Shown: piece after piece, positions 1-64,000 of the stretch
Numbering within the stretch: position 1 is the first letter of the stretch
Layout of the letters: each line of letters opens with the position of its first letter
Program-made: the position numbers and the translations under genes
Assembly (NCBI RefSeq): GCF_022606355.1
Contig: NZ_JAHHZQ010000003.1
Location: 124,001-188,000, forward strand
Direction of reading: 5' to 3'
Length of the DNA: 64,000 nucleotides
Source of the DNA: Leifsonia shinshuensis
Lineage (GTDB): Bacteria > Actinomycetota > Actinomycetes > Actinomycetales > Microbacteriaceae
Notes under the pieces: model-generated
Seen by the model: only the letters and a program-made list of their open reading frames with translations
Database searches by the model: none
What the model was told of the DNA's origin: nothing

Positions 1-731
1 GTGTGGATCATCGGAGGGCGACCCGCATCGATCTTCTTGCGCAGGTACGAGATGTACAGCTCGACGACGCTGGAGGATCCACCGAAGTCGTAGGACCACA
101 CCCGGTCGAGGATCTGCGCCTTGCTGAGCACCCGGCGCGGGTTGCGCATCAGGAAGCGGAGCAGCTCGAACTCGGTCGCGGTCAGCTGGATCGGGTGGCC
201 GTCGCGGTGCACCTCGTAGCTGTCCTCGTCGAGGACCAGATCGCCGACGATGAGCACGGGGTCGTCCTGGTCGGCGACGGCCGCGCGTGACCGGCGCAGC
301 AGGCCGCGGAGCCGGGCGACCAGCTCCTCCAGGCTGAACGGCTTGGTGACATAGTCGTCGCCGCCCGCGGTGAGACCGGCGATGCGGTCGTCGAGGGAGT
401 CCTTCGCCGTCAGGAACAGCACGGGCGCCTCGTTGCCGTCCGCTCGCATCCGCGACAGGACCTGGAGGCCGTCGATGTCGGGGAGCATGATGTCGAGCAC
501 CACCACGTCCGGCTTGAACTCGCGCGACAGCTGCAATGCCTGCTGCCCGTTCGAGGCCGTCTTGACCTCCCAGTCCTCGTAGTGCAGCGCCATGGCGAGC
601 AGGTCGGTCAGCGTCGCCTCGTCGTCGACGACGAGCACGCGGATCGAGCTGCCGTCGGCGCGGCGCAGGAGGGTACGGGGTTGGCTGGAGGGGCCGGAGG
701 CGGCACGGGCGTTGATGGTCACCTTTCCCAT
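1..731 (-). CDS. OmpR/PhoB-family response regulator (3' end cut by window edge)
   Basis: This is a DNA-binding response regulator of a two-component system. Read on the minus strand it has a receiver domain with the phospho-acceptor Asp in VVVLDIMLP at about residue 80, the conserved Lys in DDYVTKPFS, and then a winged-helix domain (TATEFELLRFLMRNPR, followed by SVVELYISYLRKK). The frame is open to base 1, so the last residues lie outside the window; a partner histidine kinase would be expected further left. The ATG at 731 gives an N-terminal extension of about 30 residues. A GTG at 722 is also possible, because CATAAT stands seven bases before it and would suit a leaderless start. It is divergent from the ABC exporter that follows, which is a plausible target, but that is inference. 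Confidence 0.9.
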   Translation of the reverse strand, partial: MGKVTINARAASGPSSQPRTLLRRADGSSIRVLVVDDEATLTDLLAMALHYEDWEVKTASNGQQALQLSREFKPDVVVLDIMLPDIDGLQVLSRMRADGNEAPVLFLTAKDSLDDRIAGLTAGGDDYVTKPFSLEELVARLRGLLRRSRAAVADQDDPVLIVGDLVLDEDSYEVHRDGHPIQLTATEFELLRFLMRNPRRVLSKAQILDRVWSYDFGGSSSVVELYISYLRKKIDAGRPPMIH

Positions 732-889
732 TATGAGGAGTGGACTTGACGGTGACTTTGTGAAACCTATGGAGCGTCTGAGAGGGATGCGCCTATCGCC
801 CGCGGTGCGTGTGGGCTTCTTCAGCCGAGTACAGGGCGAATCCATAGCCTCGCCATAGAGACCCGCAATCCGACGACCCTACGTTCCCG

Positions 890-918
890 TTGACTCACTC
901 AATCCGACCCAGAGATAT
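890..918 (+). promoter_or_regulatory. Promoter of the MacB-like ABC operon
   Basis: TTGACT (890-895) and AGATAT (913-918) are separated by 17 bases. The ATG of the permease lies nine bases after the -10 hexamer, so the mRNA would be leaderless or nearly so. Confidence 0.5.
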
Positions 919-926
919 GGAAGCCA

Positions 927-2492
927 ATGTTCGGGACATATCTGCGGCGCGAGCTCCTCAATCGCCGCAAGCAGACGGTCATCATCGCGATCGGCATGGC
1001 CCTCGCGATCGCGCTCGTCATCATCGTCAATGCCGTCTCCGCCGGCGTCAAGGACGCGCAGGCCAGCGTGTTGCAGTCCGTCTACGGGGTCGGGACCGAC
1101 ATCACCGTCTCGCAGCCCGCGACCGCGCAGAACGCGACGACCCAGCAGGCGCAGGGCGGCGGCCCCCGCTTCGACTTCGGCGCGGGCGCGGGGACCGACA
1201 CCGGCTCCGGCCGCCAGATCAACACCTCCCGCCTGGAGCCCACCCGCGGCGCCACGGTGATGGACGCGTCCACGCTGACCACCGCCAAGAAGGTCGCCAA
1301 CGTGCAGGCCGCGGCCGCGGTCCTCACGCTGACCAACACCAGCTTCAGCGGCACCCTCCCCAACTTCCAGCAGCTGCGCGAGCAGCGCCAGGCGGGCGGC
1401 CAGTCCGCCACCACTCCCCCGCCCACCGGCGGAGCCGACGGCGCCGGCGGCAGCTCGTTCTCCGTCGACTCCTTCTCGGTGATGGGTCTCGACCCGGCGG
1501 GCAAGTCCGTCGGACCGCTGTCGTCGGTGACGCTGTCGAGCGGACGCACGTTCACTGCCTCCGACAAGGGCGCCGACGTCGTCGTCCTCGACGCCGCTTA
1601 CGCGAAGAGCGCGAGCAAGGCCGTCGGCGACACCGTCACGATCGGCGGAACCGCGTTCAAGGTCATCGGGATCGTCCAGGCGACCGGCGCCGACTCCACG
1701 ACGGCGTCGAACGCGTACATCCCTCTGGACGTCGCGCAGACCCTGTCGGGTCAGACCGCCAAGATCTCCTCGGTCTACATCACGGCCGCGTCGTCCAGCG
1801 ACATCGACCAGATCAAGACCGACCTCACCAAGGCGCTGCCCGGCGCGACCGTCAGCACGCAGGCCGACCTGGCCTCCAGCGTGTCCGGGTCGCTCGGAAG
1901 CGCCGGCCAGCTGATCGCGAACCTCGGCACCTGGCTGTCGGCGATCGTGCTCGCGGCGGCGTTCCTCATCGCCATCCTGTTCACCATCTCCGGTGTCACC
2001 CGCCGCACTCGCGAGTTCGGCACCCTGAAGGCGATCGGCTGGTCGAACCGCCGCATCACCGGCCAGGTCGCCGGCGAGTCGATCGTGCAGGGCCTCATCG
2101 GCGGCGTCATCGGCGTCGCGGTGGGCCTGATCGGCGTGTTCGTCGTCAACGTGATCTCCCCGACTCTGACCGGCAGCATCGGCTCCGGCTTCGCCGATGC
2201 TGCCGGTCGGGCCGGCGCCGCCGGGGGCGCGGGCACCGGGGGCACCGGGGCCGGAGGCGGTGGAGGCTTCGGCGGAGGCGGTGGCTTCTCAGGAGGCAAC
2301 GGCGCGTTCGCCGGCGCCCGCCGGGCGGCCGCCAGCACCACGGCCGACATCGCACTGCACGCCCCGGTGACCGTGTGGATCATCGTCGGCGCGGTCGCCC
2401 TCGCCATCCTCGGCGGACTGATCGCCGGTGCGATCGGCGGGTGGCGCGCCTCCCGTCTCCGTCCCGCCGCCGCCCTGCGCTCGGTCGCCTGA
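927..2492 (+). CDS. ABC transporter permease, MacB/FtsX type
   Basis: This is the membrane subunit of a MacB-like exporter (521 residues). A short cytoplasmic start (MFGTYLRRELLNRR) is followed by TM1 at about 16-38, a large extracellular domain to about 325, and three C-terminal membrane segments with the FtsX-type signature TRRTREFGTLKAIGWSNRRI. An unusual Gly/Ala-rich stretch at about 430-465 (GGGGGFGGGGGFSGG) sits in the loop before the last membrane segment. The ATPase gene follows 27 bases downstream, so the two form an operon. MacB-type pumps use ATP to move peptides, antibiotics or lipoproteins out of the membrane; the substrate here is unknown. The neighbouring response regulator suggests induction by an envelope signal. 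Confidence 0.88.
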   Translation: MFGTYLRRELLNRRKQTVIIAIGMALAIALVIIVNAVSAGVKDAQASVLQSVYGVGTDITVSQPATAQNATTQQAQGGGPRFDFGAGAGTDTGSGRQINTSRLEPTRGATVMDASTLTTAKKVANVQAAAAVLTLTNTSFSGTLPNFQQLREQRQAGGQSATTPPPTGGADGAGGSSFSVDSFSVMGLDPAGKSVGPLSSVTLSSGRTFTASDKGADVVVLDAAYAKSASKAVGDTVTIGGTAFKVIGIVQATGADSTTASNAYIPLDVAQTLSGQTAKISSVYITAASSSDIDQIKTDLTKALPGATVSTQADLASSVSGSLGSAGQLIANLGTWLSAIVLAAAFLIAILFTISGVTRRTREFGTLKAIGWSNRRITGQVAGESIVQGLIGGVIGVAVGLIGVFVVNVISPTLTGSIGSGFADAAGRAGAAGGAGTGGTGAGGGGGFGGGGGFSGGNGAFAGARRAAASTTADIALHAPVTVWIIVGAVALAILGGLIAGAIGGWRASRLRPAAALRSVA

Positions 2493-2519
2493 GCGCCGAG
2501 ACGACCAGAAGGAGCCATC

Positions 2520-3191
2520 GTGTACACCCTCACGAACGTCACCAAGAAGTACACCCAGTCCAAGCGCGAGGTCGTCGCCCTCAACGACGTCACCCTGGAG
2601 ATCCCCGACGGCCAGCTCGTCGCCATCCAGGGGCCGACGGGCGGCGGCAAGTCGACGCTGCTGCAGATGCTCGGCGCGCTCGACCGCCCCACCTCGGGGT
2701 CGGTGGAGCTGGGGCCGGCGAGCCTGTCCAAGCTCGGCGACGGCAAGCTGACCGACATCCGAGCGAACGAGATCGGGTTCGTCTTCCAGGGTTTCAACCT
2801 GATCCCGACCCTCACCGCCCAGGAGAACGTGGAGACCGCTCTCGCCCCGCTGAAGGTGAGCGCGGAGGAGCGCAAGCGCCGGGCCGCGGAGGCGCTGGCC
2901 TCCGTCGGTCTGGCCGACCGCGGCAGCCACCTCCCGTCAGAACTGTCGGGAGGCCAGCAGCAGCGCGTCGCGATCGCCCGGGCCCTGGTCAAGAACCCGG
3001 ATGTGCTGCTCGCCGACGAGCCGACGGGCAACCTCGACGAGGAGACCCGCGACGAGATCATGGACCTCCTCGAGGGCCTCTGGCGCGACCGCGGCCTCAC
3101 CGTCATCGTCGTGACCCACGACACCGCCGTGGCCAAGCGCGCCCAGCGCCGCCTCCACATCAAGCACGGCCAGGTGAAGGAGGTCGCCTGA
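2520..3191 (+). CDS. ABC transporter ATP-binding protein, MacB/LolD type
   Basis: This is the ATPase partner of the preceding permease (223 residues). It shows Walker A GPTGGGKS at 38-45, Q-loop FVFQGFNLIP, signature LSGGQQQR, Walker B VLLADEPTGN and the switch His in VVTHD. The second position of Walker A is Thr rather than the usual Ser-Gly context of LolD proteins, but the loop is intact. The GTG start at 2520 is chosen because GGAG lies nine bases before it. It belongs to the DEPTGNLD group that pairs with MacB or FtsX permeases. A hairpin just after the stop probably ends the transcript. Confidence 0.92.
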   Translation: MYTLTNVTKKYTQSKREVVALNDVTLEIPDGQLVAIQGPTGGGKSTLLQMLGALDRPTSGSVELGPASLSKLGDGKLTDIRANEIGFVFQGFNLIPTLTAQENVETALAPLKVSAEERKRRAAEALASVGLADRGSHLPSELSGGQQQRVAIARALVKNPDVLLADEPTGNLDEETRDEIMDLLEGLWRDRGLTVIVVTHDTAVAKRAQRRLHIKHGQVKEVA

Positions 3192-3219
3192 CCGCGACCC
3201 CTGTAGCCGTGATATTGTC

Positions 3220-3253
3220 GGCGCCCGCTCCCGCGACACCGGGGGCGGGCGCC
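3220..3253. terminator. Bidirectional GC-rich terminator hairpin
   Basis: A 13-bp stem (GGCGCCCGCTCCC against GGGGGCGGGCGCC, one G-T pair) with an eight-base loop lies between two convergent genes. There is no T tract. Confidence 0.55.
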
Positions 3254-3299
3254 GTCGTCTGCGCGTCGCGGGCGGACTCCGGATGGGTCGACGTGCCGG

Positions 3300-3887
3300 T
3301 CAGGCCGGTGTCGGCACCACGGTCATCCCGGCGGCCTCCGCGAGCATCGTGGCCTGGCGCACATCGATGGTGGCGCCGCGCAGGCCGACCTCTGCAGGAT
3401 CGACGCCGGTGAGGTCGCTGCCGACCAGGCTCGACGCGGAGAAGTCGGCGCCGGCGAGCACCGCCGCCGACAGGTCGCAGCCCGAGAACACGGCCTCCTG
3501 ACAGTGCGCGCGGCCGAGGTCGGCCTCCCGCAGCTTGACGCCGCTGAACTCCGCTCCGCGCAGCTCGGCGCGGCCGAGGTCGACGAACGACCAGTTGCCG
3601 CCCTCCACCTTCAGCAGGGCGAAGTCGCAGCCGTTGAAGCTGCTTCCGGTGAGCTTGCAGCGCCGGAACGTCGCGTCGAAGAAGTTGCACCCGATGAACG
3701 TGCAGTTCACGAACGCGCTGTCGGTGTGCTCGCCGACGTTGAATCGCACGCTGCGGAACGTGCAGCCGGTGAAGGTGGCGCCCGTCGAGCGCAGCTCCGT
3801 CATGTCGACGTCGATGAACTCCGTCCCGTCGAACACCACGCCGTCGATGTCGCGTCCGTACCAGTCCTCGCCCCGGATAGTCTCCAC
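3300..3887 (-). CDS. Pentapeptide-repeat protein
   Basis: This 195-residue protein is built mostly of pentapeptide repeats of the A(D/N)LXX type (for example TGCTFRSVRF, GCNFFDATFRR, GADFSASSLVGSDLTG). Such repeats fold as a right-handed beta-helix. Relatives include quinolone-resistance proteins that mimic DNA and protect gyrase, but many have no known function, and nothing here selects between these. The GTG start at 3887 is supported by TAGGCT (3894-3899) exactly six bases upstream on the minus strand, which suggests a leaderless mRNA. It is monocistronic and divergent from the DedA gene; the two start codons are only 52 bases apart. Confidence 0.85.
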   Translation of the reverse strand: METIRGEDWYGRDIDGVVFDGTEFIDVDMTELRSTGATFTGCTFRSVRFNVGEHTDSAFVNCTFIGCNFFDATFRRCKLTGSSFNGCDFALLKVEGGNWSFVDLGRAELRGAEFSGVKLREADLGRAHCQEAVFSGCDLSAAVLAGADFSASSLVGSDLTGVDPAEVGLRGATIDVRQATMLAEAAGMTVVPTPA

Positions 3888-3893
3888 CCGGCG

Positions 3894-3933
3894 AGCCTAA
3901 TAGGCCGGTGCGACACATCTCGCCCGATACCCT
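3894..3933. promoter_or_regulatory. Divergent leaderless promoters (TAGGCT minus, TACCCT plus)
   Basis: TAGGCT at 3894-3899 (minus strand) is six bases from the GTG of the pentapeptide gene. TACCCT at 3928-3933 (plus strand) is six bases from the ATG of the DedA gene. Both fit the TANNNT -10 pattern of leaderless actinobacterial transcripts. Confidence 0.55.
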
Positions 3934-3939
3934 CGGAGC

Positions 3940-4608
3940 ATGACCCACGACCTCACGGACCTGCTCGGAGACGTGGGCCCGATCGTCTTCTACCTGGCGG
4001 TGTGGGGTCTCGTCTTCGCCGGCACGGCGCTGTTCGTCGGCGTCTTCATCCCGTTCATCACCGGCGACTCGCTGCTGTTCGCTGCCGGCCTGCTCACCGG
4101 CACCCACTCCGAGCTCTCGATCTGGGTGCTCGCGATCGGTGTCGGCATCGCGGCCGTCCTGGGCGACCAGGTCGGCTTCTGGCTCGGCCGCCGGCTGGGT
4201 CGGCCGTACCTGGCACGGCGTGGCGGCCGCTGGGTGCAGGCCGGCGTGCGCAGGGCCGAGCGGTTCTACGAGCTGTTCGGCTGGTGGTCTGTCGTGATCA
4301 GCCGCTACATCCCGTGGGGCCGCGTCTTCATCCCGCCGATCGCCGGCATCAGCGCCATGAAGTATTGGCGGTTCTTCACCGCGAATGTGGTCGGCGCGCT
4401 CAGCTGGGGCGTCCTCATCACCGTCATCGGGTACTTCGCGGCGGTGAACCCGAGCGTCCGGCCGGTCGCGTACGTCGTGGCCGGGGTCGTCATCCTGGCC
4501 TCGATCGCGGCCGGGATCCGCGCCTACGTGCTCGACAGACGGTCACGGCTCCGACCGGCGACCGGCAGCGTCGAGCCGACCGGCGACGGGCACCGGCCGG
4601 CTCTCTGA
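3940..4608 (+). CDS. DedA family membrane protein (VTT domain)
   Basis: This 222-residue integral membrane protein has the VTT/SNARE-associated domain: N-terminal membrane helix (IVFYLAVWGLVFAGTALF), a Gly-rich re-entrant region (GDSLLFAAGLLTG), the Arg-containing motif ISRYIPWGRVFIPPIAG and two further C-terminal helices. DedA proteins are linked to lipid (polyprenyl-phosphate or phosphatidylethanolamine) flipping and envelope integrity; the lipid handled by this member is not evident. The ATG at 3940 sits six bases after TACCCT, so translation probably begins on a leaderless mRNA. A low-complexity basic tail follows residue 200. Confidence 0.88.
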   Translation: MTHDLTDLLGDVGPIVFYLAVWGLVFAGTALFVGVFIPFITGDSLLFAAGLLTGTHSELSIWVLAIGVGIAAVLGDQVGFWLGRRLGRPYLARRGGRWVQAGVRRAERFYELFGWWSVVISRYIPWGRVFIPPIAGISAMKYWRFFTANVVGALSWGVLITVIGYFAAVNPSVRPVAYVVAGVVILASIAAGIRAYVLDRRSRLRPATGSVEPTGDGHRPAL

Positions 4609-4611
4609 CGT

Positions 4612-5661
4612 TCAGTCCTGGTTGCTGAAGGCCGCGTCGAAGGATGCGGTGGGGAGCTTCCAGAGCAGCGAGCGGATGTAGCCCACGGCTTCCGCTGCGC
4701 CGTGCAGGCGGTCCATGCCGGCGTCCTCCCACTCGATGGAGATCGGGCCGGTGTAGCCGATCGACTCCAGCGCCCGGAACGAGTCCTCCCAGGGCACGTC
4801 CCCGTGCCCGGTGGAGACGAAGTCCCAGCCGCGGCGCGGGTCGCCCCACGGCAGGTGCGAGCCGAGCACGCCGGCGCGGCCGTTCTTCGGGCGCAGGCGC
4901 GTGTCCTTGCAGTCGACGTGGTAGATGCGGTCCTGGAAGTCGACGATGAAGCCGACCGGGTCGATGTCCTGCCACATCATGTGCGACGGGTCCCAGTTGA
5001 AGCCGAACGCCTCGCGGTGGTCGATGGCCTCCAGCGAGCGGACGCTCGTCCAGTAGTCGTACGCGATCTCAGAGGGGTGCACCTCGTGCGCGAACCGCAC
5101 CCCCTCGCCGTCGAACACGTCGAGGATCGGGTTCCAGCGGTCGGCGAAGTCCTGGTAGCCGGCGTCGATGACGGAGGCCGGCACCGGCGGGAACTGCGCC
5201 ACGTACGGCCAGATGCTGGAGCCGGTGAAGCCCACGACGGTGTCGACGCCGAGCCTGCGGGCGACCTTCGCGGTCAGCTTCAGCTCTTCGGCGGCGCGCT
5301 GGCGAACGCCCTCCGGATCGCCGTCGCCCCACACCTTCGAGCCGACGATCGCCTGGTGGCGGAAGTCGATCGGGTCGTCGCAGACGGCCTGGCCCTTGAG
5401 GTGGTTGGAGATCGCCCAGACCTTCAGGCCGTACCTGTCGAGGATGTCCAGGCGGCCCTGGAGGTAGGCGTCGTCTTCTGCGGCGCGCCAGACGTCGAGG
5501 TGCTCGCCCGAGCAGGCGATCTCCAGGCCGTCGTAGCCCCACTCGGAGGCGTGCTTCGCCACCTCCTCGAGCGTCAGGTCGGCCCACTGGCCGGTGAAGA
5601 GCGTGACCGGGTGCGTGCGACCCGCCTCGGCGGAGGTGTCGGTGCTGACGGCGTCAGTCAT
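4612..5661 (-). CDS. Sugar phosphate isomerase/epimerase, TIM-barrel (AP endonuclease family 2)
   Basis: A 349-residue member of the xylose-isomerase-like TIM-barrel superfamily, which includes inosose dehydratase and keto-sugar epimerases. Likely metal ligands are in [26 protein letters not shown] and ISIEWEDAG. The start codon at 5661 overlaps the stop of the preceding oxidoreductase by four bases (ATGA), so the genes are translationally coupled; the longer open frame upstream is only read-through of that gene. As the last gene of the minus-strand arm of the sugar locus it probably isomerises or eliminates a keto-sugar made by the neighbouring dehydrogenases. The exact substrate is unknown. 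Confidence 0.88.
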
Positions 5662-6815
5662 TCGTGTGTTCCCATCTCGATCCAGGTGCCCGACTCGGCC
5701 GAGTCGATCACGGCGTCGGTGATCCGGACGGCCCGCAGGCCGTCCTCGAAGCGCGGCAGTCCGTCGGGGCTCTCGCCCGCGACCGCGGCATAGCTGTCGG
5801 CTACGAACGCGTTGAACGCGTCCTGGTAGCCCTGGGGGTGACCTGACGGCACCACGCACAGTCGTGCGGCGTCCGCACTCAGCTGGTCGGCGTCGCGGGG
5901 AACCAGGAGGCTGCCCGAGCGCCGGCCGACCCACAGCGTCTCCGGCTGCTCCTGGTCGAACGCGACGCTCTCGGCGCTGCCCGCGATCTCCAGCCACAGC
6001 CGGTTCTTGCGGCCGGGCGCCACCTGCGACACGAGAAGCGTGCCGATGGCGCCGGACGCGGTCTCGATGACGACGGCCGCTGCGTCCTCCGTGGTGATGC
6101 CGGCGTGCGCCGCTCGCTCGGCGAAGACGGTGCGCTTCTTCGCCGACAGGCGTGCGACCCGGTCGCCGCTGACGAACTCGACGAGGTCGACGAGATGCGA
6201 GCCGATGTCCGCGAAGGCACGCGAACGCCCGCCCTGCTCGGAGTCGACGCGCCAGTTGTCGTCGCCGGCGGCGAGCAGCCAGTCCTGCAGATAGGAGGCG
6301 TTGACGGTGAGCACCTGACCGGCGGCGCCGGAGGCGAACCGCGCCCGCGCCTCCCGCACCAGCGGGTGGAACCGGTACACGAACGGGACCGTCGCGGTGC
6401 GTCCGGCCGCCGCGGAGACCAGCGCCTCCGCGTCGACCACCGTGGTCGCCAGCGGCTTCTCGCAGACGACGTCCTTGCCGGAGGCGAGCACCGCAGCCGC
6501 CTGTGACGCGTGCAGCGCGTTCGGCGTCGTGACGTGCACGACGTCGATCGAGTCGTCGTCGAGCAGGTGCTCGAGCGAGTCGTAGGCGCGGCCGATGCCG
6601 AGGCGCTCGGCCGCCGCGGCCGAGCGCTCGGGCGTCGACGAGACGATGCCCGCCGGTTCGGCGCGCGCGGCGCGTGCGGCGCGTGAGTGCACCTCCGCCA
6701 TGAATCCGCCGCCGACGATCGCGACGCGCAGCCGCGATCCCGCTGTGCTCTCGTCCCGTCGGCTCAACCCGCCCGACTCACTGTCGCTCACACTTCTCCG
6801 TTCGTCGTCCGTCAT
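5658..6815 (-). CDS. Gfo/Idh/MocA family oxidoreductase
   Basis: A 385-residue NAD(P)-dependent sugar dehydrogenase. The Rossmann fold begins [17 protein letters not shown] at about residue 29, the signature Lys is in CEKPLATT and the C-terminal catalytic region has [25 protein letters not shown] is typical of members acting on free or linked sugars. ATG 6815 is preferred over GTG 6836 because GGAG lies just before it. Its end overlaps the next isomerase gene by four bases, and the upstream oxidoreductase stops 38 bases before. It is probably a partner in stepwise sugar oxidation; NADH or NADPH preference cannot be read from the sequence. Confidence 0.88.
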
Positions 6816-6853
6816 GGTCTCCGCGCCAGGCGCCACGCGTCACGCGCCGGCCG

Positions 6854-7951
6854 TCAGGCCAGGGTGGACGCGCGGGGGTCCCAGTCCTCCGGGAGGGCGG
6901 GAGCGACCTGGAGGGTGCTCTTCACCTCGACGGGGACGCCGGACTCGCCGGCCTCGATCGTCGCCACCATCACGTCGAGCACGTGGAAGGCCTGCTCCCC
7001 CGACGCGCGCTCCGGCACGCCGGCGCGGATGGCGCGGGCGAGCTCGACCACGCCGATGCCGCGCGTGCTGGTCGTCCCGGTCGACGGCAGCGTCTCGACG
7101 CCGTCTGACCCGTGCACCAGCAGCTCGCCCTCGAACGTGTTGGGGTCGGGCACGACGAGCGTCGCCTCGAGCCCGGCGACCTCGAACTGGGTGCGGCCGA
7201 GCTTGGAGTCAAAACTGAAGATCGACTGCGCGGTCTGGCCGCTCTCGAACTCGTAGAGCGCGCTGACGTGCGTCGGCACGGTGACGGCGAACGACTCCCC
7301 GGCACGAGGACCGGAGCCGATCACGCGCGACTCCTTGGCCTTGGAGGCGACGGCGCTCACGCGCTTGACCGGTCCGAACAGCTGCACCAGGGCCGTAAGG
7401 TAGTAGGGGCCGATGTCGAACAGCGGGCCCGCGCCCTCCTGGAACAGGAAGTCCGGGTTCGGGTGCCACGACTCGGGGCCGGGGCTCTGCAGCAGGGTCA
7501 GCGCGGTCAGCGGTGCACCGATGGCGCCGCTCTCGACCAGGCGGCGGGCCGACTGGATGCCGGCGCCGAGGAAGGTGTCGGGCGCCGTGGCGACCCGCAG
7601 GCCCTTCTCGTGCGCGGCCTCCAGCAGCTGCACGCCGCTGGCGCGGTCGAGCGCGAACGGCTTCTCGCTCCACACGTGCTTGCCTGCGGCGAGCGCCTGC
7701 AGCGCGACCTCGACGTGCACCTTGGGGATGGTGAGGTTGACGACGATCTCGATCGCATCGTCGGCGAGGAGCTCCTCGACCGTGCCGGAGCCGGGCACGC
7801 CGTACGCGTCGGCCTGCGCCTTCGCACGCTCCAGGTCGATGTCGGCGACGAAGCGCACATCGAGGTCGGGGAACGCGGTGAGGTTCTCGAGGTACTGGTT
7901 GCTGATGACGCCGGCGCCGATGAGGCCGACGCCGACCTTTCCGCCGGTCAC
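6854..7951 (-). CDS. Gfo/Idh/MocA family oxidoreductase
   Basis: A second dehydrogenase of this family (365 residues), with nucleotide-binding GVGLIGAGVISNQYL at the N terminus, SEKPFALD, and DIGPYYLTALVQLFGPVKRV in the substrate-binding half. The DIGPYY variant distinguishes it from its neighbour (DIGSH), so the two are not recent duplicates and may act on different substrates or directions. ATG 7951 overlaps the stop of the upstream isomerase by four bases. The operon order on the minus strand is isomerase, this enzyme, second oxidoreductase, second isomerase. Confidence 0.88.
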   Translation of the reverse strand: MTGGKVGVGLIGAGVISNQYLENLTAFPDLDVRFVADIDLERAKAQADAYGVPGSGTVEELLADDAIEIVVNLTIPKVHVEVALQALAAGKHVWSEKPFALDRASGVQLLEAAHEKGLRVATAPDTFLGAGIQSARRLVESGAIGAPLTALTLLQSPGPESWHPNPDFLFQEGAGPLFDIGPYYLTALVQLFGPVKRVSAVASKAKESRVIGSGPRAGESFAVTVPTHVSALYEFESGQTAQSIFSFDSKLGRTQFEVAGLEATLVVPDPNTFEGELLVHGSDGVETLPSTGTTSTRGIGVVELARAIRAGVPERASGEQAFHVLDVMVATIEAGESGVPVEVKSTLQVAPALPEDWDPRASTLA

Positions 7952-8700
7952 GCGAAGGCCTCGGCGGTGAGGTAGGCGTAGCTGTCGGCGACGGCCTGGA
8001 AGCGGTCGCCGCGGGAGTCGTCGAGCTCGATCACGCGGAGGGCGTTCGGCGCGGCCGCGATGATCTCGGCGATGGGCAGCGTGCCCTGGCCGACCGCGAC
8101 CTGATCCTTGGTCTCCGTCGTGCCCGCGCCGTCCTTCACGTGCAGGGCGACGACGCGGTCGCCGAGCTTCGGGAGCAGGTCGACGGGGTTCTGGCCGCCG
8201 ACGACGACCCAGTAGGTGTCGACCTCGAGCACGACCTCCGGGGCGAGCTTGCCGGCGAAGTACTCCAGCGCGGTGACGCCCTCGATGGTGCTCTCGACCT
8301 CGTGGGCATGGTTGTGGTAGCCGACACGGACGCCGTGCTTCGCGGCGACCGTGGCGGCGGCGTTGAGCTGCGCGGCGATCTCCTCGACGTCGGCGGCGGT
8401 CTGCCAGCGCTCGACGGCCACATACGGGTCGATGACGGTCTGGACGCCGAGCTCGGCGGCGATGGCGAACACCGTGTCGAGTGCCTCGTCGTCGCGGCCG
8501 ATGAAGCCCTGGTGGGTGGTCGGCGCGGTCAGGCCGGTCTCGGCGAGGCCCTGACGCAGGCCGTCGGCGAAGTCGAGGAGGCCGAACGGCTCGACCTGGG
8601 TGAATCCGATCTCGGCGATCCGGCGGAGGGTCCCGACCGTGTCCTCGGTCAGGAGCTCACGGACCGTGTAGAGCTGCACGGAGAGGTTTGAGTTCGACAC
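7948..8700 (-). CDS. Sugar phosphate isomerase/epimerase, IolE-like TIM barrel
   Basis: A compact 250-residue TIM-barrel protein, the first gene of the minus-strand arm. Metal-site residues are in VGYHNHAHEVES, VLEVDTYWVV, ALHVKDG and RVIELDDS, the Glu/Asp/His/Glu set seen in IolE/IolI-type inosose dehydratases and in 3-keto-glycoside-processing enzymes. The GTG at 8700 is the start, with GAGGAG eight bases before it; the frame is open for more than 1.4 kb upstream but that part is shadow of the ROK gene. It is divergent from the ROK regulator across about 150 bases that contain an operator-like inverted repeat. Confidence 0.88.
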   Translation of the reverse strand: MSNSNLSVQLYTVRELLTEDTVGTLRRIAEIGFTQVEPFGLLDFADGLRQGLAETGLTAPTTHQGFIGRDDEALDTVFAIAAELGVQTVIDPYVAVERWQTAADVEEIAAQLNAAATVAAKHGVRVGYHNHAHEVESTIEGVTALEYFAGKLAPEVVLEVDTYWVVVGGQNPVDLLPKLGDRVVALHVKDGAGTTETKDQVAVGQGTLPIAEIIAAAPNALRVIELDDSRGDRFQAVADSYAYLTAEAFA

Positions 8701-8785
8701 TGTTCTCCTCGGTCGAAAGATGGGGATGGGGCGCGCGATCCGGCGTCCGTCCTCATTCAATCGCCACTTCTGTCGAAAGTCAATC

Positions 8786-8813
8786 AAAAGTCGACGTGTC
8801 GTCGTCGACCTTT
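8786..8813. promoter_or_regulatory. Operator-like inverted repeat between the isomerase and ROK genes
   Basis: AAAAGTCGACG (8786-8796) and CGTCGACCTTT (8803-8813) are inverted with one mismatch and a six-base spacer. It lies in the divergent promoter region and is a good candidate binding site for the ROK repressor. Confidence 0.55.
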
Positions 8814-8847
8814 GGACCGCCGGAGATCGGTGTGGTTCAATACGTGC

Positions 8848-10035
8848 ATGACCGACAGCGTCCGGGAGCCCGGCATCGTCGCTGCGGACGCCTCGGACCT
8901 CCTGGCGATCCTGCGCGACGGCGTGCCGCGCACCCGTGCGCAGCTGGCCGAGATCACGGGCCTTGCCCGATCGACCGTCGCGGTGCGCATCGACACCCTG
9001 ACCGCCGCCGGCCTGGTGGCGCCCGCGGGCGACGACGTCTCGACGGGAGGCCGCCCTCCCGCGCGCATCCGGTTCAACCCCGACTCCCGCGTGGTCGTCG
9101 CCATCGACCTCGGCGCGACCCACGGCGTGGTCGCTTTGGCCGACCTGGCCGGCACGATCACGACCAGCGAGTCCCGGCGCCTGCTCATCGCCGACGGCCC
9201 CGAGCCGGTGCTCGACTGGGCACTGGAGGCCGCCCAGCGTCTGTTCGCCGCGACCGGACGCCCGCTCGCCGACCTGGTCGGCGTCGGCATCGGCGTTCCC
9301 GGACCGGTGGAGCACTCGACCGGGCTCCCGGCCAACCCGCCGATCATGCCCGGCTGGGACCGCTTCGACATCCCGGCCTATGCGCGGCGCGTCTTCGACG
9401 TCCCCGTCCTCGTGGACAACGACGTGAACCTCCTCGCGCTCGGCGAGCACGCCCTCGCCTGGCCCGACCGATCCGACCTCCTGTTCGTCAAGGTCGCGAC
9501 CGGCATCGGTGCCGGCATCATCAGCGGAGGCCGGCTCCAGCGCGGCGCCCAGGGCTCGGCGGGCGACCTGGGCCACGTGCGCGTGCCGTTCTCCAGCGAG
9601 ACGCCGAGCCACGGGGCCCGCGACGCCGACCTGGAGGCGCTCGCCAGCGGGCCGGCGATCGCCCGCGCGCTCACCGCGGCCGGCATCCCCGCCGAGACCA
9701 GCGACGACGTGGTCGCCCTCGCCCGCACGGGCAATCCCGAGGTCCTCCAGGCGATCCGCCAGGCGGGCCGCGACCTCGGCGAGGTCGTCGCCACCTGCGT
9801 CAACATGCTCAACCCGTCTCTCGTCGTCGTCGGCGGCAGTCTGTCCCGGGTCGGCGAGCAGCTGCTCGCCGGAGTGCGGGAGGTCGTCTACCAGCGCTCG
9901 ACGCCGCTCGCCACCCAGCACCTGACCATCACCGAGTCCCGCTCCGGCGAGACCGGAGGCGCCATCGGCGCGGCCATCATGGTCATCCAGCACACCCTCG
10001 GCCCGGGAATTGCCTCCCGGCCCCTCCCCCACTGA
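8848..10035 (+). CDS. ROK family transcriptional regulator (NagC/XylR type)
   Basis: A 395-residue ROK protein with an N-terminal winged helix-turn-helix ([24 protein letters not shown]) and a sugar-kinase-like fold: ATP-site motif [38 protein letters not shown] and [11 protein letters not shown]. The usual ROK zinc motif (CXCGXXGC) is absent; the corresponding segment reads [16 protein letters not shown], with no Cys. This suggests a regulator rather than a working kinase, with altered metal binding. ATG 8848 is chosen because TTCAAT (8836-8841) precedes it by six bases. It probably represses both arms of the sugar locus. Confidence 0.88.
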
Positions 10036-10065
10036 CGGGCTCCCGCCGCCGCTCGAGCCGCCATC

Positions 10066-10081
10066 ATCGAATCGATTCGAT
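10066..10081. promoter_or_regulatory. Perfect 16-bp palindromic operator candidate
   Basis: ATCGAATCGATTCGAT is a perfect palindrome with a central CG, upstream of the oxidoreductase-ThuA operon. Its form is that of LacI/GalR-type operators. Confidence 0.55.
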
Positions 10082-10145
10082 CCTCCGCTTCGACCATCCA
10101 CCACCCGCCCGGACCACCCCAGCACCACCCCTCGAAAGGACAGCA

Positions 10146-11303
10146 GTGACCACCGAATCCAAGACCCTCCGCGCCGGAGTCGTCGGCCTCGGCTGGGCCG
10201 GCCAGCAGCACATGGACGCCTACGCCTCGCTCCCCGGAGTGGAGCTCGTCGCGATCGCCGGCATGGAAGACGGCCCCCGCGCCGAGCTCGGCGAGAAGTA
10301 CGGCGTCGCGCGCCGGTACAGCGACTGGCGCGACCTGGTCGCCGACGGCGACCTCGACGTCGTCAGTGTCGCCGTCCCGACCTTCCTGCACGCTCCCATC
10401 ACCGTCGGCGCGCTCGAGGCCGGCATCCACGTGCTGAGCGAGAAGCCGATCGCCCGCACCGCCGCGGAGGCGCAGACGATGGTCGACGCCGCCCACCGCT
10501 CCGGCCGCGTGCTGGAGGTCGCCTTCAACCACCGCCGCCGTGGCGACATCGAGGCGCTCAAGGCGGCCATCGACGCCGGCCAGATCGGGCGGCCGTACCA
10601 CGCCAGGGCGACCTGGCTGCGTCGCGCGGGCATCCCCGCGCTCGGCAGCTGGTTCACCAACCGCGAGATGGCGGGAGGCGGCCCGCTGATCGACATCGGC
10701 GTGCACGTGCTCGACTACGCCCTGCACCTGTTCGGCGAGCCGCGCGTCACGGCGGTCTCGGCCGTCACCCACTCCGAGCTCGGGGTGCGCGGGCGCGGCG
10801 GCGCGAAGAGCGACAAGCAGCACGTCGGGTCCGCGTACGAGGTGGAGGACCTCGCCAGCATGCTCCTGCGGCTCGAGGGAGGCGGCTCGATCGTGCTCGA
10901 GACCAGCTGGGCGGCCTACCGGCCGGCGGGCGACGAGTTCGGGATCACCCTCTACGGCACCGAGGGCGGCGCCGACCTCCGGGTCGTCGACTACGCTCCG
11001 GCCGGCGAGCTCACGATCTTCACCGGCGAGGGCGAAGAGGTGGAGGACATCGCGGTGACCGCCGACGCGGGACGCGGTCATCTCGCGGTCGTCGAGACCT
11101 TCCTCGAGCACGTCGCCGACGAGGCCAACTGGGCGCGCTGGGACGGCTCGCTCGCGCTCGACCGGGCGCGCGTCATCGACGCGGCCTACGAGTCGGCGCG
11201 CCGCGGTGCCGAGGTGCGGCTGAGCCCGGCCACCAACGGCCTCGACGACGCGGGGGCGGACACCCCGACCACGGACAGCAGCACAGAGACCACGGAGGCA
11301 TGA
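10146..11303 (+). CDS. Gfo/Idh/MocA family oxidoreductase (ThuB-like context)
   Basis: A 385-residue dehydrogenase: [18 protein letters not shown] at the N terminus, SEKPIART, then [13 protein letters not shown] and [21 protein letters not shown] 10146 follows GAAAGGA by five bases. It is directly followed by a ThuA-type gene, the arrangement found for ThuAB in rhizobia, where the pair converts disaccharides such as trehalose to 3-keto forms. That parallel is established for ThuAB; its use here is inference. A Thr/Asp/Ser-rich tail of about 25 residues ([18 protein letters not shown]) is not part of the fold. A long same-frame extension upstream overlaps the ROK gene and is not real. Confidence 0.88.
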
Positions 11304-11305
11304 CC

Positions 11306-12037
11306 ATGACCGCACTGCGCGTGACCGTGTGGAACGAAGGCGTCCACGAGACCACTCAGCCCGAGATCGCCGCGATCTACCCCGACGGCATCCACGGCGC
11401 GATCGCCGCCGGGCTGTCCGAGCTGCTCGGCGACGAGACCGCCGTGCGCACGGCGACCCTCGCCGACCCGGAGCACGGGCTCACCGAGGAGGCGCTCGCC
11501 GAGACGGACGTGCTCCTCTGGTGGGGCCACATCGCCCACGACCAGGTCTCCGACGAGGTCGTCGAGCGCGTCCGCCGCCATGTGCTGGGCGGGATGGGCC
11601 TGATCGTGCTGCACTCCGGCCACTTCTCGAAGATCTTCATCCGGATGCTCGGCACCACGTGCTCGCTGCGCTGGCGCAACCCGGAGGGCGGCGAACGGGA
11701 GCTGGTCTGGAACGTGAACCCGACGCACCCGATCGCGCAGGGCGTCGACCAGCCGATCGTGATCGACGCGCAGGAGATGTACGGCGAGTTCTTCGACATC
11801 CCGGCCCCGGACGACCTGGTCTTCATCAGCTCGTTCACCGGCGGAGAGGTGTTCCGCTCCGGCGTGACCTTCACACGCGGTCGCGGCAAGATCTTCTACT
11901 TCTCGCCGGGCGACCAGGAGTACCCGGTCTACTTCCACCCGCAGGTGCGGCGCGTGCTGGCCAACGGCGTGCGCTGGGCGGCGCCCGTCGCCGGTGCGCG
12001 GACGGCCCCGGAGGTCTCCAACCCGCAGCCCGTCTGA
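11306..12037 (+). CDS. ThuA domain protein (trehalose utilization-like)
   Basis: A 243-residue ThuA-domain protein of the class I glutamine-amidotransferase-like fold. Visible motifs are [63 protein letters not shown] and [21 protein letters not shown]; the amidotransferase nucleophile Cys is not present. ATG 11306 is favoured over ATG 11300 because GGAGG lies seven bases before it. It is two bases from the stop of the oxidoreductase, so co-expressed. ThuA proteins act with Gfo/Idh/MocA dehydrogenases in keto-disaccharide metabolism; the reaction of this one is not known. Confidence 0.88.
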
Positions 12038-12079
12038 CCGGGTGACGGGGGCGGGCCGGCGGCGGTGCAGACTGGACGC

Positions 12080-13120
12080 ATGGTCGACCTCCTCACCGCC
12101 CTCCCCGCTCCCCGCCACACCGACCCGGCCGATGCGCCGCCCCTGCGCTGGGGCGTGATCGGGCCAGGCGTCATCGCCGGCGACTTCACGGACGCCCTGC
12201 ACGCGCACACCCGGCAGCGGATGGTGGCCTGCGGCTCCCGCTCGGCCGAGCGGGCGGCCGCATTCGCCGCCGCGCACGGGGTCGAGCGGGCGCACACGTC
12301 CTACGAGGCGCTGGTGGGCGACCCCGAGGTGGACGTCGTCTACGTCGCAACACCGCACAGCGAGCACCTCGAGCACGCGCTCCTGGCCATCCGGGCGGGC
12401 AAGCACGTGCTCATCGAGAAGCCGATGGCCGCGGACGCCGACCAGGCCAGGCAGATCGTCGCCGCCGCCAGGGAGGCCGGAGTCTTCGCCATGGAGGCGA
12501 TGTGGACGCGCTACCTGCCGCAGACCGACATCGCGCGTCAGCTTCTGGCCGACGGCGCCCTCGGCGAGGTGCGCGTCGTCACGGCCGACTTCGGAGGCCG
12601 GGCGACGTTCGATGCGGCCGGCCGCCTCTGGGATCCGGCTCTCGCGGGCGGCGCCCTTCTCGACCTCGGCGTGTACGTGGTGTCCTGGGCCTCGTTCGCG
12701 CTCGGCGCGCCCGCCGGCATCATCGCGACGGGCACCCTCGCCCCGACCGGCGTCGACGAGCAGGCCGCCCTCGTGCTGTCCTCCGCGAATGGAGGCCAGG
12801 CCCTCCTCAGCACGGGCCTGCGTGCGGGCACGCCGTCGCTCGCGACCATCTCGGGGTCGGACGCCCGGATCGAGACCGACAGCCCGTTCTGGGCGGCGAG
12901 CGGTATCCGCGTCCGCCGATCGGACGGAGCCGTCGTGCACTGGACGGACCCGTACAACCGGCCGTACCGCCAGGGGATGTCGTACGAAGCGGCCGCTCTC
13001 GCCCGCTATGTCGCGGCCGGCCGCACCGAGTCGCCGCTGCACTCGCTCGACGAGGCGGTCTCCACCCTGGCCACCATCGACGAAGCCCGTCGTCAGCTCG
13101 GCGCCGCGGGCGTGGGCTGA
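12080..13120 (+). CDS. Gfo/Idh/MocA family oxidoreductase, dihydrodiol-dehydrogenase-like
   Basis: A 346-residue dehydrogenase with RWGVIGPGVIAGDFTDAL, HVLIEKPMAAD, FAMEAMWTRYLPQ and ALLDLGVYVVSWASFALG. The EAMWTRYLP and LDLGVYV motifs place it with dimeric dihydrodiol dehydrogenase and 1,5-anhydrofructose or xylose reductase-like members rather than with the other three in this locus. ATG 12080 is preferred because CAGACT (12068-12073) lies six bases before it, giving a leaderless start; an upstream GTG at 12065 is less likely. It may be transcribed separately from the ThuA operon, which ends 42 bases before. Confidence 0.87.
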   Translation: MVDLLTALPAPRHTDPADAPPLRWGVIGPGVIAGDFTDALHAHTRQRMVACGSRSAERAAAFAAAHGVERAHTSYEALVGDPEVDVVYVATPHSEHLEHALLAIRAGKHVLIEKPMAADADQARQIVAAAREAGVFAMEAMWTRYLPQTDIARQLLADGALGEVRVVTADFGGRATFDAAGRLWDPALAGGALLDLGVYVVSWASFALGAPAGIIATGTLAPTGVDEQAALVLSSANGGQALLSTGLRAGTPSLATISGSDARIETDSPFWAASGIRVRRSDGAVVHWTDPYNRPYRQGMSYEAAALARYVAAGRTESPLHSLDEAVSTLATIDEARRQLGAAGVG

Positions 13121-13155
13121 CGGCGCACGTCGGCCGCGCGAGGCAGAATGGAGGG

Positions 13156-13926
13156 GTGTTCGACCGCTCCGCCGCCCCCACCGCCCCTGAACTCTCCAGG
13201 CGCGACAGCGACCGGCGCGAGCTCTACCGGCCGGGAGTGCTGGCCGACCTCGGCCCGCGCACGTCGGCGCCCGCGCCGCGTCCGGTCGTCCCCGCCGTGC
13301 CGGGCGCCGAGGGTCACCTCGCCCGCGTCGTGGCGTCCTCGAGCGATCGCGTCGGCTGGCTCCGCGCGCGCAGCCGCGGGATCACCGCGACCGATGTCGC
13401 CAAGCTGTCCACCCAGCAGTCGCTGCGCGCGGCGGTCACCGAGAAGCTGAACGGCTCGGGATTCTCCGGCAACGTCTTCACGCAGCACGGGCGCGTCCGC
13501 GAACCGGAGATCGCGGCCTGGGTCGCCGCGACGCACGGCATCCAGCCGTCTGACCTGCTCTTCCACGCCGAGCGCGACCGCCGCCATCTGGCGACGCCAG
13601 ACGGGCTGACGGTCCGCGAGGGAGGCCGGATCGAGCTCGCCGAGATCAAGACCACCAACAAGCCGTTCAACAGCATCCCGCGGTCCTATCTGCGCCAGAT
13701 CTGGTGGCAGCAGTACGTCCTGGGCGCGGAGCGCACGCTCTTCGTGTGGGAGCAGCACGACCGGTTCGTTCCCGTGCACGAGGAGCCGCAGTGCCACTGG
13801 GTCGACCGCGACGATCGCGAGATCGCCCGCCTCGTCGCCCTGGCAGGCGACCTGATCGAGCTGCTGCGGCAGGCGACGGCACCGCGGGCGACTCCCGGTG
13901 CCGCGGCGCAGGCCGCCGCCGGCTAG
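13156..13926 (+). CDS. YqaJ-like PD-(D/E)XK nuclease domain protein
   Basis: A 256-residue protein with the YqaJ viral recombinase/lambda-exonuclease-like core: WLRARSRGITATDVAKL (substrate entry motif), FTQHGRVREPEIAAWV (catalytic Glu), HLATPDGLTV (catalytic Asp), ELAEIKTTNKPF (E-X-K) and IWWQQYVLGAERTLFVWEQ. All expected catalytic positions are present, so it is probably an active nuclease. No recombinase or other phage gene lies nearby. GTG 13156 follows CAGAAT (13144-13149) by six bases, a leaderless-type start. It converges with the DUF998 gene ten bases downstream. Function in the host is unknown; DNA repair is a guess. Confidence 0.72.
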   Translation: MFDRSAAPTAPELSRRDSDRRELYRPGVLADLGPRTSAPAPRPVVPAVPGAEGHLARVVASSSDRVGWLRARSRGITATDVAKLSTQQSLRAAVTEKLNGSGFSGNVFTQHGRVREPEIAAWVAATHGIQPSDLLFHAERDRRHLATPDGLTVREGGRIELAEIKTTNKPFNSIPRSYLRQIWWQQYVLGAERTLFVWEQHDRFVPVHEEPQCHWVDRDDREIARLVALAGDLIELLRQATAPRATPGAAAQAAAG

Positions 13927-13936
13927 TCGATCGCGA

Positions 13937-14629
13937 TCAGTCGGTCACGACCGGCACCCGCGCCAGCGCCAGGGAGTAGACCGCGATCCAGGAGACCGCC
14001 ACGGTCGTCCCGATCAACTCCAGCCAGGCGCCGACATCCGTTGCGACGTGAACGAGCGCGAGCAGGCCACCCACGATCGTGATGGCCGCCACCGCGATGC
14101 AGCTGATCAGCGAGAAACGCGCGACCCGCGGCAGCCGCGAGGCGAACGCCACCTGCAGCATCGCGAAGCACGCGGCGGCGAACCCGAGCACGGCGGACAC
14201 CGTGTGCACGAGATCCTGGATCGTCGACCTCGGATCCACGAGAGGGACAGGGCAGTAGGACGTGCAGGTCACCTGGGACGCCAAGACGAAACACACCGCG
14301 GCGAATCCGAGACTCGCCGCCGGGGCCCATCGGTCGAGCAGTCGGTGCGACGAGCGCACGTGACCGCTCGCGAGCGCGACGGCGAAGCCGCCTGCGGCGA
14401 TGAGCAGCAGGGCGATGGCGAACGGCCCGGCGGTCGGGGCTCCGACGGCGCCGAGCTCGCTGACGTAGACCGGATAGGGAACGGTCAGCCGCGCGGCCCA
14501 GATGATCGTCAGACCGCTGAGGACGCAGACGGTCCCCGCTGCGAGCAGCAGGGGCACGGCGCGCTGCCAGCCGCCGGCCAGCAGAGGCTGGGCGAACGGC
14601 TGGCGAACGATACGCAGCAGTCGTCGCAC
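13937..14629 (-). CDS. DUF998 family membrane protein
   Basis: A 230-residue membrane protein with about six or seven hydrophobic segments, matching the DUF998 family. Polar landmarks are VYVSELGAVGAPTAG between the first two helices and VTCTSYCPVPLVDPR, with two Cys in an extracellular or periplasmic loop that could form a disulfide, followed by TIQDLVHTVSA. The GTG at 14629 has GAGGAG six bases before it. It stands alone between convergent and unrelated genes. The family has no settled function. Confidence 0.8.
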   Translation of the reverse strand: MRRLLRIVRQPFAQPLLAGGWQRAVPLLLAAGTVCVLSGLTIIWAARLTVPYPVYVSELGAVGAPTAGPFAIALLLIAAGGFAVALASGHVRSSHRLLDRWAPAASLGFAAVCFVLASQVTCTSYCPVPLVDPRSTIQDLVHTVSAVLGFAAACFAMLQVAFASRLPRVARFSLISCIAVAAITIVGGLLALVHVATDVGAWLELIGTTVAVSWIAVYSLALARVPVVTD

Positions 14630-14758
14630 GGTCGCTCCTCGAATGGATCGGGTCGAGGGATTCTAACCGGCGGCACCCTGCGAAGGCCCTGGGATACGCC
14701 GCAGTCCCGTGGCCTGACTCGCAGACGGACGACCGGGCCAGCGACCGGGTCGCCGCGA

Positions 14759-15295
14759 TCAGCCGAGCGCGCGCTCCATGACCCAGTCGTTCTCGAGGCG
14801 GTCCCCGACCTGGAATCGCTTGCTGCCGACCCTCTCGAAGCCGTGCTTGCCATAGAAACGCTGGGCGCGCGCGTTCTCTTCGTTGACACCGAGCCACACC
14901 CCCGCGGCGCCCGCCTCGGCCGCTGCGGCCAGGCTGGCCTCCATCAGCCGACCGGCCACACCTTCGCCGTGATGGCCGGGCATGACGTAGCACTTGCTGA
15001 GCTCGGCGGTCGGGCGTACGGAGACGGCGGCCCGCACGTCGTCGTCGCCCGGCTCGCCGAGGTTGACGAGCGTGTAGCCCACGATCGCCCCCGCGTCGTC
15101 CTCCGCCACGAACAGGCGGCGCCGGAGGTCGGCCGCGTACTCGGCGAACCGCTCCGGCGAGAGCACGGCAGCGATGAACGACGCCTTGGCCTCCTCCGTC
15201 GTGTGCGGCGGGCACGCCAGCGGGAACGTCACTGCGGCGACCTCGGCGAGGGCCTCGGCGTCGGCGGCGGTCGCAGGGCGGATCGCGAGGGTCAT
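14759..15295 (-). CDS. GNAT family N-acetyltransferase
   Basis: A 178-residue acetyltransferase with the GNAT fold: N-terminal AIRPATAADAEALAEVA, the acetyl-CoA pyrophosphate-binding loop in KCYVMPGHHGEGVAGRLM (Q/R-X-X-G-X-G/A variant) and the C-terminal motif GVWLGVNEENARAQRFYGKHGFERVG. The substrate, small molecule or protein N terminus, cannot be told. ATG 15295 is six bases after TACGCT (15302-15307 on the minus strand), again a leaderless-type start. It is monocistronic. Confidence 0.87.
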   Translation of the reverse strand: MTLAIRPATAADAEALAEVAAVTFPLACPPHTTEEAKASFIAAVLSPERFAEYAADLRRRLFVAEDDAGAIVGYTLVNLGEPGDDDVRAAVSVRPTAELSKCYVMPGHHGEGVAGRLMEASLAAAAEAGAAGVWLGVNEENARAQRFYGKHGFERVGSKRFQVGDRLENDWVMERALG

Positions 15296-15310
15296 CCCGC
15301 CAGCGTAGCG

Positions 15311-15344
15311 GGGCCGGCCGCCTCCACGCGGAGACGGCCGGCCC
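15311..15344. terminator. Hairpin between the acetyltransferase promoter and the sedolisin stop
   Basis: GGGCCGGCCG (15311-15320) pairs with CGGCCGGCCC (15335-15344), with an inner CTCC/GGAG stem. It lies 20 bases after the sedolisin stop on the minus strand; no T tract. Confidence 0.55.
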
Positions 15345-15364
15345 TGTGCTGCGTCGCGCAGCCG

Positions 15365-17365
15365 CTAATGCCTGCCCTGGGCCACCAGACTCAGGAGGGT
15401 GAACGAGACTCCGCCGAGTCCGGTCACGTCGTCGTAACCCACCGCGGTCTTCAGCGACGTGTCCCGATCGAGCGTGATGAAATACGTGTTCCCGCTCCGT
15501 GCGCTGGTGTACACCAGCGCCTTCGGCGGGTTCGGCGGCACCACGTCGCGGAAGGCGCTCGGCAGCACACGCTTCACCGAGTAGAGCGTCGGGTTCGCGA
15601 ACCCGATCGTCCGTCCGGTCGCCTGCTGCACGATGGCGATCTGCGCTGCCACGATCGGCGTGGCCAGCGACGTGCCGCCGTAGGTCTCGTTGACGTAGGC
15701 GCCGGTCGCCAGGGTGGTGTCATCCACGATCGGGCTGAGCCCGATCTGGAACCCGGTGTACGGGTCGGCCAGAGCGGCGACGTCCGGAGAGACCCGGTAG
15801 CCCTTGCTCAGCGCCTGCGGCACGATGCCGCGCTGATAGTCCGGCGCCGGGAAGACGGCGCTGACGCCGCCTCCCGCCCCACCGGCGAACAGCGATCCCG
15901 GCAGCGGCTCGGCGTACGCCAGCGTCCCGTCGGCGTTCTTCACGATCTTGTCGAGCTGGTCGCCCCACCCGGTCTCCCAGGCGTTGCGGCCGTTCTTGTC
16001 GATGCCGAGGCTCGTGCCGCCCACCGAGGTGACCCACGGCGAAGAGGCGGGGAAGTCCGGCGACGGGTAGCCGAGGTTCTCGACCTCGTCACCGTTGTCG
16101 CCGCTCGAGAAGTACAGACCGATGCCTTCGCCGGCCGCCTGCAGCTGGATGTTGACCTCGCCCTGGATCACGTCGGCCGGAACCGCCTCGCCGATGTTGC
16201 CGTAGCTGTTGCTCACGATGTTCGCCAGCTTGTTGTCGAGGATCTTCGACATCGCGATGTCCAGTCCGCCGCTGCAGTCGGTGCCGCCGACGTAGAGGAT
16301 GCGGGCCCCCGGCGCGATGGAGTGCACCGACTCCACATCGAGGGTCTGCTCGCTCTGCCAGCCGCTCGGGTACTGGCACGCGGCCTGGTCCGTGAACTCG
16401 CTGGGGCTCGGCACCAGCTGCTGGTAGCTCGAGTTGGTGAGCGGCGGCTCGCCGTTCTGCGCAGCGAGGCTGTTCGCGTCCTTCACGATGGTCGGGCTCG
16501 CGTAGGCGTCGATGATCGCGACCGTCTGCCCGCTGCCGTTGACACCGCGCTTGGTGAGGTCGGTCAGACCGTAGGCGCTGCGCATCTGCTGCGGGGTGTA
16601 ACCGCAGTTGTAGGTGGGGTAGGTGGTCTGCCCGTTGTAGGCGGCCGGCACCGTCACGGTGTTCTCACCGATGTAGTGCGAGCACGGCGTGGTGATGACG
16701 GGCGCGACCGCAGCGGACTTGCGCTGCACCTGTGGAGCCGCCGAGGCCGGGACGTCGCCCTGCTTGATCGAGTTCGGCCGGGTCATCGTGCGCGACTGCT
16801 CGACGCTGATCGCGGAGACCTTGGCCCCGAGCGCCGCGGGAACCGACGGAGCGCTCGACGGAGCCACGAGTTCGTGACCGGCGACCTTGTAGGAGTGCAG
16901 CGACGTGCCGAACACCGAGCCGAGCTGCTGGGGTGTGCCGCGGAACACCACGTACTGCCGGCTCGCCGGCTCACCCTGGATGGTGAGACCTGCCGTCTTC
17001 AGGAACGCCAGCACCGCGTCGTAGTCCGCCTGCGTCGGCGAGAACCTCGCGATCCACTGCTGCGGGCTCAGCGCCCTGCGATACCCGGACAGCGACGGGT
17101 TGGAGACCTGCTTCGCCAGCGTCTCCGCACCCTTCTGGTCGCGGAGGGGGAGGTAGATCTCACCCTGCACTGTGGTGTCGGCTGGAGCCGCTCCCGCATC
17201 GTTCTGGGCGGTGGCCCACGAGGGGACGGAATTGGCGAAGGGCACCCGGTCGGCGGCGTTCGCCGCGGATGCCCCTGCCAACGACAACGCCACCACGGCT
17301 GACGTGGTGGCGATGATTCCGATCGCCCTCTTGTGGAGGGCGGAGGTGGTGCGAGGTGTCATCAA
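15365..17365 (-). CDS. Secreted S53 family serine-carboxyl peptidase (sedolisin/kumamolisin type)
   Basis: A 666-residue secreted pro-peptidase. The N terminus has a signal peptide (two Lys/Arg, hydrophobic IGIIATTSAVVALSLAGASA, cleavage near ANA at about 37). A pro-kumamolisin activation domain spans about 60-205. The catalytic domain carries the sedolisin set: Glu339 and Asp343 in SEQTLDVES, oxyanion Asp423 in FSSGDNGDE and Ser566 in YGGTSLATP. A calcium-site-like DVTGLGG is near the C terminus. Such enzymes work outside the cell at acid pH. ATG 17365 or the following ATG 17362 could start. It is monocistronic, with a hairpin after its stop. Confidence 0.92.
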   Translation of the reverse strand: MMTPRTTSALHKRAIGIIATTSAVVALSLAGASAANAADRVPFANSVPSWATAQNDAGAAPADTTVQGEIYLPLRDQKGAETLAKQVSNPSLSGYRRALSPQQWIARFSPTQADYDAVLAFLKTAGLTIQGEPASRQYVVFRGTPQQLGSVFGTSLHSYKVAGHELVAPSSAPSVPAALGAKVSAISVEQSRTMTRPNSIKQGDVPASAAPQVQRKSAAVAPVITTPCSHYIGENTVTVPAAYNGQTTYPTYNCGYTPQQMRSAYGLTDLTKRGVNGSGQTVAIIDAYASPTIVKDANSLAAQNGEPPLTNSSYQQLVPSPSEFTDQAACQYPSGWQSEQTLDVESVHSIAPGARILYVGGTDCSGGLDIAMSKILDNKLANIVSNSYGNIGEAVPADVIQGEVNIQLQAAGEGIGLYFSSGDNGDEVENLGYPSPDFPASSPWVTSVGGTSLGIDKNGRNAWETGWGDQLDKIVKNADGTLAYAEPLPGSLFAGGAGGGVSAVFPAPDYQRGIVPQALSKGYRVSPDVAALADPYTGFQIGLSPIVDDTTLATGAYVNETYGGTSLATPIVAAQIAIVQQATGRTIGFANPTLYSVKRVLPSAFRDVVPPNPPKALVYTSARSGNTYFITLDRDTSLKTAVGYDDVTGLGGVSFTLLSLVAQGRH

Positions 17366-17514
17366 ACATTCCTTCGCTCGGACTGACTCGACTGTGAGAC
17401 GACGCGCGGTGCGCGACAGGGCGAATATAGCCCGGCCGTTCTACCTCCGCAAGATGGGGTAGACAGGTCTGCCGAAGTCGTTGCCTCTGTGCAACGTTCG
17501 CTCACTCCGCCGAG

Positions 17515-17563
17515 GGGCACGCAAACGCCCCTAAAACCGGGGTTCAGGGGCGTTTGCGTGCCC
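17515..17563. repeat. Perfect 18-bp inverted repeat with palindromic loop
   Basis: GGGCACGCAAACGCCCCT (17515-17532) is perfectly inverted at 17546-17563. The 13-base loop contains AACCGGGGTT, itself almost self-complementary. It lies in the 262 bases between the sedolisin start and the rplA terminator, so it does not obviously end either gene. The outer GAGGGGCACG matches repeats near 53.3 kb. Confidence 0.75.
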
Positions 17564-17573
17564 TTCGACGACG

Positions 17574-17613
17574 AAACGGGCCGGTCACCGCGTGAGCGGT
17601 GGCCGGCCCGTTT
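17574..17613 (-). terminator. Terminator of the rplK-rplA genes
   Basis: An 18-bp stem (AAACGGGCCGGTCACCGC against GCGGTGGCCGGCCCGTTT, one wobble) with loop GTGA, 14 bases beyond the rplA stop; on the minus strand the arm ends in TTT. Confidence 0.8.
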
Positions 17614-17627
17614 GCAGAGCGATGCGC

Positions 17628-18317
17628 TCAGATGGCGTTGACGTCCAGCGGGATGCCCGGGCCGAACGTGGTCGACACGGCGCCCTTCTGGATGTAACGG
17701 CCCTTCGCGGCGGACGGCTTGAGGCGCACGACCTCGTCGAGCGCCGCCTTGATGTTCTCGTCGAGCTGCTCGGCGGTGAAGCCGGCCTTGCCGACGACGA
17801 AGTGCACGTTCGCGTGCTTGTCGACGCGGAACTCGATCTTTCCGCCCTTGATGTCGGAGACGGCCTTCGCGACGTCAGGGGTGACCGTGCCGGTCTTCGG
17901 GTTCGGCATCAGGCCGCGCGGGCCGAGCACCTTGCCGAGACGGCCGACCTGGCCCATGAGCTCCGGGGTGGAGACGGCCGAGTCGAAGTCGGTGTAACCG
18001 CCGGCGACCTTCTCGATCAGCTCGGTGCCGCCGACCTCGTCGGCGCCCGCGGCGATCGCGGCCTCAGCGGCCGGGCCCGTCGCGAACACGATGACGCGCG
18101 CGGTCTTGCCGGTACCGTGAGGAAGGATGACGGTACCGCGGACCATCTGGTCCGCCTTGCGCGGGTCCACACCGAGCTTCAGCGCGACCTCGACGGTCGA
18201 GTTGAACTTGGCGGAACCGGTCTCTTTCGCGAGGGTGACAGCCTCGGTGGGGGTGTAGAACTTGCCGGCCTCGATCTTGTCGGCCGCGGCCCGGTAGGCC
18301 TTGGACTTCTGTGCCAT
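17628..18317 (-). CDS. rplA: 50S ribosomal protein L1
   Basis: Ribosomal protein L1 (229 residues) of the large subunit L1 stalk, which binds 23S rRNA near the E site and, in many bacteria, its own mRNA. The sequence is typical throughout: [51 protein letters not shown] and [21 protein letters not shown] 18317 is the start, with GAGGAGA eight bases before it; an in-frame upstream start is not needed. It follows rplK in the conserved order and ends in a strong terminator. Confidence 0.98.
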
Positions 18318-18396
18318 GAGATTTCTCCTCACGAGAATGTGGTGCGAGCCTGGCCGGCTCTGCCACGGTGATGTCTGGATGACGTGGGGGTCGGGC

Positions 18397-18828
18397 TTAC
18401 GCCTCGACCGTGATGCCCATCGAACGGGCGGTGCCTGCGATGATCTTCGACGCCGCGTCGATGTCGTTGGCGTTGAGGTCGACCATCTTCTGCTCGGCGA
18501 TGGCGCGCACCTGCTCCTGGGTCAGCTTGCCGACCTTGGTGGTGTGCGGGACGCCGGAGCCCTTGGCGACGCCGGCCGCCTTCTTGATCAGCTCGGCCGC
18601 GGGCGGGGTCTTCAGGACGAACGTGAACGAGCGGTCCTCGTACACGGTGATCTCGACCGGGATGACGTTGCCGCGCTGCGACTCGGTCGCCGCGTTGTAC
18701 GCCTTGCAGAACTCCATGATGTTCACGCCGTGCTGACCCAGGGCCGGGCCGATCGGCGGGGCCGGGTTGGCAGCGCCGGCGTTGATCTGAAGCTTGATCA
18801 GACCGGTGACCTTCTTCTTCGGTGCCAT
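18397..18828 (-). CDS. rplK: 50S ribosomal protein L11
   Basis: Ribosomal protein L11 (143 residues), part of the GTPase-associated centre with L10/L12 and the target region of thiopeptides. Recognisable by [59 protein letters not shown] and the C-terminal [13 protein letters not shown]. The Pro-rich thiopeptide-contact helix is unaltered. The start has GGAAGAG close before it. It is transcribed with rplA, 79 bases downstream, and lies 122 bases after nusG, as in most actinobacteria. Confidence 0.98.
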
Positions 18829-18950
18829 GTCTCTTCCTTCTTTGTGTATTCGAGCCCGTGGGCGTCACGCCCGCGCGGCTCTCCCGGTTTCTCGGCCCTT
18901 CCGAGACCCGGTGGTTCGTAAAACAGTGGGGAGGCTCTGAATGATTCCCG

Positions 18951-19880
18951 TCAGAGCTTCGTGACCTGGTCGAAGCTGAGCTCGACCGGCGTCTCGCGCT
19001 CGAAGAGGGAGACCAGCACGGTGAGCTTGCCGCTCTCCGGCTTGATCTCGCTGATCGAGCCAGGCAGGCCCGCGAACGAGCCCTCCTTGATGGTGATGGT
19101 CTCGCCGATCTCGAAGTCGACCTCGGCGGGGATGACGCGCGCGGCGGCCTTCTGGCCCTTGGCGGCGCCCTTGACCGGAGCCTGGTCGACCTGCACGAGG
19201 CTCTTGAGCATCGAGAAGGCCTCCTCGAAGCGGAGCGGCGTGGGGTTGTGCGCGTTGCCGACGAATCCGGTGACGCCGGGCGTGTGGCGGACGACCGACC
19301 AGCTGTCCTCGTTGAGGTCCATACGCACCAGCACATAGCCGGGGATGCGCACGCGGTTGACCATCTTGCGCTGGCCGTTCTTGATCTCGACCACGTCTTC
19401 CATGGGGACCTGCACCTCGAAGATGAAGTCTTCCATGTTCATCGAGACCATGCGGTTCTCGATGTTCGACTTCACGCGGCGCTCGAAGCCGGCGTAGGAG
19501 TGGATGACGTACCACTTGCCGAACTTGGCGCGCAGCTCGGCGCGGAACTCCTCGTAGGGGTCTGCCGCGACCTCGTCCTCGTCTTCGACGGCCTCCTGGG
19601 CGGCCTCGGCCTCTTCGGCAGAGTCGACCTCGAGGGCCTCGTCGACGGCACGGTCGGCCTCGGGGTCGACGGCCTCGGCCATCGCGTCGAGCACGGCGTC
19701 GAGGTCGATCTCGGTGCCGTCTTCGGCGACGATGTGCAGCGCCTCGTGCTCCGCGGGGTCGGACGACTCCTCGTCGCGCTCCAGGACATTGCCCGTCTGC
19801 GCCTCGTCGTCTTCGGACGACTGCTCGGCAGCAGTCGCCCAGTCCACGTCGTCGCGGTTCGTCTCAGACACTGAATTCAT
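18951..19880 (-). CDS. nusG: Transcription termination/antitermination protein NusG
   Basis: NusG (309 residues from ATG 19880) links RNA polymerase to Rho or to the ribosome. The N-terminal 130 residues are acidic and of low complexity (DSAEEAEAAQEAVEDEDE), an extension found in actinobacterial NusG. The NGN domain follows (KWYVIHSYAGFERRVKSNIE, GYVLVRMDLNEDSW, VTGFVGNAHNPTPL) and then the KOW domain (ETITIKEGSFAGLPGSISEI). A GTG at 19871 giving MSETNRDD is an equally good start. It sits between secE and rplK in the standard order. Confidence 0.97.
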   Translation of the reverse strand: MNSVSETNRDDVDWATAAEQSSEDDEAQTGNVLERDEESSDPAEHEALHIVAEDGTEIDLDAVLDAMAEAVDPEADRAVDEALEVDSAEEAEAAQEAVEDEDEVAADPYEEFRAELRAKFGKWYVIHSYAGFERRVKSNIENRMVSMNMEDFIFEVQVPMEDVVEIKNGQRKMVNRVRIPGYVLVRMDLNEDSWSVVRHTPGVTGFVGNAHNPTPLRFEEAFSMLKSLVQVDQAPVKGAAKGQKAAARVIPAEVDFEIGETITIKEGSFAGLPGSISEIKPESGKLTVLVSLFERETPVELSFDQVTKL

Positions 19881-19924
19881 TCCATTTCTGTCGGTATGGC
19901 CGTGCGGCCGGTCGGCTGCTGGGT

Positions 19925-20197
19925 CTATTTCGGATGTCCGAAGACCCACACCACGCCGAGACCGAACACCCAGTCGAGCAGGGACACGATCGCCATCATG
20001 ATCACCACGAAGACGAGCACGACGCCGGTGTAGCTCAAGAGCTCCTTGCGCGTCGGCGTGACGACCTTCTTGAGCTCGCCGATGACCTGCCGGATGAACA
20101 GGGCGATCCGCGCGAAGGGGTTGCGCTTTGCCGCGCGCTCCTTCTTGGCGTTGGCGACGATTTCCTCGCTCGGCTCGTCGATTACCTTTCGGGCCAC
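19925..20197 (-). CDS. secE: Preprotein translocase subunit SecE
   Basis: SecE (90 residues), the essential clamp around SecY in the protein translocase. It has the amphipathic helix and hinge NPFARIALFIRQVIGELKKV, the conserved TPTRKELLSYTGVVLV and one transmembrane helix (VVLVFVVIMMAIVSLLDWVF), ending in FGHPK. GTG 20197 is chosen because AAAGG precedes it and because earlier in-frame starts would overlap tRNA-Trp. The position between tRNA-Trp and nusG is the usual one. Confidence 0.96.
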   Translation of the reverse strand: MARKVIDEPSEEIVANAKKERAAKRNPFARIALFIRQVIGELKKVVTPTRKELLSYTGVVLVFVVIMMAIVSLLDWVFGLGVVWVFGHPK

Positions 20198-20239
20198 CTC
20201 GTTACACCTTTCGTGGACCGGCATCGGAATGCCGGTTTG

Positions 20240-20312
<73 letters not shown>

Positions 20313-20457
20313 AGGGATTGTGAACCGCGACACCCTCCTGGCATAGCGAAAATAGGCGCAGAAAAGCTTGGCGGATTCAACCACCGCACCCAAGTGTACG
20401 GGACACCACACCCCCTCGCAAAAACGCGCCGGGGGTTGCACGCCCGCCCGCATCGAC

Positions 20458-21126
20458 CTAGAGCAGCTTGCGCTCGAGCGCCCAGGCGGTGAGCTCGTGA
20501 CGCGACGAGAGCTGGAGCTTGCGCAGCACAGCGGAGACGTGGGTCTCCACCGTCTTGACCGAGATGAACAGCTCGGCGGCGACCTCCTTGTAGGCGTAGC
20601 CGCGCGCGATCAGGCGCATCACCTCGCGCTCGCGCGCCGAGAGACGGTCGAGCTCGTCCGTGGTCTCGGCCTGCTCTCCCGCTGTCGCACCGAACGCGTC
20701 GAGCACGAAGCCGGCGAGCTTCGGCGAGAAGACCGCGTCTCCGCCGGCCACGGCGACGACCGCGTCGCTCACCTGACGCCCGGAGCTGCCCTTGGTCAGG
20801 TACCCGCGGGCGCCGGCCCGGATGACGCCGACGACGTCCTCCGCCGCGTCGGACACGCTCAACGCGAGGAACCGGGTCCCCGCGCTCTCGGCGACGGTGC
20901 GACGGAGCACCTCCGCGCCGCCTCCGCCCGCGCCGCCCGGCAGGTGCACGTCGAGCAGCACGACCTCCGGCCGGGTGCGGAGGATCGCCTCCACCGCCCC
21001 GTCGACGTCCTGTGCCTCAGCGACCACGTGGAGGCGGTCGTCGAGGTCTGCGCGGAGGCCGGAACGGAAGATCGAATGGTCGTCCACGATCACGACGGTG
21101 ATCGGACGCGGCGTCTCGTCGGTCAT
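20458..21126 (-). CDS. LuxR/NarL-family response regulator
   Basis: A 222-residue response regulator. The receiver domain has VVIVDDHSIFRSGL and phospho-acceptor Asp59 in VVLLDVHLPG, with Lys in RGYLTKGSSGRQ. The C-terminal LuxR-type helix-turn-helix is LSAREREVMRLIARGYAYKEVAAEL-type ending in SVKTVETHVSAVLRKL. It begins four bases after the kinase gene stop, so it is in an operon with it. By analogy with LiaR-like systems it probably responds to envelope stress and controls the divergent PspC operon. That target assignment is inference. Confidence 0.92.
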   Translation of the reverse strand: MTDETPRPITVVIVDDHSIFRSGLRADLDDRLHVVAEAQDVDGAVEAILRTRPEVVLLDVHLPGGAGGGGAEVLRRTVAESAGTRFLALSVSDAAEDVVGVIRAGARGYLTKGSSGRQVSDAVVAVAGGDAVFSPKLAGFVLDAFGATAGEQAETTDELDRLSAREREVMRLIARGYAYKEVAAELFISVKTVETHVSAVLRKLQLSSRHELTAWALERKLL

Positions 21127-21130
21127 CTGC

Positions 21131-22333
21131 TCATTCTCGCTCTCCGGGCAGGTCGACCGTGAGATGGATCTCCGTGCCGGTCTCGCGCGAGGTGACCGTG
21201 GCGCGGCCGCCCGCCCGGCGCATCCGGCCGATGATCGACTCCCGCACGCCCAGGCGGCCCTCCGGCAGCGCGTCGATGTCGAAGCCGGGGCCGCGGTCGC
21301 GGACGAAGACGTCGACGGACCCGCCGCCCGACTCGATGTACACCGACACGTCGCCTCCCGCGTGCCGCGCAGCGTTGAGCATCGCCTCGCGGGCGGCGGC
21401 GGCCAGCTCCGCCGGCGCCCGGTGAACGGGCTCGCCCGCGCTCACCACGTCGAAGTGCACCGCGTGTTCGACCTCCAGCGCCGCCGCGACGGAGCGCAGC
21501 TCTGCGGCGAGGTCCTCTGCGTCGGGAACGGCACCCTGGGCCGCCTCGGCATAGAGCCAGTCGCGCAGCTCGCGCTCCTGCGCGCGGGCGATCCTGCCGA
21601 CCTCGCTGGAGGCTCCCGCCCGGTTCTGGATGAGCGCGAGCGTCTGCAGGACCGAGTCGTGCAGGTGCGCCGCCATCTCGGCGCGCTGCTCCTCCCGCAC
21701 GCGCGCGGTCCGCTCGGCGATCAGCTCGGTCCAGAGCCGGAGGGCCCAGGGGCCGACCATCACGGCCGCTCCGGCGAACGTCGCGCCGATGATCGCGAGC
21801 CACAGCAGGCCGGACGAGCGTCCCGCCTGCAGCCCGCTGAGCACCAGCGCCAGGGCGACGAGGAACCCGCCGGACGCGAGACGGAACCCGGCGGGCGAGA
21901 ACGTGGACGGCGCAGTGCCTTCGTCGTCGACGAACTGGTCCCACAGGACGGCGGCGACCAGCAGGGCGATCGACGCGACGACCGCCCCGACTGCCGCTTC
22001 GGGGTCGCCTGCAGCGACCAGCACGATCGCAGCCACTCCGGAGGCCGCGCCGCCGACGGCGAACACCCACGGGACGTTCACCCGTCGCCTGACCCGCTCG
22101 TCCGAGCTCCCGGGGGCCGGGTCGCGCAGTGGGGTGAGCGCCCACAGCCAGAGGTAGAAGAGCACGCCGGCACCCCCGAGGAGGGCGGTGCCGACGAGGA
22201 TCCAGCGCACGGCGGCCACCGGCCAGCCGAGATGGTCGGCGAGCGCGACGCTCACCCCGCCGACCACGCAGTCGCGCGGCCGCGCCAACGGCGTGCGCGT
22301 GGCGCGCTCGCCGGGCAGGGGTGCTGAGGCCAT
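21131..22333 (-). CDS. Sensor histidine kinase with N-terminal PspC domain
   Basis: A 400-residue kinase. A PspC domain occupies about 15-75 (RDCVVGGVSVALADHLGWPVA, then a membrane helix VRWILVGTALLGGAGVLFYLW), followed by four more membrane segments to about 200. The HisKA_3 dimerisation helix carries the phospho-acceptor His225 in AAHLHDSVLQTL, and the ATP domain shows EAMLNAARHAGG and VRDRGPGFD. This NarL-type kinase with PspC is known from actinobacteria. The sensor is therefore probably a membrane or lipid-bilayer stress detector. It is followed by its response regulator and is divergent from another PspC gene. Confidence 0.92.
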   Translation of the reverse strand: MASAPLPGERATRTPLARPRDCVVGGVSVALADHLGWPVAAVRWILVGTALLGGAGVLFYLWLWALTPLRDPAPGSSDERVRRRVNVPWVFAVGGAASGVAAIVLVAAGDPEAAVGAVVASIALLVAAVLWDQFVDDEGTAPSTFSPAGFRLASGGFLVALALVLSGLQAGRSSGLLWLAIIGATFAGAAVMVGPWALRLWTELIAERTARVREEQRAEMAAHLHDSVLQTLALIQNRAGASSEVGRIARAQERELRDWLYAEAAQGAVPDAEDLAAELRSVAAALEVEHAVHFDVVSAGEPVHRAPAELAAAAREAMLNAARHAGGDVSVYIESGGGSVDVFVRDRGPGFDIDALPEGRLGVRESIIGRMRRAGGRATVTSRETGTEIHLTVDLPGERE

Positions 22334-22448
22334 ACCTGGAATCCAAGCAGACGGGACCGCCGCCCGACAGCCGAGCGGGAAGGAATCAGGGTCCGCTCAG
22401 GGTGACCCCGGATAGCGGGAGATGCGCCGGGCGCGCCACGATCGAGTC

Positions 22449-24089
22449 ATGGTGAACGACGGCACGACCCCTCCTCCTCCCGGTGCGACGCCTCCGGGTG
22501 CGACTCCTCCCGGTGCGACGCCTCCTGGTGCGACGCCTCCGGGCCAGACGCACACACCGTCCGGCCCGTACGGCGGACCGCGGACCGGCTTCTCCGGCCG
22601 CGGCACCCGCTTCTTCGACTGGATGCGCGGTCTCGGCGTCACGCGCACCGACGGTTGGATCGGCGGCGTCTGCGCCGGCATCGCGTACCGCATCGGCATC
22701 GACCCGCTGATCGTCCGCGGAATCGTCGGGGTCGCCGCCCTGCTCGGCGCCCCGGTCGTCCTGCTCTATGCGATCGCCTGGGCCCTGCTGCCCGACCGCG
22801 ACGGCCGGATCCACCTGCAGCGGCTGTTCGAGGGCGAGTTCGAGGCCCCGATCGTGGCCATCGGCGTGCTGATCGTGCTTTCCCTCCTGCCGTGGTCCAA
22901 CGGGATCTGGTGGTTCGGCGGCCCGTTCGGTCACGACCCGGGCTGGTTCGACGTCGTGGGCCGCGTCTTCTGGACCCTCATCGTGCTCGGCGCTGCAGCC
23001 GCGCTCATCGTCGTCGCCGTGCGCAACGCCGACCGGCGATCGGGCGGGAACGCCGGCGCGCCGGCACCGTCCGCAGGCGCTGCGCCGTCCACCACGAACG
23101 TGTCGCCCACCACGAACGCGTCGGCTTCGCCGGCATCGCCCGTGTCGCCCGCCGCAACTGCTCCGGCGTCCGCGGCAGCCGCCGCACCCGCGGCACCGGC
23201 CGTCGCGATCGCCTCCGAGCCGGCGGCGCCGCCCGCACCCGGGGCGGGAGCGAGCGAGCAGGAGGTCGCCGACTGGCGCGACCGTCAGGCGCAGTGGCGG
23301 GCAGAGCACGAGCAGTGGAAGCAGCGCCTGGCCGAGGACATGCGCGCCGTGAAGGCGCAGCGCTCCGCCGAGCTGAAGGCGCAGGCGTCAGCGGCCAACG
23401 CCGAGGCCGAAGCGCGCCGGGCGTCCTATCGCGCCGCCAACCCCCGGGTGGGAGCGGCGATCGGGTGGCTCGCCGTCGGACTGGCGCTGGTCGCGGCCTC
23501 CCTCACCGGAGCGTTCTGGGGCGCGCTGACCGGCCTGCCCGGTTACGCGCTCACGGCCTCGCTCGCCTCCGCCACGCTCGTCTTCGGGGTGACCGTGCTC
23601 ATCGCGGGGATCGCCCGCCGCCGGAGCGGTTTCCTGATCTTCCTCGGCATCCTCCTGGCGGCGCTCACCGCGGTCGCCGCGCTGCTGCCGACCTCGCCCG
23701 GCGTACGCCTGGACGCCAGCGTGAGTTCCCGGTCGCAGCTGTCGGTCGCGCCGTCGGGAAGCGCCAACTACCTGCAGGCCTGGGGTGACACGACCATCGA
23801 TCTGAGCCGGGCCGTCAGGTCCTCCCGGGCTCCCGTCGTCAACCTGGCGAAGGGCCCCGGCGAGACGACGGTCGTGGTCCCCGACGACGCGACGATACGG
23901 CTGGAGGCCGCGACGGTGTCGTCGGTGACCGTCATCGATCCGGCGGGGGGACGCCAGGTGCATCACTGCGATCCCGCGTTCCTCGGCGGCTGCGACACCG
24001 ACCTGGTCGTCGGTCCGGCCGCGACTCCGCAGGTCGTCGTCCGCATCGCACAGGTCGACGGCGTGCGCGTCGAACGAGTCCAGAAGTGA
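22449..24089 (+). CDS. PspC domain membrane protein with LiaF-like C-terminal region
   Basis: A 546-residue protein. It begins with a Pro-rich segment made of five PPGAT-type repeats, then a PspC domain (GWIGGVCAGIAYRIGIDPLIVRG and a membrane helix), further membrane helices, a long Ala/Pro linker, a charged coiled-coil-like stretch (EVADWRDRQAQWRAEHEQWK), four more helices and a C-terminal beta-rich domain (GDTTIDLSRAV, VVVPDDATIRLEAATVSS) like those of LiaF/adhesin families. ATG 22449 lies six bases after CACGAT, a leaderless-type start. It faces the PspC kinase and is probably its partner or target. Confidence 0.85.
   Translation: MVNDGTTPPPPGATPPGATPPGATPPGATPPGQTHTPSGPYGGPRTGFSGRGTRFFDWMRGLGVTRTDGWIGGVCAGIAYRIGIDPLIVRGIVGVAALLGAPVVLLYAIAWALLPDRDGRIHLQRLFEGEFEAPIVAIGVLIVLSLLPWSNGIWWFGGPFGHDPGWFDVVGRVFWTLIVLGAAAALIVVAVRNADRRSGGNAGAPAPSAGAAPSTTNVSPTTNASASPASPVSPAATAPASAAAAAPAAPAVAIASEPAAPPAPGAGASEQEVADWRDRQAQWRAEHEQWKQRLAEDMRAVKAQRSAELKAQASAANAEAEARRASYRAANPRVGAAIGWLAVGLALVAASLTGAFWGALTGLPGYALTASLASATLVFGVTVLIAGIARRRSGFLIFLGILLAALTAVAALLPTSPGVRLDASVSSRSQLSVAPSGSANYLQAWGDTTIDLSRAVRSSRAPVVNLAKGPGETTVVVPDDATIRLEAATVSSVTVIDPAGGRQVHHCDPAFLGGCDTDLVVGPAATPQVVVRIAQVDGVRVERVQK
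22476..22550 (+). repeat. In-frame 15-bp tandem repeat, five copies (PPGAT)
   Basis: Five units of the form cctcccggtgcgacg run head to tail at the start of the PspC gene, with one to four changes each. The last unit (cctccgggccagacg) is the most divergent. Copy number could vary between strains. Confidence 0.9.
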
Positions 24090-24100
24090 AGGAGCACGAT

Positions 24101-24640
24101 ATGACCACGAACGCCGACGACCCCACCTCCGGCCCCGACGAGACGAGCTCGACCGAGACGAGCTCCCCCGCCGTGACACCGACCGACGCCCCGCTCGAAC
24201 AGGGACCCGCCGAGACGATCTCGCTCGACGAAGCCGTCACCCCGAGCGCCGACACCATCTCCCTCGACGAGCCCGCGGCGTCCCTCTACGAGCCCGTCGC
24301 GCCGGCACACCCGACTCCGGCCCCGGCCGCCCCTCCCACGCCGACCCGGCCGCCTGTGCACACGGGCGCCTTCTCCGTGCCCCCGACCGGCCGGCGTCGT
24401 CCGCCAGTGCGCTGGGCCGGCATCGTCTGGGGCGTGCTGCTCGCCGTGTTCGCGGCAGTGACCCTTTTCGTGGTCTCGTCGCCCGCCCGGCTGGCCGGTG
24501 TCACCGTGTGGGTCAGCACGCTCACCCCGGGAGCGGCGTGGGCGCTGTGGATCGCGCTGCTCGGACTCGTGATCGTCGTGTCAGCGCTGCTCGGCGCGAT
24601 CGGAGCCGCGCAGCGGAGTCGCCGTCGCCGCACGTTCTGA
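24101..24640 (+). CDS. Membrane protein of unknown function, second gene of the PspC operon
   Basis: A 179-residue protein not matched to a known family. The first 90 residues are Pro/Thr/Ser/Asp-rich and probably disordered, with a near-repeat ETISLDEAV / DTISLDEPA. Two membrane helices follow (WAGIVWGVLLAVFAAVTLFVV and WALWIALLGLVIVVSALLGA), with a basic C-terminal tail RSRRRRTF. AAGGAG lies six bases before ATG 24101 and only 11 bases separate it from the PspC gene, so it is co-expressed and likely part of the same envelope-stress response. Confidence 0.8.
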   Translation: MTTNADDPTSGPDETSSTETSSPAVTPTDAPLEQGPAETISLDEAVTPSADTISLDEPAASLYEPVAPAHPTPAPAAPPTPTRPPVHTGAFSVPPTGRRRPPVRWAGIVWGVLLAVFAAVTLFVVSSPARLAGVTVWVSTLTPGAAWALWIALLGLVIVVSALLGAIGAAQRSRRRRTF

Positions 24641-24962
24641 CCTGTCGCGGTAGCGGTGGTCCCGGCCGAGGGCGCACAGGCAGTGGACGCGGATCGTCCG
24701 CCCCGTCTCGCTCATCGTGTGGAGTTCGGTGTGGCCGGGACCGGCTGTCTTCCTGGCGCTCATCGGCGTTGTCCCCCTTCGTGGCGTTCGTGCGTCCATC
24801 GTCGGTGACGCGATCGTGGGGATCGCCGTGCCCGGTGGCCGCACGGCCCTCCGGCCATCGACTCTTCGCCACCGAGTTCACCCCGGTCACCGGCGATCAC
24901 CTCCTGGCCGTTCCGGGACGCGGAGGACCACACCGGCGGAGGCCGGGCGCCGCTCGGCGACT
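24641..24962. other. Intergenic region with no convincing gene
   Basis: About 320 bases between the PspC operon and the exopolysaccharide locus. Open frames here have no ribosome-binding site and no recognisable domain. I see no strong hairpin or promoter. Confidence 0.5.
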
Positions 24963-25088
24963 ATGAAGAGAACACAGACACGAGGCGTTCGGATCCTCAG
25001 CGCACCAGCAGAGGATCCCGCCCGAACGTCGAGGCCTCCACGCTCGAGACGCCGACGACGCCTCGCCCGGCCGCAGGAGGTGGAGTGA
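24963..25088 (+). CDS. Possible 41-residue small ORF coupled to the nucleotidyltransferase
   Basis: An ATG-started frame whose TGA overlaps the GTG of the next gene by four bases (GTGA), the usual mark of translational coupling. The product starts MKRTQTRGVRILSAPAEDPA and has an Arg-rich second half. Its first codons are rich in A at the third position, unlike the surroundings. There is no clear ribosome-binding site next to the ATG. It may be a precursor or leader peptide of the PqqD/kinase system, a decayed gene, or chance. Confidence 0.25.
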   Translation: MKRTQTRGVRILSAPAEDPARTSRPPRSRRRRRLARPQEVE

Positions 25089-26041
25089 AAAGAATGGTGA
25101 AACACGCAGGGCTCCGGTCCTCGCCGCTGGCCGTCTCCACCCTCCTCCTGACGGCCGCGGTCGCCCGTCTCGGGGCAGCCGACGGGATCCGCCTGCTCGT
25201 CATCAAGGGCGTCGTCGCGACGGAGTACGACCTCCGGCGCCCTCGGGCGAGCAGCGACGTCGACGTCGTGGTGGCGCCCGACGACTTCGACGCGTTCGTC
25301 TCGACTCTCGAAGCGCGCGGCTGGGTACGACGGGCACACGATCCGGACACCGACACCTTCCCGCTGCACAGCGTCAGCGTCTACCACCCGAACTGGGCCG
25401 CGGACATCGACGTGCACTTTCGCTACCCGGGGCTCGAAGCACCGCCGGCCGAGGTCTTCGACCTGCTCTGGGCTCAGCGGACGACCTTCTGGTGCGGCAA
25501 CCAGCCGGTCCTCATCCCCGGCCTCGCCGACGCGATCACGATCGGCGCCGTCCACGCCATCCGGTCGATCTGGTCCGAGAGCCACCGTGCCGAACTCGAC
25601 TACCTCGTCCGGCGCTGCCGGCGCATCGACACCGAGCTCCTGATCGCGCGAGCGCGCGAGCTCGGAGCGCTCGCGACGAGCCGTCCCTTCCTCGAGCGCC
25701 TCCTGCCGATGCACTCCGACATCGAATGGGGAGAGCCCTCCGCCGAGTGGCGCATGCGAACGGAGTTCCCGGAGGCGATCGACCGCCGGGTCCTGCTGTG
25801 GAAGCAGGCGACCCCTCGGGAGCGTCTGACGAAGCTCCGGCACGCGCTCTTCCCGTCGGTCTCCGCCCTCGTGAAGCAGACCACCCGGAACCGTCTCGGC
25901 CCCGCCGAGCTCGTCGCGAGCTACCTGGCCAGGTGGGCTCGCGGTCTGCGGGTGCTTCCGCGCGGGCTCGTCACCCTCGCGCGTTCCACCCGGCGGGCGC
26001 CGACACATCGCACCGACCGAGGCCGTCGCCCGTCTCCCTGA
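25085..26041 (+). CDS. NTP_transf_5-type nucleotidyltransferase family protein
   Basis: A 318-residue protein of the Uncharacterised nucleotidyltransferase family: RLLVIKGVVATEYDL followed by the metal site RASSDVDVVVAPDD (D-X-D), and later WAADIDVHFRY (third acidic position). The C-terminal 180 residues are helical and basic. Members of this family recur beside HprK-related kinases and PqqD-like proteins in exopolysaccharide loci and in some lasso-peptide clusters. GTG 25085 has AGGAGGT just before it; ATG 25094 is the alternative. It probably transfers a nucleotide to a polymer, peptide or protein acceptor, not yet known. Confidence 0.8.
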   Translation: MKRMVKHAGLRSSPLAVSTLLLTAAVARLGAADGIRLLVIKGVVATEYDLRRPRASSDVDVVVAPDDFDAFVSTLEARGWVRRAHDPDTDTFPLHSVSVYHPNWAADIDVHFRYPGLEAPPAEVFDLLWAQRTTFWCGNQPVLIPGLADAITIGAVHAIRSIWSESHRAELDYLVRRCRRIDTELLIARARELGALATSRPFLERLLPMHSDIEWGEPSAEWRMRTEFPEAIDRRVLLWKQATPRERLTKLRHALFPSVSALVKQTTRNRLGPAELVASYLARWARGLRVLPRGLVTLARSTRRAPTHRTDRGRRPSP

Positions 26042-26062
26042 TCGCGTACGGCGGAGACAGCG

Positions 26063-28201
26063 TCACGGACGGATGGCCGCCGCGAGGACGATTCCGAGAC
26101 GCTCCGAGTAGGCGGAGCTGAGATGCCCCCGGTCCACCCGGATCGGGGTCCCCGCCGCGAAGATCGGGCAGACACCCGACGGCGCGCAGAACCACGCGCG
26201 AGTCGAGATGAACTCGACATCGCGCCCGGACACGGCCTCGGCACGCGCCGCCGCGGCCTCTGCTGCCGACTTCGCCTCCCAGGCCTCCGACGGTGTCGTC
26301 TCGCAGGTCGCGGGCGACAGGACGCGCAGCGCGCAGTCGATCGGAGCCGGTCCCTCTGGCGGAGACTCGAGCACGAGCGTGCGCGGAACCCCGGCGAGCG
26401 CACGGAGCATGTCGGCCGTTCCTGCCCGCCACGAACCGCCAGGATCGGCCGTACCGACCTGTCGTTCGAAGCTTCCCACCGCTGACGAGAGCACCACCAG
26501 GTCGGGGCTCGCCGCGAGCGCCCGGTCCACCGCCGCGGTCCGCGCCGAGTCGCACTCGTCACGGAAGGCGCGGTGGCGGGAGGCCTCGTCGACGGTCACA
26601 TCCGCCGCCGGACAGCTCTGGAACGTGATGGCGATGATCCGCCACCCCGCGAGAGCCGGCTCGAGAGCAGGAAGCCAGCTCGCCGCGATGGAGTCGCCGA
26701 GGACGACAGCCGTGCGATCGCCCGCCGGGTCTCCCAGGACGCACTGCGCCGACATGCGCTTCACCTTCGCGGCGATATCCCCGCTCGTGTCGGAGAGGCA
26801 GCCGTGCTCCCAGGCCTGACTTAGGGAGCTGTCGGCGCGGGTCAGATTGCCGATCGGTGGCGAGAGGTCCGGCCAGCTCGTGCTCATCGCCGCCGTGGTG
26901 AGGGCCCTCGCGAGCTCGTCGGCCGACGGGAACGACGGGGCGCCGGCGACCTGGTTGGGCTGCGGCTTGGCGAAGCTCGGACGGGGCGCCCACGGGAGGG
27001 TGCACGCCACGACGAGCGCGAGCGCCAGGCTCGCTCCGAGCACACGGTCCCACCGGAGCGCGCGTGTCGGCCGCTTCGGCGAATCGCTCACCGAGGCGAA
27101 GACACGTTCGGCTCCGGCGGAGCCGAACCGGGAATGCCGGAAGGGCGTCTCGATGAAGCGGTACGAGAGCGCGGAGAGGACGACCATCCCGACGAACGCG
27201 AGCGCGAGCTGCCACGGCGTCTGCGACGGGCTCATGACGACGAGGAAGATGATGACCGGCCAATGCCAGAGGTAGAGCGAGTACGAGATCTTGCCGAAGA
27301 ACCGCGCCACCGGGTTGGTCAGCGCGAACTGCCAGCGACCCGGCCGATCGGAGAACAGGATCGCTGACGTCCCCAGCACCGGGAGCGCAGCCCACGGTCC
27401 GGGGAACGTCGTCGACTCGGTGATGGCGAAGGCGGAGGCCACGATCACGCCGAGTCCCGTGAGCCAGATGACGGCGTGCGCCCGGCCGCCGAGTGCTGCG
27501 GAGACGCTCTTCGGAACGAGCGCCACGAGCGCGCCGGCTCCCAGCTCCCAAGCGCGGGTCGTGGTCGAGAAGTACGCGAACGTCGGGCGGAGCTCCGATT
27601 CCACGCAGGCCGCGACGAACGAGACGGCCACTCCGATCAGCAGGCCGACGATGAGTGCTCGTCGACGGGCGGCCGAGCTCCGGAAGAGGGCGGCGGCGAG
27701 GATGAGCAGCCAGGGCCAGAGGAGGTAGAACTGCTCCTCGACGGAGAGCGACCAGTAATGCTGGAACGGCGACGGGACCGAGGTCGTGGCGAAGTACTGC
27801 GTCCCCCGCCTGATCAGGTTCCAGTTCTCGACGAACGCGGCGGAGAACACCGCATCCCACGTGGTCTCGATCGCGCGCACCGGGAAGAAGACGAGCCAGC
27901 TGGCGATGGTGGTCACGGCCAGGACGATGAGGGCGGCGGGCACGATCCGCAGGAACCGCCGCCGATAGAAGTCGACGAAGGAGATCGTGCCTTTGAGCTC
28001 GAGCTGACGGATCAGGATTCCGGTGATCAGATAGCCCGAGATCACGAAGAAGACGTCGACCCCGATGAACCCGCCCTCCGGCCAGACGATCAGATGGCTG
28101 CCGACGACCAGCAGAACCGCCACACTGCGGAGGCCCTCGATGTCCGTTCGGAAATGCCCCCTGGTCGTGGTCGGGGTGCTCACGCTCACCGTTGCCGTCA
28201 T
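26063..28201 (-). CDS. Acyltransferase 3 / SGNH fusion (OafA/YrhL type)
   Basis: A 712-residue membrane enzyme that O-acylates envelope polysaccharide. The N-terminal acyltransferase-3 domain has the catalytic pattern FRTDIEGLRSVAVLLVVGSH with Arg24 and His36, then FIGVDVFFVISGYLIT and YWSLSVEEQFYLLWP, over about ten membrane helices to residue 420. The C-terminal extracellular SGNH domain has VVLGDSIAASW (Ser block), and the Asp-His pair in IRVDRGHLSSAYS. Both catalytic sets look intact, so an acyl group can be moved across the membrane and then onto sugar. It lies 25 bases after the sugar transferase gene on the same strand and is probably co-transcribed. Confidence 0.92.
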   Translation of the reverse strand: MTATVSVSTPTTTRGHFRTDIEGLRSVAVLLVVGSHLIVWPEGGFIGVDVFFVISGYLITGILIRQLELKGTISFVDFYRRRFLRIVPAALIVLAVTTIASWLVFFPVRAIETTWDAVFSAAFVENWNLIRRGTQYFATTSVPSPFQHYWSLSVEEQFYLLWPWLLILAAALFRSSAARRRALIVGLLIGVAVSFVAACVESELRPTFAYFSTTTRAWELGAGALVALVPKSVSAALGGRAHAVIWLTGLGVIVASAFAITESTTFPGPWAALPVLGTSAILFSDRPGRWQFALTNPVARFFGKISYSLYLWHWPVIIFLVVMSPSQTPWQLALAFVGMVVLSALSYRFIETPFRHSRFGSAGAERVFASVSDSPKRPTRALRWDRVLGASLALALVVACTLPWAPRPSFAKPQPNQVAGAPSFPSADELARALTTAAMSTSWPDLSPPIGNLTRADSSLSQAWEHGCLSDTSGDIAAKVKRMSAQCVLGDPAGDRTAVVLGDSIAASWLPALEPALAGWRIIAITFQSCPAADVTVDEASRHRAFRDECDSARTAAVDRALAASPDLVVLSSAVGSFERQVGTADPGGSWRAGTADMLRALAGVPRTLVLESPPEGPAPIDCALRVLSPATCETTPSEAWEAKSAAEAAAARAEAVSGRDVEFISTRAWFCAPSGVCPIFAAGTPIRVDRGHLSSAYSERLGIVLAAAIRP

Positions 28202-28226
28202 GAGGAAGCACCGGCTTTCGATCGCA

Positions 28227-29639
28227 TCAATAGGCGCCGTTCGGCCGGATCATCACGGCGACGGTCTGGAACATGATGTGCAGGTCTCCGCCCAGCGACC
28301 AGTTCTCGACGTAGAAGAGGTCGAGCCGGACACCCTGCTCCCAGGTCAGATCGGATCGGCCGTTGACCTGCCAGAGGCCGGTCATCCCCGGCTTGACGAT
28401 CAACCGGCGGAGGCTGGCCCGGTCGTACTCGGCGACCTCGGACGGCAGTGGAGGCCGCGGCCCGACAAGGCTCATCTCCCCGCGCAGGACGTTCCACAGC
28501 TGCGGGAACTCGTCGATGGAGGTCTTGCGGAGGAGCCGGCCGATCCGCGTGACTCTCGGGTCGTCCTTGATCTTGAACAGCGGGCCGGACCCCTCGTTCT
28601 GATCCCGGAGGTCATCGACCTCGCGCTCCGCCCCGATCCGCATGGTGCGCAGCTTGTGGATCGCGAACTCCTTGCCGTCGCGGCCGATGCGGGTCTGCTG
28701 GAAGAAGACCGGCCCCGGGCTGTCGAGCTTGATGAGGAGCGCACAGACGGCGATGAGGGGCAGTGCGACGAGCAGCCCGAAGAAGCTGAACACGAGATCG
28801 AAGGCCCGCTTGCCACGCCGCTTGGTGATGGACCGATCAGCGGGCTCGACCTCGATGATCGGCAGTCGCTCGATCGGGTGGAACTCCGCGCGCGGGGCGG
28901 CGAGCTCCGGAACGTCGACGGAGAGCCACACCACGGCACCGGAGCCTTCGACGTCCCAGATGAGCTGGCGGACGTTCGTCTGCGCCCGCTCCTCCGTGAG
29001 AACGATGACGTCGACGTCGTTCTCGGCGATGAGCTCCAGGAGGAGTTTGCGGCGACCGACCGTCTCGACGGGCGCCGTCGCGACGATGCTCACGCCGACG
29101 GGCGAGATCGACTCGTCGAAGACCCGGGCGAGGTCGCTCGCGCGCTTCGGCGTACCGATCACGAGTGCGCGTCGCAGGTACCTGCCACGGGTGCGGTGCG
29201 CTCCGATCCACACACGGCAGACGACCCGGACGATCAGCAGGCTCACGAGGCCGATGGGAAGCGCACCCGCCAGGTAGGCGCGCGAGAGGTCGACCTCGAA
29301 GACGAGAGCGATGATGGCCAGGAGCGCGATCACGAGAACCGTCGCCTTGATCGGCGGGAGCAGGGATGGCCCGTTGAGGCGCTTCGGCCAGGTCACCCAG
29401 CCGCCGAAACCGGCGACGGCGATCAGCCAGGTCAGCACCAGCACCGTCGAGACGACCCAGTAGGTGGTCTGGAGACCGCCGAAGCTGACTCGGCCCTCCC
29501 AGTGACCGAAGCGGAGCACATGGGCGGCGGTGACGGCCAGGACGATGGCCGCCGCATCGGCCACGGCCAGCGAGATCGCCGAGCGCTCACGCTTGCTCAG
29601 GGCGCGGTCCTTGGTCTCGGTCTGCAGGGAGGCCATCAT
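28227..29639 (-). CDS. Polyprenyl-phosphate sugar phosphotransferase (exopolysaccharide initiating enzyme)
   Basis: A 470-residue WbaP/WcaJ-like enzyme that loads the first sugar-1-phosphate onto undecaprenyl phosphate. Four or five N-terminal membrane helices and a Rossmann-like CoA-binding-type domain ([20 protein letters not shown]) precede the catalytic C-terminal domain with [66 protein letters not shown] and [14 protein letters not shown]. Its ATG at 29639 overlaps the LCP stop by one base (TGATG). The sugar cannot be deduced. Confidence 0.94.
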
Positions 29640-30721
29640 CAGCGCACCCCCGATCCGAGTTCGCCGCTGGTGAATCGGGCGATGAGGTCGTCGTCGGCGA
29701 GCGCCTTTCGGACGATCGCGAGACGGGTCTCGTCGACTTTCACGATCGATTGGCCGTCGGGTGAGCTTCCGGTGCCGGCCGTGGGCAGCGTGAAGGTATG
29801 GATGGAGTCGTTGTTCAGCCCGCGCGAACCGAGCGCGAGGCCGGCGACCGTCGCCGAGGTGAGACCATCGTCCGCAGCGATGTACCGGGCCAGCGTTCCG
29901 ACGGCCGACTGCAGCTTCAGCGGATCCGAGAGCGTGCCCGTGTTGATGAAACCGAGGACCAGAGCCCGGATGAATGCCTGCTGATTCCGGACGCGCTGGT
30001 AGTCCGCGTCGGCGAACGAGTAGCGCTCTCGGACGAACGCGAGCGCCCTCGGCCCCTCCACGAGGTTGTATCCCTTCTGGTAGCTGTAGCCCGGCATGTT
30101 CCGGGACTGGAACGCCTTGTCGGACCACACATCGACGCCGCCGAGAGCGGTCGCGATCGAGCCGAACCCTCCGAAGTCGACGAGCATCACGTGATCGATA
30201 CGGGTGTCGAGCAGGGACTCGACGGTCTGCACGGCGAGGGGGACGCCTCCCCAGCTGAAGGCGGCGTTCAGCTTCGCCGTGCCGTGACCGGGCACCGGTA
30301 CCCAGAGGTCGCGCATCATCGACATGACCGTGATCCCTGAGCCGTCCTTCGGCACATTGACGAGCATCATGGTGTCCGACAGCTCGCCCGTCGCCTTGCC
30401 CGACAGGACGTCGCCCAGCCCCGATCGTGAATCCGAGCCGATCAGCAGGATGTTGGTCGCGCCGTTGCTCGAGCGTGGACGTGTGTCGTCTCCAGGGAAC
30501 GCGTGCGCGATCCGGGTGACCCCGTTGTCGAACGTGCCGCCGAGCCAGATCAGGTACCCGCCGATCAGGGACACCGGGAGCACGACGATCAGTGCGACGG
30601 CCGTCAGCCAGATCCAGAGCGCTCGGCGTCGACGACGCTTGCGCTGCTGACGTGCGGCGCGTGCGGTCTGCCGCTCCTCCGCGGAATCGAAGATCGCCTC
30701 CAGGTCGTCGAGATCGCTCAC
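29639..30721 (-). CDS. LytR-CpsA-Psr (LCP) family protein
   Basis: A 360-residue LCP protein that transfers lipid-linked polymers to the cell wall. A basic cytoplasmic start (RQQRKRRRRRALW) and one membrane helix (LTAVALIVVLPVSLIGGYLIWL) are followed by the catalytic domain with NILLIGSDSRSG, SDTMMLVNVPKDG, VMSMMRDLWVP, KLNAAFSWGG and the Arg motif ALAFVRERYSFADADYQRVRNQQ. GTG 30721 is the start; it overlaps the phosphatase stop by four bases (GTGA). It likely anchors the polysaccharide made by this locus to peptidoglycan. Confidence 0.93.
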   Translation of the reverse strand: MSDLDDLEAIFDSAEERQTARAARQQRKRRRRRALWIWLTAVALIVVLPVSLIGGYLIWLGGTFDNGVTRIAHAFPGDDTRPRSSNGATNILLIGSDSRSGLGDVLSGKATGELSDTMMLVNVPKDGSGITVMSMMRDLWVPVPGHGTAKLNAAFSWGGVPLAVQTVESLLDTRIDHVMLVDFGGFGSIATALGGVDVWSDKAFQSRNMPGYSYQKGYNLVEGPRALAFVRERYSFADADYQRVRNQQAFIRALVLGFINTGTLSDPLKLQSAVGTLARYIAADDGLTSATVAGLALGSRGLNNDSIHTFTLPTAGTGSSPDGQSIVKVDETRLAIVRKALADDDLIARFTSGELGSGVR

Positions 30722-31281
30722 CGCGCCACCCCGGCCAGGAGGTCGATCACCGGAACCACGCGCGTGGCCATCGCGGCGAACGCGGAGTCGGATCGTCCAT
30801 ACGGGTCGGCGATGTCGTCGTCGGCGGCGGGCCTCAGGTCCCCGGCCCTCCGACGCTGGACGGCCGACGCGACGAGCCGCTGCCACCGATCGCCGTCCGC
30901 GGCCGACCCGGGCTGCGCCAGCTCGGCCGCGGCGCGCCCGAACTCCATCAGGGAGAATATCCGCGCGAACGCCGACGGTTCGAGGGAGGCCGCGCGCTCG
31001 CAGTGCTCGACGGTCATCCCGAGGATCAGGTCGGCCTCGCGCAGCATGCGCTCTTCGAGCTGCCGCGCGATGAACCCATCGGGATCTCCGCCGTTGGCCC
31101 GGACCAGCAGGCGCGTCTGCGAAGACATGCCGCGCCCCACGACCGCTCGGGTGCCTGCGCTGCGCACGGAGACCCCTCCGCCCGCCGCAGCGACGCGGGC
31201 GGCGAGGACACGCTCGGCCATCGCGGACCGGCAGATGTTGCCTGTGCACACGAAGAGCACGGAGAACGGGCGGGTGGGCAC
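30718..31281 (-). CDS. Low-molecular-weight protein-tyrosine phosphatase
   Basis: A 187-residue LMW phosphatase. The P-loop CTGNICRS (C-X5-R-S) is at the N terminus after FSVLFV, and the general acid Asp is in DIADPYGRSD. It should dephosphorylate the Tyr cluster of the autokinase encoded nearby, as in capsule systems such as Wzb/Wzc; the pairing is inference from locus context. GTG 31281 is chosen over upstream in-frame starts because GAGGAAGG precedes it by five bases. It is the first gene of the phosphatase-LCP-sugar transferase operon. Confidence 0.93.
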   Translation of the reverse strand: MPTRPFSVLFVCTGNICRSAMAERVLAARVAAAGGGVSVRSAGTRAVVGRGMSSQTRLLVRANGGDPDGFIARQLEERMLREADLILGMTVEHCERAASLEPSAFARIFSLMEFGRAAAELAQPGSAADGDRWQRLVASAVQRRRAGDLRPAADDDIADPYGRSDSAFAAMATRVVPVIDLLAGVAR

Positions 31282-31560
31282 TGGAACCTTCCTCGGGGGG
31301 TCGTGCCGGACAGTCGGCGGAGCGGGGGGAGAGAAGGGAAGTCTTGCGCGACGGATCCCCGTCCCCGGGCTTTCTTGCCGTGCCTTCTGGCCCACGACGG
31401 GCGGTTTCACCTCCGATATCCACCCGTCGCGATGGTCGGACGCCCGCCGGTCACCTCGGATGTCGTTCCGGGTATCCGCGCCCCGGTCGTCTGCCGTCGG
31501 CTCGCTGGACGACTCGGCGTGTGGATACTGGTCGGACTCGTCTCAGAGGGGACCCGGAGC
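31282..31560. other. Divergent intergenic region within the exopolysaccharide locus
   Basis: About 280 bases between the phosphatase (minus) and the HprK-related kinase (plus). It must hold both promoters; I see no clear -35/-10 pair and no inverted repeat strong enough to name. Confidence 0.4.
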
Positions 31561-32673
31561 ATGCCTGTCGAACAGACCGAACCCGCGCGATCGCGCACGC
31601 GGGTCGTGCGCGCGTTGGGTCGCCGGGTGCGCGTCAGCGCGACGGGTGCCGGCGCCGCCGAGTTCTGCTCGTGCTTCGAAACGGCGTGGGACCTGCTGCT
31701 CGACGACGACGCCTCAGCCATCGACGACCAGGTGCCCGTCGTCGTCCCGGACGCGACGGAGGCCACCGTCGCGGCACGCATGGCATCGGTCGAATCACAG
31801 ATCACACTGGCGGCCGTCCGGGGGAACGTCGGGGCAGGACTCCTCTTCCACGCGGCCGCGATGACCGATGCTTCCGGCTCGGCGATCCTCCTCGTCGGCC
31901 CGTCCGGCGCGGGGAAGACGACGGCCGTGCGTCATTTCGGGCGTCATCACGGATATCTGACCGACGAGATCGCCCTCGTGCACGGAGACGCGCTGGTCCT
32001 CTCCTACCAGAAGCCGTTGTCGCTCGTCGGCGCTCCGATGCCGACGAAGGTCCAACGGTCGGCGAACGACCTGGGCCTCGCGCCGGCGCCCTTGCACGAT
32101 TCGATGGTCGAACGCGTGGTCGTACTCGACCGGCGACTGGACGCCGACAAGGGAGCGTCGGTGCAGCGGCTCGGCCTGACCGAGAGCGTCTTCGCCCTCG
32201 TCCCGCGGCTCTCGTCGCTCACCGCGACCCCACGGCCGCTCGTCTCGCTCGGTCGACTCGTCGCCCATGTCGGAGGTGTCGAGCGGCTGACGTACCGCTC
32301 GATCGAGGACCTCGACCCTCGAGCCGTTCCGACATCGCCCCCGCTCGGAGCGGACGCACTCGGCTTCACGCGCCCCCTCGGGTCCACGCCGATCGCTCCG
32401 GTGTCGAGCGCTCCCTGTCGACGCCTGGTCAGGACCGTCCCTCAGGACGCCATCGAGACCTCCGACGCGCTGATCGTGGCGTGCGACAGCACGGTGACCG
32501 CGTTGGCCGGCATCTCGCCGACCCTCTGGCACGAGACGGCGACTCCGCGATCGATGACGGAGGTGCTGCGGGCCGTGCGCGAGGTGCACGGCCGACACGA
32601 CCGCGACGAGGCGATCACGACCTCGAACGTGGACGAGCTCGTCGAGCGTGGGATCCTGCGGTGGCTGCCGTGA
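31561..32673 (+). CDS. HprK-related kinase
   Basis: A 370-residue protein with an HPr-kinase-like P-loop domain: ITLAAVRGNVGAGLLFHAAAM, Walker A LVGPSGAGKTT at 111-121, and YLTDEIALVHGDALV where HPr kinases have their Asp-rich loop. No PTS HPr gene is near. Relatives called HprK-related kinase A sit with a PqqD-like protein and a nucleotidyltransferase in exopolysaccharide loci, and in lasso-peptide clusters a kinase of this type phosphorylates the peptide. ATG 31561 has GGAG before it. It overlaps the PqqD-like gene by four bases, so the two proteins are made together. Confidence 0.8.
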   Translation: MPVEQTEPARSRTRVVRALGRRVRVSATGAGAAEFCSCFETAWDLLLDDDASAIDDQVPVVVPDATEATVAARMASVESQITLAAVRGNVGAGLLFHAAAMTDASGSAILLVGPSGAGKTTAVRHFGRHHGYLTDEIALVHGDALVLSYQKPLSLVGAPMPTKVQRSANDLGLAPAPLHDSMVERVVVLDRRLDADKGASVQRLGLTESVFALVPRLSSLTATPRPLVSLGRLVAHVGGVERLTYRSIEDLDPRAVPTSPPLGADALGFTRPLGSTPIAPVSSAPCRRLVRTVPQDAIETSDALIVACDSTVTALAGISPTLWHETATPRSMTEVLRAVREVHGRHDRDEAITTSNVDELVERGILRWLP

Positions 32674-33092
32674 CTCGCGGAGACCACGCGTCCCCGCCAG
32701 CAGCAGAAGGTGACCGGGCGGATGAAAACGCCACCGACCCCTCCCGCGCCCGTCGACACGCGAGGAACCCGGACGTCATCTGGGTGGAAGCCGTGCAGGG
32801 CCGCCTCGCGATGGCCGACGTCTCGGATTTCCGGCAGTTCGAGCTGACCGGCCCGTCTGCTGAAGTGTGGAGCCGCATCGATGGATTCGCGTCTGACGAT
32901 GAAGTGGTGCGGGCCGTACTCGACTGCTATCCCGAACACCCGGACTCCGCATATGCCGAGTGCGTCTCCCTCATCGAGACGATGGCGAGCCTCGAACTGC
33001 TCGTCCACCAGCCCGACACCGACCGCGGTGTGCCCGACGACCACCGCCCCGGAGGCCGCGTCGTGAAACCCAGCTCAGAAGGGAACCGTTGA
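32670..33092 (+). CDS. PqqD-like peptide-binding protein
   Basis: A 140-residue protein whose residues from about 33 to 110 match the PqqD fold: NPDVIWVEAVQGRLAMAD, FELTGPSAEVWSRIDG, SDDEVVRAVLDCYPE and CVSLIETMASLELLV. PqqD domains recognise leader peptides for modifying enzymes. The N-terminal 30 and C-terminal 25 residues are polar and probably disordered. GTG 32670 overlaps the kinase stop (GTGA), and its own stop abuts the ATG of the tyrosine autokinase with no gap. It may present a peptide or protein substrate to the kinase. No certain precursor peptide is seen. Confidence 0.78.
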   Translation: MTRGDHASPPAAEGDRADENATDPSRARRHARNPDVIWVEAVQGRLAMADVSDFRQFELTGPSAEVWSRIDGFASDDEVVRAVLDCYPEHPDSAYAECVSLIETMASLELLVHQPDTDRGVPDDHRPGGRVVKPSSEGNR

Positions 33093-34655
33093 ATGAGCAC
33101 CCAGACCGAAGCCGCCGACACACGATCGAGATCACGTGAGCTCCGCGACTTCATCTCGATGCTCCGCCGATACTGGGTGGGCGAAGTTCTGATCCTCCTC
33201 GCCACCATCGCCGTCGTCGCGGTCTTCACCGCCCTCCAGCCACGGGTCTACACGTCATCGGCGTCCGGGCTGACGCAGGCGGCCTCCGGAGAGAGCCTGT
33301 CGATGGCGCTCGCCGGCGACAGCCTCGCGAAGTCGCGCGCCGAGACGTACGTGCGCGTCGCCACCTCCGACGCCGTCGCCAAGCGCGCCGCCGAGATCCT
33401 CGGGAACAACCGCAGCGTCGGCGACCTGCTGGGACATGTCAGCGCAAGTCTGCCGGCCGACACCTCCGTCATCGAGATCAGTGCGCGAGCCGACACTCCC
33501 GAGGGCGCCGCCAAGCTCGCGAACACCTGGATCCAGGCCCTCGCGGACCAGGTCAAAGCGATCGAGACTCCGCAGGACGCGATCAACGACGCCGCGATCT
33601 CCTTCGTCCCGCTGGCGGCCGCCCGCGCCCCCTACCTGCCGTCCTCGCCGAACCTGCAGTTCGCACTGGTGCTGGCACTCCTCGCAGGTCTGGCCCTCTC
33701 GTTCGTCTACGGACTCCTCCGCAGTCACTTCGACAGGAAGGTCCGCACCGTGGCCCAGATCGAGGCGCTCATCGATGCTCCTGTCATCGGGACGATCCCG
33801 GCCAGCGACCTCTTCGGCGACCGCAAGCGGATCATCGATCAGTCCGACGACGACACTCATCAGCTGTTCGCCATCTCCGAATCCCTACGCGAACTCCGGA
33901 CGAACCTCAGCTATGTCGACGTCGACAGGCCCCCGCGCGTGATCGTCGTCACGAGCTCCGTCCCCGGCGAGGGCAAATCGACCCTCGCCTCGAACCTCGC
34001 CGACGCCATCGCCGCCTCCAACTCGAACGTCGTCGTCATCGACTGCGATCTCCGGCGACCGACCCAATCCGGGATCTACGGCCTGCGGACCGGAGCGGGG
34101 TTGACCGATGTGCTCAGCGGCCGGCTCTCCATCAACGACGCCCTTCAGGCGCCCACCAGCGACCCGCACCTGCGCGTGCTCCCGTCCGGACGCATTCCAC
34201 CGAACCCGAGCGAGCTGCTCGGCTCCCGCACGATGAAAGAGCTGGTCGACGCCCTCTCCGAGGTCGCCACGGTGATCCTGGACGCCCCGCCCGTCCTGTC
34301 GGTCACGGATGCCGCGATTCTCGGCACGATCGCCGACGGTGTCGTCCTCACGGTCGCAGCCAAGCAGATCACGTCGGAACAGCTCGAGAAGTCGCACCGC
34401 GCGATCCTGCGCGTCCGCGGGCGGGTGCTCGGCGCCGTCCTCAACAAAGTCCCGTCCAACGGTATCGATGCCTACGACTACGGCTACTACCGCAGCGACT
34501 ATTACTATGCGGCAGCTGACACGAACGACGAGTCGGCCTCGAAGGAGACCGCGGCGGACGAGACCGAGGACACCGCCACCCCAGCCAGCCTCGACGAGAC
34601 CCCTGAAACCAGACGTGGCGAGCGCGCTCTCTCGCTTCGGCGACGCGACCGCTGA
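33093..34655 (+). CDS. Polysaccharide tyrosine autokinase (Wzc/CapAB-like BY-kinase)
   Basis: A 520-residue fusion of Wzz-type chain-length domain and bacterial tyrosine kinase. Two membrane helices (about 30-48 and 188-208) flank an external domain. The cytoplasmic kinase has Walker A TSSVPGEGKST at about 287-297, Walker A-prime VVVIDCDLRRP at 313-323, Walker B VILDAPP at 394-400 and a C-terminal Tyr cluster YDYGYYRSDYYY at 461-472, the autophosphorylation site. It controls export and length of the polymer and is opposed by the phosphatase in the same locus. ATG 33093 follows the PqqD-like stop directly. Confidence 0.93.
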   Translation: MSTQTEAADTRSRSRELRDFISMLRRYWVGEVLILLATIAVVAVFTALQPRVYTSSASGLTQAASGESLSMALAGDSLAKSRAETYVRVATSDAVAKRAAEILGNNRSVGDLLGHVSASLPADTSVIEISARADTPEGAAKLANTWIQALADQVKAIETPQDAINDAAISFVPLAAARAPYLPSSPNLQFALVLALLAGLALSFVYGLLRSHFDRKVRTVAQIEALIDAPVIGTIPASDLFGDRKRIIDQSDDDTHQLFAISESLRELRTNLSYVDVDRPPRVIVVTSSVPGEGKSTLASNLADAIAASNSNVVVIDCDLRRPTQSGIYGLRTGAGLTDVLSGRLSINDALQAPTSDPHLRVLPSGRIPPNPSELLGSRTMKELVDALSEVATVILDAPPVLSVTDAAILGTIADGVVLTVAAKQITSEQLEKSHRAILRVRGRVLGAVLNKVPSNGIDAYDYGYYRSDYYYAAADTNDESASKETAADETEDTATPASLDETPETRRGERALSLRRRDR

Positions 34656-34734
34656 GGTCTGCGCGCGGCGGACACCGTCGGGTGGGCGGCGCACCCGTGA
34701 CGCTGGGCGCCCGTGCTGCTGGGCGCCCGCTGTC

Positions 34735-35994
34735 CTACGCCGAGTGCGCCACCAGTGACTTCTCGGGCACCTTCAGCCCCTCGACCCGAGGCGCCGCCGC
34801 GGGGAGGGTCACGAAGACACTGAAGAGGATCCCGGTGTACATCCAGGCGAAGACGTCGAACGAGAAGAACATTCCGATCATCAGGACCAGCAGTGCCCTG
34901 GTCGTCCGGCCGGCGAAGATGAATGCCACGATGGAGACCACGACGAGCAGGATCAGGCCGGCGATGCCCATGGTCCCCAGCGCGTAGACGAACATGTCGT
35001 CGACGACACGCAGGTAGGTCTGCTGCATGTACCCACGGTCGTAGAGGATGTCCACACTGCCGAACCCGGAGCCGAACCAGGCCTCCAGCGGCGGTCGCGC
35101 CAGGAGATTCGGCACCGATTCGAAGGCGCCGAGGCGGTGCGACCACGAACCGGACACGACGAGCTCTTCTGCGATCCGTACGATTCCGACGTCGACGTTC
35201 ACGAGCACGACGCCACTGGCGAGCAACACGTACAGCGTCCGCACCCACGACGTCAGCTTGCCGTTGGACGCCAGATGCACGAGAAGCGCCCCGACGAGCG
35301 AGAGCATGACGCTCCGCGTGCCGCCGATGACCAGTCCGACGGCGAGGCACGCCAACGCCGCGAGTCGCCAGCGCTGCTTCCATTGCGCAGGATTCGACCA
35401 GGCGACGATGAAGGCGATGCCCTGGAGCACCGCGAACGGGATCGGGTGGCCGAGCGTTCCCTGGGTGCGGTCGTAACCGTCGAGGAACGGGTTGTCGCGC
35501 GTGCCCCCGCGGTAGCCCCACACGGGATCGGCGTCGACGAGCACCTCGGCGAGGCCGAGCAGCATCTGGAAGATCGCGGTGAGGACGATCGCGGCGTAGA
35601 GGATCCGGAGCTCGGCCGGGTCGAGCGAGGAGGCGACGTAGGCGGCGAGCACCGCCAAGCCGAAGTACAGGGTCATCGTCGTGAGCGGAAGGCTGCCGGT
35701 CAGCAGGACTCCCATGCCGACCCAGCCCCACCAGACCGAGATCAGGACGAACTGCCGCCCGCCAGCGGCAGGAGCGCGGCTGCGGAGGAGCGCCAGGGTC
35801 AGCAGGGCGATCGATCCGATGAAGCACGCCTGCCAGACCTCGGAAGGGGCGGTGTTGTTCCCGCCGTACGTGAGGAGGAAGAACGCGAGCGACAACGCGA
35901 CGGCCCTGACGACACGCGGCGGAACCATCAGAGTGAACACCGCGCCGACGAGGAGCACAGCGGCGCCGCCGGCCAACAGGAGGAGGGGATTCAT
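34735..35994 (-). CDS. O-antigen ligase/polymerase-like membrane protein (Wzy type)
   Basis: A 419-residue protein with about eleven hydrophobic helices and a large external loop at about 300-360, the layout of Wzy/WaaL-type enzymes. Landmarks are GTRDNPFLDGYDRTQGTLGHP, VIGGTRSVMLSL and SHRLGAFESVPNLLARPPLEAW-type loop with Arg and His, followed by GSGFGSVDILYDRGY. It is assigned as the polymerase joining lipid-linked repeat units, but a ligase role is possible. ATG 35994 overlaps the glycosyltransferase stop by four bases. It converges with the autokinase gene across 79 bases. Confidence 0.83.
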   Translation of the reverse strand: MNPLLLLAGGAAVLLVGAVFTLMVPPRVVRAVALSLAFFLLTYGGNNTAPSEVWQACFIGSIALLTLALLRSRAPAAGGRQFVLISVWWGWVGMGVLLTGSLPLTTMTLYFGLAVLAAYVASSLDPAELRILYAAIVLTAIFQMLLGLAEVLVDADPVWGYRGGTRDNPFLDGYDRTQGTLGHPIPFAVLQGIAFIVAWSNPAQWKQRWRLAALACLAVGLVIGGTRSVMLSLVGALLVHLASNGKLTSWVRTLYVLLASGVVLVNVDVGIVRIAEELVVSGSWSHRLGAFESVPNLLARPPLEAWFGSGFGSVDILYDRGYMQQTYLRVVDDMFVYALGTMGIAGLILLVVVSIVAFIFAGRTTRALLVLMIGMFFSFDVFAWMYTGILFSVFVTLPAAAPRVEGLKVPEKSLVAHSA

Positions 35995-37073
35995 GATCCT
36001 CCCGAGGGCGCGAGCACGGCGCGATATCGCGCCAGCACCGGCCCGAAGACCCGCTCCGGCGATGCCTCGGAGTCCACCCAGCTCTTGGCCTGCGAAATCG
36101 CCGCGGTGCGAGCTCGATCGTCCGTGACGGCACGAGCGATCGTCCGGGCGAACTCGGCGTCGTCCGCGTCGTCGGCGACCTCGAACCCCCGCCCGGAGGC
36201 CAACAGCCCGTTCGCTGCAGACGTCGTCGCGACGACGGGACGTCGGCGCTCGAACGCCTCCAGGACCACGAGCGGGGTGCCCTCCCAGCGTGACGTCATC
36301 ACCAGGACGTGCGCGGCGTCGAGGCGGTCGGGCACGTCGTCGACGTGACCTGCGAACGTGACCGGCGCCCCCAACTCGGCGGCCAGCCTCTCCGCGTCGC
36401 CGCGGAGCTCGCCGTCTCCGACCCAGGTCGCTGCAACCGACATCGTCTCCGCCAGCCGTGCGACGATCCGTACGAACCGGAGCGGGTCCTTCTGCTCGAC
36501 GAGACGCCCGACGGCAAGGATCTGCACCGGTGCCGCGAGGTCCGTCGCCGGCCACTCGCTGGGGCGGGAGGCCGCCCGCTGCGCAGGGGCGTTTCCGACG
36601 ACCACGACGCGGCTCCTCGGTCGACGCGCATCGTAGACGACCATGTCGGCGACCGTCTCTCCGACGGCGAAGACGGTACTGCTCCGGAAAGAGAGCGCTC
36701 GCGGGCGGAGGCTCGGAAGCCGCGTGTGGGCGTGTTCCACGACGGGGATGCCCAGGAGACGGCCGACGATGAGGCTTTGCAGGGCCTCGCGTCGCTGGTG
36801 TGCGTGGAGGATGTCCGGTCTCTCCGTGCGTGCTGCGCGCAGGAGAGCCCTCGTCTGCGTGAGGAATCCCGCGCGCCGCTGCGGGATGAACCGGACGGAG
36901 GGGGCAAGGCGGGATCGCGAGGACCCGGGCTCCCCGACCACGGAGACCACCACCCCGTGCTGGAGCGCGAGCCAGTTGGACAGGTCGACGACGACCTGCT
37001 GGGCGCCCCCTGCACCGATGTTGTCGATCACCTGCATGACCCGGAGCGCTCGGCCTCCGATGGTCTCTGTCAT
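35991..37073 (-). CDS. Glycosyltransferase family 4 (GT-B)
   Basis: A 360-residue GT-B glycosyltransferase. The N-terminal acceptor domain begins RVMQVIDNIGAGGAQQVVVDL, and the C-terminal nucleotide-sugar domain has ILAVGRLVEQKDPLRFV, WVGDGELR and the E-X7-E motif in MTSRWEGTPLVVLEAFERR. It retains the donor configuration and probably adds one of the sugars of the exopolysaccharide repeat unit in the cytoplasm. ATG 37073 is 15 bases after the stop of a small protein gene, so the three genes (small protein, transferase, polymerase) form one minus-strand operon. Confidence 0.92.
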   Translation of the reverse strand: MTETIGGRALRVMQVIDNIGAGGAQQVVVDLSNWLALQHGVVVSVVGEPGSSRSRLAPSVRFIPQRRAGFLTQTRALLRAARTERPDILHAHQRREALQSLIVGRLLGIPVVEHAHTRLPSLRPRALSFRSSTVFAVGETVADMVVYDARRPRSRVVVVGNAPAQRAASRPSEWPATDLAAPVQILAVGRLVEQKDPLRFVRIVARLAETMSVAATWVGDGELRGDAERLAAELGAPVTFAGHVDDVPDRLDAAHVLVMTSRWEGTPLVVLEAFERRRPVVATTSAANGLLASGRGFEVADDADDAEFARTIARAVTDDRARTAAISQAKSWVDSEASPERVFGPVLARYRAVLAPSGGS

Positions 37074-37088
37074 CGGACGGGAGCCCGG

Positions 37089-37262
37089 TCAGCTCGGGTC
37101 GATGACCTGGACGTCGCCGAGTGCGTTGCGAGCCTTGTCGAGAGCCTCGCCGATGTTGCGGGCGTCCATGACGACGACGGCGGCGGTTCCGTTCGGCAGA
37201 CGGAGCCGGAGCTCGAACGGGCGGAGCGGGGACCGTGTACGGGTGCGGGCTGTAGTGGACAC
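37089..37262 (-). CDS. Small protein of unknown function, first gene of the glycosyltransferase operon
   Basis: A 57-residue protein with a beta-beta-alpha-beta look: PFELRLRLPNGTAAVVVMDA, then NIGEALDKARNALGDVQVIDPS, preceded by a basic tail (STTARTRTRSPLR). I do not recognise the family. GTG 37262 is chosen over the longer frame because TACAGT (37269-37274) lies six bases before it on the minus strand, the same spacing found at other leaderless starts here. Because it leads the operon with the GT4 enzyme and polymerase, it may be an accessory or regulatory factor. Confidence 0.62.
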   Translation of the reverse strand: MSTTARTRTRSPLRPFELRLRLPNGTAAVVVMDARNIGEALDKARNALGDVQVIDPS

Positions 37263-37450
37263 GGTGGAACTGTAGGTCCGGAAACCCGGGGCGATTTCGG
37301 CGGTTTCCGGCCGGTCAACGCTTCCGGGCGACCATTTCATCCGGGCCCTCACCCATCGCGATCCTCCCTCACAGACCCTGTCGCACGTGATCCATCCACA
37401 GATCGAGGCTTTACCGGCGCCCCGTCGGTCGCTTCTGGAACGATGGCTGC

Positions 37451-39568
37451 ATGAGCACCACCGACACCACGTCAGAGACCACCCGCGATCGAGCCCTCTC
37501 GCGTCTGCGCGCCCTCGTCGGCCGCCCGGACGCCGACTTCCACGCCGGGCAGTTCGAAGCTGTCGAGGCCCTCGTCGACGACCGCAGCAAGGCGCTGGTG
37601 GTGCAGCGGACCGGCTGGGGCAAGTCGGCCGTGTACTTCGTCGCGACGATGCTCCTGCGCGAGCGCGGAGCCGGCCCGACCATCCTCGTCTCTCCGCTCC
37701 TGGCTCTGATGCGCGACCAGGTGGAGGCGGCGGCGCGGGCCGGGGTCAGGGCTCTGTCGATCAACTCCGCCAATCGGCACGAGTGGGACGAGGTGGTCGC
37801 CCGGTTGAAGGACGATACGGTCGATGTGCTCCTGGTCTCACCGGAGCGGCTCAACAATCCCGAGTTCCGCGACCAGCACCTGCCGGCCCTCGTCGAGCGA
37901 TGCGGGCTCCTGGTCATCGACGAGGCGCACTGCATCTCAGACTGGGGCCACGATTTCCGGCCCGACTACCGCCGGCTGCGCGAGCTCGTGCGCGCCCTGC
38001 CCGAGGGCGTCCCCGTGCTCGCCACGACGGCCACGGCCAACCAGCGGGTGGTCGCCGATGTCGAGGAGCAGCTGGGCGGCGCGTCTGGCGCAGGCTCCGT
38101 GCGCACGATCCGAGGGCCGTTGGCGCGCCGGTCGCTGCGGCTCGGCGTCCTCACGCTCGACGACGCCACCGCACGGCTGGCCTGGCTCGCCGGCCACCTC
38201 GCCGATCTCCAGGGCAGCGGGATCATCTACACGCTGACGGTGTCGGCCGCGGACGACACCGCCCGGGTGCTCCGCCGGGCCGGACACGATGTGGCCGCAT
38301 ACACGGGCCAGACGGATCCTGCGGAGCGGGAGGAGCTCGAGGCCCGACTCAAGCGCAACGACGTCAAAGCTCTCGTTGCGACGAGCGCTCTCGGCATGGG
38401 GTTCGACAAACCGGATCTGGGCTTCGTCGTGCATCTGGGCGCGCCGTCCTCGCCCGTCGCCTACTACCAGCAGGTCGGGCGGGCGGGCCGCGCCACCGAG
38501 ACTGCCGACGTGCTCCTGCTGCCGGGCGCGGAGGACCGCGCGATCTGGCAGTACTTCGCCACGGCCGCGATGCCGACGGAAGAGAAGGTGTCCGCGCTGC
38601 TCGGTGCGCTGAGTGAACAGGCCCAGTCCACGCGGGTGCTCGAGAGCCGGGTCGACCTGCGCTCGTCGACGCTCGAGCTCCTGCTCAAAGTGCTCGACGT
38701 CGACGGCGCCGCACGACGCGTGCCCGGCGGCTGGATCGCAACCGGCGTGCCGTGGACCTACGACCGGGAACGCTACGAACGTATCGCGGCGGCCAGAGAG
38801 GCCGAGCAGCGCGCGATGATCGAGTACGAGCGCACGCCGGGCTGCCGGATGGAGTTCCTGCAACGCCAGCTCGACGACACCGACGCTGGCCCGTGCGGGC
38901 GCTGCGATCGATGCGCCGGGCCGTGGTACCCCAGCGAGGTGGCGGCCGACGCGGCGCAGGCGATCGCCTCGGAGCTCGATCGTGCGGGTGTGCCGGTCGA
39001 ACCCCGAAAGCTCTGGCCGACCGGCGCGGATGCCGTCGGCGTTCCCGTGCGCGGCAAGATCCCGCCGAGCGAGCAGTTGGAGACGGGACGGGTGCTCGCC
39101 CGGATGACCGATCTGGGCTGGGGAGGCCGGCTCCGCGGGCTCCTGTCACCGGAGACGCCCGACGCGGACTGCCCACCGGAGATCCTGCGGGCGTGTGTTC
39201 AGGTGCTCGCGCAATGGGACTGGACGCAGAGGCCGGGTGCGGTGGTCGCGGTGCCGTCGCGCTCGCGACCGCGGTTCACCGAGAGCCTCGCCCGGGGACT
39301 GGCCGAGATCGGACGACTCCCCTACCTCGGAATGCTCACGCTCCGCCAGGGCGGGCCGTCCGGCAGCGCGGGCGGCAACAGCACCTACCGCCTCGCCGGG
39401 GTCTGGGAACGGTTCGACGGGACGGGCCTCGAGGTGCCGCCCGGTGTTCCTGTGCTGCTCGTCGACGACGTCATCGACAGCCGGTGGACGATCACGGTCG
39501 CCGGGCGTGAGCTGAAGCGTTCAGGCGCGGCTGCTGTCCTGCCGTTCGCGGCGGCCCTGCGGGCGTGA
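37451..39568 (+). CDS. RecQ-family ATP-dependent DNA helicase with phosphoribosyltransferase-like C terminus
   Basis: A 705-residue helicase. Motif 0/I QRTGWGKSAVYFVAT, motif II VIDEAHCISDWGHDFRPDYRRL, motif V/VI VATSALGMGFDKPDL and YYQQVGRAGRA are intact. A zinc-binding segment follows with CRMEF and CGRCDRCAGPWYP. The RQC and HRDC domains of E. coli RecQ are not evident; instead the last 200 residues end in VLLVDDVIDSRWTITVAGREL, a PRPP-binding-like loop. This actinobacterial architecture is known but poorly studied. ATG 37451 lies six bases after AACGAT. It is monocistronic. Confidence 0.9.
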   Translation: MSTTDTTSETTRDRALSRLRALVGRPDADFHAGQFEAVEALVDDRSKALVVQRTGWGKSAVYFVATMLLRERGAGPTILVSPLLALMRDQVEAAARAGVRALSINSANRHEWDEVVARLKDDTVDVLLVSPERLNNPEFRDQHLPALVERCGLLVIDEAHCISDWGHDFRPDYRRLRELVRALPEGVPVLATTATANQRVVADVEEQLGGASGAGSVRTIRGPLARRSLRLGVLTLDDATARLAWLAGHLADLQGSGIIYTLTVSAADDTARVLRRAGHDVAAYTGQTDPAEREELEARLKRNDVKALVATSALGMGFDKPDLGFVVHLGAPSSPVAYYQQVGRAGRATETADVLLLPGAEDRAIWQYFATAAMPTEEKVSALLGALSEQAQSTRVLESRVDLRSSTLELLLKVLDVDGAARRVPGGWIATGVPWTYDRERYERIAAAREAEQRAMIEYERTPGCRMEFLQRQLDDTDAGPCGRCDRCAGPWYPSEVAADAAQAIASELDRAGVPVEPRKLWPTGADAVGVPVRGKIPPSEQLETGRVLARMTDLGWGGRLRGLLSPETPDADCPPEILRACVQVLAQWDWTQRPGAVVAVPSRSRPRFTESLARGLAEIGRLPYLGMLTLRQGGPSGSAGGNSTYRLAGVWERFDGTGLEVPPGVPVLLVDDVIDSRWTITVAGRELKRSGAAAVLPFAAALRA

Positions 39569-39592
39569 CGGGCTGTCGGGTCGGGATGCGGG

Positions 39593-40405
39593 TCAGATGA
39601 AGCCGCCGAAATCGCCGCCACCGAAATCGCCGCCACCGAAATCGCCGCCACCGGTGTCCCAGCCGGGGCCCGCGTCCCAGCCGGAGCCGGCGCCCCAGCC
39701 GGAGGAATCCGCGCCGAAGGTGGAGTCTGCGCCGGACGTCGAGTCGACTCCGGAGTCGGTGCCGGAGGTGTCGGCGGACGCAGCCTGCGCGTCGGTTCCA
39801 CCGTCGGCGGAGCCGGTATCGCCGGAGGCCGCGTCGGGTGATCCTCCGTCTGTAGCCGCCTGATCCGCACCGGGCGCGGGCAGGAACGCGCTGACGAGAG
39901 TGGAGGCGATGACATAGCCGGCCACGCTGCCGAGCAGCGAGCTCGCGAACATCCCGCCGAAGCCCATACCGCCCGCCGGGCGTGCGCCGAGCGTGCGCTC
40001 CAGGGTCCCGGGCTGGCGCAGTTCGGAGCGGGTCGCGGCCTGGGCGAGCGAGCGAGCGTCGTCCGCGCGCGGCTGCTCACCCGACGGCGCGTTGGCAGAG
40101 AGCTCCTGGAACACGAGGCGGCGCTGCTCCGGGGTCAGCTTGGCGAACGCCTCCTCGTGCACCTGCTCGATGGTCTCGGGCGGGGCGGTGCGCAGGAGAT
40201 AGCGGTAGCGCTCGACGGCGATCTCGTCCTCACTGCGCTGCGCCGACTCTGAGGCTGCAGGAGCCCCGGTGGCCGAAGGAGCCTTGGCGCCGGCCGGAGC
40301 GGCAGCCTGAGCCCCAGCGGAGGGGTACTGCTGGGCGGGCTGGTACTGACGAGTGCGCTCGTCCTGCGGTTCTTCGCGGCCGAGAAGTCGATCGAGGAAT
40401 CCCAT
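39593..40405 (-). CDS. DUF2076-like membrane-associated protein
   Basis: A 270-residue protein. It begins MGFLDRLLGREE, has a Gln/Ala/Pro-rich segment, then a charged helical domain (YLLRTAPPETIEQVHEEAFAKLTPEQRRLVFQEL), one membrane helix (FASSLLGSVAGYVIASTLVSAFL) and an Asp/Ser/Gly-rich C-terminal tail ending in three GGGDF repeats. The start at 40405 is set by TAGGCT (40412-40417) six bases upstream on the minus strand; the ATG at 40411 is less likely. Function is unknown. It converges with recQ, leaving only 24 bases between stops. Confidence 0.75.
   Translation of the reverse strand: MGFLDRLLGREEPQDERTRQYQPAQQYPSAGAQAAAPAGAKAPSATGAPAASESAQRSEDEIAVERYRYLLRTAPPETIEQVHEEAFAKLTPEQRRLVFQELSANAPSGEQPRADDARSLAQAATRSELRQPGTLERTLGARPAGGMGFGGMFASSLLGSVAGYVIASTLVSAFLPAPGADQAATDGGSPDAASGDTGSADGGTDAQAASADTSGTDSGVDSTSGADSTFGADSSGWGAGSGWDAGPGWDTGGGDFGGGDFGGGDFGGFI
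39609..39653 (+). repeat. 15-bp tandem repeat, three perfect copies
   Basis: aaatcgccgccaccg is repeated three times without change. It encodes the GGGDF repeats at the C terminus of the DUF2076-like protein on the minus strand. Confidence 0.92.
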
Positions 40406-40568
40406 GGCCACAGCCTAGAAACGAAGGGTGAGAGTCCTCTCAGAGAACGCCGTCAACTGTCTTCGCGGCAGCAGGAGCGCGGTGCCCGCCGCGGTGCCAG
40501 CCGCTGAGCCCGCCGCAGTGCCGTTGGCGGCCCCGGTCGTGGCCCCGGCACGGCTCGACGACCGATCG

Positions 40569-41717
40569 TCACAGCGACAGACCCACCAGGACCGGCTCGG
40601 GCCGCAGAAGCACGCCGAACTCCGCCTGCACCCGCGCCTGGATGAACGAGGCCAGCTGGGCGACGTCCGATGCCGTGGCGTGGCCGCGGTTGACGATCGC
40701 GAGGGTGTGCTTCGACGAGATGGCGGCGCCCGAGCCCGGCAGGGCGAAGCCCCGGCGGATGCCGGCGTTCTCGATCAGCCAGGCGGCAGAGAGCTTGACC
40801 TCGTACGGGCCGCCGGCCAGCGGCGGGATGTCGAGGGGGTGCACGCCTCCGGCGGGGAGGCCGATCACGACATCCGGCTCGGGAGGCGTCACGGGCCACC
40901 GGGGAGCATCGGCGGGGAGGCCGCGCGCGAACGACTCGGAGACGATCGGGTTGGTGAAGAAGCTGCCCGAGCTGACCGAGTCCGGGTCGTCGGGGTCGAG
41001 CACCATCCCCTTGGAGGCGCGAAGCGCCAGCACGGCGCGCCGCAGTTCCGCGACAGGAACCCGCGAGCCGAGGGGAACGCCGAGCGAGTCCGCCAGCTGC
41101 ACGTACGCGACCGGCGCGCTGAGCGGTGCGCCGACGCCGCCGGGAACCGAGTTGTCCGACAGCTCCAGCTCCACCGCGAGCACCAGGCCGAGCCTCCCGC
41201 GCTTGAGCACGGACGTGCGATAGCCGAGCTCCAGCTCCGCGCGCGACAGACGAACGACCTCGCCCGTCGCCGCGTCGAGGAAGTCGACGCCGACCAGCGC
41301 GGACTCCAGCTCCTGCCCGTACGCCCCGATGTTCTGCACCGGCGCCGCGCCGGTCGAACCGGGGATGCCCGACAGTGCCTCCACGCCCGACCAGCCGTTG
41401 CGCACGGTCAGGGCGACGACCTCGTCCCAGGGCTCGCCCGCCTGCACCCGCAGCCGAACGCGACCGTCCGGGGCACCGACCCGATCGATGCCCCTGGTCA
41501 CCACGTGGATGACCGTCCCCTCGAAGCCGTCGTCGCTTGCGACCGTGTTCGAGCCGCCGCCGAGGAGCAGCCACTCCTCCCCCGACGCCCAGACCTCGCG
41601 GGCGGCCTCGACGAGCGCGTCGGTGTCTGCCGGAGCGATCAGGGTCTCCGGCACGCCCCCGACCCGCATGGTCGTGAGATCCGCGAGAGCGGGCGTGCCT
41701 GTCGTCTCGTCGTTCAC
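40569..41717 (-). CDS. murB: UDP-N-acetylmuramate dehydrogenase MurB
   Basis: MurB (382 residues) reduces UDP-N-acetylglucosamine enolpyruvate to UDP-MurNAc with NADPH and FAD in the cytoplasm. FAD-binding features are LTTMRVGGVPE, WLLLGGGSNTV and GVEALSGIPGSTGAAPVQNIGAYG; the catalytic Ser is in SSGSFFTNPIVS. The C terminus ends HATASDVAQLASFIQARVQAEF-type helix, typical of type I MurB. Its ATG at 41717 overlaps the stop of the dehydratase gene by four bases. The order dehydratase pair then murB is shared with other actinobacteria. Confidence 0.95.
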   Translation of the reverse strand: MNDETTGTPALADLTTMRVGGVPETLIAPADTDALVEAAREVWASGEEWLLLGGGSNTVASDDGFEGTVIHVVTRGIDRVGAPDGRVRLRVQAGEPWDEVVALTVRNGWSGVEALSGIPGSTGAAPVQNIGAYGQELESALVGVDFLDAATGEVVRLSRAELELGYRTSVLKRGRLGLVLAVELELSDNSVPGGVGAPLSAPVAYVQLADSLGVPLGSRVPVAELRRAVLALRASKGMVLDPDDPDSVSSGSFFTNPIVSESFARGLPADAPRWPVTPPEPDVVIGLPAGGVHPLDIPPLAGGPYEVKLSAAWLIENAGIRRGFALPGSGAAISSKHTLAIVNRGHATASDVAQLASFIQARVQAEFGVLLRPEPVLVGLSL

Positions 41718-42139
41718 GCGAGCGAGACGCGGACCTGCGCCTTGCCGAGCACGGTCTCGGCGTTGAACGTCGTGGTGAGGTCGATGCGTGCGACCCGGGC
41801 CTCCGCGTCGAGTTGACCGACCTTGGCCGTCACCTGCACGCTCGCGCCGCTCGTCGGGTCGACGACCACGGGGCGCGTGAACCGCACCTGGTAGTCGACC
41901 ACGCGCGCGGGGTCGCCGGCCCAGTCGACGACCGGCTGCACCGACAGGCCCATCGTGAGCATGCCGTGGGCGATCACCCCGGGGAGACCGACCGAGGTCG
42001 CGACGTCGTCGCGGTAGTGGATCGGATTGAAATCGCCGGACGCGCCCGCGTAGCGGACCAGCGCATCCCTGCTGAGATCGAAGGTGCGCTCGGCGACCAC
42101 GTCGCCGACGGCGAGGGACTCGAACTCGGGTGCGGGCAT
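41714..42139 (-). CDS. MaoC-like hydratase (HadB-type subunit)
   Basis: A 141-residue hot-dog-fold (R)-specific enoyl hydratase. The catalytic motif is GDFNPIHYRDDVATSVGLPGVIAHGM, with Asp and His of the MaoC family. It probably forms a heterodimer with the product of the preceding gene, as mycobacterial HadA and HadB do in fatty-acid elongation; a smaller role in lipid or other acyl metabolism here is inference. ATG 42139 has GAGGAG seven bases before it; GTG 42142 is an alternative, overlapping the upstream stop. It ends overlapping murB. Confidence 0.88.
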   Translation of the reverse strand: MPAPEFESLAVGDVVAERTFDLSRDALVRYAGASGDFNPIHYRDDVATSVGLPGVIAHGMLTMGLSVQPVVDWAGDPARVVDYQVRFTRPVVVDPTSGASVQVTAKVGQLDAEARVARIDLTTTFNAETVLGKAQVRVSLA

Positions 42140-42585
42140 CACTCGTCTCCTCGAACGACCAGGGTGGACACGGTGGTGACGACGTGCTCGCCGGCCACGT
42201 CGACGATGACGGTCTCGGCGGTGACCATCGAGTGCGCGCCGAGCGACTTGACGGACGTCACCGTGAGCGTCGCGGTGAGCTCGTCGCCCGCGACGACCGG
42301 CCGCGAGAAGGTGAACCGCTGGTCGCCGTGGACGACCCGGCTGAAGTCGATACCGGCCTCGGGGTCGGCGAGCAGCTGGTCGAGGGTGAGCTGCTGCACG
42401 ACGACGGCGAACGTCGGCGGCGCGACGAGGTCGGCGTGGCCGGCGGCCTGGGCGGCCGCCAGATCGAAGCTGATGGGGTCGGTCGCGAGCACGGCTGCGG
42501 CGAACTCGCGCACCTTCTCACGCCCGACGAGGTAGGGAGGGGTCGGCGGGAAGCTTCGCCCCACGAGCTCTGGATTCACTGGCAC
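42139..42585 (-). CDS. FAS1-like dehydratase, MaoC N-terminal type (HadA/HadC-type subunit)
   Basis: A 148-residue hot-dog-fold subunit without the MaoC catalytic Asp-His motif: FPPTPPYLVGREKVREFA at the N terminus, VAPPTFAVVVQQLTLDQLL, and the hot-dog helix and strand region RVVHGDQRFTFSRPVVAGDEL. It resembles the substrate-binding partner HadA or HadC. GTG 42585 lies six bases after TAGAAT (42592-42597 on the minus strand), a leaderless-type start. It heads the operon hadA-like, hadB-like, murB and is separated from the microprotein gene by a strong terminator. Confidence 0.88.
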   Translation of the reverse strand: MPVNPELVGRSFPPTPPYLVGREKVREFAAAVLATDPISFDLAAAQAAGHADLVAPPTFAVVVQQLTLDQLLADPEAGIDFSRVVHGDQRFTFSRPVVAGDELTATLTVTSVKSLGAHSMVTAETVIVDVAGEHVVTTVSTLVVRGDE

Positions 42586-42606
42586 CCGACGATTCTACGA
42601 AACAGA

Positions 42607-42636
42607 AGAGCCCCGGCGCAGAAGCGCCGGGGCTCT
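42607..42636 (-). terminator. Terminator of the 27-residue microprotein gene
   Basis: A perfect 13-bp stem, AGAGCCCCGGCGC against GCGCCGGGGCTCT, with a four-base loop, followed on the minus strand by TCTGTTTC. It starts 19 bases after the microprotein stop. Confidence 0.85.
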
Positions 42637-42654
42637 CGAAGCTGTGTCAGCGGA

Positions 42655-42738
42655 CTACTGGCAGCTGTCGCACTGCAGCAGGTCCATCGGGTCGACGGGA
42701 ACCGCGTAGCCGCCGACGGTGTCGTTTTCGTAGTCCAT
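42655..42738 (-). CDS. 27-residue microprotein with a C-terminal CDSCQ motif
   Basis: A short reading frame, begins MDYENDTVGGYAVPVD and ends LLQCDSCQ, with two Cys in a C-X-X-C arrangement next to the C terminus. AGGGGAGG stands five bases before ATG 42738, a strong ribosome-binding site. A promoter (TGACAA-17-TATAGT) and a terminator enclose exactly this frame, so it is a dedicated transcript of about 170 bases. No membrane helix or signal peptide is present; the protein is acidic. Possible roles are metal or redox binding, a small regulator, or a precursor peptide. I do not recognise a characterised family. Confidence 0.7.
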   Translation of the reverse strand: MDYENDTVGGYAVPVDPMDLLQCDSCQ

Positions 42739-42788
42739 GATGGCCTCCCCTAGAAGTCTGTTCACCGTGCGTCTCGCGGTGTTTACCC

Positions 42789-42834
42789 ACTATATAACCC
42801 GAATGACACGATTGTCATTCCACTACATGTAGTG
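42789..42834 (-). promoter_or_regulatory. Promoter and twin palindromes upstream of the microprotein gene
   Basis: On the minus strand TGACAA (42812-42817) and TATAGT (42789-42794) are 17 bases apart. GAATGACA-N4-TGTCATTC (42801-42820) covers the -35 and spacer, and the perfect palindrome CACTACATGTAGTG (42821-42834) abuts it. The block is AT-rich compared with its surroundings. Confidence 0.65.
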
Positions 42835-43062
42835 TTTTCGGGTTTTTTCTGGCCGGCTGCCCAACACCCTTGAGATTACGCGGAACCACCGACATCGCCC
42901 CCTCCGAAGTGGGGGAATCGACCCGGCGTGTCGGCTCGGGACACCCGCCCTGGGCACTGCGCCCTCCAGGTCGTGGCTCGGCACGCAGCGATGAGGGCAC
43001 GACCAGGTGCGCCTGCCGATTCTTCGACTTTCACCGTGCGTCGGCCGGGCTCGCACGACCGT
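42835..43062. other. Intergenic region between the microprotein and Ppx/GppA genes
   Basis: About 230 bases. It holds a T-rich stretch (TTTTCGGGTTTTTT near 42835-42848), a possible CCCCC/GGGGG hairpin near 42899-42915 and otherwise nothing I can name. Confidence 0.4.
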
Positions 43063-43068
43063 TACTCT
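43063..43068 (+). promoter_or_regulatory. Leaderless -10 hexamer of the Ppx/GppA gene
   Basis: TACTCT lies exactly six bases before ATG 43075. Confidence 0.5.
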
Positions 43069-43074
43069 CTCCCT

Positions 43075-43998
43075 ATGCGACTCGGAGTCCTCGACGTGGG
43101 ATCGAACACCATCCACCTGCTCGTCGTCGACGCGCACCCCGGCGCCCGCCCGCTCCCCGCGGCCACCCACAAGTCCGTGCTGCGTCTGATGCGCTACATC
43201 CTGGAGGACGGGTCTATCAGCGCGGAGGGCGAGACCGCCATCGTCGAGGCCATCCGTGCGGCGGTCGCGGTCGGTGAAGCGGAGGGCATCGACGAACTGC
43301 TGCCGTTCGCGACCTCCGCGATCCGGGAGGCCACCAACGGTCCGGCGATCCTGCGGCGCATCCGCGACGAGACCGGCGTCGAGTTGCAGGTGCTGTCGGG
43401 CGAGGATGAAGCGAGGCTGACGTTCCTCGCCGTCCGGCGCTGGTCGGGGTGGTCGTCGGGCTCGCTCCTGCTGCTCGACATCGGCGGCGGCTCGCTGGAG
43501 ATCGCGGCGGGCGCCGACGAGTACCCCGACACCGCGGTGTCCCTCCCTCTCGGCGCCGGCCGCAGCACGATCGGGTTCCTGCACTACGACCCGCCGACCG
43601 ACGAACAGCTCACCGCCCTGCGTGACCACGCCAGAGCGACCCTCGCGGAGGCCGTGGGGCGGTTCTCCGGCCGCGGGCCCGAGCACGTGATCGGAACGTC
43701 CAAGACCATCCGCTCGCTCGCTCGGTTGGCCGGCTCGACGGCGAGCGGTCCCGGCGGCACCGAGCGCAGCCTCCTGCGCCGCTCCGAGCTCGCCGATTGG
43801 GTGCCGCGGCTGGCGCAGCTCCCCGCCGACGCGCGCACGGCGCTGCCCGGCATCACCGCCGACCGCACGTTCCAGATCGTGGCGGGCGGGGTGGTGCTGC
43901 GGGAGGCCATGCGCGCCCTCGACGTCGCCGAGCTCGAGGTCTGCCCGTGGGCGCTGCGCGAGGGCATCATCCTCCGCTATCTCGACCACCTCGACTGA
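43075..43998 (+). CDS. Ppx/GppA family exopolyphosphatase or pppGpp phosphatase
   Basis: A 307-residue ASKHA-fold phosphatase. Motifs are LGVLDVGSNTIHLLVVD (phosphate 1), ATSAIREATNG, the catalytic Glu region LSGEDEARLTF, LLLDIGGGSLEI (phosphate 2) and VIGTSKTIRSLARL. It lacks the C-terminal HD-like domain of long E. coli Ppx/GppA, as is usual for the short actinobacterial form. Activity on polyphosphate or on guanosine pentaphosphate cannot be separated by sequence. The start is marked by TACTCT six bases upstream. It is monocistronic. Confidence 0.9.
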   Translation: MRLGVLDVGSNTIHLLVVDAHPGARPLPAATHKSVLRLMRYILEDGSISAEGETAIVEAIRAAVAVGEAEGIDELLPFATSAIREATNGPAILRRIRDETGVELQVLSGEDEARLTFLAVRRWSGWSSGSLLLLDIGGGSLEIAAGADEYPDTAVSLPLGAGRSTIGFLHYDPPTDEQLTALRDHARATLAEAVGRFSGRGPEHVIGTSKTIRSLARLAGSTASGPGGTERSLLRRSELADWVPRLAQLPADARTALPGITADRTFQIVAGGVVLREAMRALDVAELEVCPWALREGIILRYLDHLD

Positions 43999-44020
43999 CG
44001 AAGACCGGAGCGAGCGGCAG

Positions 44021-44073
44021 ATTTGCCGCACATGGCGCGATCGGCGGCCCTTATCGCCACATTTGCGGCAAAT
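44021..44073. repeat. Inverted repeat with ATTTGCCGCA arms between convergent genes
   Basis: ATTTGCCGCACATGGCG (44021-44037) pairs with CGCCACATTTGCGGCAAAT (44055-44073), allowing a two-base insertion. It may end both Ppx and TetR transcripts, but the arms are AT-rich for this genome and the pattern resembles other repeats here. Confidence 0.7.
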
Positions 44074-44083
44074 GGTGCGGCGG

Positions 44084-44737
44084 TCAGGGCCAGCGGCGCT
44101 CGACGCCGTCGAGGATGAGGTCGAGGCCGGTGGCGAACTCCTCGTCGTAGTCGTAGCCGGCCTCTGCGAGCTGCGCGACCACCTCCAGGAGGTACGGGAA
44201 GCGCGGCGCCAGCTCGGCGGGAACGGACTGCTCCTTCTCGGCCGCCACCGCGCCCGACTCCTCCGGGGAGTCGAACGGGAGCGTCTTCTCCTGCAGCGCG
44301 AAGCCGTACACGTACGCGTCGAGCACCGACGTCACGTGCACGGTGGTGCGCAACGGAAACCCTGCCTCGCGCAGGCACCCCATCATCGCGTCGTGTGCGG
44401 CGAGGTTCGCGAGCCCCGGCCGCATGCGCGACTCCATCAGCCCCACCGCCCAGGGATGGCGCCGCAGCGCCGCGCGCAGCGACACCGCCCGCGCCCGCAT
44501 CGCCTCCCGCCAGCCGGCGCCGGTCGGCGGCTCGACCTCGGCCCAGACCAGGTCGACCATCCCGTCGACGAGCTCGTCCTTGTTGGCGACGTGCTTGTAG
44601 AGCGCCATCGGCACCACCCCGAGCTCGGACGCGAGCGACCGCATCGTGAGCGCGTCGAGGCCGGCGGTGTCGGCGCGTTCGAGCGCGCGTCGCAGGACAC
44701 TGTCACGCGTCAGCCGCGGGCGCGTCGCATCGGGCAT
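44084..44737 (-). CDS. TetR family regulator with TetR_C_1-like ligand domain
   Basis: A 217-residue repressor. The N-terminal helix-turn-helix is LTMRSLASELGVVPMALYKHVANKDELVDGM, and the C-terminal domain (REAMRARAVSLRAALRRHPW, AYVYGFALQEKTLPF) resembles the tetracycline-repressor C-terminal family. ATG 44737 has AAGGGGG six bases before it and is preferred to an upstream frame that would run over the operators. It is divergent from the DUF4386 gene. Two GGTGTAC-N3-GTACACC sites in the shared region make direct repression of the neighbour, and probably of itself, very likely. Confidence 0.9.
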   Translation of the reverse strand: MPDATRPRLTRDSVLRRALERADTAGLDALTMRSLASELGVVPMALYKHVANKDELVDGMVDLVWAEVEPPTGAGWREAMRARAVSLRAALRRHPWAVGLMESRMRPGLANLAAHDAMMGCLREAGFPLRTTVHVTSVLDAYVYGFALQEKTLPFDSPEESGAVAAEKEQSVPAELAPRFPYLLEVVAQLAEAGYDYDEEFATGLDLILDGVERRWP

Positions 44738-44771
44738 CGTGCCCCCTTTCGGCGGACGTCGTGAACGGGTG

Positions 44772-44821
44772 TTGACAAGGTGTACATCGTACACCTATCG
44801 TGCAGGTGTACGGCGTACACC
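44772..44821 (+). promoter_or_regulatory. Promoter with twin TetR-type operators
   Basis: TTGACA (44772-44777) and TATCGT (44796-44801) have an 18-base spacer. GGTGTAC-ATC-GTACACC (44779-44795) fills the spacer and GGTGTAC-GGC-GTACACC (44805-44821) follows the -10, with centres 26 bases apart. A bound repressor would block RNA polymerase. Confidence 0.85.
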
Positions 44822-44856
44822 ATCTTAGTCACCCTCCCCCCGGAACCGAGGCCGCC

Positions 44857-44916
44857 ATGTCCACCGACCGCATGTCCACCGACCGCTTGTCCACCGACCG
44901 CCTGTCCACCGACCGC
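44857..44916 (+). repeat. 15-bp tandem repeat at the start of the DUF4386 gene, four copies
   Basis: Units atgtccaccgaccgc (twice), ttgtccaccgaccgc and ctgtccaccgaccgc run head to tail, so the start codon and the next four codons (MSTDR) are repeated. Confidence 0.92.
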
Positions 44917-45627
44917 CGCCGCGCGCTCACCGCCGGCGTCCTCTTCCTCGTCACCTTCGTCACCGCCATCGCCGGAGTGCAGCTCTACGCCCCGGTCCTC
45001 GACGACCCCGGCTACGTGCTCGGCGCGGGCACGGACACGCGCGTGCTCCTCGGAATCCTCTGCGAGGCGGCACTGATCGCCGCCAACCTGGGCACGGCCC
45101 TCGCACTCTTCCCGATCCTGCGCCGCCGGTCCGAAGGGCTCGCCCTCGGCTACGTCGTCGCCCGCATCATGGAGTGCGTCCTCATCGCCATCGGGATGCT
45201 CTGCCTGCTGACGGTCGTCACCCTCCGGGGGCAGGCCGCAGGGCTCGGCGACCAGGAGGTCGTGGCCGTCTCGGCGCACACGCTCGTCGTCCTCCGCAAC
45301 TGGACGTTCCTGCTCGGCCCCGGCTTCGTCGCCGGCCTCGGCAACGGCGTACTGCTGGGCTGGCTGCTGCTGCGCTCCGGGCTCGTGCCCCGGGGGATGG
45401 CGATCGTCGGCATGATCGGCGGCTCCCTCGTCGCACTGTCGGGGATCGGCGTGCTGTTCGGGTTCTGGGGTCAAGGATCGCCGATCTCCGCCATCGCGAC
45501 ACTTCCCGAGATCGTCTGGGAGGCCTTCCTCGGGATCTTCTTCAGCGTCGTCGCCTTCACGCCGCGTCAACGCGCGCGTGCAGCGCGGCGCGCCGCGGGC
45601 GAGCGCGCTCAGCCCTCCGCCGCGTGA
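44857..45627 (+). CDS. DUF4386 family membrane protein
   Basis: A 256-residue protein with six or seven membrane helices, matching DUF4386: ALTAGVLFLVTFVTAIAGVQL, a conserved GTDTRVLLGILCEAAL, VARIMECVLIAIGMLCLLTV, NWTFLLGPGFVAGLGNGVLLG and GLVPRGMAIVGMIGGSLV. The family is common beside TetR regulators and has no known biochemical role. Translation could begin at any of the first repeats; ATG 44857 and ATG 44872 are both possible. Its 3' end overlaps the convergent ABC ATPase gene by 19 bases. Confidence 0.85.
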   Translation: MSTDRMSTDRLSTDRLSTDRRRALTAGVLFLVTFVTAIAGVQLYAPVLDDPGYVLGAGTDTRVLLGILCEAALIAANLGTALALFPILRRRSEGLALGYVVARIMECVLIAIGMLCLLTVVTLRGQAAGLGDQEVVAVSAHTLVVLRNWTFLLGPGFVAGLGNGVLLGWLLLRSGLVPRGMAIVGMIGGSLVALSGIGVLFGFWGQGSPISAIATLPEIVWEAFLGIFFSVVAFTPRQRARAARRAAGERAQPSAA

Positions 45628-46353
45628 CGCCCCCGCCGGGGCGCGCCGGCGCCGAGCCGGCCGTCGTGGAGCTCCAGCACCCGGTCGGCGCGCGCCATCA
45701 GAAGCGGGTCGTGCGTCGTCACCACGGCGGCGACGCCGCTGCCGTGCACCAGCTCGACCAGGAGGTCCATGATCTGCCGGCCGGTCATGCTGTCCAGCTG
45801 TCCGGTCGGCTCGTCGGCGAAGAGCAGCGGAGGGTCGGCGGCGAGCGCGCGGGCGATCCCGACGCGCTGCTGCTGGCCTCCCGAGAGCTCGGTCGGGCGC
45901 TGCCGCGCGTGCGCCGCCAGCCCCACCCGCTCGAGGAGCTCGGCGACGCGGGCGTCGCGCTCGGCGGGCGGGGTGGCCAGGAGCCGCAGCGGCACCTCCA
46001 CGTTCTCCGCGGCCGACAGCACCGGGATGAGTCCGAACGACTGGAACACGAAGCCGACACTGCGCTGGCGCAGAGCGACGAGCGCGGCCTCGTCGGCCGT
46101 GCCGACCTCGACGCCGTCGACCACGACCCGGCCGGAGGTCGGCCGGTCGAGCCCGCTGAGCACGTTGAGCAGGGTGGTCTTGCCGGATCCGGAGCGGCCC
46201 TTGATCACGACCAGCTCGCCGCGGTGGACCTCCAGGGTCGCCTCGGCGAGCGCGACCACGGGTCCGGCCGCGGTCTCGAAGACCCGGCTGACGCCGTCGG
46301 CGGCCAGGAGCGGGCCCTCGGGCGCCGGCCCGGCCTGTTCCTCTGCCATGGTG

Positions 46354-46367
<14 letters not shown>
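45609..46367 (-). CDS. ABC transporter ATP-binding protein, MacB/LolD type
   Basis: A 252-residue ATPase: Walker A IKGRSGSGKTTLL, Q-loop FVFQSFGLIPVLSA, signature LSGGQQQRVGIARAL, Walker B LLFADEPTGQLD and VVTTHD. A 14-base overlap with the preceding ATPase gene and GGAGGAGG eight bases before ATG 46367 support that start. It is the last gene of a four-gene operon with two FtsX-type permeases, so two different ATPases probably form a heterodimer or serve different permeases. The substrate is unknown; lipoprotein or lipid export is the family theme. Confidence 0.92.
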
Positions 46368-47357
<990 letters not shown>

Positions 47358-47361
<4 letters not shown>

Positions 47362-50108
47362 TGTCCTCCTGTCGACGGAAGGTCACCGGCCGCCCTCAGC
47401 ACGGCGGCCGGCGACGAGCGGCGCGCGCCCGCCAGTGCCACCAGCGTTGCCACCGCGGCGACCGCCGCGAACCCGGCGAGCGCGGCGGCGCTCAGCCACG
47501 GATCCCTCGCGACCACCGGTTGCACCGGACTGCCGGTGAACCCGCGGAGATCGAGGGGGCCGAGCACGATCCCCGGCAGCACCAGCCCGACGATCGCGCC
47601 GGCGACGAGACCGATGACGAGCACCGGCCCGAGTTCCCAGGCGAGCACGCCGGCCGTCTGCCGCGTGCTGAAGCCGACTGTTCGGAGTGTCGCGACCAGC
47701 CGGATGCGCGACGCGGTGTTCATGACCAGCGTGAGCACGAGGGCGGCGACGCAGAGCAGCACGGTGAGGGCGATCGAGAGGAGCGCGATCGACTCGGTCC
47801 CGGCCACCAGCGGGGAGGCGCGGAGGGCCGCGCGCTCGGCCACCGCGTCGCCCACCAGGGCTCCGGTGCCGCCGATGCGGGCGAGCTCGTCGTGCACCCG
47901 CGCGGCAGCGGCGCCGGGCGAGAGCGCCACCAGCACCGTCTGCGGGGTGCCGGTGACCCCGCTCGAGGCCGGCAGCGTCGAGCGGTCGACGACGACCCAG
48001 CGGGAGTCGCGCACGTAGACACCCGGCGTGAAGTCCAGTTCGGTCACGGCGAGGTGCACGTTCGTGCCCTGCCCGATGATGAGCGCGCTCGTCACCGGGA
48101 TGCGGCTCTCCCAGCCGCCGAGCACCGCGCCGGTGCGTCCGGGGAGCCCGCCGCCGAGGAGCGCGGAGAGGCGTGCGGAGGCGGGGAGGCCGCGTTGCAC
48201 GGCATCCAGCTGCTTCGGATCGACGAGGTAGCCGGAGACGACCTCCCCCGTCCCTCCCGCGGTGATCGCGATGCCGCCCGCCCAGTCGACCGTTGCGGTG
48301 GCCGCGACGCCAGGGATGCGCTTCACGGCGGCCAGCTGGTCGCGGCTCAGCGTCGCGGCCGCGGTCAGCGACAGGTCGGAGCCGACCCTCGCACGCGCGC
48401 CCTGGTCGAGACCGTCGCGCGCCGTGGCCAGGACGCTCACCGAGAACAGGGCGATGCTGACCCCGGCGACCAGTGCGAACACCGGCCAGAGCACGGCACC
48501 GCGCCCGCCGCGCCCGCCCGTTCCGCGGGCGCCGGAGGCGCCGAGGAAGGCGACGGCGCCGCGGCCACGGCGGAACGCGCCGACGAGCCAGCCGAGCGGG
48601 ATGCCCGTGACGCGCAGCACGAGCACGCACACGGCCAGCGCCACGAGGACCGGGGTGAGAGCGGCGAGCGGGTCGACCTCCAGACCGCCGCCGGAGGCCG
48701 AGAGGCCGCGGCGGGTCAGCAGGACGACGCTCAGCACGGCCAGCCCGATCACCGTCACCTCGGCGACCCACGCCCAGCGCGAGCGTGCCGGCCGACCGGC
48801 CGGCCGCGGTGCGAGCGAGCCGGCGGCGAGCACCAGCGCGACCGGCGGCGCCGCAGCGCACAGCGCGGCGAGCAGCACGGGCAGCAGCACAGGCGTCGCG
48901 CCGGGCGTCACGGCGAACGCGATCGCGATGCCGACGATCGCAGCAGGGACGGAGGCGAGGGCGCCGTCGATCGCGAGGCTGCCGCGCAGACGGCCGGGCG
49001 ATGCGCCACGCGCGGCCATCAGGGCGAGCGCCTCACGGCGCCTTCCCACGACGAGCCTGGCGCCCAGCGCGAGCACCGTGAGGGCGACGACCAGCGGTCC
49101 CGCCGCGAGGATCGCGAACAGCGTGTTGGCCGGTTGCGCGCGACTCTGGAAGTCGTCGAGCGGCCCCTGCAGGCTCGTGCTGAACGTGAGCGGGACCGGG
49201 ACGCCTCCGACGGAAGCGACGGGCGGGAGAGCCAGGAACCCGCCGAGGGCGCTGCGGATGTCCGGCAGGTCCTCCACCTCGAACGAGGCCGGCACCACGG
49301 GGAGCCACAGCGACGCGACAGCACCGTCGAACGCCGGGGCGATGGCCGGCCACGATCCGGGGTCGGGCCACACCACCGCGCCGAACTCCTTTCCGGAGTC
49401 GCCGCTGTCGACGAAGTGGCCGTGGGCGCGGACGGCGTCGAGGTTCCAGAAGTCGCTGCCGGCATCCTTCGGTGCGACGATCCCGACGAGCTTCAGCCTC
49501 AGACCGGCCTCGGTGCCCGTGCGCCGCTCGGTGCCGAGGGTCCAGCCGAGGAGGCGCGCGGCGTCGCGGGTGAGCACGACCTCCACGACGGCGCCCTGCC
49601 GCGTCGACGCCGTGACCGGCGCCGGCCAGGCACCCTCGACCAGCCGCGCCTGCGATCGCAAGCCGCGATACGCCTCGACCCCGACCCTGTACCTGCTGTT
49701 GGAGGCGGCGTCCTTCGGCGGCTGGATGACGACGTCGGTGCTCGTCATCGCCGTGTCGCCCTGCCCGGTGACCTGGCGCAGCGGGGGCTTCAGCCCGGCG
49801 TGCACCGATGCGGCGATGCCGGGGAGGCCGCGCCAGACGGCGGCAGGATCGAGTACAGGACCCCCGGTGAAGGTTCCCGTGCGGATGGCGGTGGTCAGGT
49901 CGCGGCCGCCCGCACCGGCTTGGGTCAGCTCGTGCCGCAGCTCGGCGGTGAGCAGGCTGCTGGCGACCCGCGGCCAGGCGGCGAGCGCGGCGGTGACGAC
50001 GACCGTGACGAGAGCGAGCAGCAGGAGGCCGCCGCGGAACGCCTTCAGTGCGCGCAGCGCGAGTCCGGCGTCGGTGAGCCGGGACGTGCGGGCGGGGGCG
50101 GCCGTCAT
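47358..50108 (-). CDS. Large FtsX-like ABC transporter permease
   Basis: A 916-residue permease with two halves, each with FtsX-type membrane segments and a large extracellular domain. TM1 is at about 27-50 (GGLLLLALVTVVVTAALAAWP). A first FtsX unit (ANTLFAILAAGPLVVALTVLALGARLVV-like, then RRREALALMAARGASPGRLRG) is near 325-380, and the second at the C terminus (RIRLVATLRTVGFSTRQTAGVLAWE). Such proteins usually work as heterodimers with a second permease, here the upstream gene. ATG 50108 overlaps that stop by four bases; the frame is open further upstream but that is read-through. Confidence 0.88.
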
Positions 50109-53100
50109 CGGGTCTCCTCCCGGTACGCCGTGTCGGCCGCCTGACGTCGCACGCCGGCGCCATACCCCCACACCGCCACGGCGAGCGCGGCGACGAGCGT
50201 CACGATCCCGAGGCCCATCCCGACCGGATCGACGCGGCCCTGCACCGAGAGCGTCGGCGGCGCCGTGACCACGGACAGCCGCGCGAGCGTGTTGCCGACC
50301 AGCAGGACGACCACCACCCCGCCGAGGAGGCCGAAGACGCCGGCGGCGCAGGAGACGCCGATGACTTCCAGCCGCCGCGCCCACGCCTGCTGCCGCCCGG
50401 ACAGCCCGACGGCGCGCAGCACGACGACCTCCCCGCGCCGGCGGCGGAGCGCGGCCGTGATCGCGGCGACGACCGCCGCGACCGCCAGCAGGGCACAGCC
50501 GGCAGCTCCCAGCCACGTGCTGGCGACCGCCCCGCCGAGGAATCGGGCGACGAACGCGCCGGAGGCGGTGCTCACCGTCGCGTCAGGACCGAGCTCGGCG
50601 CGCACGGCGTCCGCGACCGTGTCCGGGTCGTCCGCGCTGCCGGTGGCGAGCCAGATCGACGAGGCCCGCGACACCGACGCGGACGACCGCAACAGTTCGG
50701 CGGTGAGCGCGGGCAGGTCGGCGAACACCGCCCGCTCGTCCGAGGTGCCGGGGAGCGCCGGCACGATCGCCGCCACCTTCCCCTGCAGGTCGCCGACCGG
50801 GCTGCGCACCTCGATGCGCTGCCCGACCTGGAGGGCGTTGTCCTGCGCGAGCGCCGTGGTGACCGCGAGCGGGAGGGCGGAGGCGCCGGGCGGGACGAAC
50901 CGCACGGACGCGTCCCCGGCGAACGAGGCGGAACGCGCGCCGAGGGCGCCGTCGGCTCGGAACGCGCCGGCCTCGCCGAACGCCGCCGTGGCCGGGACCC
51001 ACCCTTCGGCGCCGGACGGCAGCCCGGAGAGGCGCACGCCGACGTCGGCGGCGCCATCCGGGGCCTCCAGTGCCACGTCGAGGGCGACGAGGCGGGTGGC
51101 CCCGTCGGGGAGGGCGAAGGCGATCGCGGTCGTCGCCGTGCCGTCTCCGCTCGCGGGTGCGACCTTTCCGGTGACCGGCACGACCTCCCCGGTGGAGGTG
51201 GCGAGCCAGGCGGTGCCTCCCGTCACGTCCGCAGCGCCGTCGCCTCCCATCACCGCAGCGGTCGCCGAGAGCTGCGTCGACCCGGACGGGAGCGCCACTC
51301 CCGCGAGCGCCCCCGGCACCCGCAGGCGTGCGGCCAGGTCGCCGGTGTCGAGCAGGTAGCCGCCGATCGGCAGCAGGGTCGGCAATGCGCTCGCGTCAGC
51401 GGCGACCACCGCGACGTCGGAGTCGCCGACCGTCCCGCTGTCGACGATGGCGGGCGAGACCGTCGTCACGCCGTGGACGGAGGCCAGGCGGGCGGCTCCG
51501 GAGGTGTCGGTCGCGCTGTGCGGGCTCCCGCTCACCCCGAGGTCGGTGCGCACAGCCGCACCGTTCACGAGCAGGGCGGAATCGCGGAGGAAGCCGCCGA
51601 ACGTCCCGGCGTAACCGGCGGCGAACGTGAGCGAGCCGACCGCGAGAACGATCAGCGCGACCGGACCGGCGAAGAGCGCGACCCCGCGCCCGACCTGCCG
51701 CGCGGGCAGAACGCCGGCGACACCGCGCCCCCGGCCGGCCACCCGCTCCACCGCGGCAGAAGCCGGGCCGAACAGCAGGAGGCCGATCAGGGCGATCGCG
51801 CACAGCACCGCCGCAGGAGCGACCACGCCGGTCGGGTCGACCGCGTCGGAGCCCCCGCCGACGGCCGGGCCGAACGCCACGAAGCGCCACAGGGTCACGG
51901 CCGCGGCGATGACGGCGAGCACGGTCAGACCTCCCGACACGACCGTGCGTCCGCGACCGGCCTCCACGGCACCGGGCGATTCGGAGACCGCACGCGCCGA
52001 GAAGACGACCGTGAGCGTGGACGCGACGACGGCCGTCGCCACCGTCAGCACCGGAGGCAGCGCGACGTCGAGCACCTGCGCGGGCGGCGCGACCGCGAGC
52101 AGCAGCACCAGCTGCGCCGCCACCGTGCCGACGGCCGTCGCGACCACCGCGACCACGCCAGACTCGACGGCCGCTGCACGGGCGAGGGTCTGGATCGTCA
52201 CCCCACGCGAGCGCAACAGCCGCGTCTCGACCCGCCGCGCGCCGGCGAGCAGCTGGGCGAGCAGCACGAGCGCGATCGCCGAGCAGGCGGCGAGAACAGC
52301 GAGCGGGACCGGGATCACGGCGTGCAACGCCACCACCGAGCGCTGCATCGCCGCCACGGTCGCGATCGCGTCGCCCTCGGACGAGAACGGGCTGGCGCCG
52401 GCGGCCGAGTCACCGCTCAGCTCCCCGGCGGCGCCCGCCAGCGCCGAGTGCAGACGCGGGAGCTGGGCGGCGGTCGTGCGTGTCGCATCGGGCGTGACCA
52501 CCCACCTGCCGATGAGTCCGTCGCTGGTCGCAGCCGCGGTGGCCGCGTCCACGGCGATCCTGCCGTCGGTGCCGCCCTGGCCGTCGGTGAGGCCCAGCCA
52601 GGCGGGGGCCGACGGGTCGGCGGGATGCCACAGCCCCGTCACCACGACCGGCGCCGGCGCCGACCCGCCCTGCAGCTGCAGGTGATCGCCGACCCGCACG
52701 GAGTGGGCGCGCGCGAACGCCTCGTCGACGGCGGCCTGGCCGTCACCGGTGGGCCAGCGGCCTGCCGAGACGACGACCCGGGACCGGAGGCCGTCACCCG
52801 CGACAAGGAGCAGGGCGTAGCCGCCTCCGGTGTCGCCGCCTCCGGTGTCGCTGCCTCCGGTGTCGCTGCCTCCGGTGACCTGGACCTGCGGTGCGGAGAA
52901 CGTTCCGGCGACGGTCGCGGACAGGCCGGACAAGCGGTGGGCGAGCACCCGGCGCACCTCGGCGTCCTGCGCGGTGAGGTCGGACAGGGCAGAGGACTCC
53001 AGCGCCAGCGAGGTCACCACTGGCGGCTCCTCGGACAGCGTGGCCCGCACCGCGGCGGTCGGCGACCGGACCGCGAGGCCGGACATCACGCTCGCGAGGG

Positions 53101-53224
53101 CGGCCACGACGACGATGACGAGCCCGGTCGCGATGAGTGTTCCGCGCTGCGCCCTGCTGCGTTGCAGCCAGAACGACCGCGGCCGACGCACGTCGGCCCC
53201 CGCCCGGCCCTCCCTCGCACGCAT
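50105..53224 (-). CDS. Large FtsX-like ABC transporter permease, first gene of the operon
   Basis: A 1039-residue permease of the same class as its neighbour: N-terminal helix after RGTLIATGLVIVVVAALASVM, a large external domain with a GGSDT repeat, FtsX segments with RVETRLLRSRGVTIQTLAR, a second external domain, and the C-terminal unit RRRRGEVVVLRAVGLSGRQQAW with three helices. ATG 53224 lies six bases after TAGGTT (53231-53236 on the minus strand), so the operon (permease, permease, two ATPases) is probably led by a leaderless start. The 2-kb scale of external domains suggests handling of a bulky ligand. Confidence 0.88.
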   Translation of the reverse strand: MRAREGRAGADVRRPRSFWLQRSRAQRGTLIATGLVIVVVAALASVMSGLAVRSPTAAVRATLSEEPPVVTSLALESSALSDLTAQDAEVRRVLAHRLSGLSATVAGTFSAPQVQVTGGSDTGGSDTGGGDTGGGYALLLVAGDGLRSRVVVSAGRWPTGDGQAAVDEAFARAHSVRVGDHLQLQGGSAPAPVVVTGLWHPADPSAPAWLGLTDGQGGTDGRIAVDAATAAATSDGLIGRWVVTPDATRTTAAQLPRLHSALAGAAGELSGDSAAGASPFSSEGDAIATVAAMQRSVVALHAVIPVPLAVLAACSAIALVLLAQLLAGARRVETRLLRSRGVTIQTLARAAAVESGVVAVVATAVGTVAAQLVLLLAVAPPAQVLDVALPPVLTVATAVVASTLTVVFSARAVSESPGAVEAGRGRTVVSGGLTVLAVIAAAVTLWRFVAFGPAVGGGSDAVDPTGVVAPAAVLCAIALIGLLLFGPASAAVERVAGRGRGVAGVLPARQVGRGVALFAGPVALIVLAVGSLTFAAGYAGTFGGFLRDSALLVNGAAVRTDLGVSGSPHSATDTSGAARLASVHGVTTVSPAIVDSGTVGDSDVAVVAADASALPTLLPIGGYLLDTGDLAARLRVPGALAGVALPSGSTQLSATAAVMGGDGAADVTGGTAWLATSTGEVVPVTGKVAPASGDGTATTAIAFALPDGATRLVALDVALEAPDGAADVGVRLSGLPSGAEGWVPATAAFGEAGAFRADGALGARSASFAGDASVRFVPPGASALPLAVTTALAQDNALQVGQRIEVRSPVGDLQGKVAAIVPALPGTSDERAVFADLPALTAELLRSSASVSRASSIWLATGSADDPDTVADAVRAELGPDATVSTASGAFVARFLGGAVASTWLGAAGCALLAVAAVVAAITAALRRRRGEVVVLRAVGLSGRQQAWARRLEVIGVSCAAGVFGLLGGVVVVLLVGNTLARLSVVTAPPTLSVQGRVDPVGMGLGIVTLVAALAVAVWGYGAGVRRQAADTAYREETR
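52821..52880 (-). repeat. 15-bp tandem repeat, four copies, inside the large permease
   Basis: Units of the form ctgcctccggtgtcg encode GGSDTGGSDTGGGDTGGG-type sequence in the first external domain. Confidence 0.88.
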
Positions 53225-53304
53225 TCCCTCAACCTAGCGTGCGTTCGCGCAATCACCGTGCGCGCCCACGCACTTTCGCGCGCGCCTGCCGCGCCGCTCA
53301 CCGC

Positions 53305-53524
53305 CGAGGGGCACGTTGTTGTCGCTTCCGGGCGCCCGAAGTGACATCTACGTGCCCCTCGCGAGACCCGCTCCCGGCCTCCGGAGTGCCGCGCGTCGGA
53401 CGAAAGGCGCCCCCCGCCGCGCCGACGCAGTCCGCGAGGGGCACGTTGTTGTCACTTCGACCGCGCGGAAGGGACATCTACGTGCCCCTCGGCGGAGGGG
53501 GAAGTGACATCCACGTGCCCCTCG
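53305..53524. repeat. Clustered CGAGGGGCACG inverted repeats, two full and one half copy
   Basis: Copy 1 (53305-53361) and copy 2 (53435-53491) each begin CGAGGGGCACGTTGTTGTC and end GACATCTACGTGCCCCTCG, with inner arms GTC(A/G)CTTC and GAAG(T/G)GAC around a different 7-10 base centre. A half copy (GAAGTGACATCCACGTGCCC, 53501 on) follows at once. The 368-base region has no gene; CTCGGCGGAGG flanks two of the ends. Confidence 0.85.
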
Positions 53525-53592
53525 GCGGAGGTGGGGGGGACGAGGGGTGCCGGACGGGCGGGCGCGGCGGGCGTCAGCGCGCTGGGCGCGGG

Positions 53593-55008
53593 TCAGCGCG
53601 TGGGGAGGGCGGCCTCCGCGAGCGCGGGCTCGTGCAGATTGGCGCCTCCGCGGTAGCGGGCTGCGGGGTGCCGCTCGGGGAGCCGGCCGTCGCCGTCGCC
53701 GAACAGGCGCTCGCGCAGCGTGGCGGAGCGCTCCCCCGCCTGGGGCAGCCGGCCGCGACGGCGCAGCTCCGGGATGACCAGGTCGGCGAAGTCGCGCGCG
53801 GTCTCGAACGAGTGGTACTGGCGCAGGTTGATCCCGTCCAGGCCGTCCTCGTCGAGCCAGCGCTCGATCTCGTCGGCCACGGTCTTCGCGTCGCCGACCA
53901 CCAGGAAGCGGTCGTCGCGGCTGTTCTTCACGAAGTCGAGCGCCTGGCCCACTGTCTTGTCCAGCGGGAGGAACGGCACCCGCTCCGCCGGGAACTCCGC
54001 ACGCGCGAGCGCCTCGCGCACGGTGATGTCGCGCGGGAAGGCCGTGAGGTCGACGGGGAGGCTGCTGTGGGCGAGGATGCCGTCGAGGCTGGACTGCTGC
54101 TGGTACAGCCTCCACTTGTCCTCGGCCTCCTCGGTCGTCCGCCCGACGATCACGCCCGCCATCGCGATGAACTTCACGTCGTCGCGCTGCCGGTCGTGAC
54201 GCTCCGCGGAGTCGCGCATCCCGTCGGCGTTCCGGCGGAACTCCTCGCTCGTGCGCCCTCCGGTGAAGACGACCTCGGCATGGCGTCCGGCGAACTCGAT
54301 GCCCGCGGGCGACCCGGTCGCCTGGAAGAGCACGGGGGTGCGCTGCGGCGACGGGTGCACGATGTGCGGTCCGGCGACGCGGTGCCGCTCACCGACGTGG
54401 TCGATGTAGCGCACTTTGGCGGGGTCGGTGAAGACGCGCGCCTCGCGGTCGGCGATGACGGCGTCGTCGTCCCAGGATCCCTCCCACAGCTTGTAGAGCA
54501 CGTCGAGGTACTCCTCAGCGCGGCGGTAGCGCTCATCGTGCGGCACCTCGTCGTCCAGGCCGAAGTTGCGGGCGGCGTTGGGGAGGTAGGAGGTCACGAT
54601 GTTCCAGCCGATCCTGCCCTTGGTCAGGTGGTCGAGGGTCGACATGCGGCGGGCGAAGGCGAACGGCGGCTCGTACGTCGTCGAGAACGTGACGCCGAAG
54701 CCCAGGCGGTCGGTGACCGCGGCCATCGCCGGCACGAGCAGCAGCGGGTCGAGGTTCGGGCTCTGGAGGCCCTCCCGCAGCGCCGTCTCGGGGCCGCCGC
54801 GGAAGACGTCGTACGCCCCGATGACGTCGGCGAGGAAGATCCCGTCGAAACCGCCGTGCTCCAGCAGTCGCGCGAGCTCCAGCCAGTAGTCGAGGTCGGC
54901 GAAGCGCTCGCGGTTGTTGCCCGGCAGCGGCCACAGCCCGTGCGTGATGTGGCTCACGCAGGCCATCTCGAACAGGTTGACGAAGAGCTGCTTGGGTTCG
55001 GTGGTCAT
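53593..55008 (-). CDS. LLM-class flavin-dependent monooxygenase (NtaA/SnaA/DszA family)
   Basis: A 471-residue FMN-dependent monooxygenase. The family signatures are CVSHITHGLWPLPGNNRERF, FDGIFLADVIGAYDVF, TFSTTYEPPFAFARRMSTLD, KGRIGWNIVTSYLPNAARNFG and the substrate/flavin loop QATGSPAGIEFAGRHAEVVF. Relatives oxidise nitrilotriacetate, alkylated sulfur compounds or natural products with FMNH2 from a reductase encoded elsewhere. Its ATG at 55008 overlaps the stop of the ABC ATPase by four bases, so it is the last gene of the import operon and likely acts on the imported compound. Confidence 0.9.
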   Translation of the reverse strand: MTTEPKQLFVNLFEMACVSHITHGLWPLPGNNRERFADLDYWLELARLLEHGGFDGIFLADVIGAYDVFRGGPETALREGLQSPNLDPLLLVPAMAAVTDRLGFGVTFSTTYEPPFAFARRMSTLDHLTKGRIGWNIVTSYLPNAARNFGLDDEVPHDERYRRAEEYLDVLYKLWEGSWDDDAVIADREARVFTDPAKVRYIDHVGERHRVAGPHIVHPSPQRTPVLFQATGSPAGIEFAGRHAEVVFTGGRTSEEFRRNADGMRDSAERHDRQRDDVKFIAMAGVIVGRTTEEAEDKWRLYQQQSSLDGILAHSSLPVDLTAFPRDITVREALARAEFPAERVPFLPLDKTVGQALDFVKNSRDDRFLVVGDAKTVADEIERWLDEDGLDGINLRQYHSFETARDFADLVIPELRRRGRLPQAGERSATLRERLFGDGDGRLPERHPAARYRGGANLHEPALAEAALPTR

Positions 55009-56864
55009 GCTGTGCTTTCCGGTGCGATGGTGCTGGCGGTGCTGGTGTCGTCGGCGGTTCCGGTCGCACCGGTCGTGCTGGTGGTACTCGTGGTGCTGGT
55101 GGTGCTGCCCGCGCCCGGGTCGAACTCCGGGATGGCCGCGATCAGGTCACGAGTGTACGGCTGCTGCGGCCGCTCGAAGACGTCCTCGGCGGTCCCCTCC
55201 TCGACCACGCGGCCGTCTTTCATCACCAGCACGCGGTCGCTGAGGTGGCTGATGACGCCGAGGTCGTGGGAGATGAAGAGGTACGCGACGCCCGACTCCC
55301 GCTGCAGGGCGACGAGGAGGTCGAGGATCTGCGCCTGGATGGTGACGTCGAGTGCAGAGACGGCCTCGTCGAGCACGATCACGTCGGGCCGGGGCGCGAG
55401 CGCCCGGGCGATCGCGACCCGCTGCCGTTGGCCTCCCGACAGCCGCAACGGGAACCGCGGCAGCACGGCGTCGCTCAGCCCGACGTGCGCCAGCAGCTCG
55501 CGCACGCGGCCGTCGCGGTCCGCCGGGGTCGCGAACGACTCCGCGCGGAGGGCGTCCAGCAGGATGCGTTCGACGGTCCAGCGCGGGTCGAACGAACTCA
55601 GCGGGTCCTGGTAGACGACCGAGATGCGGCGGCGCAGCGCGCGTCTGCGCACCTCGGCGAGCGACGACCACTCCCGGCCGAGCAGGCGCACGTCGCCGTC
55701 GTCGAGCCGTTCGAGACCGAGGGCGAGTCTCGCCGTGGTGCTCTTTCCCGACCCCGATTCGCCGACGATCCCCAGGGTCTCGCCCGCGTGCAGCGTGAAC
55801 GAGACGCCGTCGACCGCGCGGGTCACGGTGCCGTCGGCGGTGTGGAGCCGCTTGACGAGCTCACGGGCCTCCAGCACCGGCGCGCCGATCGGCGGTCGGG
55901 GCGCCGGAGCGGGCGCGCCTGGCGTGAGGGCACGCCCGCGCGTCGCCTCCCCAGGGACGGCCGCGATGAGCGCGCGCGTGTACTCGTTCTCCGGGGCGGC
56001 GAGCACGCGCTCCGCCGGTCCCTGCTCCAGCACCTCTCCTCCACGCATCACGAGGATGTGGTCGGCGAGGCGCGCGACGACGGAGAGGTCGTGACTGATC
56101 AGGATGACGGAGGCGCCGCGCTCCTTCATCGCCTCCAACTGCGCGAGCACCTGCGCCTGCACGGTCACGTCGAGCGCGGTCGTCGGCTCGTCGGCGATCA
56201 CGATGTCGGGGTCGAGCGCGATGGCCGAGGCGATCAGCGCCCGCTGGCGGAGGCCGCCCGACAGCTGGTCCGGACGCTGCCGCGCGCGCACCGCGGGAGC
56301 GGGCACCCCCACCCGCTCGAGCAGCTCGAGGACGCGGGCCTTCCGCGCCGCGCGACCGCCCCAGCGATGGAGACGCAACGCCTCCGCGATCTCCTTCCCG
56401 ACCGGACGGAGCGGGTCGAGCGAGACGAGCGCGTCCTGCAGCACGAAGCCGACATCGCGCCCGCGCACGCGCCGCCACTGACGTGCCGTGAACGCGCGGA
56501 CGTCCTGATGGTGCAGCTCCAGTTCGTCAGCCTCCACGGTGGCGCCCCGGCCGGCCAGGCCGACCAGGCTGCGCGCCGTGACCGACTTGCCCGAGCCCGA
56601 CTCGCCCACGATCGCGACGCAGCGCCCCGGCAGGAGGTCGAAGCTCACGCCCGACACGATCGGGCGGTGCGTGCCGTCCACGGTGAAACCGGTGCGGAGG
56701 TTGCGCACGCGGAGGCGCACGGCGGGCCAGTCGAGGCCGCCCAGCTCGGTGCCGCCCAGCTCGTCGGGGCGACCCAGCGCGTCGGGGCGGCCCGACCCGT
56801 CGGGGCGGCCCAGCACGTCGGGCCCGGCGACGACCTCCACTGCGCTCTGCTCGGTGATGCTCAC
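55005..56864 (-). CDS. Fused dual-domain peptide-type ABC ATPase (DppD-DppF fusion)
   Basis: A 619-residue fusion of two nucleotide-binding domains. Domain 1 (about 50-285) has GESGSGKSVTARSL, FVLQDALVSLDPLRP, LSGGLRQRALIASAI and IVIADEPTTALD. Domain 2 (about 325-570) has GESGSGKSTTARLAL, VVYQDPLSSFDPRW, LSGGQRQRVAIARAL and VIVLDEAVSALD. The last 40 residues are Thr/Ser-rich (STTSTTSTTSTTGATGT). GTG 56864 overlaps the permease stop by four bases and has AAAGGGGAG near it. It powers the neighbouring importer; in most species the two domains are separate genes. Confidence 0.93.
   Translation of the reverse strand: MSITEQSAVEVVAGPDVLGRPDGSGRPDALGRPDELGGTELGGLDWPAVRLRVRNLRTGFTVDGTHRPIVSGVSFDLLPGRCVAIVGESGSGKSVTARSLVGLAGRGATVEADELELHHQDVRAFTARQWRRVRGRDVGFVLQDALVSLDPLRPVGKEIAEALRLHRWGGRAARKARVLELLERVGVPAPAVRARQRPDQLSGGLRQRALIASAIALDPDIVIADEPTTALDVTVQAQVLAQLEAMKERGASVILISHDLSVVARLADHILVMRGGEVLEQGPAERVLAAPENEYTRALIAAVPGEATRGRALTPGAPAPAPRPPIGAPVLEARELVKRLHTADGTVTRAVDGVSFTLHAGETLGIVGESGSGKSTTARLALGLERLDDGDVRLLGREWSSLAEVRRRALRRRISVVYQDPLSSFDPRWTVERILLDALRAESFATPADRDGRVRELLAHVGLSDAVLPRFPLRLSGGQRQRVAIARALAPRPDVIVLDEAVSALDVTIQAQILDLLVALQRESGVAYLFISHDLGVISHLSDRVLVMKDGRVVEEGTAEDVFERPQQPYTRDLIAAIPEFDPGAGSTTSTTSTTSTTGATGTADDTSTASTIAPESTA
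56761..56814 (-). repeat. 18-bp tandem repeat, three copies, at the N terminus of the fused ATPase
   Basis: Units of the form ccgtcggggcggcccagc encode the GRPD repeats (LGRPDGSGRPDALGRPD). Confidence 0.85.
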
Positions 56865-57820
56865 GATCGCTCCCCTTTCTCCAGGCGCGCCTGGATGTGC
56901 CGGCCGATGGTGGTCGCGGCGAGCGCGACGGCGACGATGACGAGGCCGGGTATGACGACGAGCCACCAGGCCGTGGTGAGGTAGGCGCGGCCGGCGTCGA
57001 GCAGCGCGCCCCACTCGGACGCGGGAGGCGCGACGCCCAGGCCCAGGAACGACAGGCTCGACGCCCAGACGATCGACTGGCCGATCGACAGCGCGAACAC
57101 GGCGACCAGTGGCCGCAGCGCGTTCGGGAGGATGTGTGCGCGCACGATCCGCCAGCGCGAGTGGCCGAGCGCGGTGGCAGCCTCCACGTAGCCCGAGTTG
57201 CGCGCGCCGAGGATCTGCCCGCGGATCATCCGCGCGTAACCGGGCGCCGTGCCGACCCCGACCGCGAGGACCTGGGTCGCCGCGCTCGGGCCCGCGATCG
57301 CGATGAGCAGGAGGGCGAGCAGGAGGGCCGGGAAGGTGAACAGGATCTCCACGAAGCGGTCGACCACGACGGCGACGGGCTTCACCCCGAGCGCGGCGAG
57401 CGTGCCGAGGATCAGCGCGAGGCCGATGCTCACGGCGGCAGCGCCCACGCCGATGGTGAGCGAGTCCCGCGCGCCCCAGACGACGCGGGTGTAGAGGTCG
57501 CGGCCCGACTCGTCGGTGCCGAAGGGGTGCGCCCAGCTGGGCGGCTGGAGGGCGGCGCCGTAGTCGACGGCGGTGGGCAGGTGGGTCGTGAGCAGCTGCG
57601 GCGCGATGACCGCGACGAGCAGCAGGAGGGCGAAGGCGACCGCGAGGTACAGCCCCCAAGGCGCGTGGGCGAGGCCGCCGGCGACCGACGGGCGGGTGTC
57701 GGCTGGCGGGCGGGTGCCGGCCGACGGGCGGGTGCCGGGCGACGGGCGGGTGCCGGCCGACGGGCGGGTGCCGGGCGCGGCGCCCGACCGCTCCGACGGC
57801 GCCGTGGCGGGGGAGGTCAT
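56861..57820 (-). CDS. Peptide/nickel-type ABC transporter permease (DppC-like)
   Basis: A 319-residue permease. The first 48 residues are a low-complexity repeat (GTRPSAGTRPSPGTRPSAGT), then the first helix (GLYLAVAFALLLLVAVIAPQL), the family HPFGTDESGRDLYTRVVWG and the EAA loop ATALGHSRWRIVRAHILPNAL. It forms the channel with the DppB-like subunit. ATG 57820 overlaps the stop of that gene by four bases. The repeat is specific to this gene and is unlikely to matter for transport. Confidence 0.9.
   Translation of the reverse strand: MTSPATAPSERSGAAPGTRPSAGTRPSPGTRPSAGTRPPADTRPSVAGGLAHAPWGLYLAVAFALLLLVAVIAPQLLTTHLPTAVDYGAALQPPSWAHPFGTDESGRDLYTRVVWGARDSLTIGVGAAAVSIGLALILGTLAALGVKPVAVVVDRFVEILFTFPALLLALLLIAIAGPSAATQVLAVGVGTAPGYARMIRGQILGARNSGYVEAATALGHSRWRIVRAHILPNALRPLVAVFALSIGQSIVWASSLSFLGLGVAPPASEWGALLDAGRAYLTTAWWLVVIPGLVIVAVALAATTIGRHIQARLEKGERS
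57687..57776 (-). repeat. 18-bp tandem repeat, five copies, in the DppC-like gene
   Basis: Units gacgggcgggtgccggcc (with small changes) encode GTRPSA-type hexapeptides near the N terminus of the permease. Confidence 0.92.
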
Positions 57821-58887
57821 GACAGCTCCAAGCGGGGATCGATCACGGTGTAGACGACGTCCACGATGAGGTTCGCGGCCACGTAGACCACGGCGACCAG
57901 GGTCACGATGCCGGTGACGACCGGCAGATCCTGGGAGTTCACGGCGGTCACCAGCACGGAGCCGATTCCCGGGCGCGAGAAGATCGACTCCACGATCACG
58001 GCGCCCGAGAGCGTGGCGCCGAGCGCCCATCCCGAGAGCGTGACAGCCGGGATGACCGCGTGCCGCAGCACATGCCGCAGCCGGACGCCCCACTCCCCCA
58101 TGCCGCGCATCCGGGCCGACAGCACGAACGGCTGGTCGAGCGACCGCTCGAACTCGGTGCGCACGCTCTGCGCCATGAAGCCGGCCAGCGGGATGGCCAG
58201 GGTCAGGGCCGGCAGCACGATCCCGTTCGGCGACGAGCCGCTGATGATCGGGAACCAGCGCAGCCCCAGCCCGAACACCAGCAGCAGGATGATGCCGAGC
58301 CAGTACGCGGGAAGACCGGCGGTGACGACGTCCACCGTCGAGCCGAGAGCGCCGACGCGCGGGCCGCGGCCGGCCGTGAGCGTCACCCAGACGACCATGA
58401 TCGCCCAGGCGAGCGCGATCGCCGTCAGCGACAGCGTGACGGTGTTGCCGAGCTGCTCGCCGATGATCGCGGTCACCGGGCGGTACTGCTGGTACGAGTC
58501 GCCGAAGTCGCCACTGATCAGCCCGCGCAGATAGTCGACGTACTGCACGATGACCGGCCGGGTCAGCCCGTACTGCGCGCGGATCTGCTCGAGCTCGGCC
58601 GGCGTGCGCAACTGCACCTGGCCGGCCCGGATGTTGAGGATGGTCGTCGCCCGGTCGCCGGGGAGCGCGAGCTGGGCGAAGAACGCCACCGTCGCGGCGC
58701 CCCAGAGCACCACGGCCGCCGCGCCCACCTTCTTCAGGACGGTGAGGGCGACCGCTCGGCCACGCCGAGGCCGGACGGTCGTGACGACCGCGTCGGCCCC
58801 GGCCCCGGCTGCAGCCGCGGCAGCGGTTGCGGTTGCGGTTGCGGTTGCGGTTGCGACCAGCGGCTCACTTGGTGAGATACGCGTCAT
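57817..58887 (-). CDS. Peptide/nickel-type ABC transporter permease (DppB-like)
   Basis: A 356-residue permease with first helix VGAAAVVLWGAATVAFFAQLAL, the DppB family stretch LPGDRATTIL, QYGLTRPVIVQYVDYLRGLISGDFG-type motif and EAA loop SARMRGMGEWGVRLRHVLRH. The N terminus carries an Ala/Thr repeat (VATATATATATAAAAAA) from a hexanucleotide tract. ATG 58887 lies inside the end of the upstream binding-protein gene (23-base overlap); the true start could differ because no good ribosome-binding site is close. Confidence 0.87.
   Translation of the reverse strand: MTRISPSEPLVATATATATATAAAAAAGAGADAVVTTVRPRRGRAVALTVLKKVGAAAVVLWGAATVAFFAQLALPGDRATTILNIRAGQVQLRTPAELEQIRAQYGLTRPVIVQYVDYLRGLISGDFGDSYQQYRPVTAIIGEQLGNTVTLSLTAIALAWAIMVVWVTLTAGRGPRVGALGSTVDVVTAGLPAYWLGIILLLVFGLGLRWFPIISGSSPNGIVLPALTLAIPLAGFMAQSVRTEFERSLDQPFVLSARMRGMGEWGVRLRHVLRHAVIPAVTLSGWALGATLSGAVIVESIFSRPGIGSVLVTAVNSQDLPVVTGIVTLVAVVYVAANLIVDVVYTVIDPRLELS
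58823..58852 (-). repeat. Hexanucleotide tandem repeat (gcggtt), five copies
   Basis: Five perfect units, then a partial gcg. It encodes alternating Ala/Thr residues near the start of the DppB-like gene. Slippage would add or remove two codons without shifting the frame. Confidence 0.92.
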
Positions 58888-60505
58888 AGAACGTCGGCCC
58901 TCCCTGTGCGTGCTCCTGCCAGACACCGTGCAGTCTCGGCGACACGGCGAGCGTGCTCAGCCGGTCGTACACGCCGATCGAGAGGGCGTGCTGCGCGATG
59001 TAGTCCTGCGCCTTCTGGTAGTCGGCGTTCTGCTGCTCGATCGTGGCGGCGGAGTTGCCGTCGAGGATGTACTGCTCGAGCACCGGGTCGTTGTAGAAGG
59101 CGCTGTTGCTGTAGTTCGGGTCGTCGGCGGTGGACGGCCTCCAGTTGATGTAGAGGATGCCCGCCGTGACACTCGTCCAGTAGCCGGCCTGGAGGTCGTA
59201 GGCGTCCGGTCCGGAGTATTTGCCGGAGAAGAACTCGCTCTGCGGCACCGGGATCAGCTTCACATCGAAGCCCACCTTGCTCGCCTGCTCTTTGACGCCC
59301 TGCAGGATCGCGGCGCCGTCGGCGTTGATGATCGAGCCGGCGCCGTAGGGCAGGCGGACGGTCAGCGCCTGGCCGTCCTTCTCGCGGACGCCGTCGCTGT
59401 TCTTCTGGTTCCAGCCCGCCGCGTCGAGGAGGGCGTTCGCCTTCTTCGCGTCCTGCGTGTACCAGTCGGCGGCCTTCTGGCTGTAGCCGGGGGTGGCCTG
59501 GCTGACGCCGCCATTACCCTCCGCGGGGATGACGCCGCGACCGATCGTGTTGACGATCTCGGGACGGTTCAGGCTGTAGGCGAACGCCTGTCGCACCTTC
59601 TCGTCGGTGAACGGGCCCTTCGCGGTGTTGAACGAGATCTGCTGCGGACGGCCGGGGGTCACGAACTTCTCGAGCTGGTATCCACCGTTCTTCAGCACGC
59701 TCCACTGCACAGAGGGCACGTCGTAGATCGCGTCGACCTGCCCGCCCTGGAGTGCCGCGACACGCGTCGTCGGGTCGGCGACGAACTTCCAGTCGATGGT
59801 GTCGACGTAGGCGGGGCCGGTGTGCTTGGCGTTGGCTGGCGGCGAGGTGTAGTCCTTGTTCTTCTTCAGGATGATGTCCTGGCCGCGGTTCCACTTCTCG
59901 ACGGTGAACGCACCGGAGCCGATCGGCGCCTCGCAGTTCTGCTCCTTGGTGCGGGTCTGGAGCGCGTGCTGCGACTGGATGCCGAAGTAGCCCTGGGTGA
60001 GATTGTCGGCGAGCCGCGGGTACGGGCGGCTGAGGTCGATCTGCAGCGTCTGGTCGTCGATCGCCTTGGCATCCTTGTAGTAGCCGCCGAGCCAGACCTT
60101 CGCCGTGCTGTTGCCGCCGCCGACCCAGTAGTCGAAGTTGTAGGCCACGGCCGCGGCGGTGAGCGGCGTGCCGTCGGTGAACTTCACGCCCTTCTTGAGC
60201 GTGAAGGTCCAGGTCAGGCCGTCGGCGGACGGCTTCCACGCGGTGGCGAGCCACGGGACGACCTTGTGGTTCTCGTCGAGCGAGGTGAGGTTGTCGAGCA
60301 CCTGGTACGACAGGTACGCCTGCTCGATCCAGCCACCGAAGACGCAGGCGGGCTCCTGCTGGTGGGCGTAGACGATGGTGCCGCCGTCGACTCTCTCGCC
60401 GCCGCCGGTGGCGGCGTCGGAGCCGCCGGCGCAGGCGGCGAGGGCGAGCACACTGCCGAGCGCGACGGCGGCGCCGGCGAGGGTGCGGAGGGAACGTGAA
60501 CGCAT
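58865..60505 (-). CDS. ABC transporter substrate-binding lipoprotein (SBP_bac_5, DppA-like)
   Basis: A 546-residue extracytoplasmic solute-binding lipoprotein. The signal peptide (MRSRSLRTLAGAAVALG) ends in lipobox LALAAC with Cys25 as the lipidated residue. The mature protein shows family features VYAHQQEPACVFGGWIEQAY, GLTWTFTLKKGVKFTDGTPLT and VRQAFAYSLNRPEIVN. It captures the ligand for the importer encoded downstream; the ligand could be a peptide or a small organosulfur or chelated compound used by the monooxygenase. ATG 60505 has AGGAGA five bases before it. It is the first gene of the operon. Confidence 0.93.
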   Translation of the reverse strand: MRSRSLRTLAGAAVALGSVLALAACAGGSDAATGGGERVDGGTIVYAHQQEPACVFGGWIEQAYLSYQVLDNLTSLDENHKVVPWLATAWKPSADGLTWTFTLKKGVKFTDGTPLTAAAVAYNFDYWVGGGNSTAKVWLGGYYKDAKAIDDQTLQIDLSRPYPRLADNLTQGYFGIQSQHALQTRTKEQNCEAPIGSGAFTVEKWNRGQDIILKKNKDYTSPPANAKHTGPAYVDTIDWKFVADPTTRVAALQGGQVDAIYDVPSVQWSVLKNGGYQLEKFVTPGRPQQISFNTAKGPFTDEKVRQAFAYSLNRPEIVNTIGRGVIPAEGNGGVSQATPGYSQKAADWYTQDAKKANALLDAAGWNQKNSDGVREKDGQALTVRLPYGAGSIINADGAAILQGVKEQASKVGFDVKLIPVPQSEFFSGKYSGPDAYDLQAGYWTSVTAGILYINWRPSTADDPNYSNSAFYNDPVLEQYILDGNSAATIEQQNADYQKAQDYIAQHALSIGVYDRLSTLAVSPRLHGVWQEHAQGGPTFYDAYLTK

Positions 60506-60734
60506 GGAGGTCTCCTGGAACGGTGTCGGGCCGAGCGGGCGGGGAGTGCAGAGCTGCAGGATGGGTGCGCCAAGAATGCGGCCCCGCGCAAGCGCGGTCG
60601 AGCCACCGTGACCGACTGTTTCACCCGCGAAACACGGCGTCACGCGCACTCGCGCTCCGCGGCCGGGCATGCGATGGGCGGCTCCGGCGTGGTGAGGTGC
60701 ACCTCTGTGCCACGGCCCTGTCGGGGGCCGGCGG

Positions 60735-60740
60735 TACCGT
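60735..60740 (+). promoter_or_regulatory. Leaderless -10 hexamer of the GIY-YIG-like gene
   Basis: TACCGT lies exactly six bases before GTG 60747. Confidence 0.5.
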
Positions 60741-60746
60741 CGCCGT

Positions 60747-61277
60747 GTGACCGCGTCGTGTTCCGTGTGCGGCGCTCCCGCGCATCCCGGAGCGCCGGTC
60801 GCCCTCTGCCTGACGCACCTGCTCGAAGCGCACGAGTGGGTGGAGGCGGAGTACGGCCAGACGGACCTGCTGCCGTCGCCCTGCGCATTCTGCGGGTCTC
60901 GGCTCGGGGTGCGGTACCCGTCGGGGTGGTTGTGCGCGGTGTGCGAATGGCGGGTGGGCGAGCTGCCGCCCGACGCGGCCGCCGCCTCCCGGGTGGACGT
61001 CGTCTACTACCTGCGGTTCCGCGACCGCATCAAGATCGGTACCTCCGCCAACCCCGCGCAACGGTTCGCCGGCCTCCCGCACGACGAGGTGCTCGCATTC
61101 GAGCGCGGCGACCGCAGGCTGGAGCAGCAGAGGCACGCGCAGTTCGCCGCACTGCGCATCCCCGGAACCGAGTGGTTCGAGACCGACGACGCGCTGCTCG
61201 CGCACGTTGCGTCGCTGCCGCCCGACCCGTGGGGCCTGCTCGCGCGCTGGCGCAGCGAGGCGGCCGCGCGGGGGTGA
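60747..61277 (+). CDS. GIY-YIG-like nuclease domain protein (MUG113/T5orf172 type) with zinc-binding N terminus
   Basis: A 176-residue protein. The first half has two Cys pairs of zinc-ribbon type: CSVCGAP with CLTH, and CAFCGS with CAVC. The second half begins VVYYLRFRDRIKIGTSANPAQRF, then HDEVLAFERGDRRLEQQRHAQF and GTEWFE, the pattern of the MUG113/T5orf172 branch of GIY-YIG nucleases (Tyr, Lys-Ile-Gly, Arg, Glu, His). It may be a DNA-binding nuclease of mobile or defence origin, but no mobile genes are near. GTG 60747 follows TACCGT by six bases. Confidence 0.75.
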   Translation: MTASCSVCGAPAHPGAPVALCLTHLLEAHEWVEAEYGQTDLLPSPCAFCGSRLGVRYPSGWLCAVCEWRVGELPPDAAAASRVDVVYYLRFRDRIKIGTSANPAQRFAGLPHDEVLAFERGDRRLEQQRHAQFAALRIPGTEWFETDDALLAHVASLPPDPWGLLARWRSEAAARG

Positions 61278-61372
61278 GGTGTGGGGCGGCTCCGTCGGCA
61301 TTTCCGGACCCTGGCCGCGACACGCCGCCTGGACGTCCGTTCCTCCGGACATCCACGCCCATCCCGACTCAA

Positions 61373-61418
61373 TCTCCGGAGTTGCCGACCGCCGAAGGCT
61401 CGTTCACAACTCCGGAGA
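61373..61418. repeat. Perfect 12-bp inverted repeat TCTCCGGAGTTG
   Basis: TCTCCGGAGTTG (61373-61384) is perfectly inverted at 61407-61418 with a 22-base loop. Further CTCCGGA half-sites occur at 61343 and 61440. The region lies between the GIY-YIG-like gene and the MFS stop. Confidence 0.75.
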
Positions 61419-61471
61419 GATACCCCCGTAACGCCGACATCTCCGGATTTATGGACATAGGCAGGGAGGCG

Positions 61472-61614
61472 AACGGAGGAGATCACGTCGCGAGGCCAGG
61501 CACTCTCCTCCGTTACCGACGGGCGCGGGTGATAACGGAGGAGATCGGCGCGCGGTGCGTGCCGATCTCCTCCGTTTGCTGCGATGGGGCGTTTGGCTGG
61601 GGCGATCTCCTCCG
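61472..61614. repeat. Cluster of AACGGAGGAGATC inverted repeats and half copies
   Basis: Pair 1: AACGGAGGAG (61472-61481) and CTCCTCCGTT (61505-61514). Pair 2: AACGGAGGAGATCGGC (61534-61549) and its perfect inverse (61561-61576), a 16-bp stem with an 11-base loop. A further half copy GATCTCCTCCGTT ends near 61616. No gene occupies the 346-base gap, and pair 2 may also terminate the MFS transcript. Confidence 0.8.
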
Positions 61615-61623
61615 TTCGCGACG

Positions 61624-63180
61624 CTAGGCCGCGGAGGTGGCCGGCTCGGTGGGGCGCTCGGCCTCCACCTTCTCGATCAGGCGCGCCATCTCGGCGGCCT
61701 CGACCGAGGCGCGGGACGCGCGCAGCGGCTCCGCCGCGGCGACGTGGGCCGCGTCGAGGCGGGCGAGGGCGGCCACGGCCGCGAGGTCGGCGGCCGCGCG
61801 GCCGGCGCGCGAACGGATCAGGAACGCCGCGGCGACCGTGACGACGGCGGCGCCGAAGGCGAGCACGCCGGCGGTCGCGAAGCCCTCGGTGTAGCCCGAC
61901 TCGGCCGGGAGGCCGCCCGCGCCGATCGTGCCGGTGACGAGTGCGGTCATCACGGCGGCGCCGATGGCCGAGCCCACGGTGCGGAGGTTGGCGTTCATGC
62001 CGCTCGCGATCCCGGTCTGCGTCGCGGGGACGCTCTGCACCACCACGCTGGTGATCGCCGCGTAGATCAGGCCGAGGCCGATCCCGAACACGCCGGATGC
62101 GGCGGCGACCGCGAACAGCGAGCCGTGGAAGAAGGCCAGCGACAGGCTCGACGCCGCCATCACGACCGCGGCGACCACGATCTGCGTGCGGAAGCCGAGC
62201 CAGCGCTCGAGCGGTCCGCTCACGAAGCCGGTCACCGCCATCGTCACGAGCATCGGGAGCATCAGCAGCCCGGACTCGGCCACGCTCGCACCGAGCCCGT
62301 AACCGGTGGAGGTCGGGGTCTGCACGAAGCGCGGGAAGAACGCGAACACCGCGAACATGGCGGCGCCGATGAACACGGCGGCGGCGTTCATGGACCAGAC
62401 GCCCGGTTCACGCATGAGCCGCATGTCGACCAGCGGGTGCCGCGATCGCAGCTCCACGACGACCCAGGCGGCGAGAAGCAGGGCGGCGAGCGCGAACAGC
62501 GCGATCACCAGCGGCGACGACCAGCCCCACTGGGCGCCGGTGCTAAGAGGCAGCAGGAGGGCGATGAGCCATCCCGACAACAGTGCGGCCGACCACGGGT
62601 TGACGCCTCCCGTCGCCCGGGTCGGCGACTCGGGGACGATGGCGAGGGCCAGCACGGCCGCGGTCACGGTGAGGGCGACCGGCACCAGGAACAGTCCGCG
62701 CCAGCTGAGGATGTCGGCGAGCGGTCCGGCGAGCACGGTCCCGAGGCCGCTGCCCACGGCGATGATCGACGCGATCGCGCCGATCGCCGACGGCAGCCGG
62801 TGGGCAGGGAACTCGTCGCGGATGATGCCGAAAGCGAGCGGGAACATGGCGCCGCCGAGACCCTGCACGACCCGGCCGGCGATGAGGACACCGATGGTGG
62901 GGGCGACGGCGGCGATGACGCTGCCGACCGCCACGGCCAGCAGCGCGAGCACGAAGACCCTGCGCTTGCCGACGAGGTCGCCGACGCGGCCGAGCAACGG
63001 CGTGGCGACCGCTGCGGCGATCAGCCACGCGGTCATGGTCCAGGTGACGCCGGCGGTGGTGGTGTGGAGGTCCTGCTGGATGACCGGCAGGACGGGGACG
63101 ACGAGCGACTGGAGGGTCGCGAAGGAGGCCACGCTGAGAGCCAGAACGGCGAAGGTGGCAGAGGGACGGGATCGAGACAC
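61624..63180 (-). CDS. MFS drug efflux transporter, EmrB/QacA (DHA2) type
   Basis: A 518-residue transporter with fourteen predicted membrane helices. Family features are DLHTTTAGVTWTMTAWLIAA at the first loop, motif A VGRVGDLVGKRRVFVLAL-like loop (LLGRVGDLVGKRRVFV) and motif C near GSGLGTVLAGPLADI. The last 70 residues are a charged helical tail after the final helix. It exports drugs or metabolites by proton exchange. GTG 63180 is preceded by GAGAAGGAAG. It is divergent from a TetR gene across a region with three operator-like palindromes. Confidence 0.9.
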   Translation of the reverse strand: MSRSRPSATFAVLALSVASFATLQSLVVPVLPVIQQDLHTTTAGVTWTMTAWLIAAAVATPLLGRVGDLVGKRRVFVLALLAVAVGSVIAAVAPTIGVLIAGRVVQGLGGAMFPLAFGIIRDEFPAHRLPSAIGAIASIIAVGSGLGTVLAGPLADILSWRGLFLVPVALTVTAAVLALAIVPESPTRATGGVNPWSAALLSGWLIALLLPLSTGAQWGWSSPLVIALFALAALLLAAWVVVELRSRHPLVDMRLMREPGVWSMNAAAVFIGAAMFAVFAFFPRFVQTPTSTGYGLGASVAESGLLMLPMLVTMAVTGFVSGPLERWLGFRTQIVVAAVVMAASSLSLAFFHGSLFAVAAASGVFGIGLGLIYAAITSVVVQSVPATQTGIASGMNANLRTVGSAIGAAVMTALVTGTIGAGGLPAESGYTEGFATAGVLAFGAAVVTVAAAFLIRSRAGRAAADLAAVAALARLDAAHVAAAEPLRASRASVEAAEMARLIEKVEAERPTEPATSAA

Positions 63181-63230
63181 GGGTTACGGCTTCCTTCTCG
63201 AATGGTGATGTCGGCGTATGGCCGACCGGG

Positions 63231-63326
63231 TGAACTTTTCTCTCCGCGGAGAGCTACAATTGGAGGGAGGCTCCGATCGGAGGCTGCCTCCGGTTACGAG
63301 TAAGACACTACCGGAGGGTGCCTCCG
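63231..63326 (+). promoter_or_regulatory. Promoter and TetR-type operators between the MFS and TetR genes
   Basis: TGAACT (63231-63236) and TACAAT (63255-63260) have an 18-base spacer that holds the perfect palindrome CTCTCCGCGGAGAG (63240-63253). CGGAGGCTGCCTCCG (63278-63292) and CGGAGGGTGCCTCCG (63312-63326) are near-identical 15-base palindromes with centres 34 bases apart in the 5' leader. Confidence 0.75.
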
Positions 63327-63371
63327 CTTCGCAACCCCTCAGTGTGAGCAACCCCGGAAGGACCCACCGCC

Positions 63372-63959
63372 GTGACCGGCACCGACACCGCCCGCCCCCT
63401 GATCGCGCGCCCCCAGCGCGCCGACGCCCGACGCAACTTCGACGCACTGCTCGCCGCAGCGCGCGAGGCGTTCGCGGCAGACGGCGCCGGCGCCTCCCTC
63501 GAGGACATCGCGCGGCGCGCCGGGGTCGGCATCGGGACGCTGTACCGCAACTTCCCCACCCGCGACGCCCTCGTCGAGGCGGTCTACGTCGAAGAGGTGG
63601 AGGCCGTCGTGCGCGCAGCGGACGACGCGGCATCCCTCGAACCGTGGGACGCCGTGCAGGCCTGGCTGCGCAGGTTCCTCCTCTACGTCGGCACCAAGAA
63701 GGCGCTGCTGGAGGGCCTCAACAAGGACTCCCCTGTGCTGCTGAGCTGCCGCACCTCCCTCTACGACGCCGGAGAGCCGCTCGTGCGCCGCGCCCAGGAG
63801 GCCGGCGAGCTGCGGACCGACGCCACCATCGGCGACGTCATCCGCATGGTGTCCGGCGTCGCGGGCGTGGCGTTCGACGACGACCAGCAGCGCGACAGGG
63901 TCGTCGCGATGGCGATCGACGGCCTGCGCGCCCGCCCGCTGCCGGCCGCCGGAGCCTGA
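63372..63959 (+). CDS. TetR family regulator
   Basis: A 195-residue repressor with helix-turn-helix ASLEDIARRAGVGIGTLYRNFPTRDALVEAV and a C-terminal ligand domain (AWLRRFLLYVGTKKALLEGL) found in regulators of MFS pumps. GTG 63372 is preceded by GGAAGGA. Two repeated CGGAGG-N3-CCTCCG sites in the leader suggest that it represses itself and the divergent MFS pump. The inducer is probably a pump substrate, not identifiable from sequence. Confidence 0.92.
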   Translation: MTGTDTARPLIARPQRADARRNFDALLAAAREAFAADGAGASLEDIARRAGVGIGTLYRNFPTRDALVEAVYVEEVEAVVRAADDAASLEPWDAVQAWLRRFLLYVGTKKALLEGLNKDSPVLLSCRTSLYDAGEPLVRRAQEAGELRTDATIGDVIRMVSGVAGVAFDDDQQRDRVVAMAIDGLRARPLPAAGA

Positions 63960-64000
63960 GAGAGTGTTCAGACAGGCCGCTCGCGTTCCCTAGGCTTGAG
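63960..64000. other. Right edge; possible -10 hexamer of a gene beyond the window
   Basis: The last 41 bases have no gene. TAGGCT close to the right end matches the leaderless -10 pattern seen elsewhere, which would place a start codon just outside. Confidence 0.25.

Follow-up and report, generated by a model that had tools for sequence, protein, structure and literature searches.

A kinase, a PqqD-type RRE protein and an NTP_transf_5 protein as a recurring module in Microbacteriaceae with Tat-exported proteins as candidate substrates

An HprK/PEPCK-fold kinase, an RRE and an NTP_transf_5 nucleotidyltransferase constitute a genuine recurring module in Microbacteriaceae, and the presence of a distinctive Tat-type leader tracks the kinase of this module, not NTP_transf_5. 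The module was followed up in a window of 64,000 nucleotides of Leifsonia shinshuensis DNA, the whole stretch analysed here, of which 20458-39568 was annotated for ORFs of >=45 aa (Table 1). Module, folds, leader, leader conservation and leader-kinase co-occurrence were all computed here. We regard it as probable, at roughly 0.6, that kinase, PqqD-type RRE and NTP_transf_5 act as a RiPP-like protein-modification module, with Tat-exported surface proteins, encoded away from the locus here, as proposed substrates. An orphan enzyme combination of polysaccharide loci would thereby gain a concrete, testable substrate set. If true, RRE-guided modification reaches beyond small peptides to entire exported proteins, with an export signal that is also a leader, and many little-annotated Tat proteins would be explained.

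Table 1. Features of the kinase locus in the window (positions refer to the 64,000-nt stretch).
Feature	Position	Strand	Basis
NTP_transf_5 nucleotidyltransferase-fold protein, 318 aa, KG...DxD motif	25085..26041	+	PF14907 57.7 bits, cut-off 31.2
Acyltransferase-3 / SGNH protein	26063..28201	-	PF01757, PF19040 above cut-offs
Polyprenyl glycosylphosphotransferase (chain initiation)	28227..29639	-	TIGR03025 389 bits, cut-off 295.6
LytR-CpsA-Psr (LCP) protein	29639..30721	-	PF03816 128.5 bits
Low-molecular-weight protein tyrosine phosphatase	30718..31281	-	PF01451 93.9 bits
HprK/PEPCK-fold P-loop kinase, PF27840-type, 370 aa	31561..32673	+	residues H97, K119, D135, E136
C-terminal PqqD/RRE-like domain of kinase, residues 285-370	32413..32670	+	hhalign
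Separate PqqD-type RRE protein, 140 aa from GTG 32670	32670..33092	+	PF05402 26.1 bits, cut-off 23.4
Wzz/BY-kinase (polysaccharide tyrosine autokinase), directly after PqqD gene	33093..34655	+	TIGR01007 159.1 bits, cut-off 108
Probable Wzy polymerase / O-antigen ligase (tentative)	34735..35994	-	PF04932 19.7 bits, under cut-off 31.7
GT4 glycosyltransferase	35991..37073	-	PF13692 82.9 bits

The three-gene module and its recurrence

The genes for kinase, PqqD-like protein and NTP_transf_5 are real, being open, codon-biased frames located where the sequence-only reading had placed them; for the PqqD gene, an in-frame GTG at 32661 is an alternative start which fits the MAAV start in some homologues. 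In Pfam, the kinase gave generic P-loop matches alone, each under its own cut-off, and in a larger protein database it was matched to PF27840.1. The AlphaFold model of the kinase (pLDDT 90.7) resembles PEPCK structures and, less well, HprK/P structures. Fold, Walker A motif, histidine and acidic pair are those of the HprK/PEPCK fold, and H, K, D and E are invariant. Moreover, the last ~85 residues form a second PqqD-like domain, which hhalign aligned to the separate PqqD proteins with a probability of 96% (E 2.6e-9), compared to 0.4% for the kinase core as control. In locus L172, an 86-aa gene of its own appears to encode the counterpart of this domain. The separate PqqD-type protein was predicted to adopt the winged-helix RRE fold, and structure prediction, on which the sequence-only reading had staked its assignment as RRE/PqqD, thus came out in favour. 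The model matches lasso RREs, with TbiB1, PbaB1, PqqD and LppB as best PDB relatives.

As had been proposed, the three genes recur together in Microbacteriaceae, with PF14907 present in 28/31 kinase-positive genomes vs 15/268 others. Profiles trained on kinase-locus proteins detected NTP_transf_5 in 23 and a separate PqqD in 17 of 35 kinase loci (stretches of ~20 kb), compared to 0/20 for either in control stretches from the same genomes, and the linkage of the kinase with both partners exceeds chance. KG..DxD is present in 23/23 NTP_transf_5 frames scoring >80 bits in kinase loci, and kinase, RRE and NTP_transf_5 are also tied through gene fusions. In a second family, 14/18 sampled kinase loci featured neither a separate PqqD nor NTP_transf_5 according to these profiles, which were trained on the first family. 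In a phylum sample, a kinase match over E 1e-50 was found in 2/396 genomes outside the family of the window.

Tat-type leaders and their co-occurrence with the kinase

Genome surveys revealed, as candidate substrates, exported proteins with the unusual Tat signal RRx(4)GAAWxxPx[IVL]...P(x)4S, whose export is predicted by sequence from twin arginine, hydrophobic core and AxA-type cleavage site. Their open frames span roughly 130-860 aa and are dispersed across the genome. Eleven of them occur in the Leifsonia shinshuensis genome, 0/11 on the contig of the window, and a motif scan of the 64-kb window itself found none; four genomes have 25 or 26 leader matches each. W, P(W+3), P(W+12) and S(W+17) are conserved in all 11 leaders and in 43/43 inspected rows not used for training, figures which are inflated since leader rows are profile hits. 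The conserved serine lies beside the cleavage site, 17 residues past the tryptophan; exceptions are a threonine at W+17 in one leader (L167) and a serine at W+18 in two training leaders. The motif was absent from all of 30 other RR-type signals taken from 20 genomes without the kinase, and among 10 leader proteins scanned per library, no Pfam or NCBIfam model above cut-off covers the leader. Judged by sequence, WxxPx[IVL] corresponds to the motif by which RREs bind lasso and LPP leaders, and its spacing to the conserved serine is nearly equal. Both W and P fall within the hydrophobic core of the signal, and export by itself might explain their conservation.

Leader presence per genome was defined by a profile match at E<=1e-4, a cut-off chosen after the list was seen, and was surveyed within the order of the window. 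Leaders were found in 31/31 kinase-positive Microbacteriaceae genomes, 16 of which contributed no training sequence, vs 3/268 kinase-negative ones (18/268 at a looser cut-off of 0.01). Twelve genera of this family are mixed for the kinase, and the leader is fully concordant in 11 of them (stratified exact P 1.5e-10). Likewise, the second family showed leaders in 78/87 kinase-positive genomes, with 9/87 lacking a match, vs 2/62 kinase-negative ones, and the order sample beyond both families in 15/15 kinase-positive genomes; this sample added four leader-only genomes to the three and two of the families. In Microbacteriaceae, all three kinase-positive genomes without PF14907 (G090, G171, G203) have leaders, compared to just 2/15 genomes with PF14907 and without the kinase. 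In addition, leader proteins are encoded near the kinase in 15/35 kinase loci vs 0/20 control stretches, spurious motif matches being removed on both sides, and in 23/71 second-family genomes with listed leader rows a leader lies <=3 kb from the kinase. The gene order is leader-kinase-NTP_transf_5-PqqD, consecutively, in L167 and PqqD-leader-kinase in L170.

Known systems and a proposed mechanism

By analogy, the best reading is an actinobacterial system which works like the biosynthesis of linear polyphosphorylated peptides (LPP; LppA/K/B/S/D/N) of Bacillota (Nat Commun 2026, PMC13381572): the Tat signal would double as RiPP leader and whole secreted proteins would be phosphorylated prior to export. 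In LPP biosynthesis, the HprK-like kinase LppK polyphosphorylates Ser3, with a tyrosine at -16 (PMC13381572). Both systems have a discrete RRE, an NTP transferase (PF14907 here), a polysaccharide neighbourhood and an HprK-like kinase, the latter judged here by fold and the invariant H, K, D and E. An S26 signal peptidase, assigned at family level, occurs in 14/35 Microbacteriaceae kinase loci; unlike in LPP clusters, such a (SipW-like) peptidase is not found in the 20-kb kinase stretch of the window. The leaders have aromatic-xxP-x-hydrophobic and a serine just past cleavage in common, with 18 residues from Y to S in LPP and 17 from W to S here, and this is the only common part with the LPP leader YxxPxVLxHQxIxFETxxS. 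LPPs were described as restricted to Bacillota, and 'twin-arginine' is absent from the main text (PMC13381572), whereas here the host belongs to Actinomycetota and the leader is a Tat signal. Further differences are the off-locus leaders, the substrates, which are full-size proteins here, the RRE-like domain fused to the kinase and, in the annotated region (20458-39568), the lack of an MsbA-like exporter.

The phosphorylated lasso peptides (paeninodin with PadeK, pseudomycoidin with PsmK/PsmN, BsfK/BsfN) likewise combine HprK-type kinase, RRE (B1) and nucleotidyltransferase. Their kinases feature His-Lys-Asp-Asp, compared to H-K-D-E here; moreover, a macrolactam synthetase and a B2 protease are not among the annotated genes, and the candidate substrates here are whole proteins instead of small peptides.

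HPr-rel-A systems combine HprK_rel_A, PqqD_rel and NTP_transf_5 in Gram-negative exosortase loci. The proposal of an HPr-rel-A-like module holds for three enzyme types within an EPS locus and for the NTP_transf_5 partner (PF14907). It fails for the kinase, which reached 18.1 bits in the curated HprK_rel_A model TIGR04352 (cut-off 200), and for the PqqD partner, with no NCBIfam family match at E<=1; nor is there an exosortase among the annotated genes. In PEP-CTERM/exosortase systems, diverse exported proteins encoded genome-wide share a short sorting signal and co-occur with dedicated enzymes and EPS genes. The leader proteins are functionally analogous in these respects; unlike there, the signal here is N-terminal and Tat-type, and the partner is kinase/RRE and not a transpeptidase.

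In the proposed sequence of events, WxxPx[IVL] within the Tat signal peptide would be gripped in the cytosol by the separate PqqD-type RRE, and probably also by the C-terminal domain of the kinase. The HprK-fold kinase would then phosphorylate the conserved serine. The published RRE motif is [Y/W]xxPx[L/V/I/F/A], with Tyr-17, Pro-14 and Leu-12 in lasso leaders; the lasso kinase BsfK still phosphorylated BsfA carrying Y-17A or L-12A, and the kinase step thus need not depend on the RRE motif. NTP_transf_5 might subsequently put a sugar or nucleotide on the phosphate, as PsmN is reported to do with pseudomycoidin, so that secreted leader proteins are perhaps glycosylated before export; this step is weak since the published test detected no effect of LppN. 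Finally, the protein would leave in folded form through Tat and lose its signal to a signal peptidase, with the marked serine then at +1 or +2. The S26 enzyme of some loci is a possible candidate for this peptidase.

In Microbacteriaceae, the mark may, speculatively, serve to attach the protein to the exopolysaccharide or cell-wall glycopolymer whose genes lie alongside. The full version of this idea is rather doubtful: up to dozens of folded secreted proteins per genome, phosphorylated and phosphoglycosylated under RRE guidance at a serine at or next to the new N terminus, would be joined covalently to the polymer of the same locus, a sortase-independent anchoring in Actinomycetota. Intrasporangium oryzae, with its simple row of four genes, would make the role of phosphorylated RiPPs beside capsule genes testable.

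The exopolysaccharide neighbourhood and competing explanations

REMP chaperones bind Tat signals, and the RRE could accordingly be a Tat-signal-binding chaperone, with the kinase controlling release or export and phosphorylation being transient or on the chaperone. An RRE-type motif embedded within the Tat signal itself, the genome-wide coupling of kinase and leader, and TatA copies in 6 and TatC in 4 of the 35 kinase loci fit such a gatekeeper. We consider it unlikely: it leaves unexplained the serine conserved by the cleavage site in all 43 rows, its parallel to Ser3 of LPP and the presence of NTP_transf_5 in the module.

Alternatively, the product could be a small LPP- or lasso-like RiPP with its precursor encoded by a short gene, missed by annotation, within or close to the window. 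The three enzyme types are indeed those of paeninodin, pseudomycoidin and LPP clusters. Nevertheless, the additional lasso and LPP enzymes named above, including an S26 peptidase, are lacking among the genes annotated at 20458-39568 and the genome already has its 11 proteins with a fitting leader, which leaves a low probability for this explanation.

An equally low one applies to an EPS-regulator role, in which kinase and PqqD protein would target the locus's own BY-kinase, phosphatase or polymerase and thereby set polymer length or output. The module directly adjoins the BY-kinase, and 25 of the 35 Microbacteriaceae kinase loci have a BY-kinase, as many as have a phosphatase. In the second family, however, a BY-kinase occurs in just 4/18 sampled kinase loci while the leader link still holds, and the second kinase locus of the Leifsonia shinshuensis genome (L040) is without any EPS gene tested. 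Since EPS genes commonly surround the kinase in Microbacteriaceae, unlike in the second family, polymer assembly hardly seems general to the system. The idea of a modified peptide or protein involved in polymer assembly has gained a named candidate set for its first part, full-length Tat-exported proteins encoded off-locus, while the second part seems not to be a general function.

Finally, that the leader is just a Tat-signal style of lineages which also inherited the kinase is strongly disfavoured: strong kinase matches do centre on the order of the window, but presence and absence agree within the mixed genera, the association is replicated in other families, and leader and kinase genes are physically adjacent.

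Gene order and neighbourhoods of the kinase

The three genes which the sequence-only reading had noted, encoding an NTP_transf_5 protein, an HprK-like kinase and a PqqD protein, were confirmed by coding potential, open reading frames and profile searches. The likeness to HPr-rel-A systems that it drew was not upheld for the kinase, as the HprK_rel_A model TIGR04352 gave 18.1 bits against a cut-off of 200, and among the matches listed the kinase reached no cut-off in the Pfam copy or NCBIfam.

Module genes in the window
Feature	Position	Strand	Assignment
NTP_transf_5	25085-26041	+	over PF14907 cut-off
Kinase	31561-32673	+	PF27840.1 assigned in larger protein database
PqqD	32670-33092	+	over PF05402 cut-off

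The NTP_transf_5 gene is followed by AT3-SGNH, glycosylphosphotransferase, LCP and tyrosine phosphatase genes (all reverse), then by kinase, PqqD and BY-kinase (forward) and finally by Wzy-like and GT4 genes (reverse). At 33060-33092, the conserved C-terminal tail of PqqD coincides with the stretch where the BY-kinase gene probably has its ribosome-binding site, and the conservation of this tail may therefore be translational. A response regulator, a PspC-domain histidine kinase and a PspC/LiaF-like protein adjoin the locus (20458-24640) and probably form a cell-envelope stress module. Furthermore, a small protein without Pfam match (37089-37340; cluster c58) is conserved at the same place in another surveyed genome, G178.

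Among 299 Microbacteriaceae genomes, the kinase (present at >100 bits) was found in 31, PF14907 in 43 and both in 28 (Fisher 3e-25, ignoring kinship). The family name Microbacteriaceae is taken from homologues that bear Leifsonia and Microbacterium names. With profiles trained on the kinase-locus proteins themselves, 35 kinase loci of about 20 kb, including that of the window, were compared with 20 control stretches drawn from the genomes that carry them. BY-kinase (25/35 vs 0/20), tyrosine phosphatase (25/35 vs 1/20), NTP_transf_5 (23/35), glycosylphosphotransferase (18/35), separate PqqD (17/35), S26 signal peptidase (14/35), Wzy (12/35) and LCP (8/35; the last six all vs 0/20) accompanied the kinase. 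This link to exopolysaccharide (EPS) genes is strong in Microbacteriaceae only. Some kinase matches (G116 contig C10, G188 contig C2 and several second-family genomes) span an in-frame stop, and therefore the gene may be decaying there.

The genome of the window carries a second kinase of the same family 38 kb away, outside the window (C5:194823-195908, locus L040), in 20 kb featuring none of the EPS genes tested. Its neighbours are catalase/Fur genes and a surface protein of 1374 aa with DUF7507/DUF11 repeats. Kinase and most neighbours are conserved in the G178 locus L067, where protein clustering found no counterpart of the repeat protein.

A shared Tat-type leader

Many kinases lie near secreted proteins sharing one Tat-type signal with the consensus xGxxRRxVxxGAAWxxPVIAxAxATPxAAASxx; after removal of spurious matches, 25 such leaders occurred in 15/35 kinase loci vs 0/20 controls (Fisher 3e-4). 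A profile built from them was run against the 299 genomes above and, at a cut-off of E<=1e-4 set after the results were seen, matched all 31 kinase-bearing genomes (16 of which had contributed no training sequence) and three of 268 kinase-negative ones (G085, G165, G199). In 11 of 12 genera mixed for the kinase, the leader was exactly concordant; only g2, where two genomes have the leader alone, departs from this (within-genus shuffling, P 1.5e-10). In 20 kinase-negative genomes of the same genera, which carry other RR-type signals, the leader profile found nothing below 0.012, and [WY]xxPx[ILVFA] occurred in none of 30 such signals examined from kinase-negative genomes. This co-occurrence does not prove catalysis.

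Eleven leader proteins, the weakest with E 5e-6, are encoded in the genome of the window. They lie on contigs C1, C4, C6 and C8, none of them on the window's contig C5, and a motif scan of the 64 kb likewise found no match. Nine of the 11 were scanned for passengers, with RCC1 repeats and an M60 peptidase exceeding the cut-off and a weak Ig-like match; against each library 10 proteins were scanned, and no model exceeded the cut-off in the leader region.

Predicted phosphorylation of leader proteins

All 43 leader rows examined beyond those used for training (11 from the window's genome and 32 chosen second-family profile hits, one repeated) share Trp, Pro (W+3), an aliphatic residue (W+5), Pro (W+12) and Ser (W+17). 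In the training leaders, Ser stands at W+17 in 23/25 and at W+18 in the other two, while the leader of locus L167 has Thr at W+17. According to PMC13381572, discrete RREs bind [Y/W]xxPx[L/V/I/F/A] in leaders of lasso peptides and linear polyphosphorylated peptides (LPPs), a motif which W-x-x-P-x-[ILV] fits. The same paper places Tyr, Pro and Val of LPP leaders at -16, -13 and -11, with cleavage by a SipW-like peptidase after -1 and polyphosphorylation of Ser3 by the HprK-like kinase LppK; the lasso positions are -17, -14 and -12 (PMC10368454). Cutting the Tat signal one residue before Ser puts Trp, Pro and the aliphatic residue at -16, -13 and -11 and Ser at +2; cutting directly before Ser gives -17, -14, -12 and +1.

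Mainly because fold, motif and spacing agree with the LPP and lasso systems, the kinase is predicted to phosphorylate the conserved Ser. Confidence is slightly lowered by the lasso peptide kinase BsfK, whose action was not stopped by Y-17A and L-12A (PMC10368454), which cautions against too tight a reading of the motif. NTP_transf_5 would act after the kinase; PsmN adds hexoses onto phosphorylated Ser of pseudomycoidin (PMC9266682 and PMC8498205), but LppN had no effect in its published test (PMC13381572). Modification would precede export. Such an order suits the Tat pathway, since Tat carries folded proteins. On computational grounds throughout, an RRE/HprK-type phosphorylation system acting on Tat-leader proteins and working like LPP is considered probable (about 0.63), but it is not classed as LPP because several LPP features were not found.

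Other families and exceptions

In a second family (149 genomes), 87 genomes carried the kinase and 80 the leader, with 78 having both, nine the kinase only, two the leader only (75% and 83% complete) and 60 neither. A leader lay within 3 kb of a kinase in 23 of 71 second-family genomes with listed leader rows. When 18 loci of this family were searched with first-family profiles, separate PqqD (3/18), NTP_transf_5 (3/18) and BY-kinase (4/18) were mostly missing, 14/18 having neither of the first two; kinase and leader are the constant pair. An order-wide sample of 179 genomes, partly shared with the earlier sets, comprised 27 with kinase, 28 with leader, 24 with both, three kinase-only, four leader-only and 148 with neither. 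Outside the first two families, all 15 kinase-bearing genomes had the leader, and all four leader-only genomes fall there too.

In L167, leader (9114), kinase (9695), NTP_transf_5 (10866) and PqqD (11738) stand in one row, and none of the EPS genes tested was found in its 20 kb. Locus L170 has the order PqqD-leader-kinase, and L172 combines leader, PqqD and an apparent free-standing copy of the kinase C-terminal domain with a kinase lacking that domain. A 1396-aa protein in L170 (G785; 3939-8129) scores with the NTP_transf_5 profile and starts glycosyltransferase-like by eye, a possible fusion.

Leader proteins without a detected kinase occur in G165, G199, G843, G900, G912 and G923, where the kinase may be more divergent or the leaders may be relics. 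G085, which also lacks the main kinase, features a divergent HprK-like kinase adjacent to NTP_transf_5 at another locus (L174, C5, 8881-10961), and a PqqD gene follows some 3 kb beyond the pair (13935-14192). Upstream in L174, a possible ABC exporter was recognized by eye.
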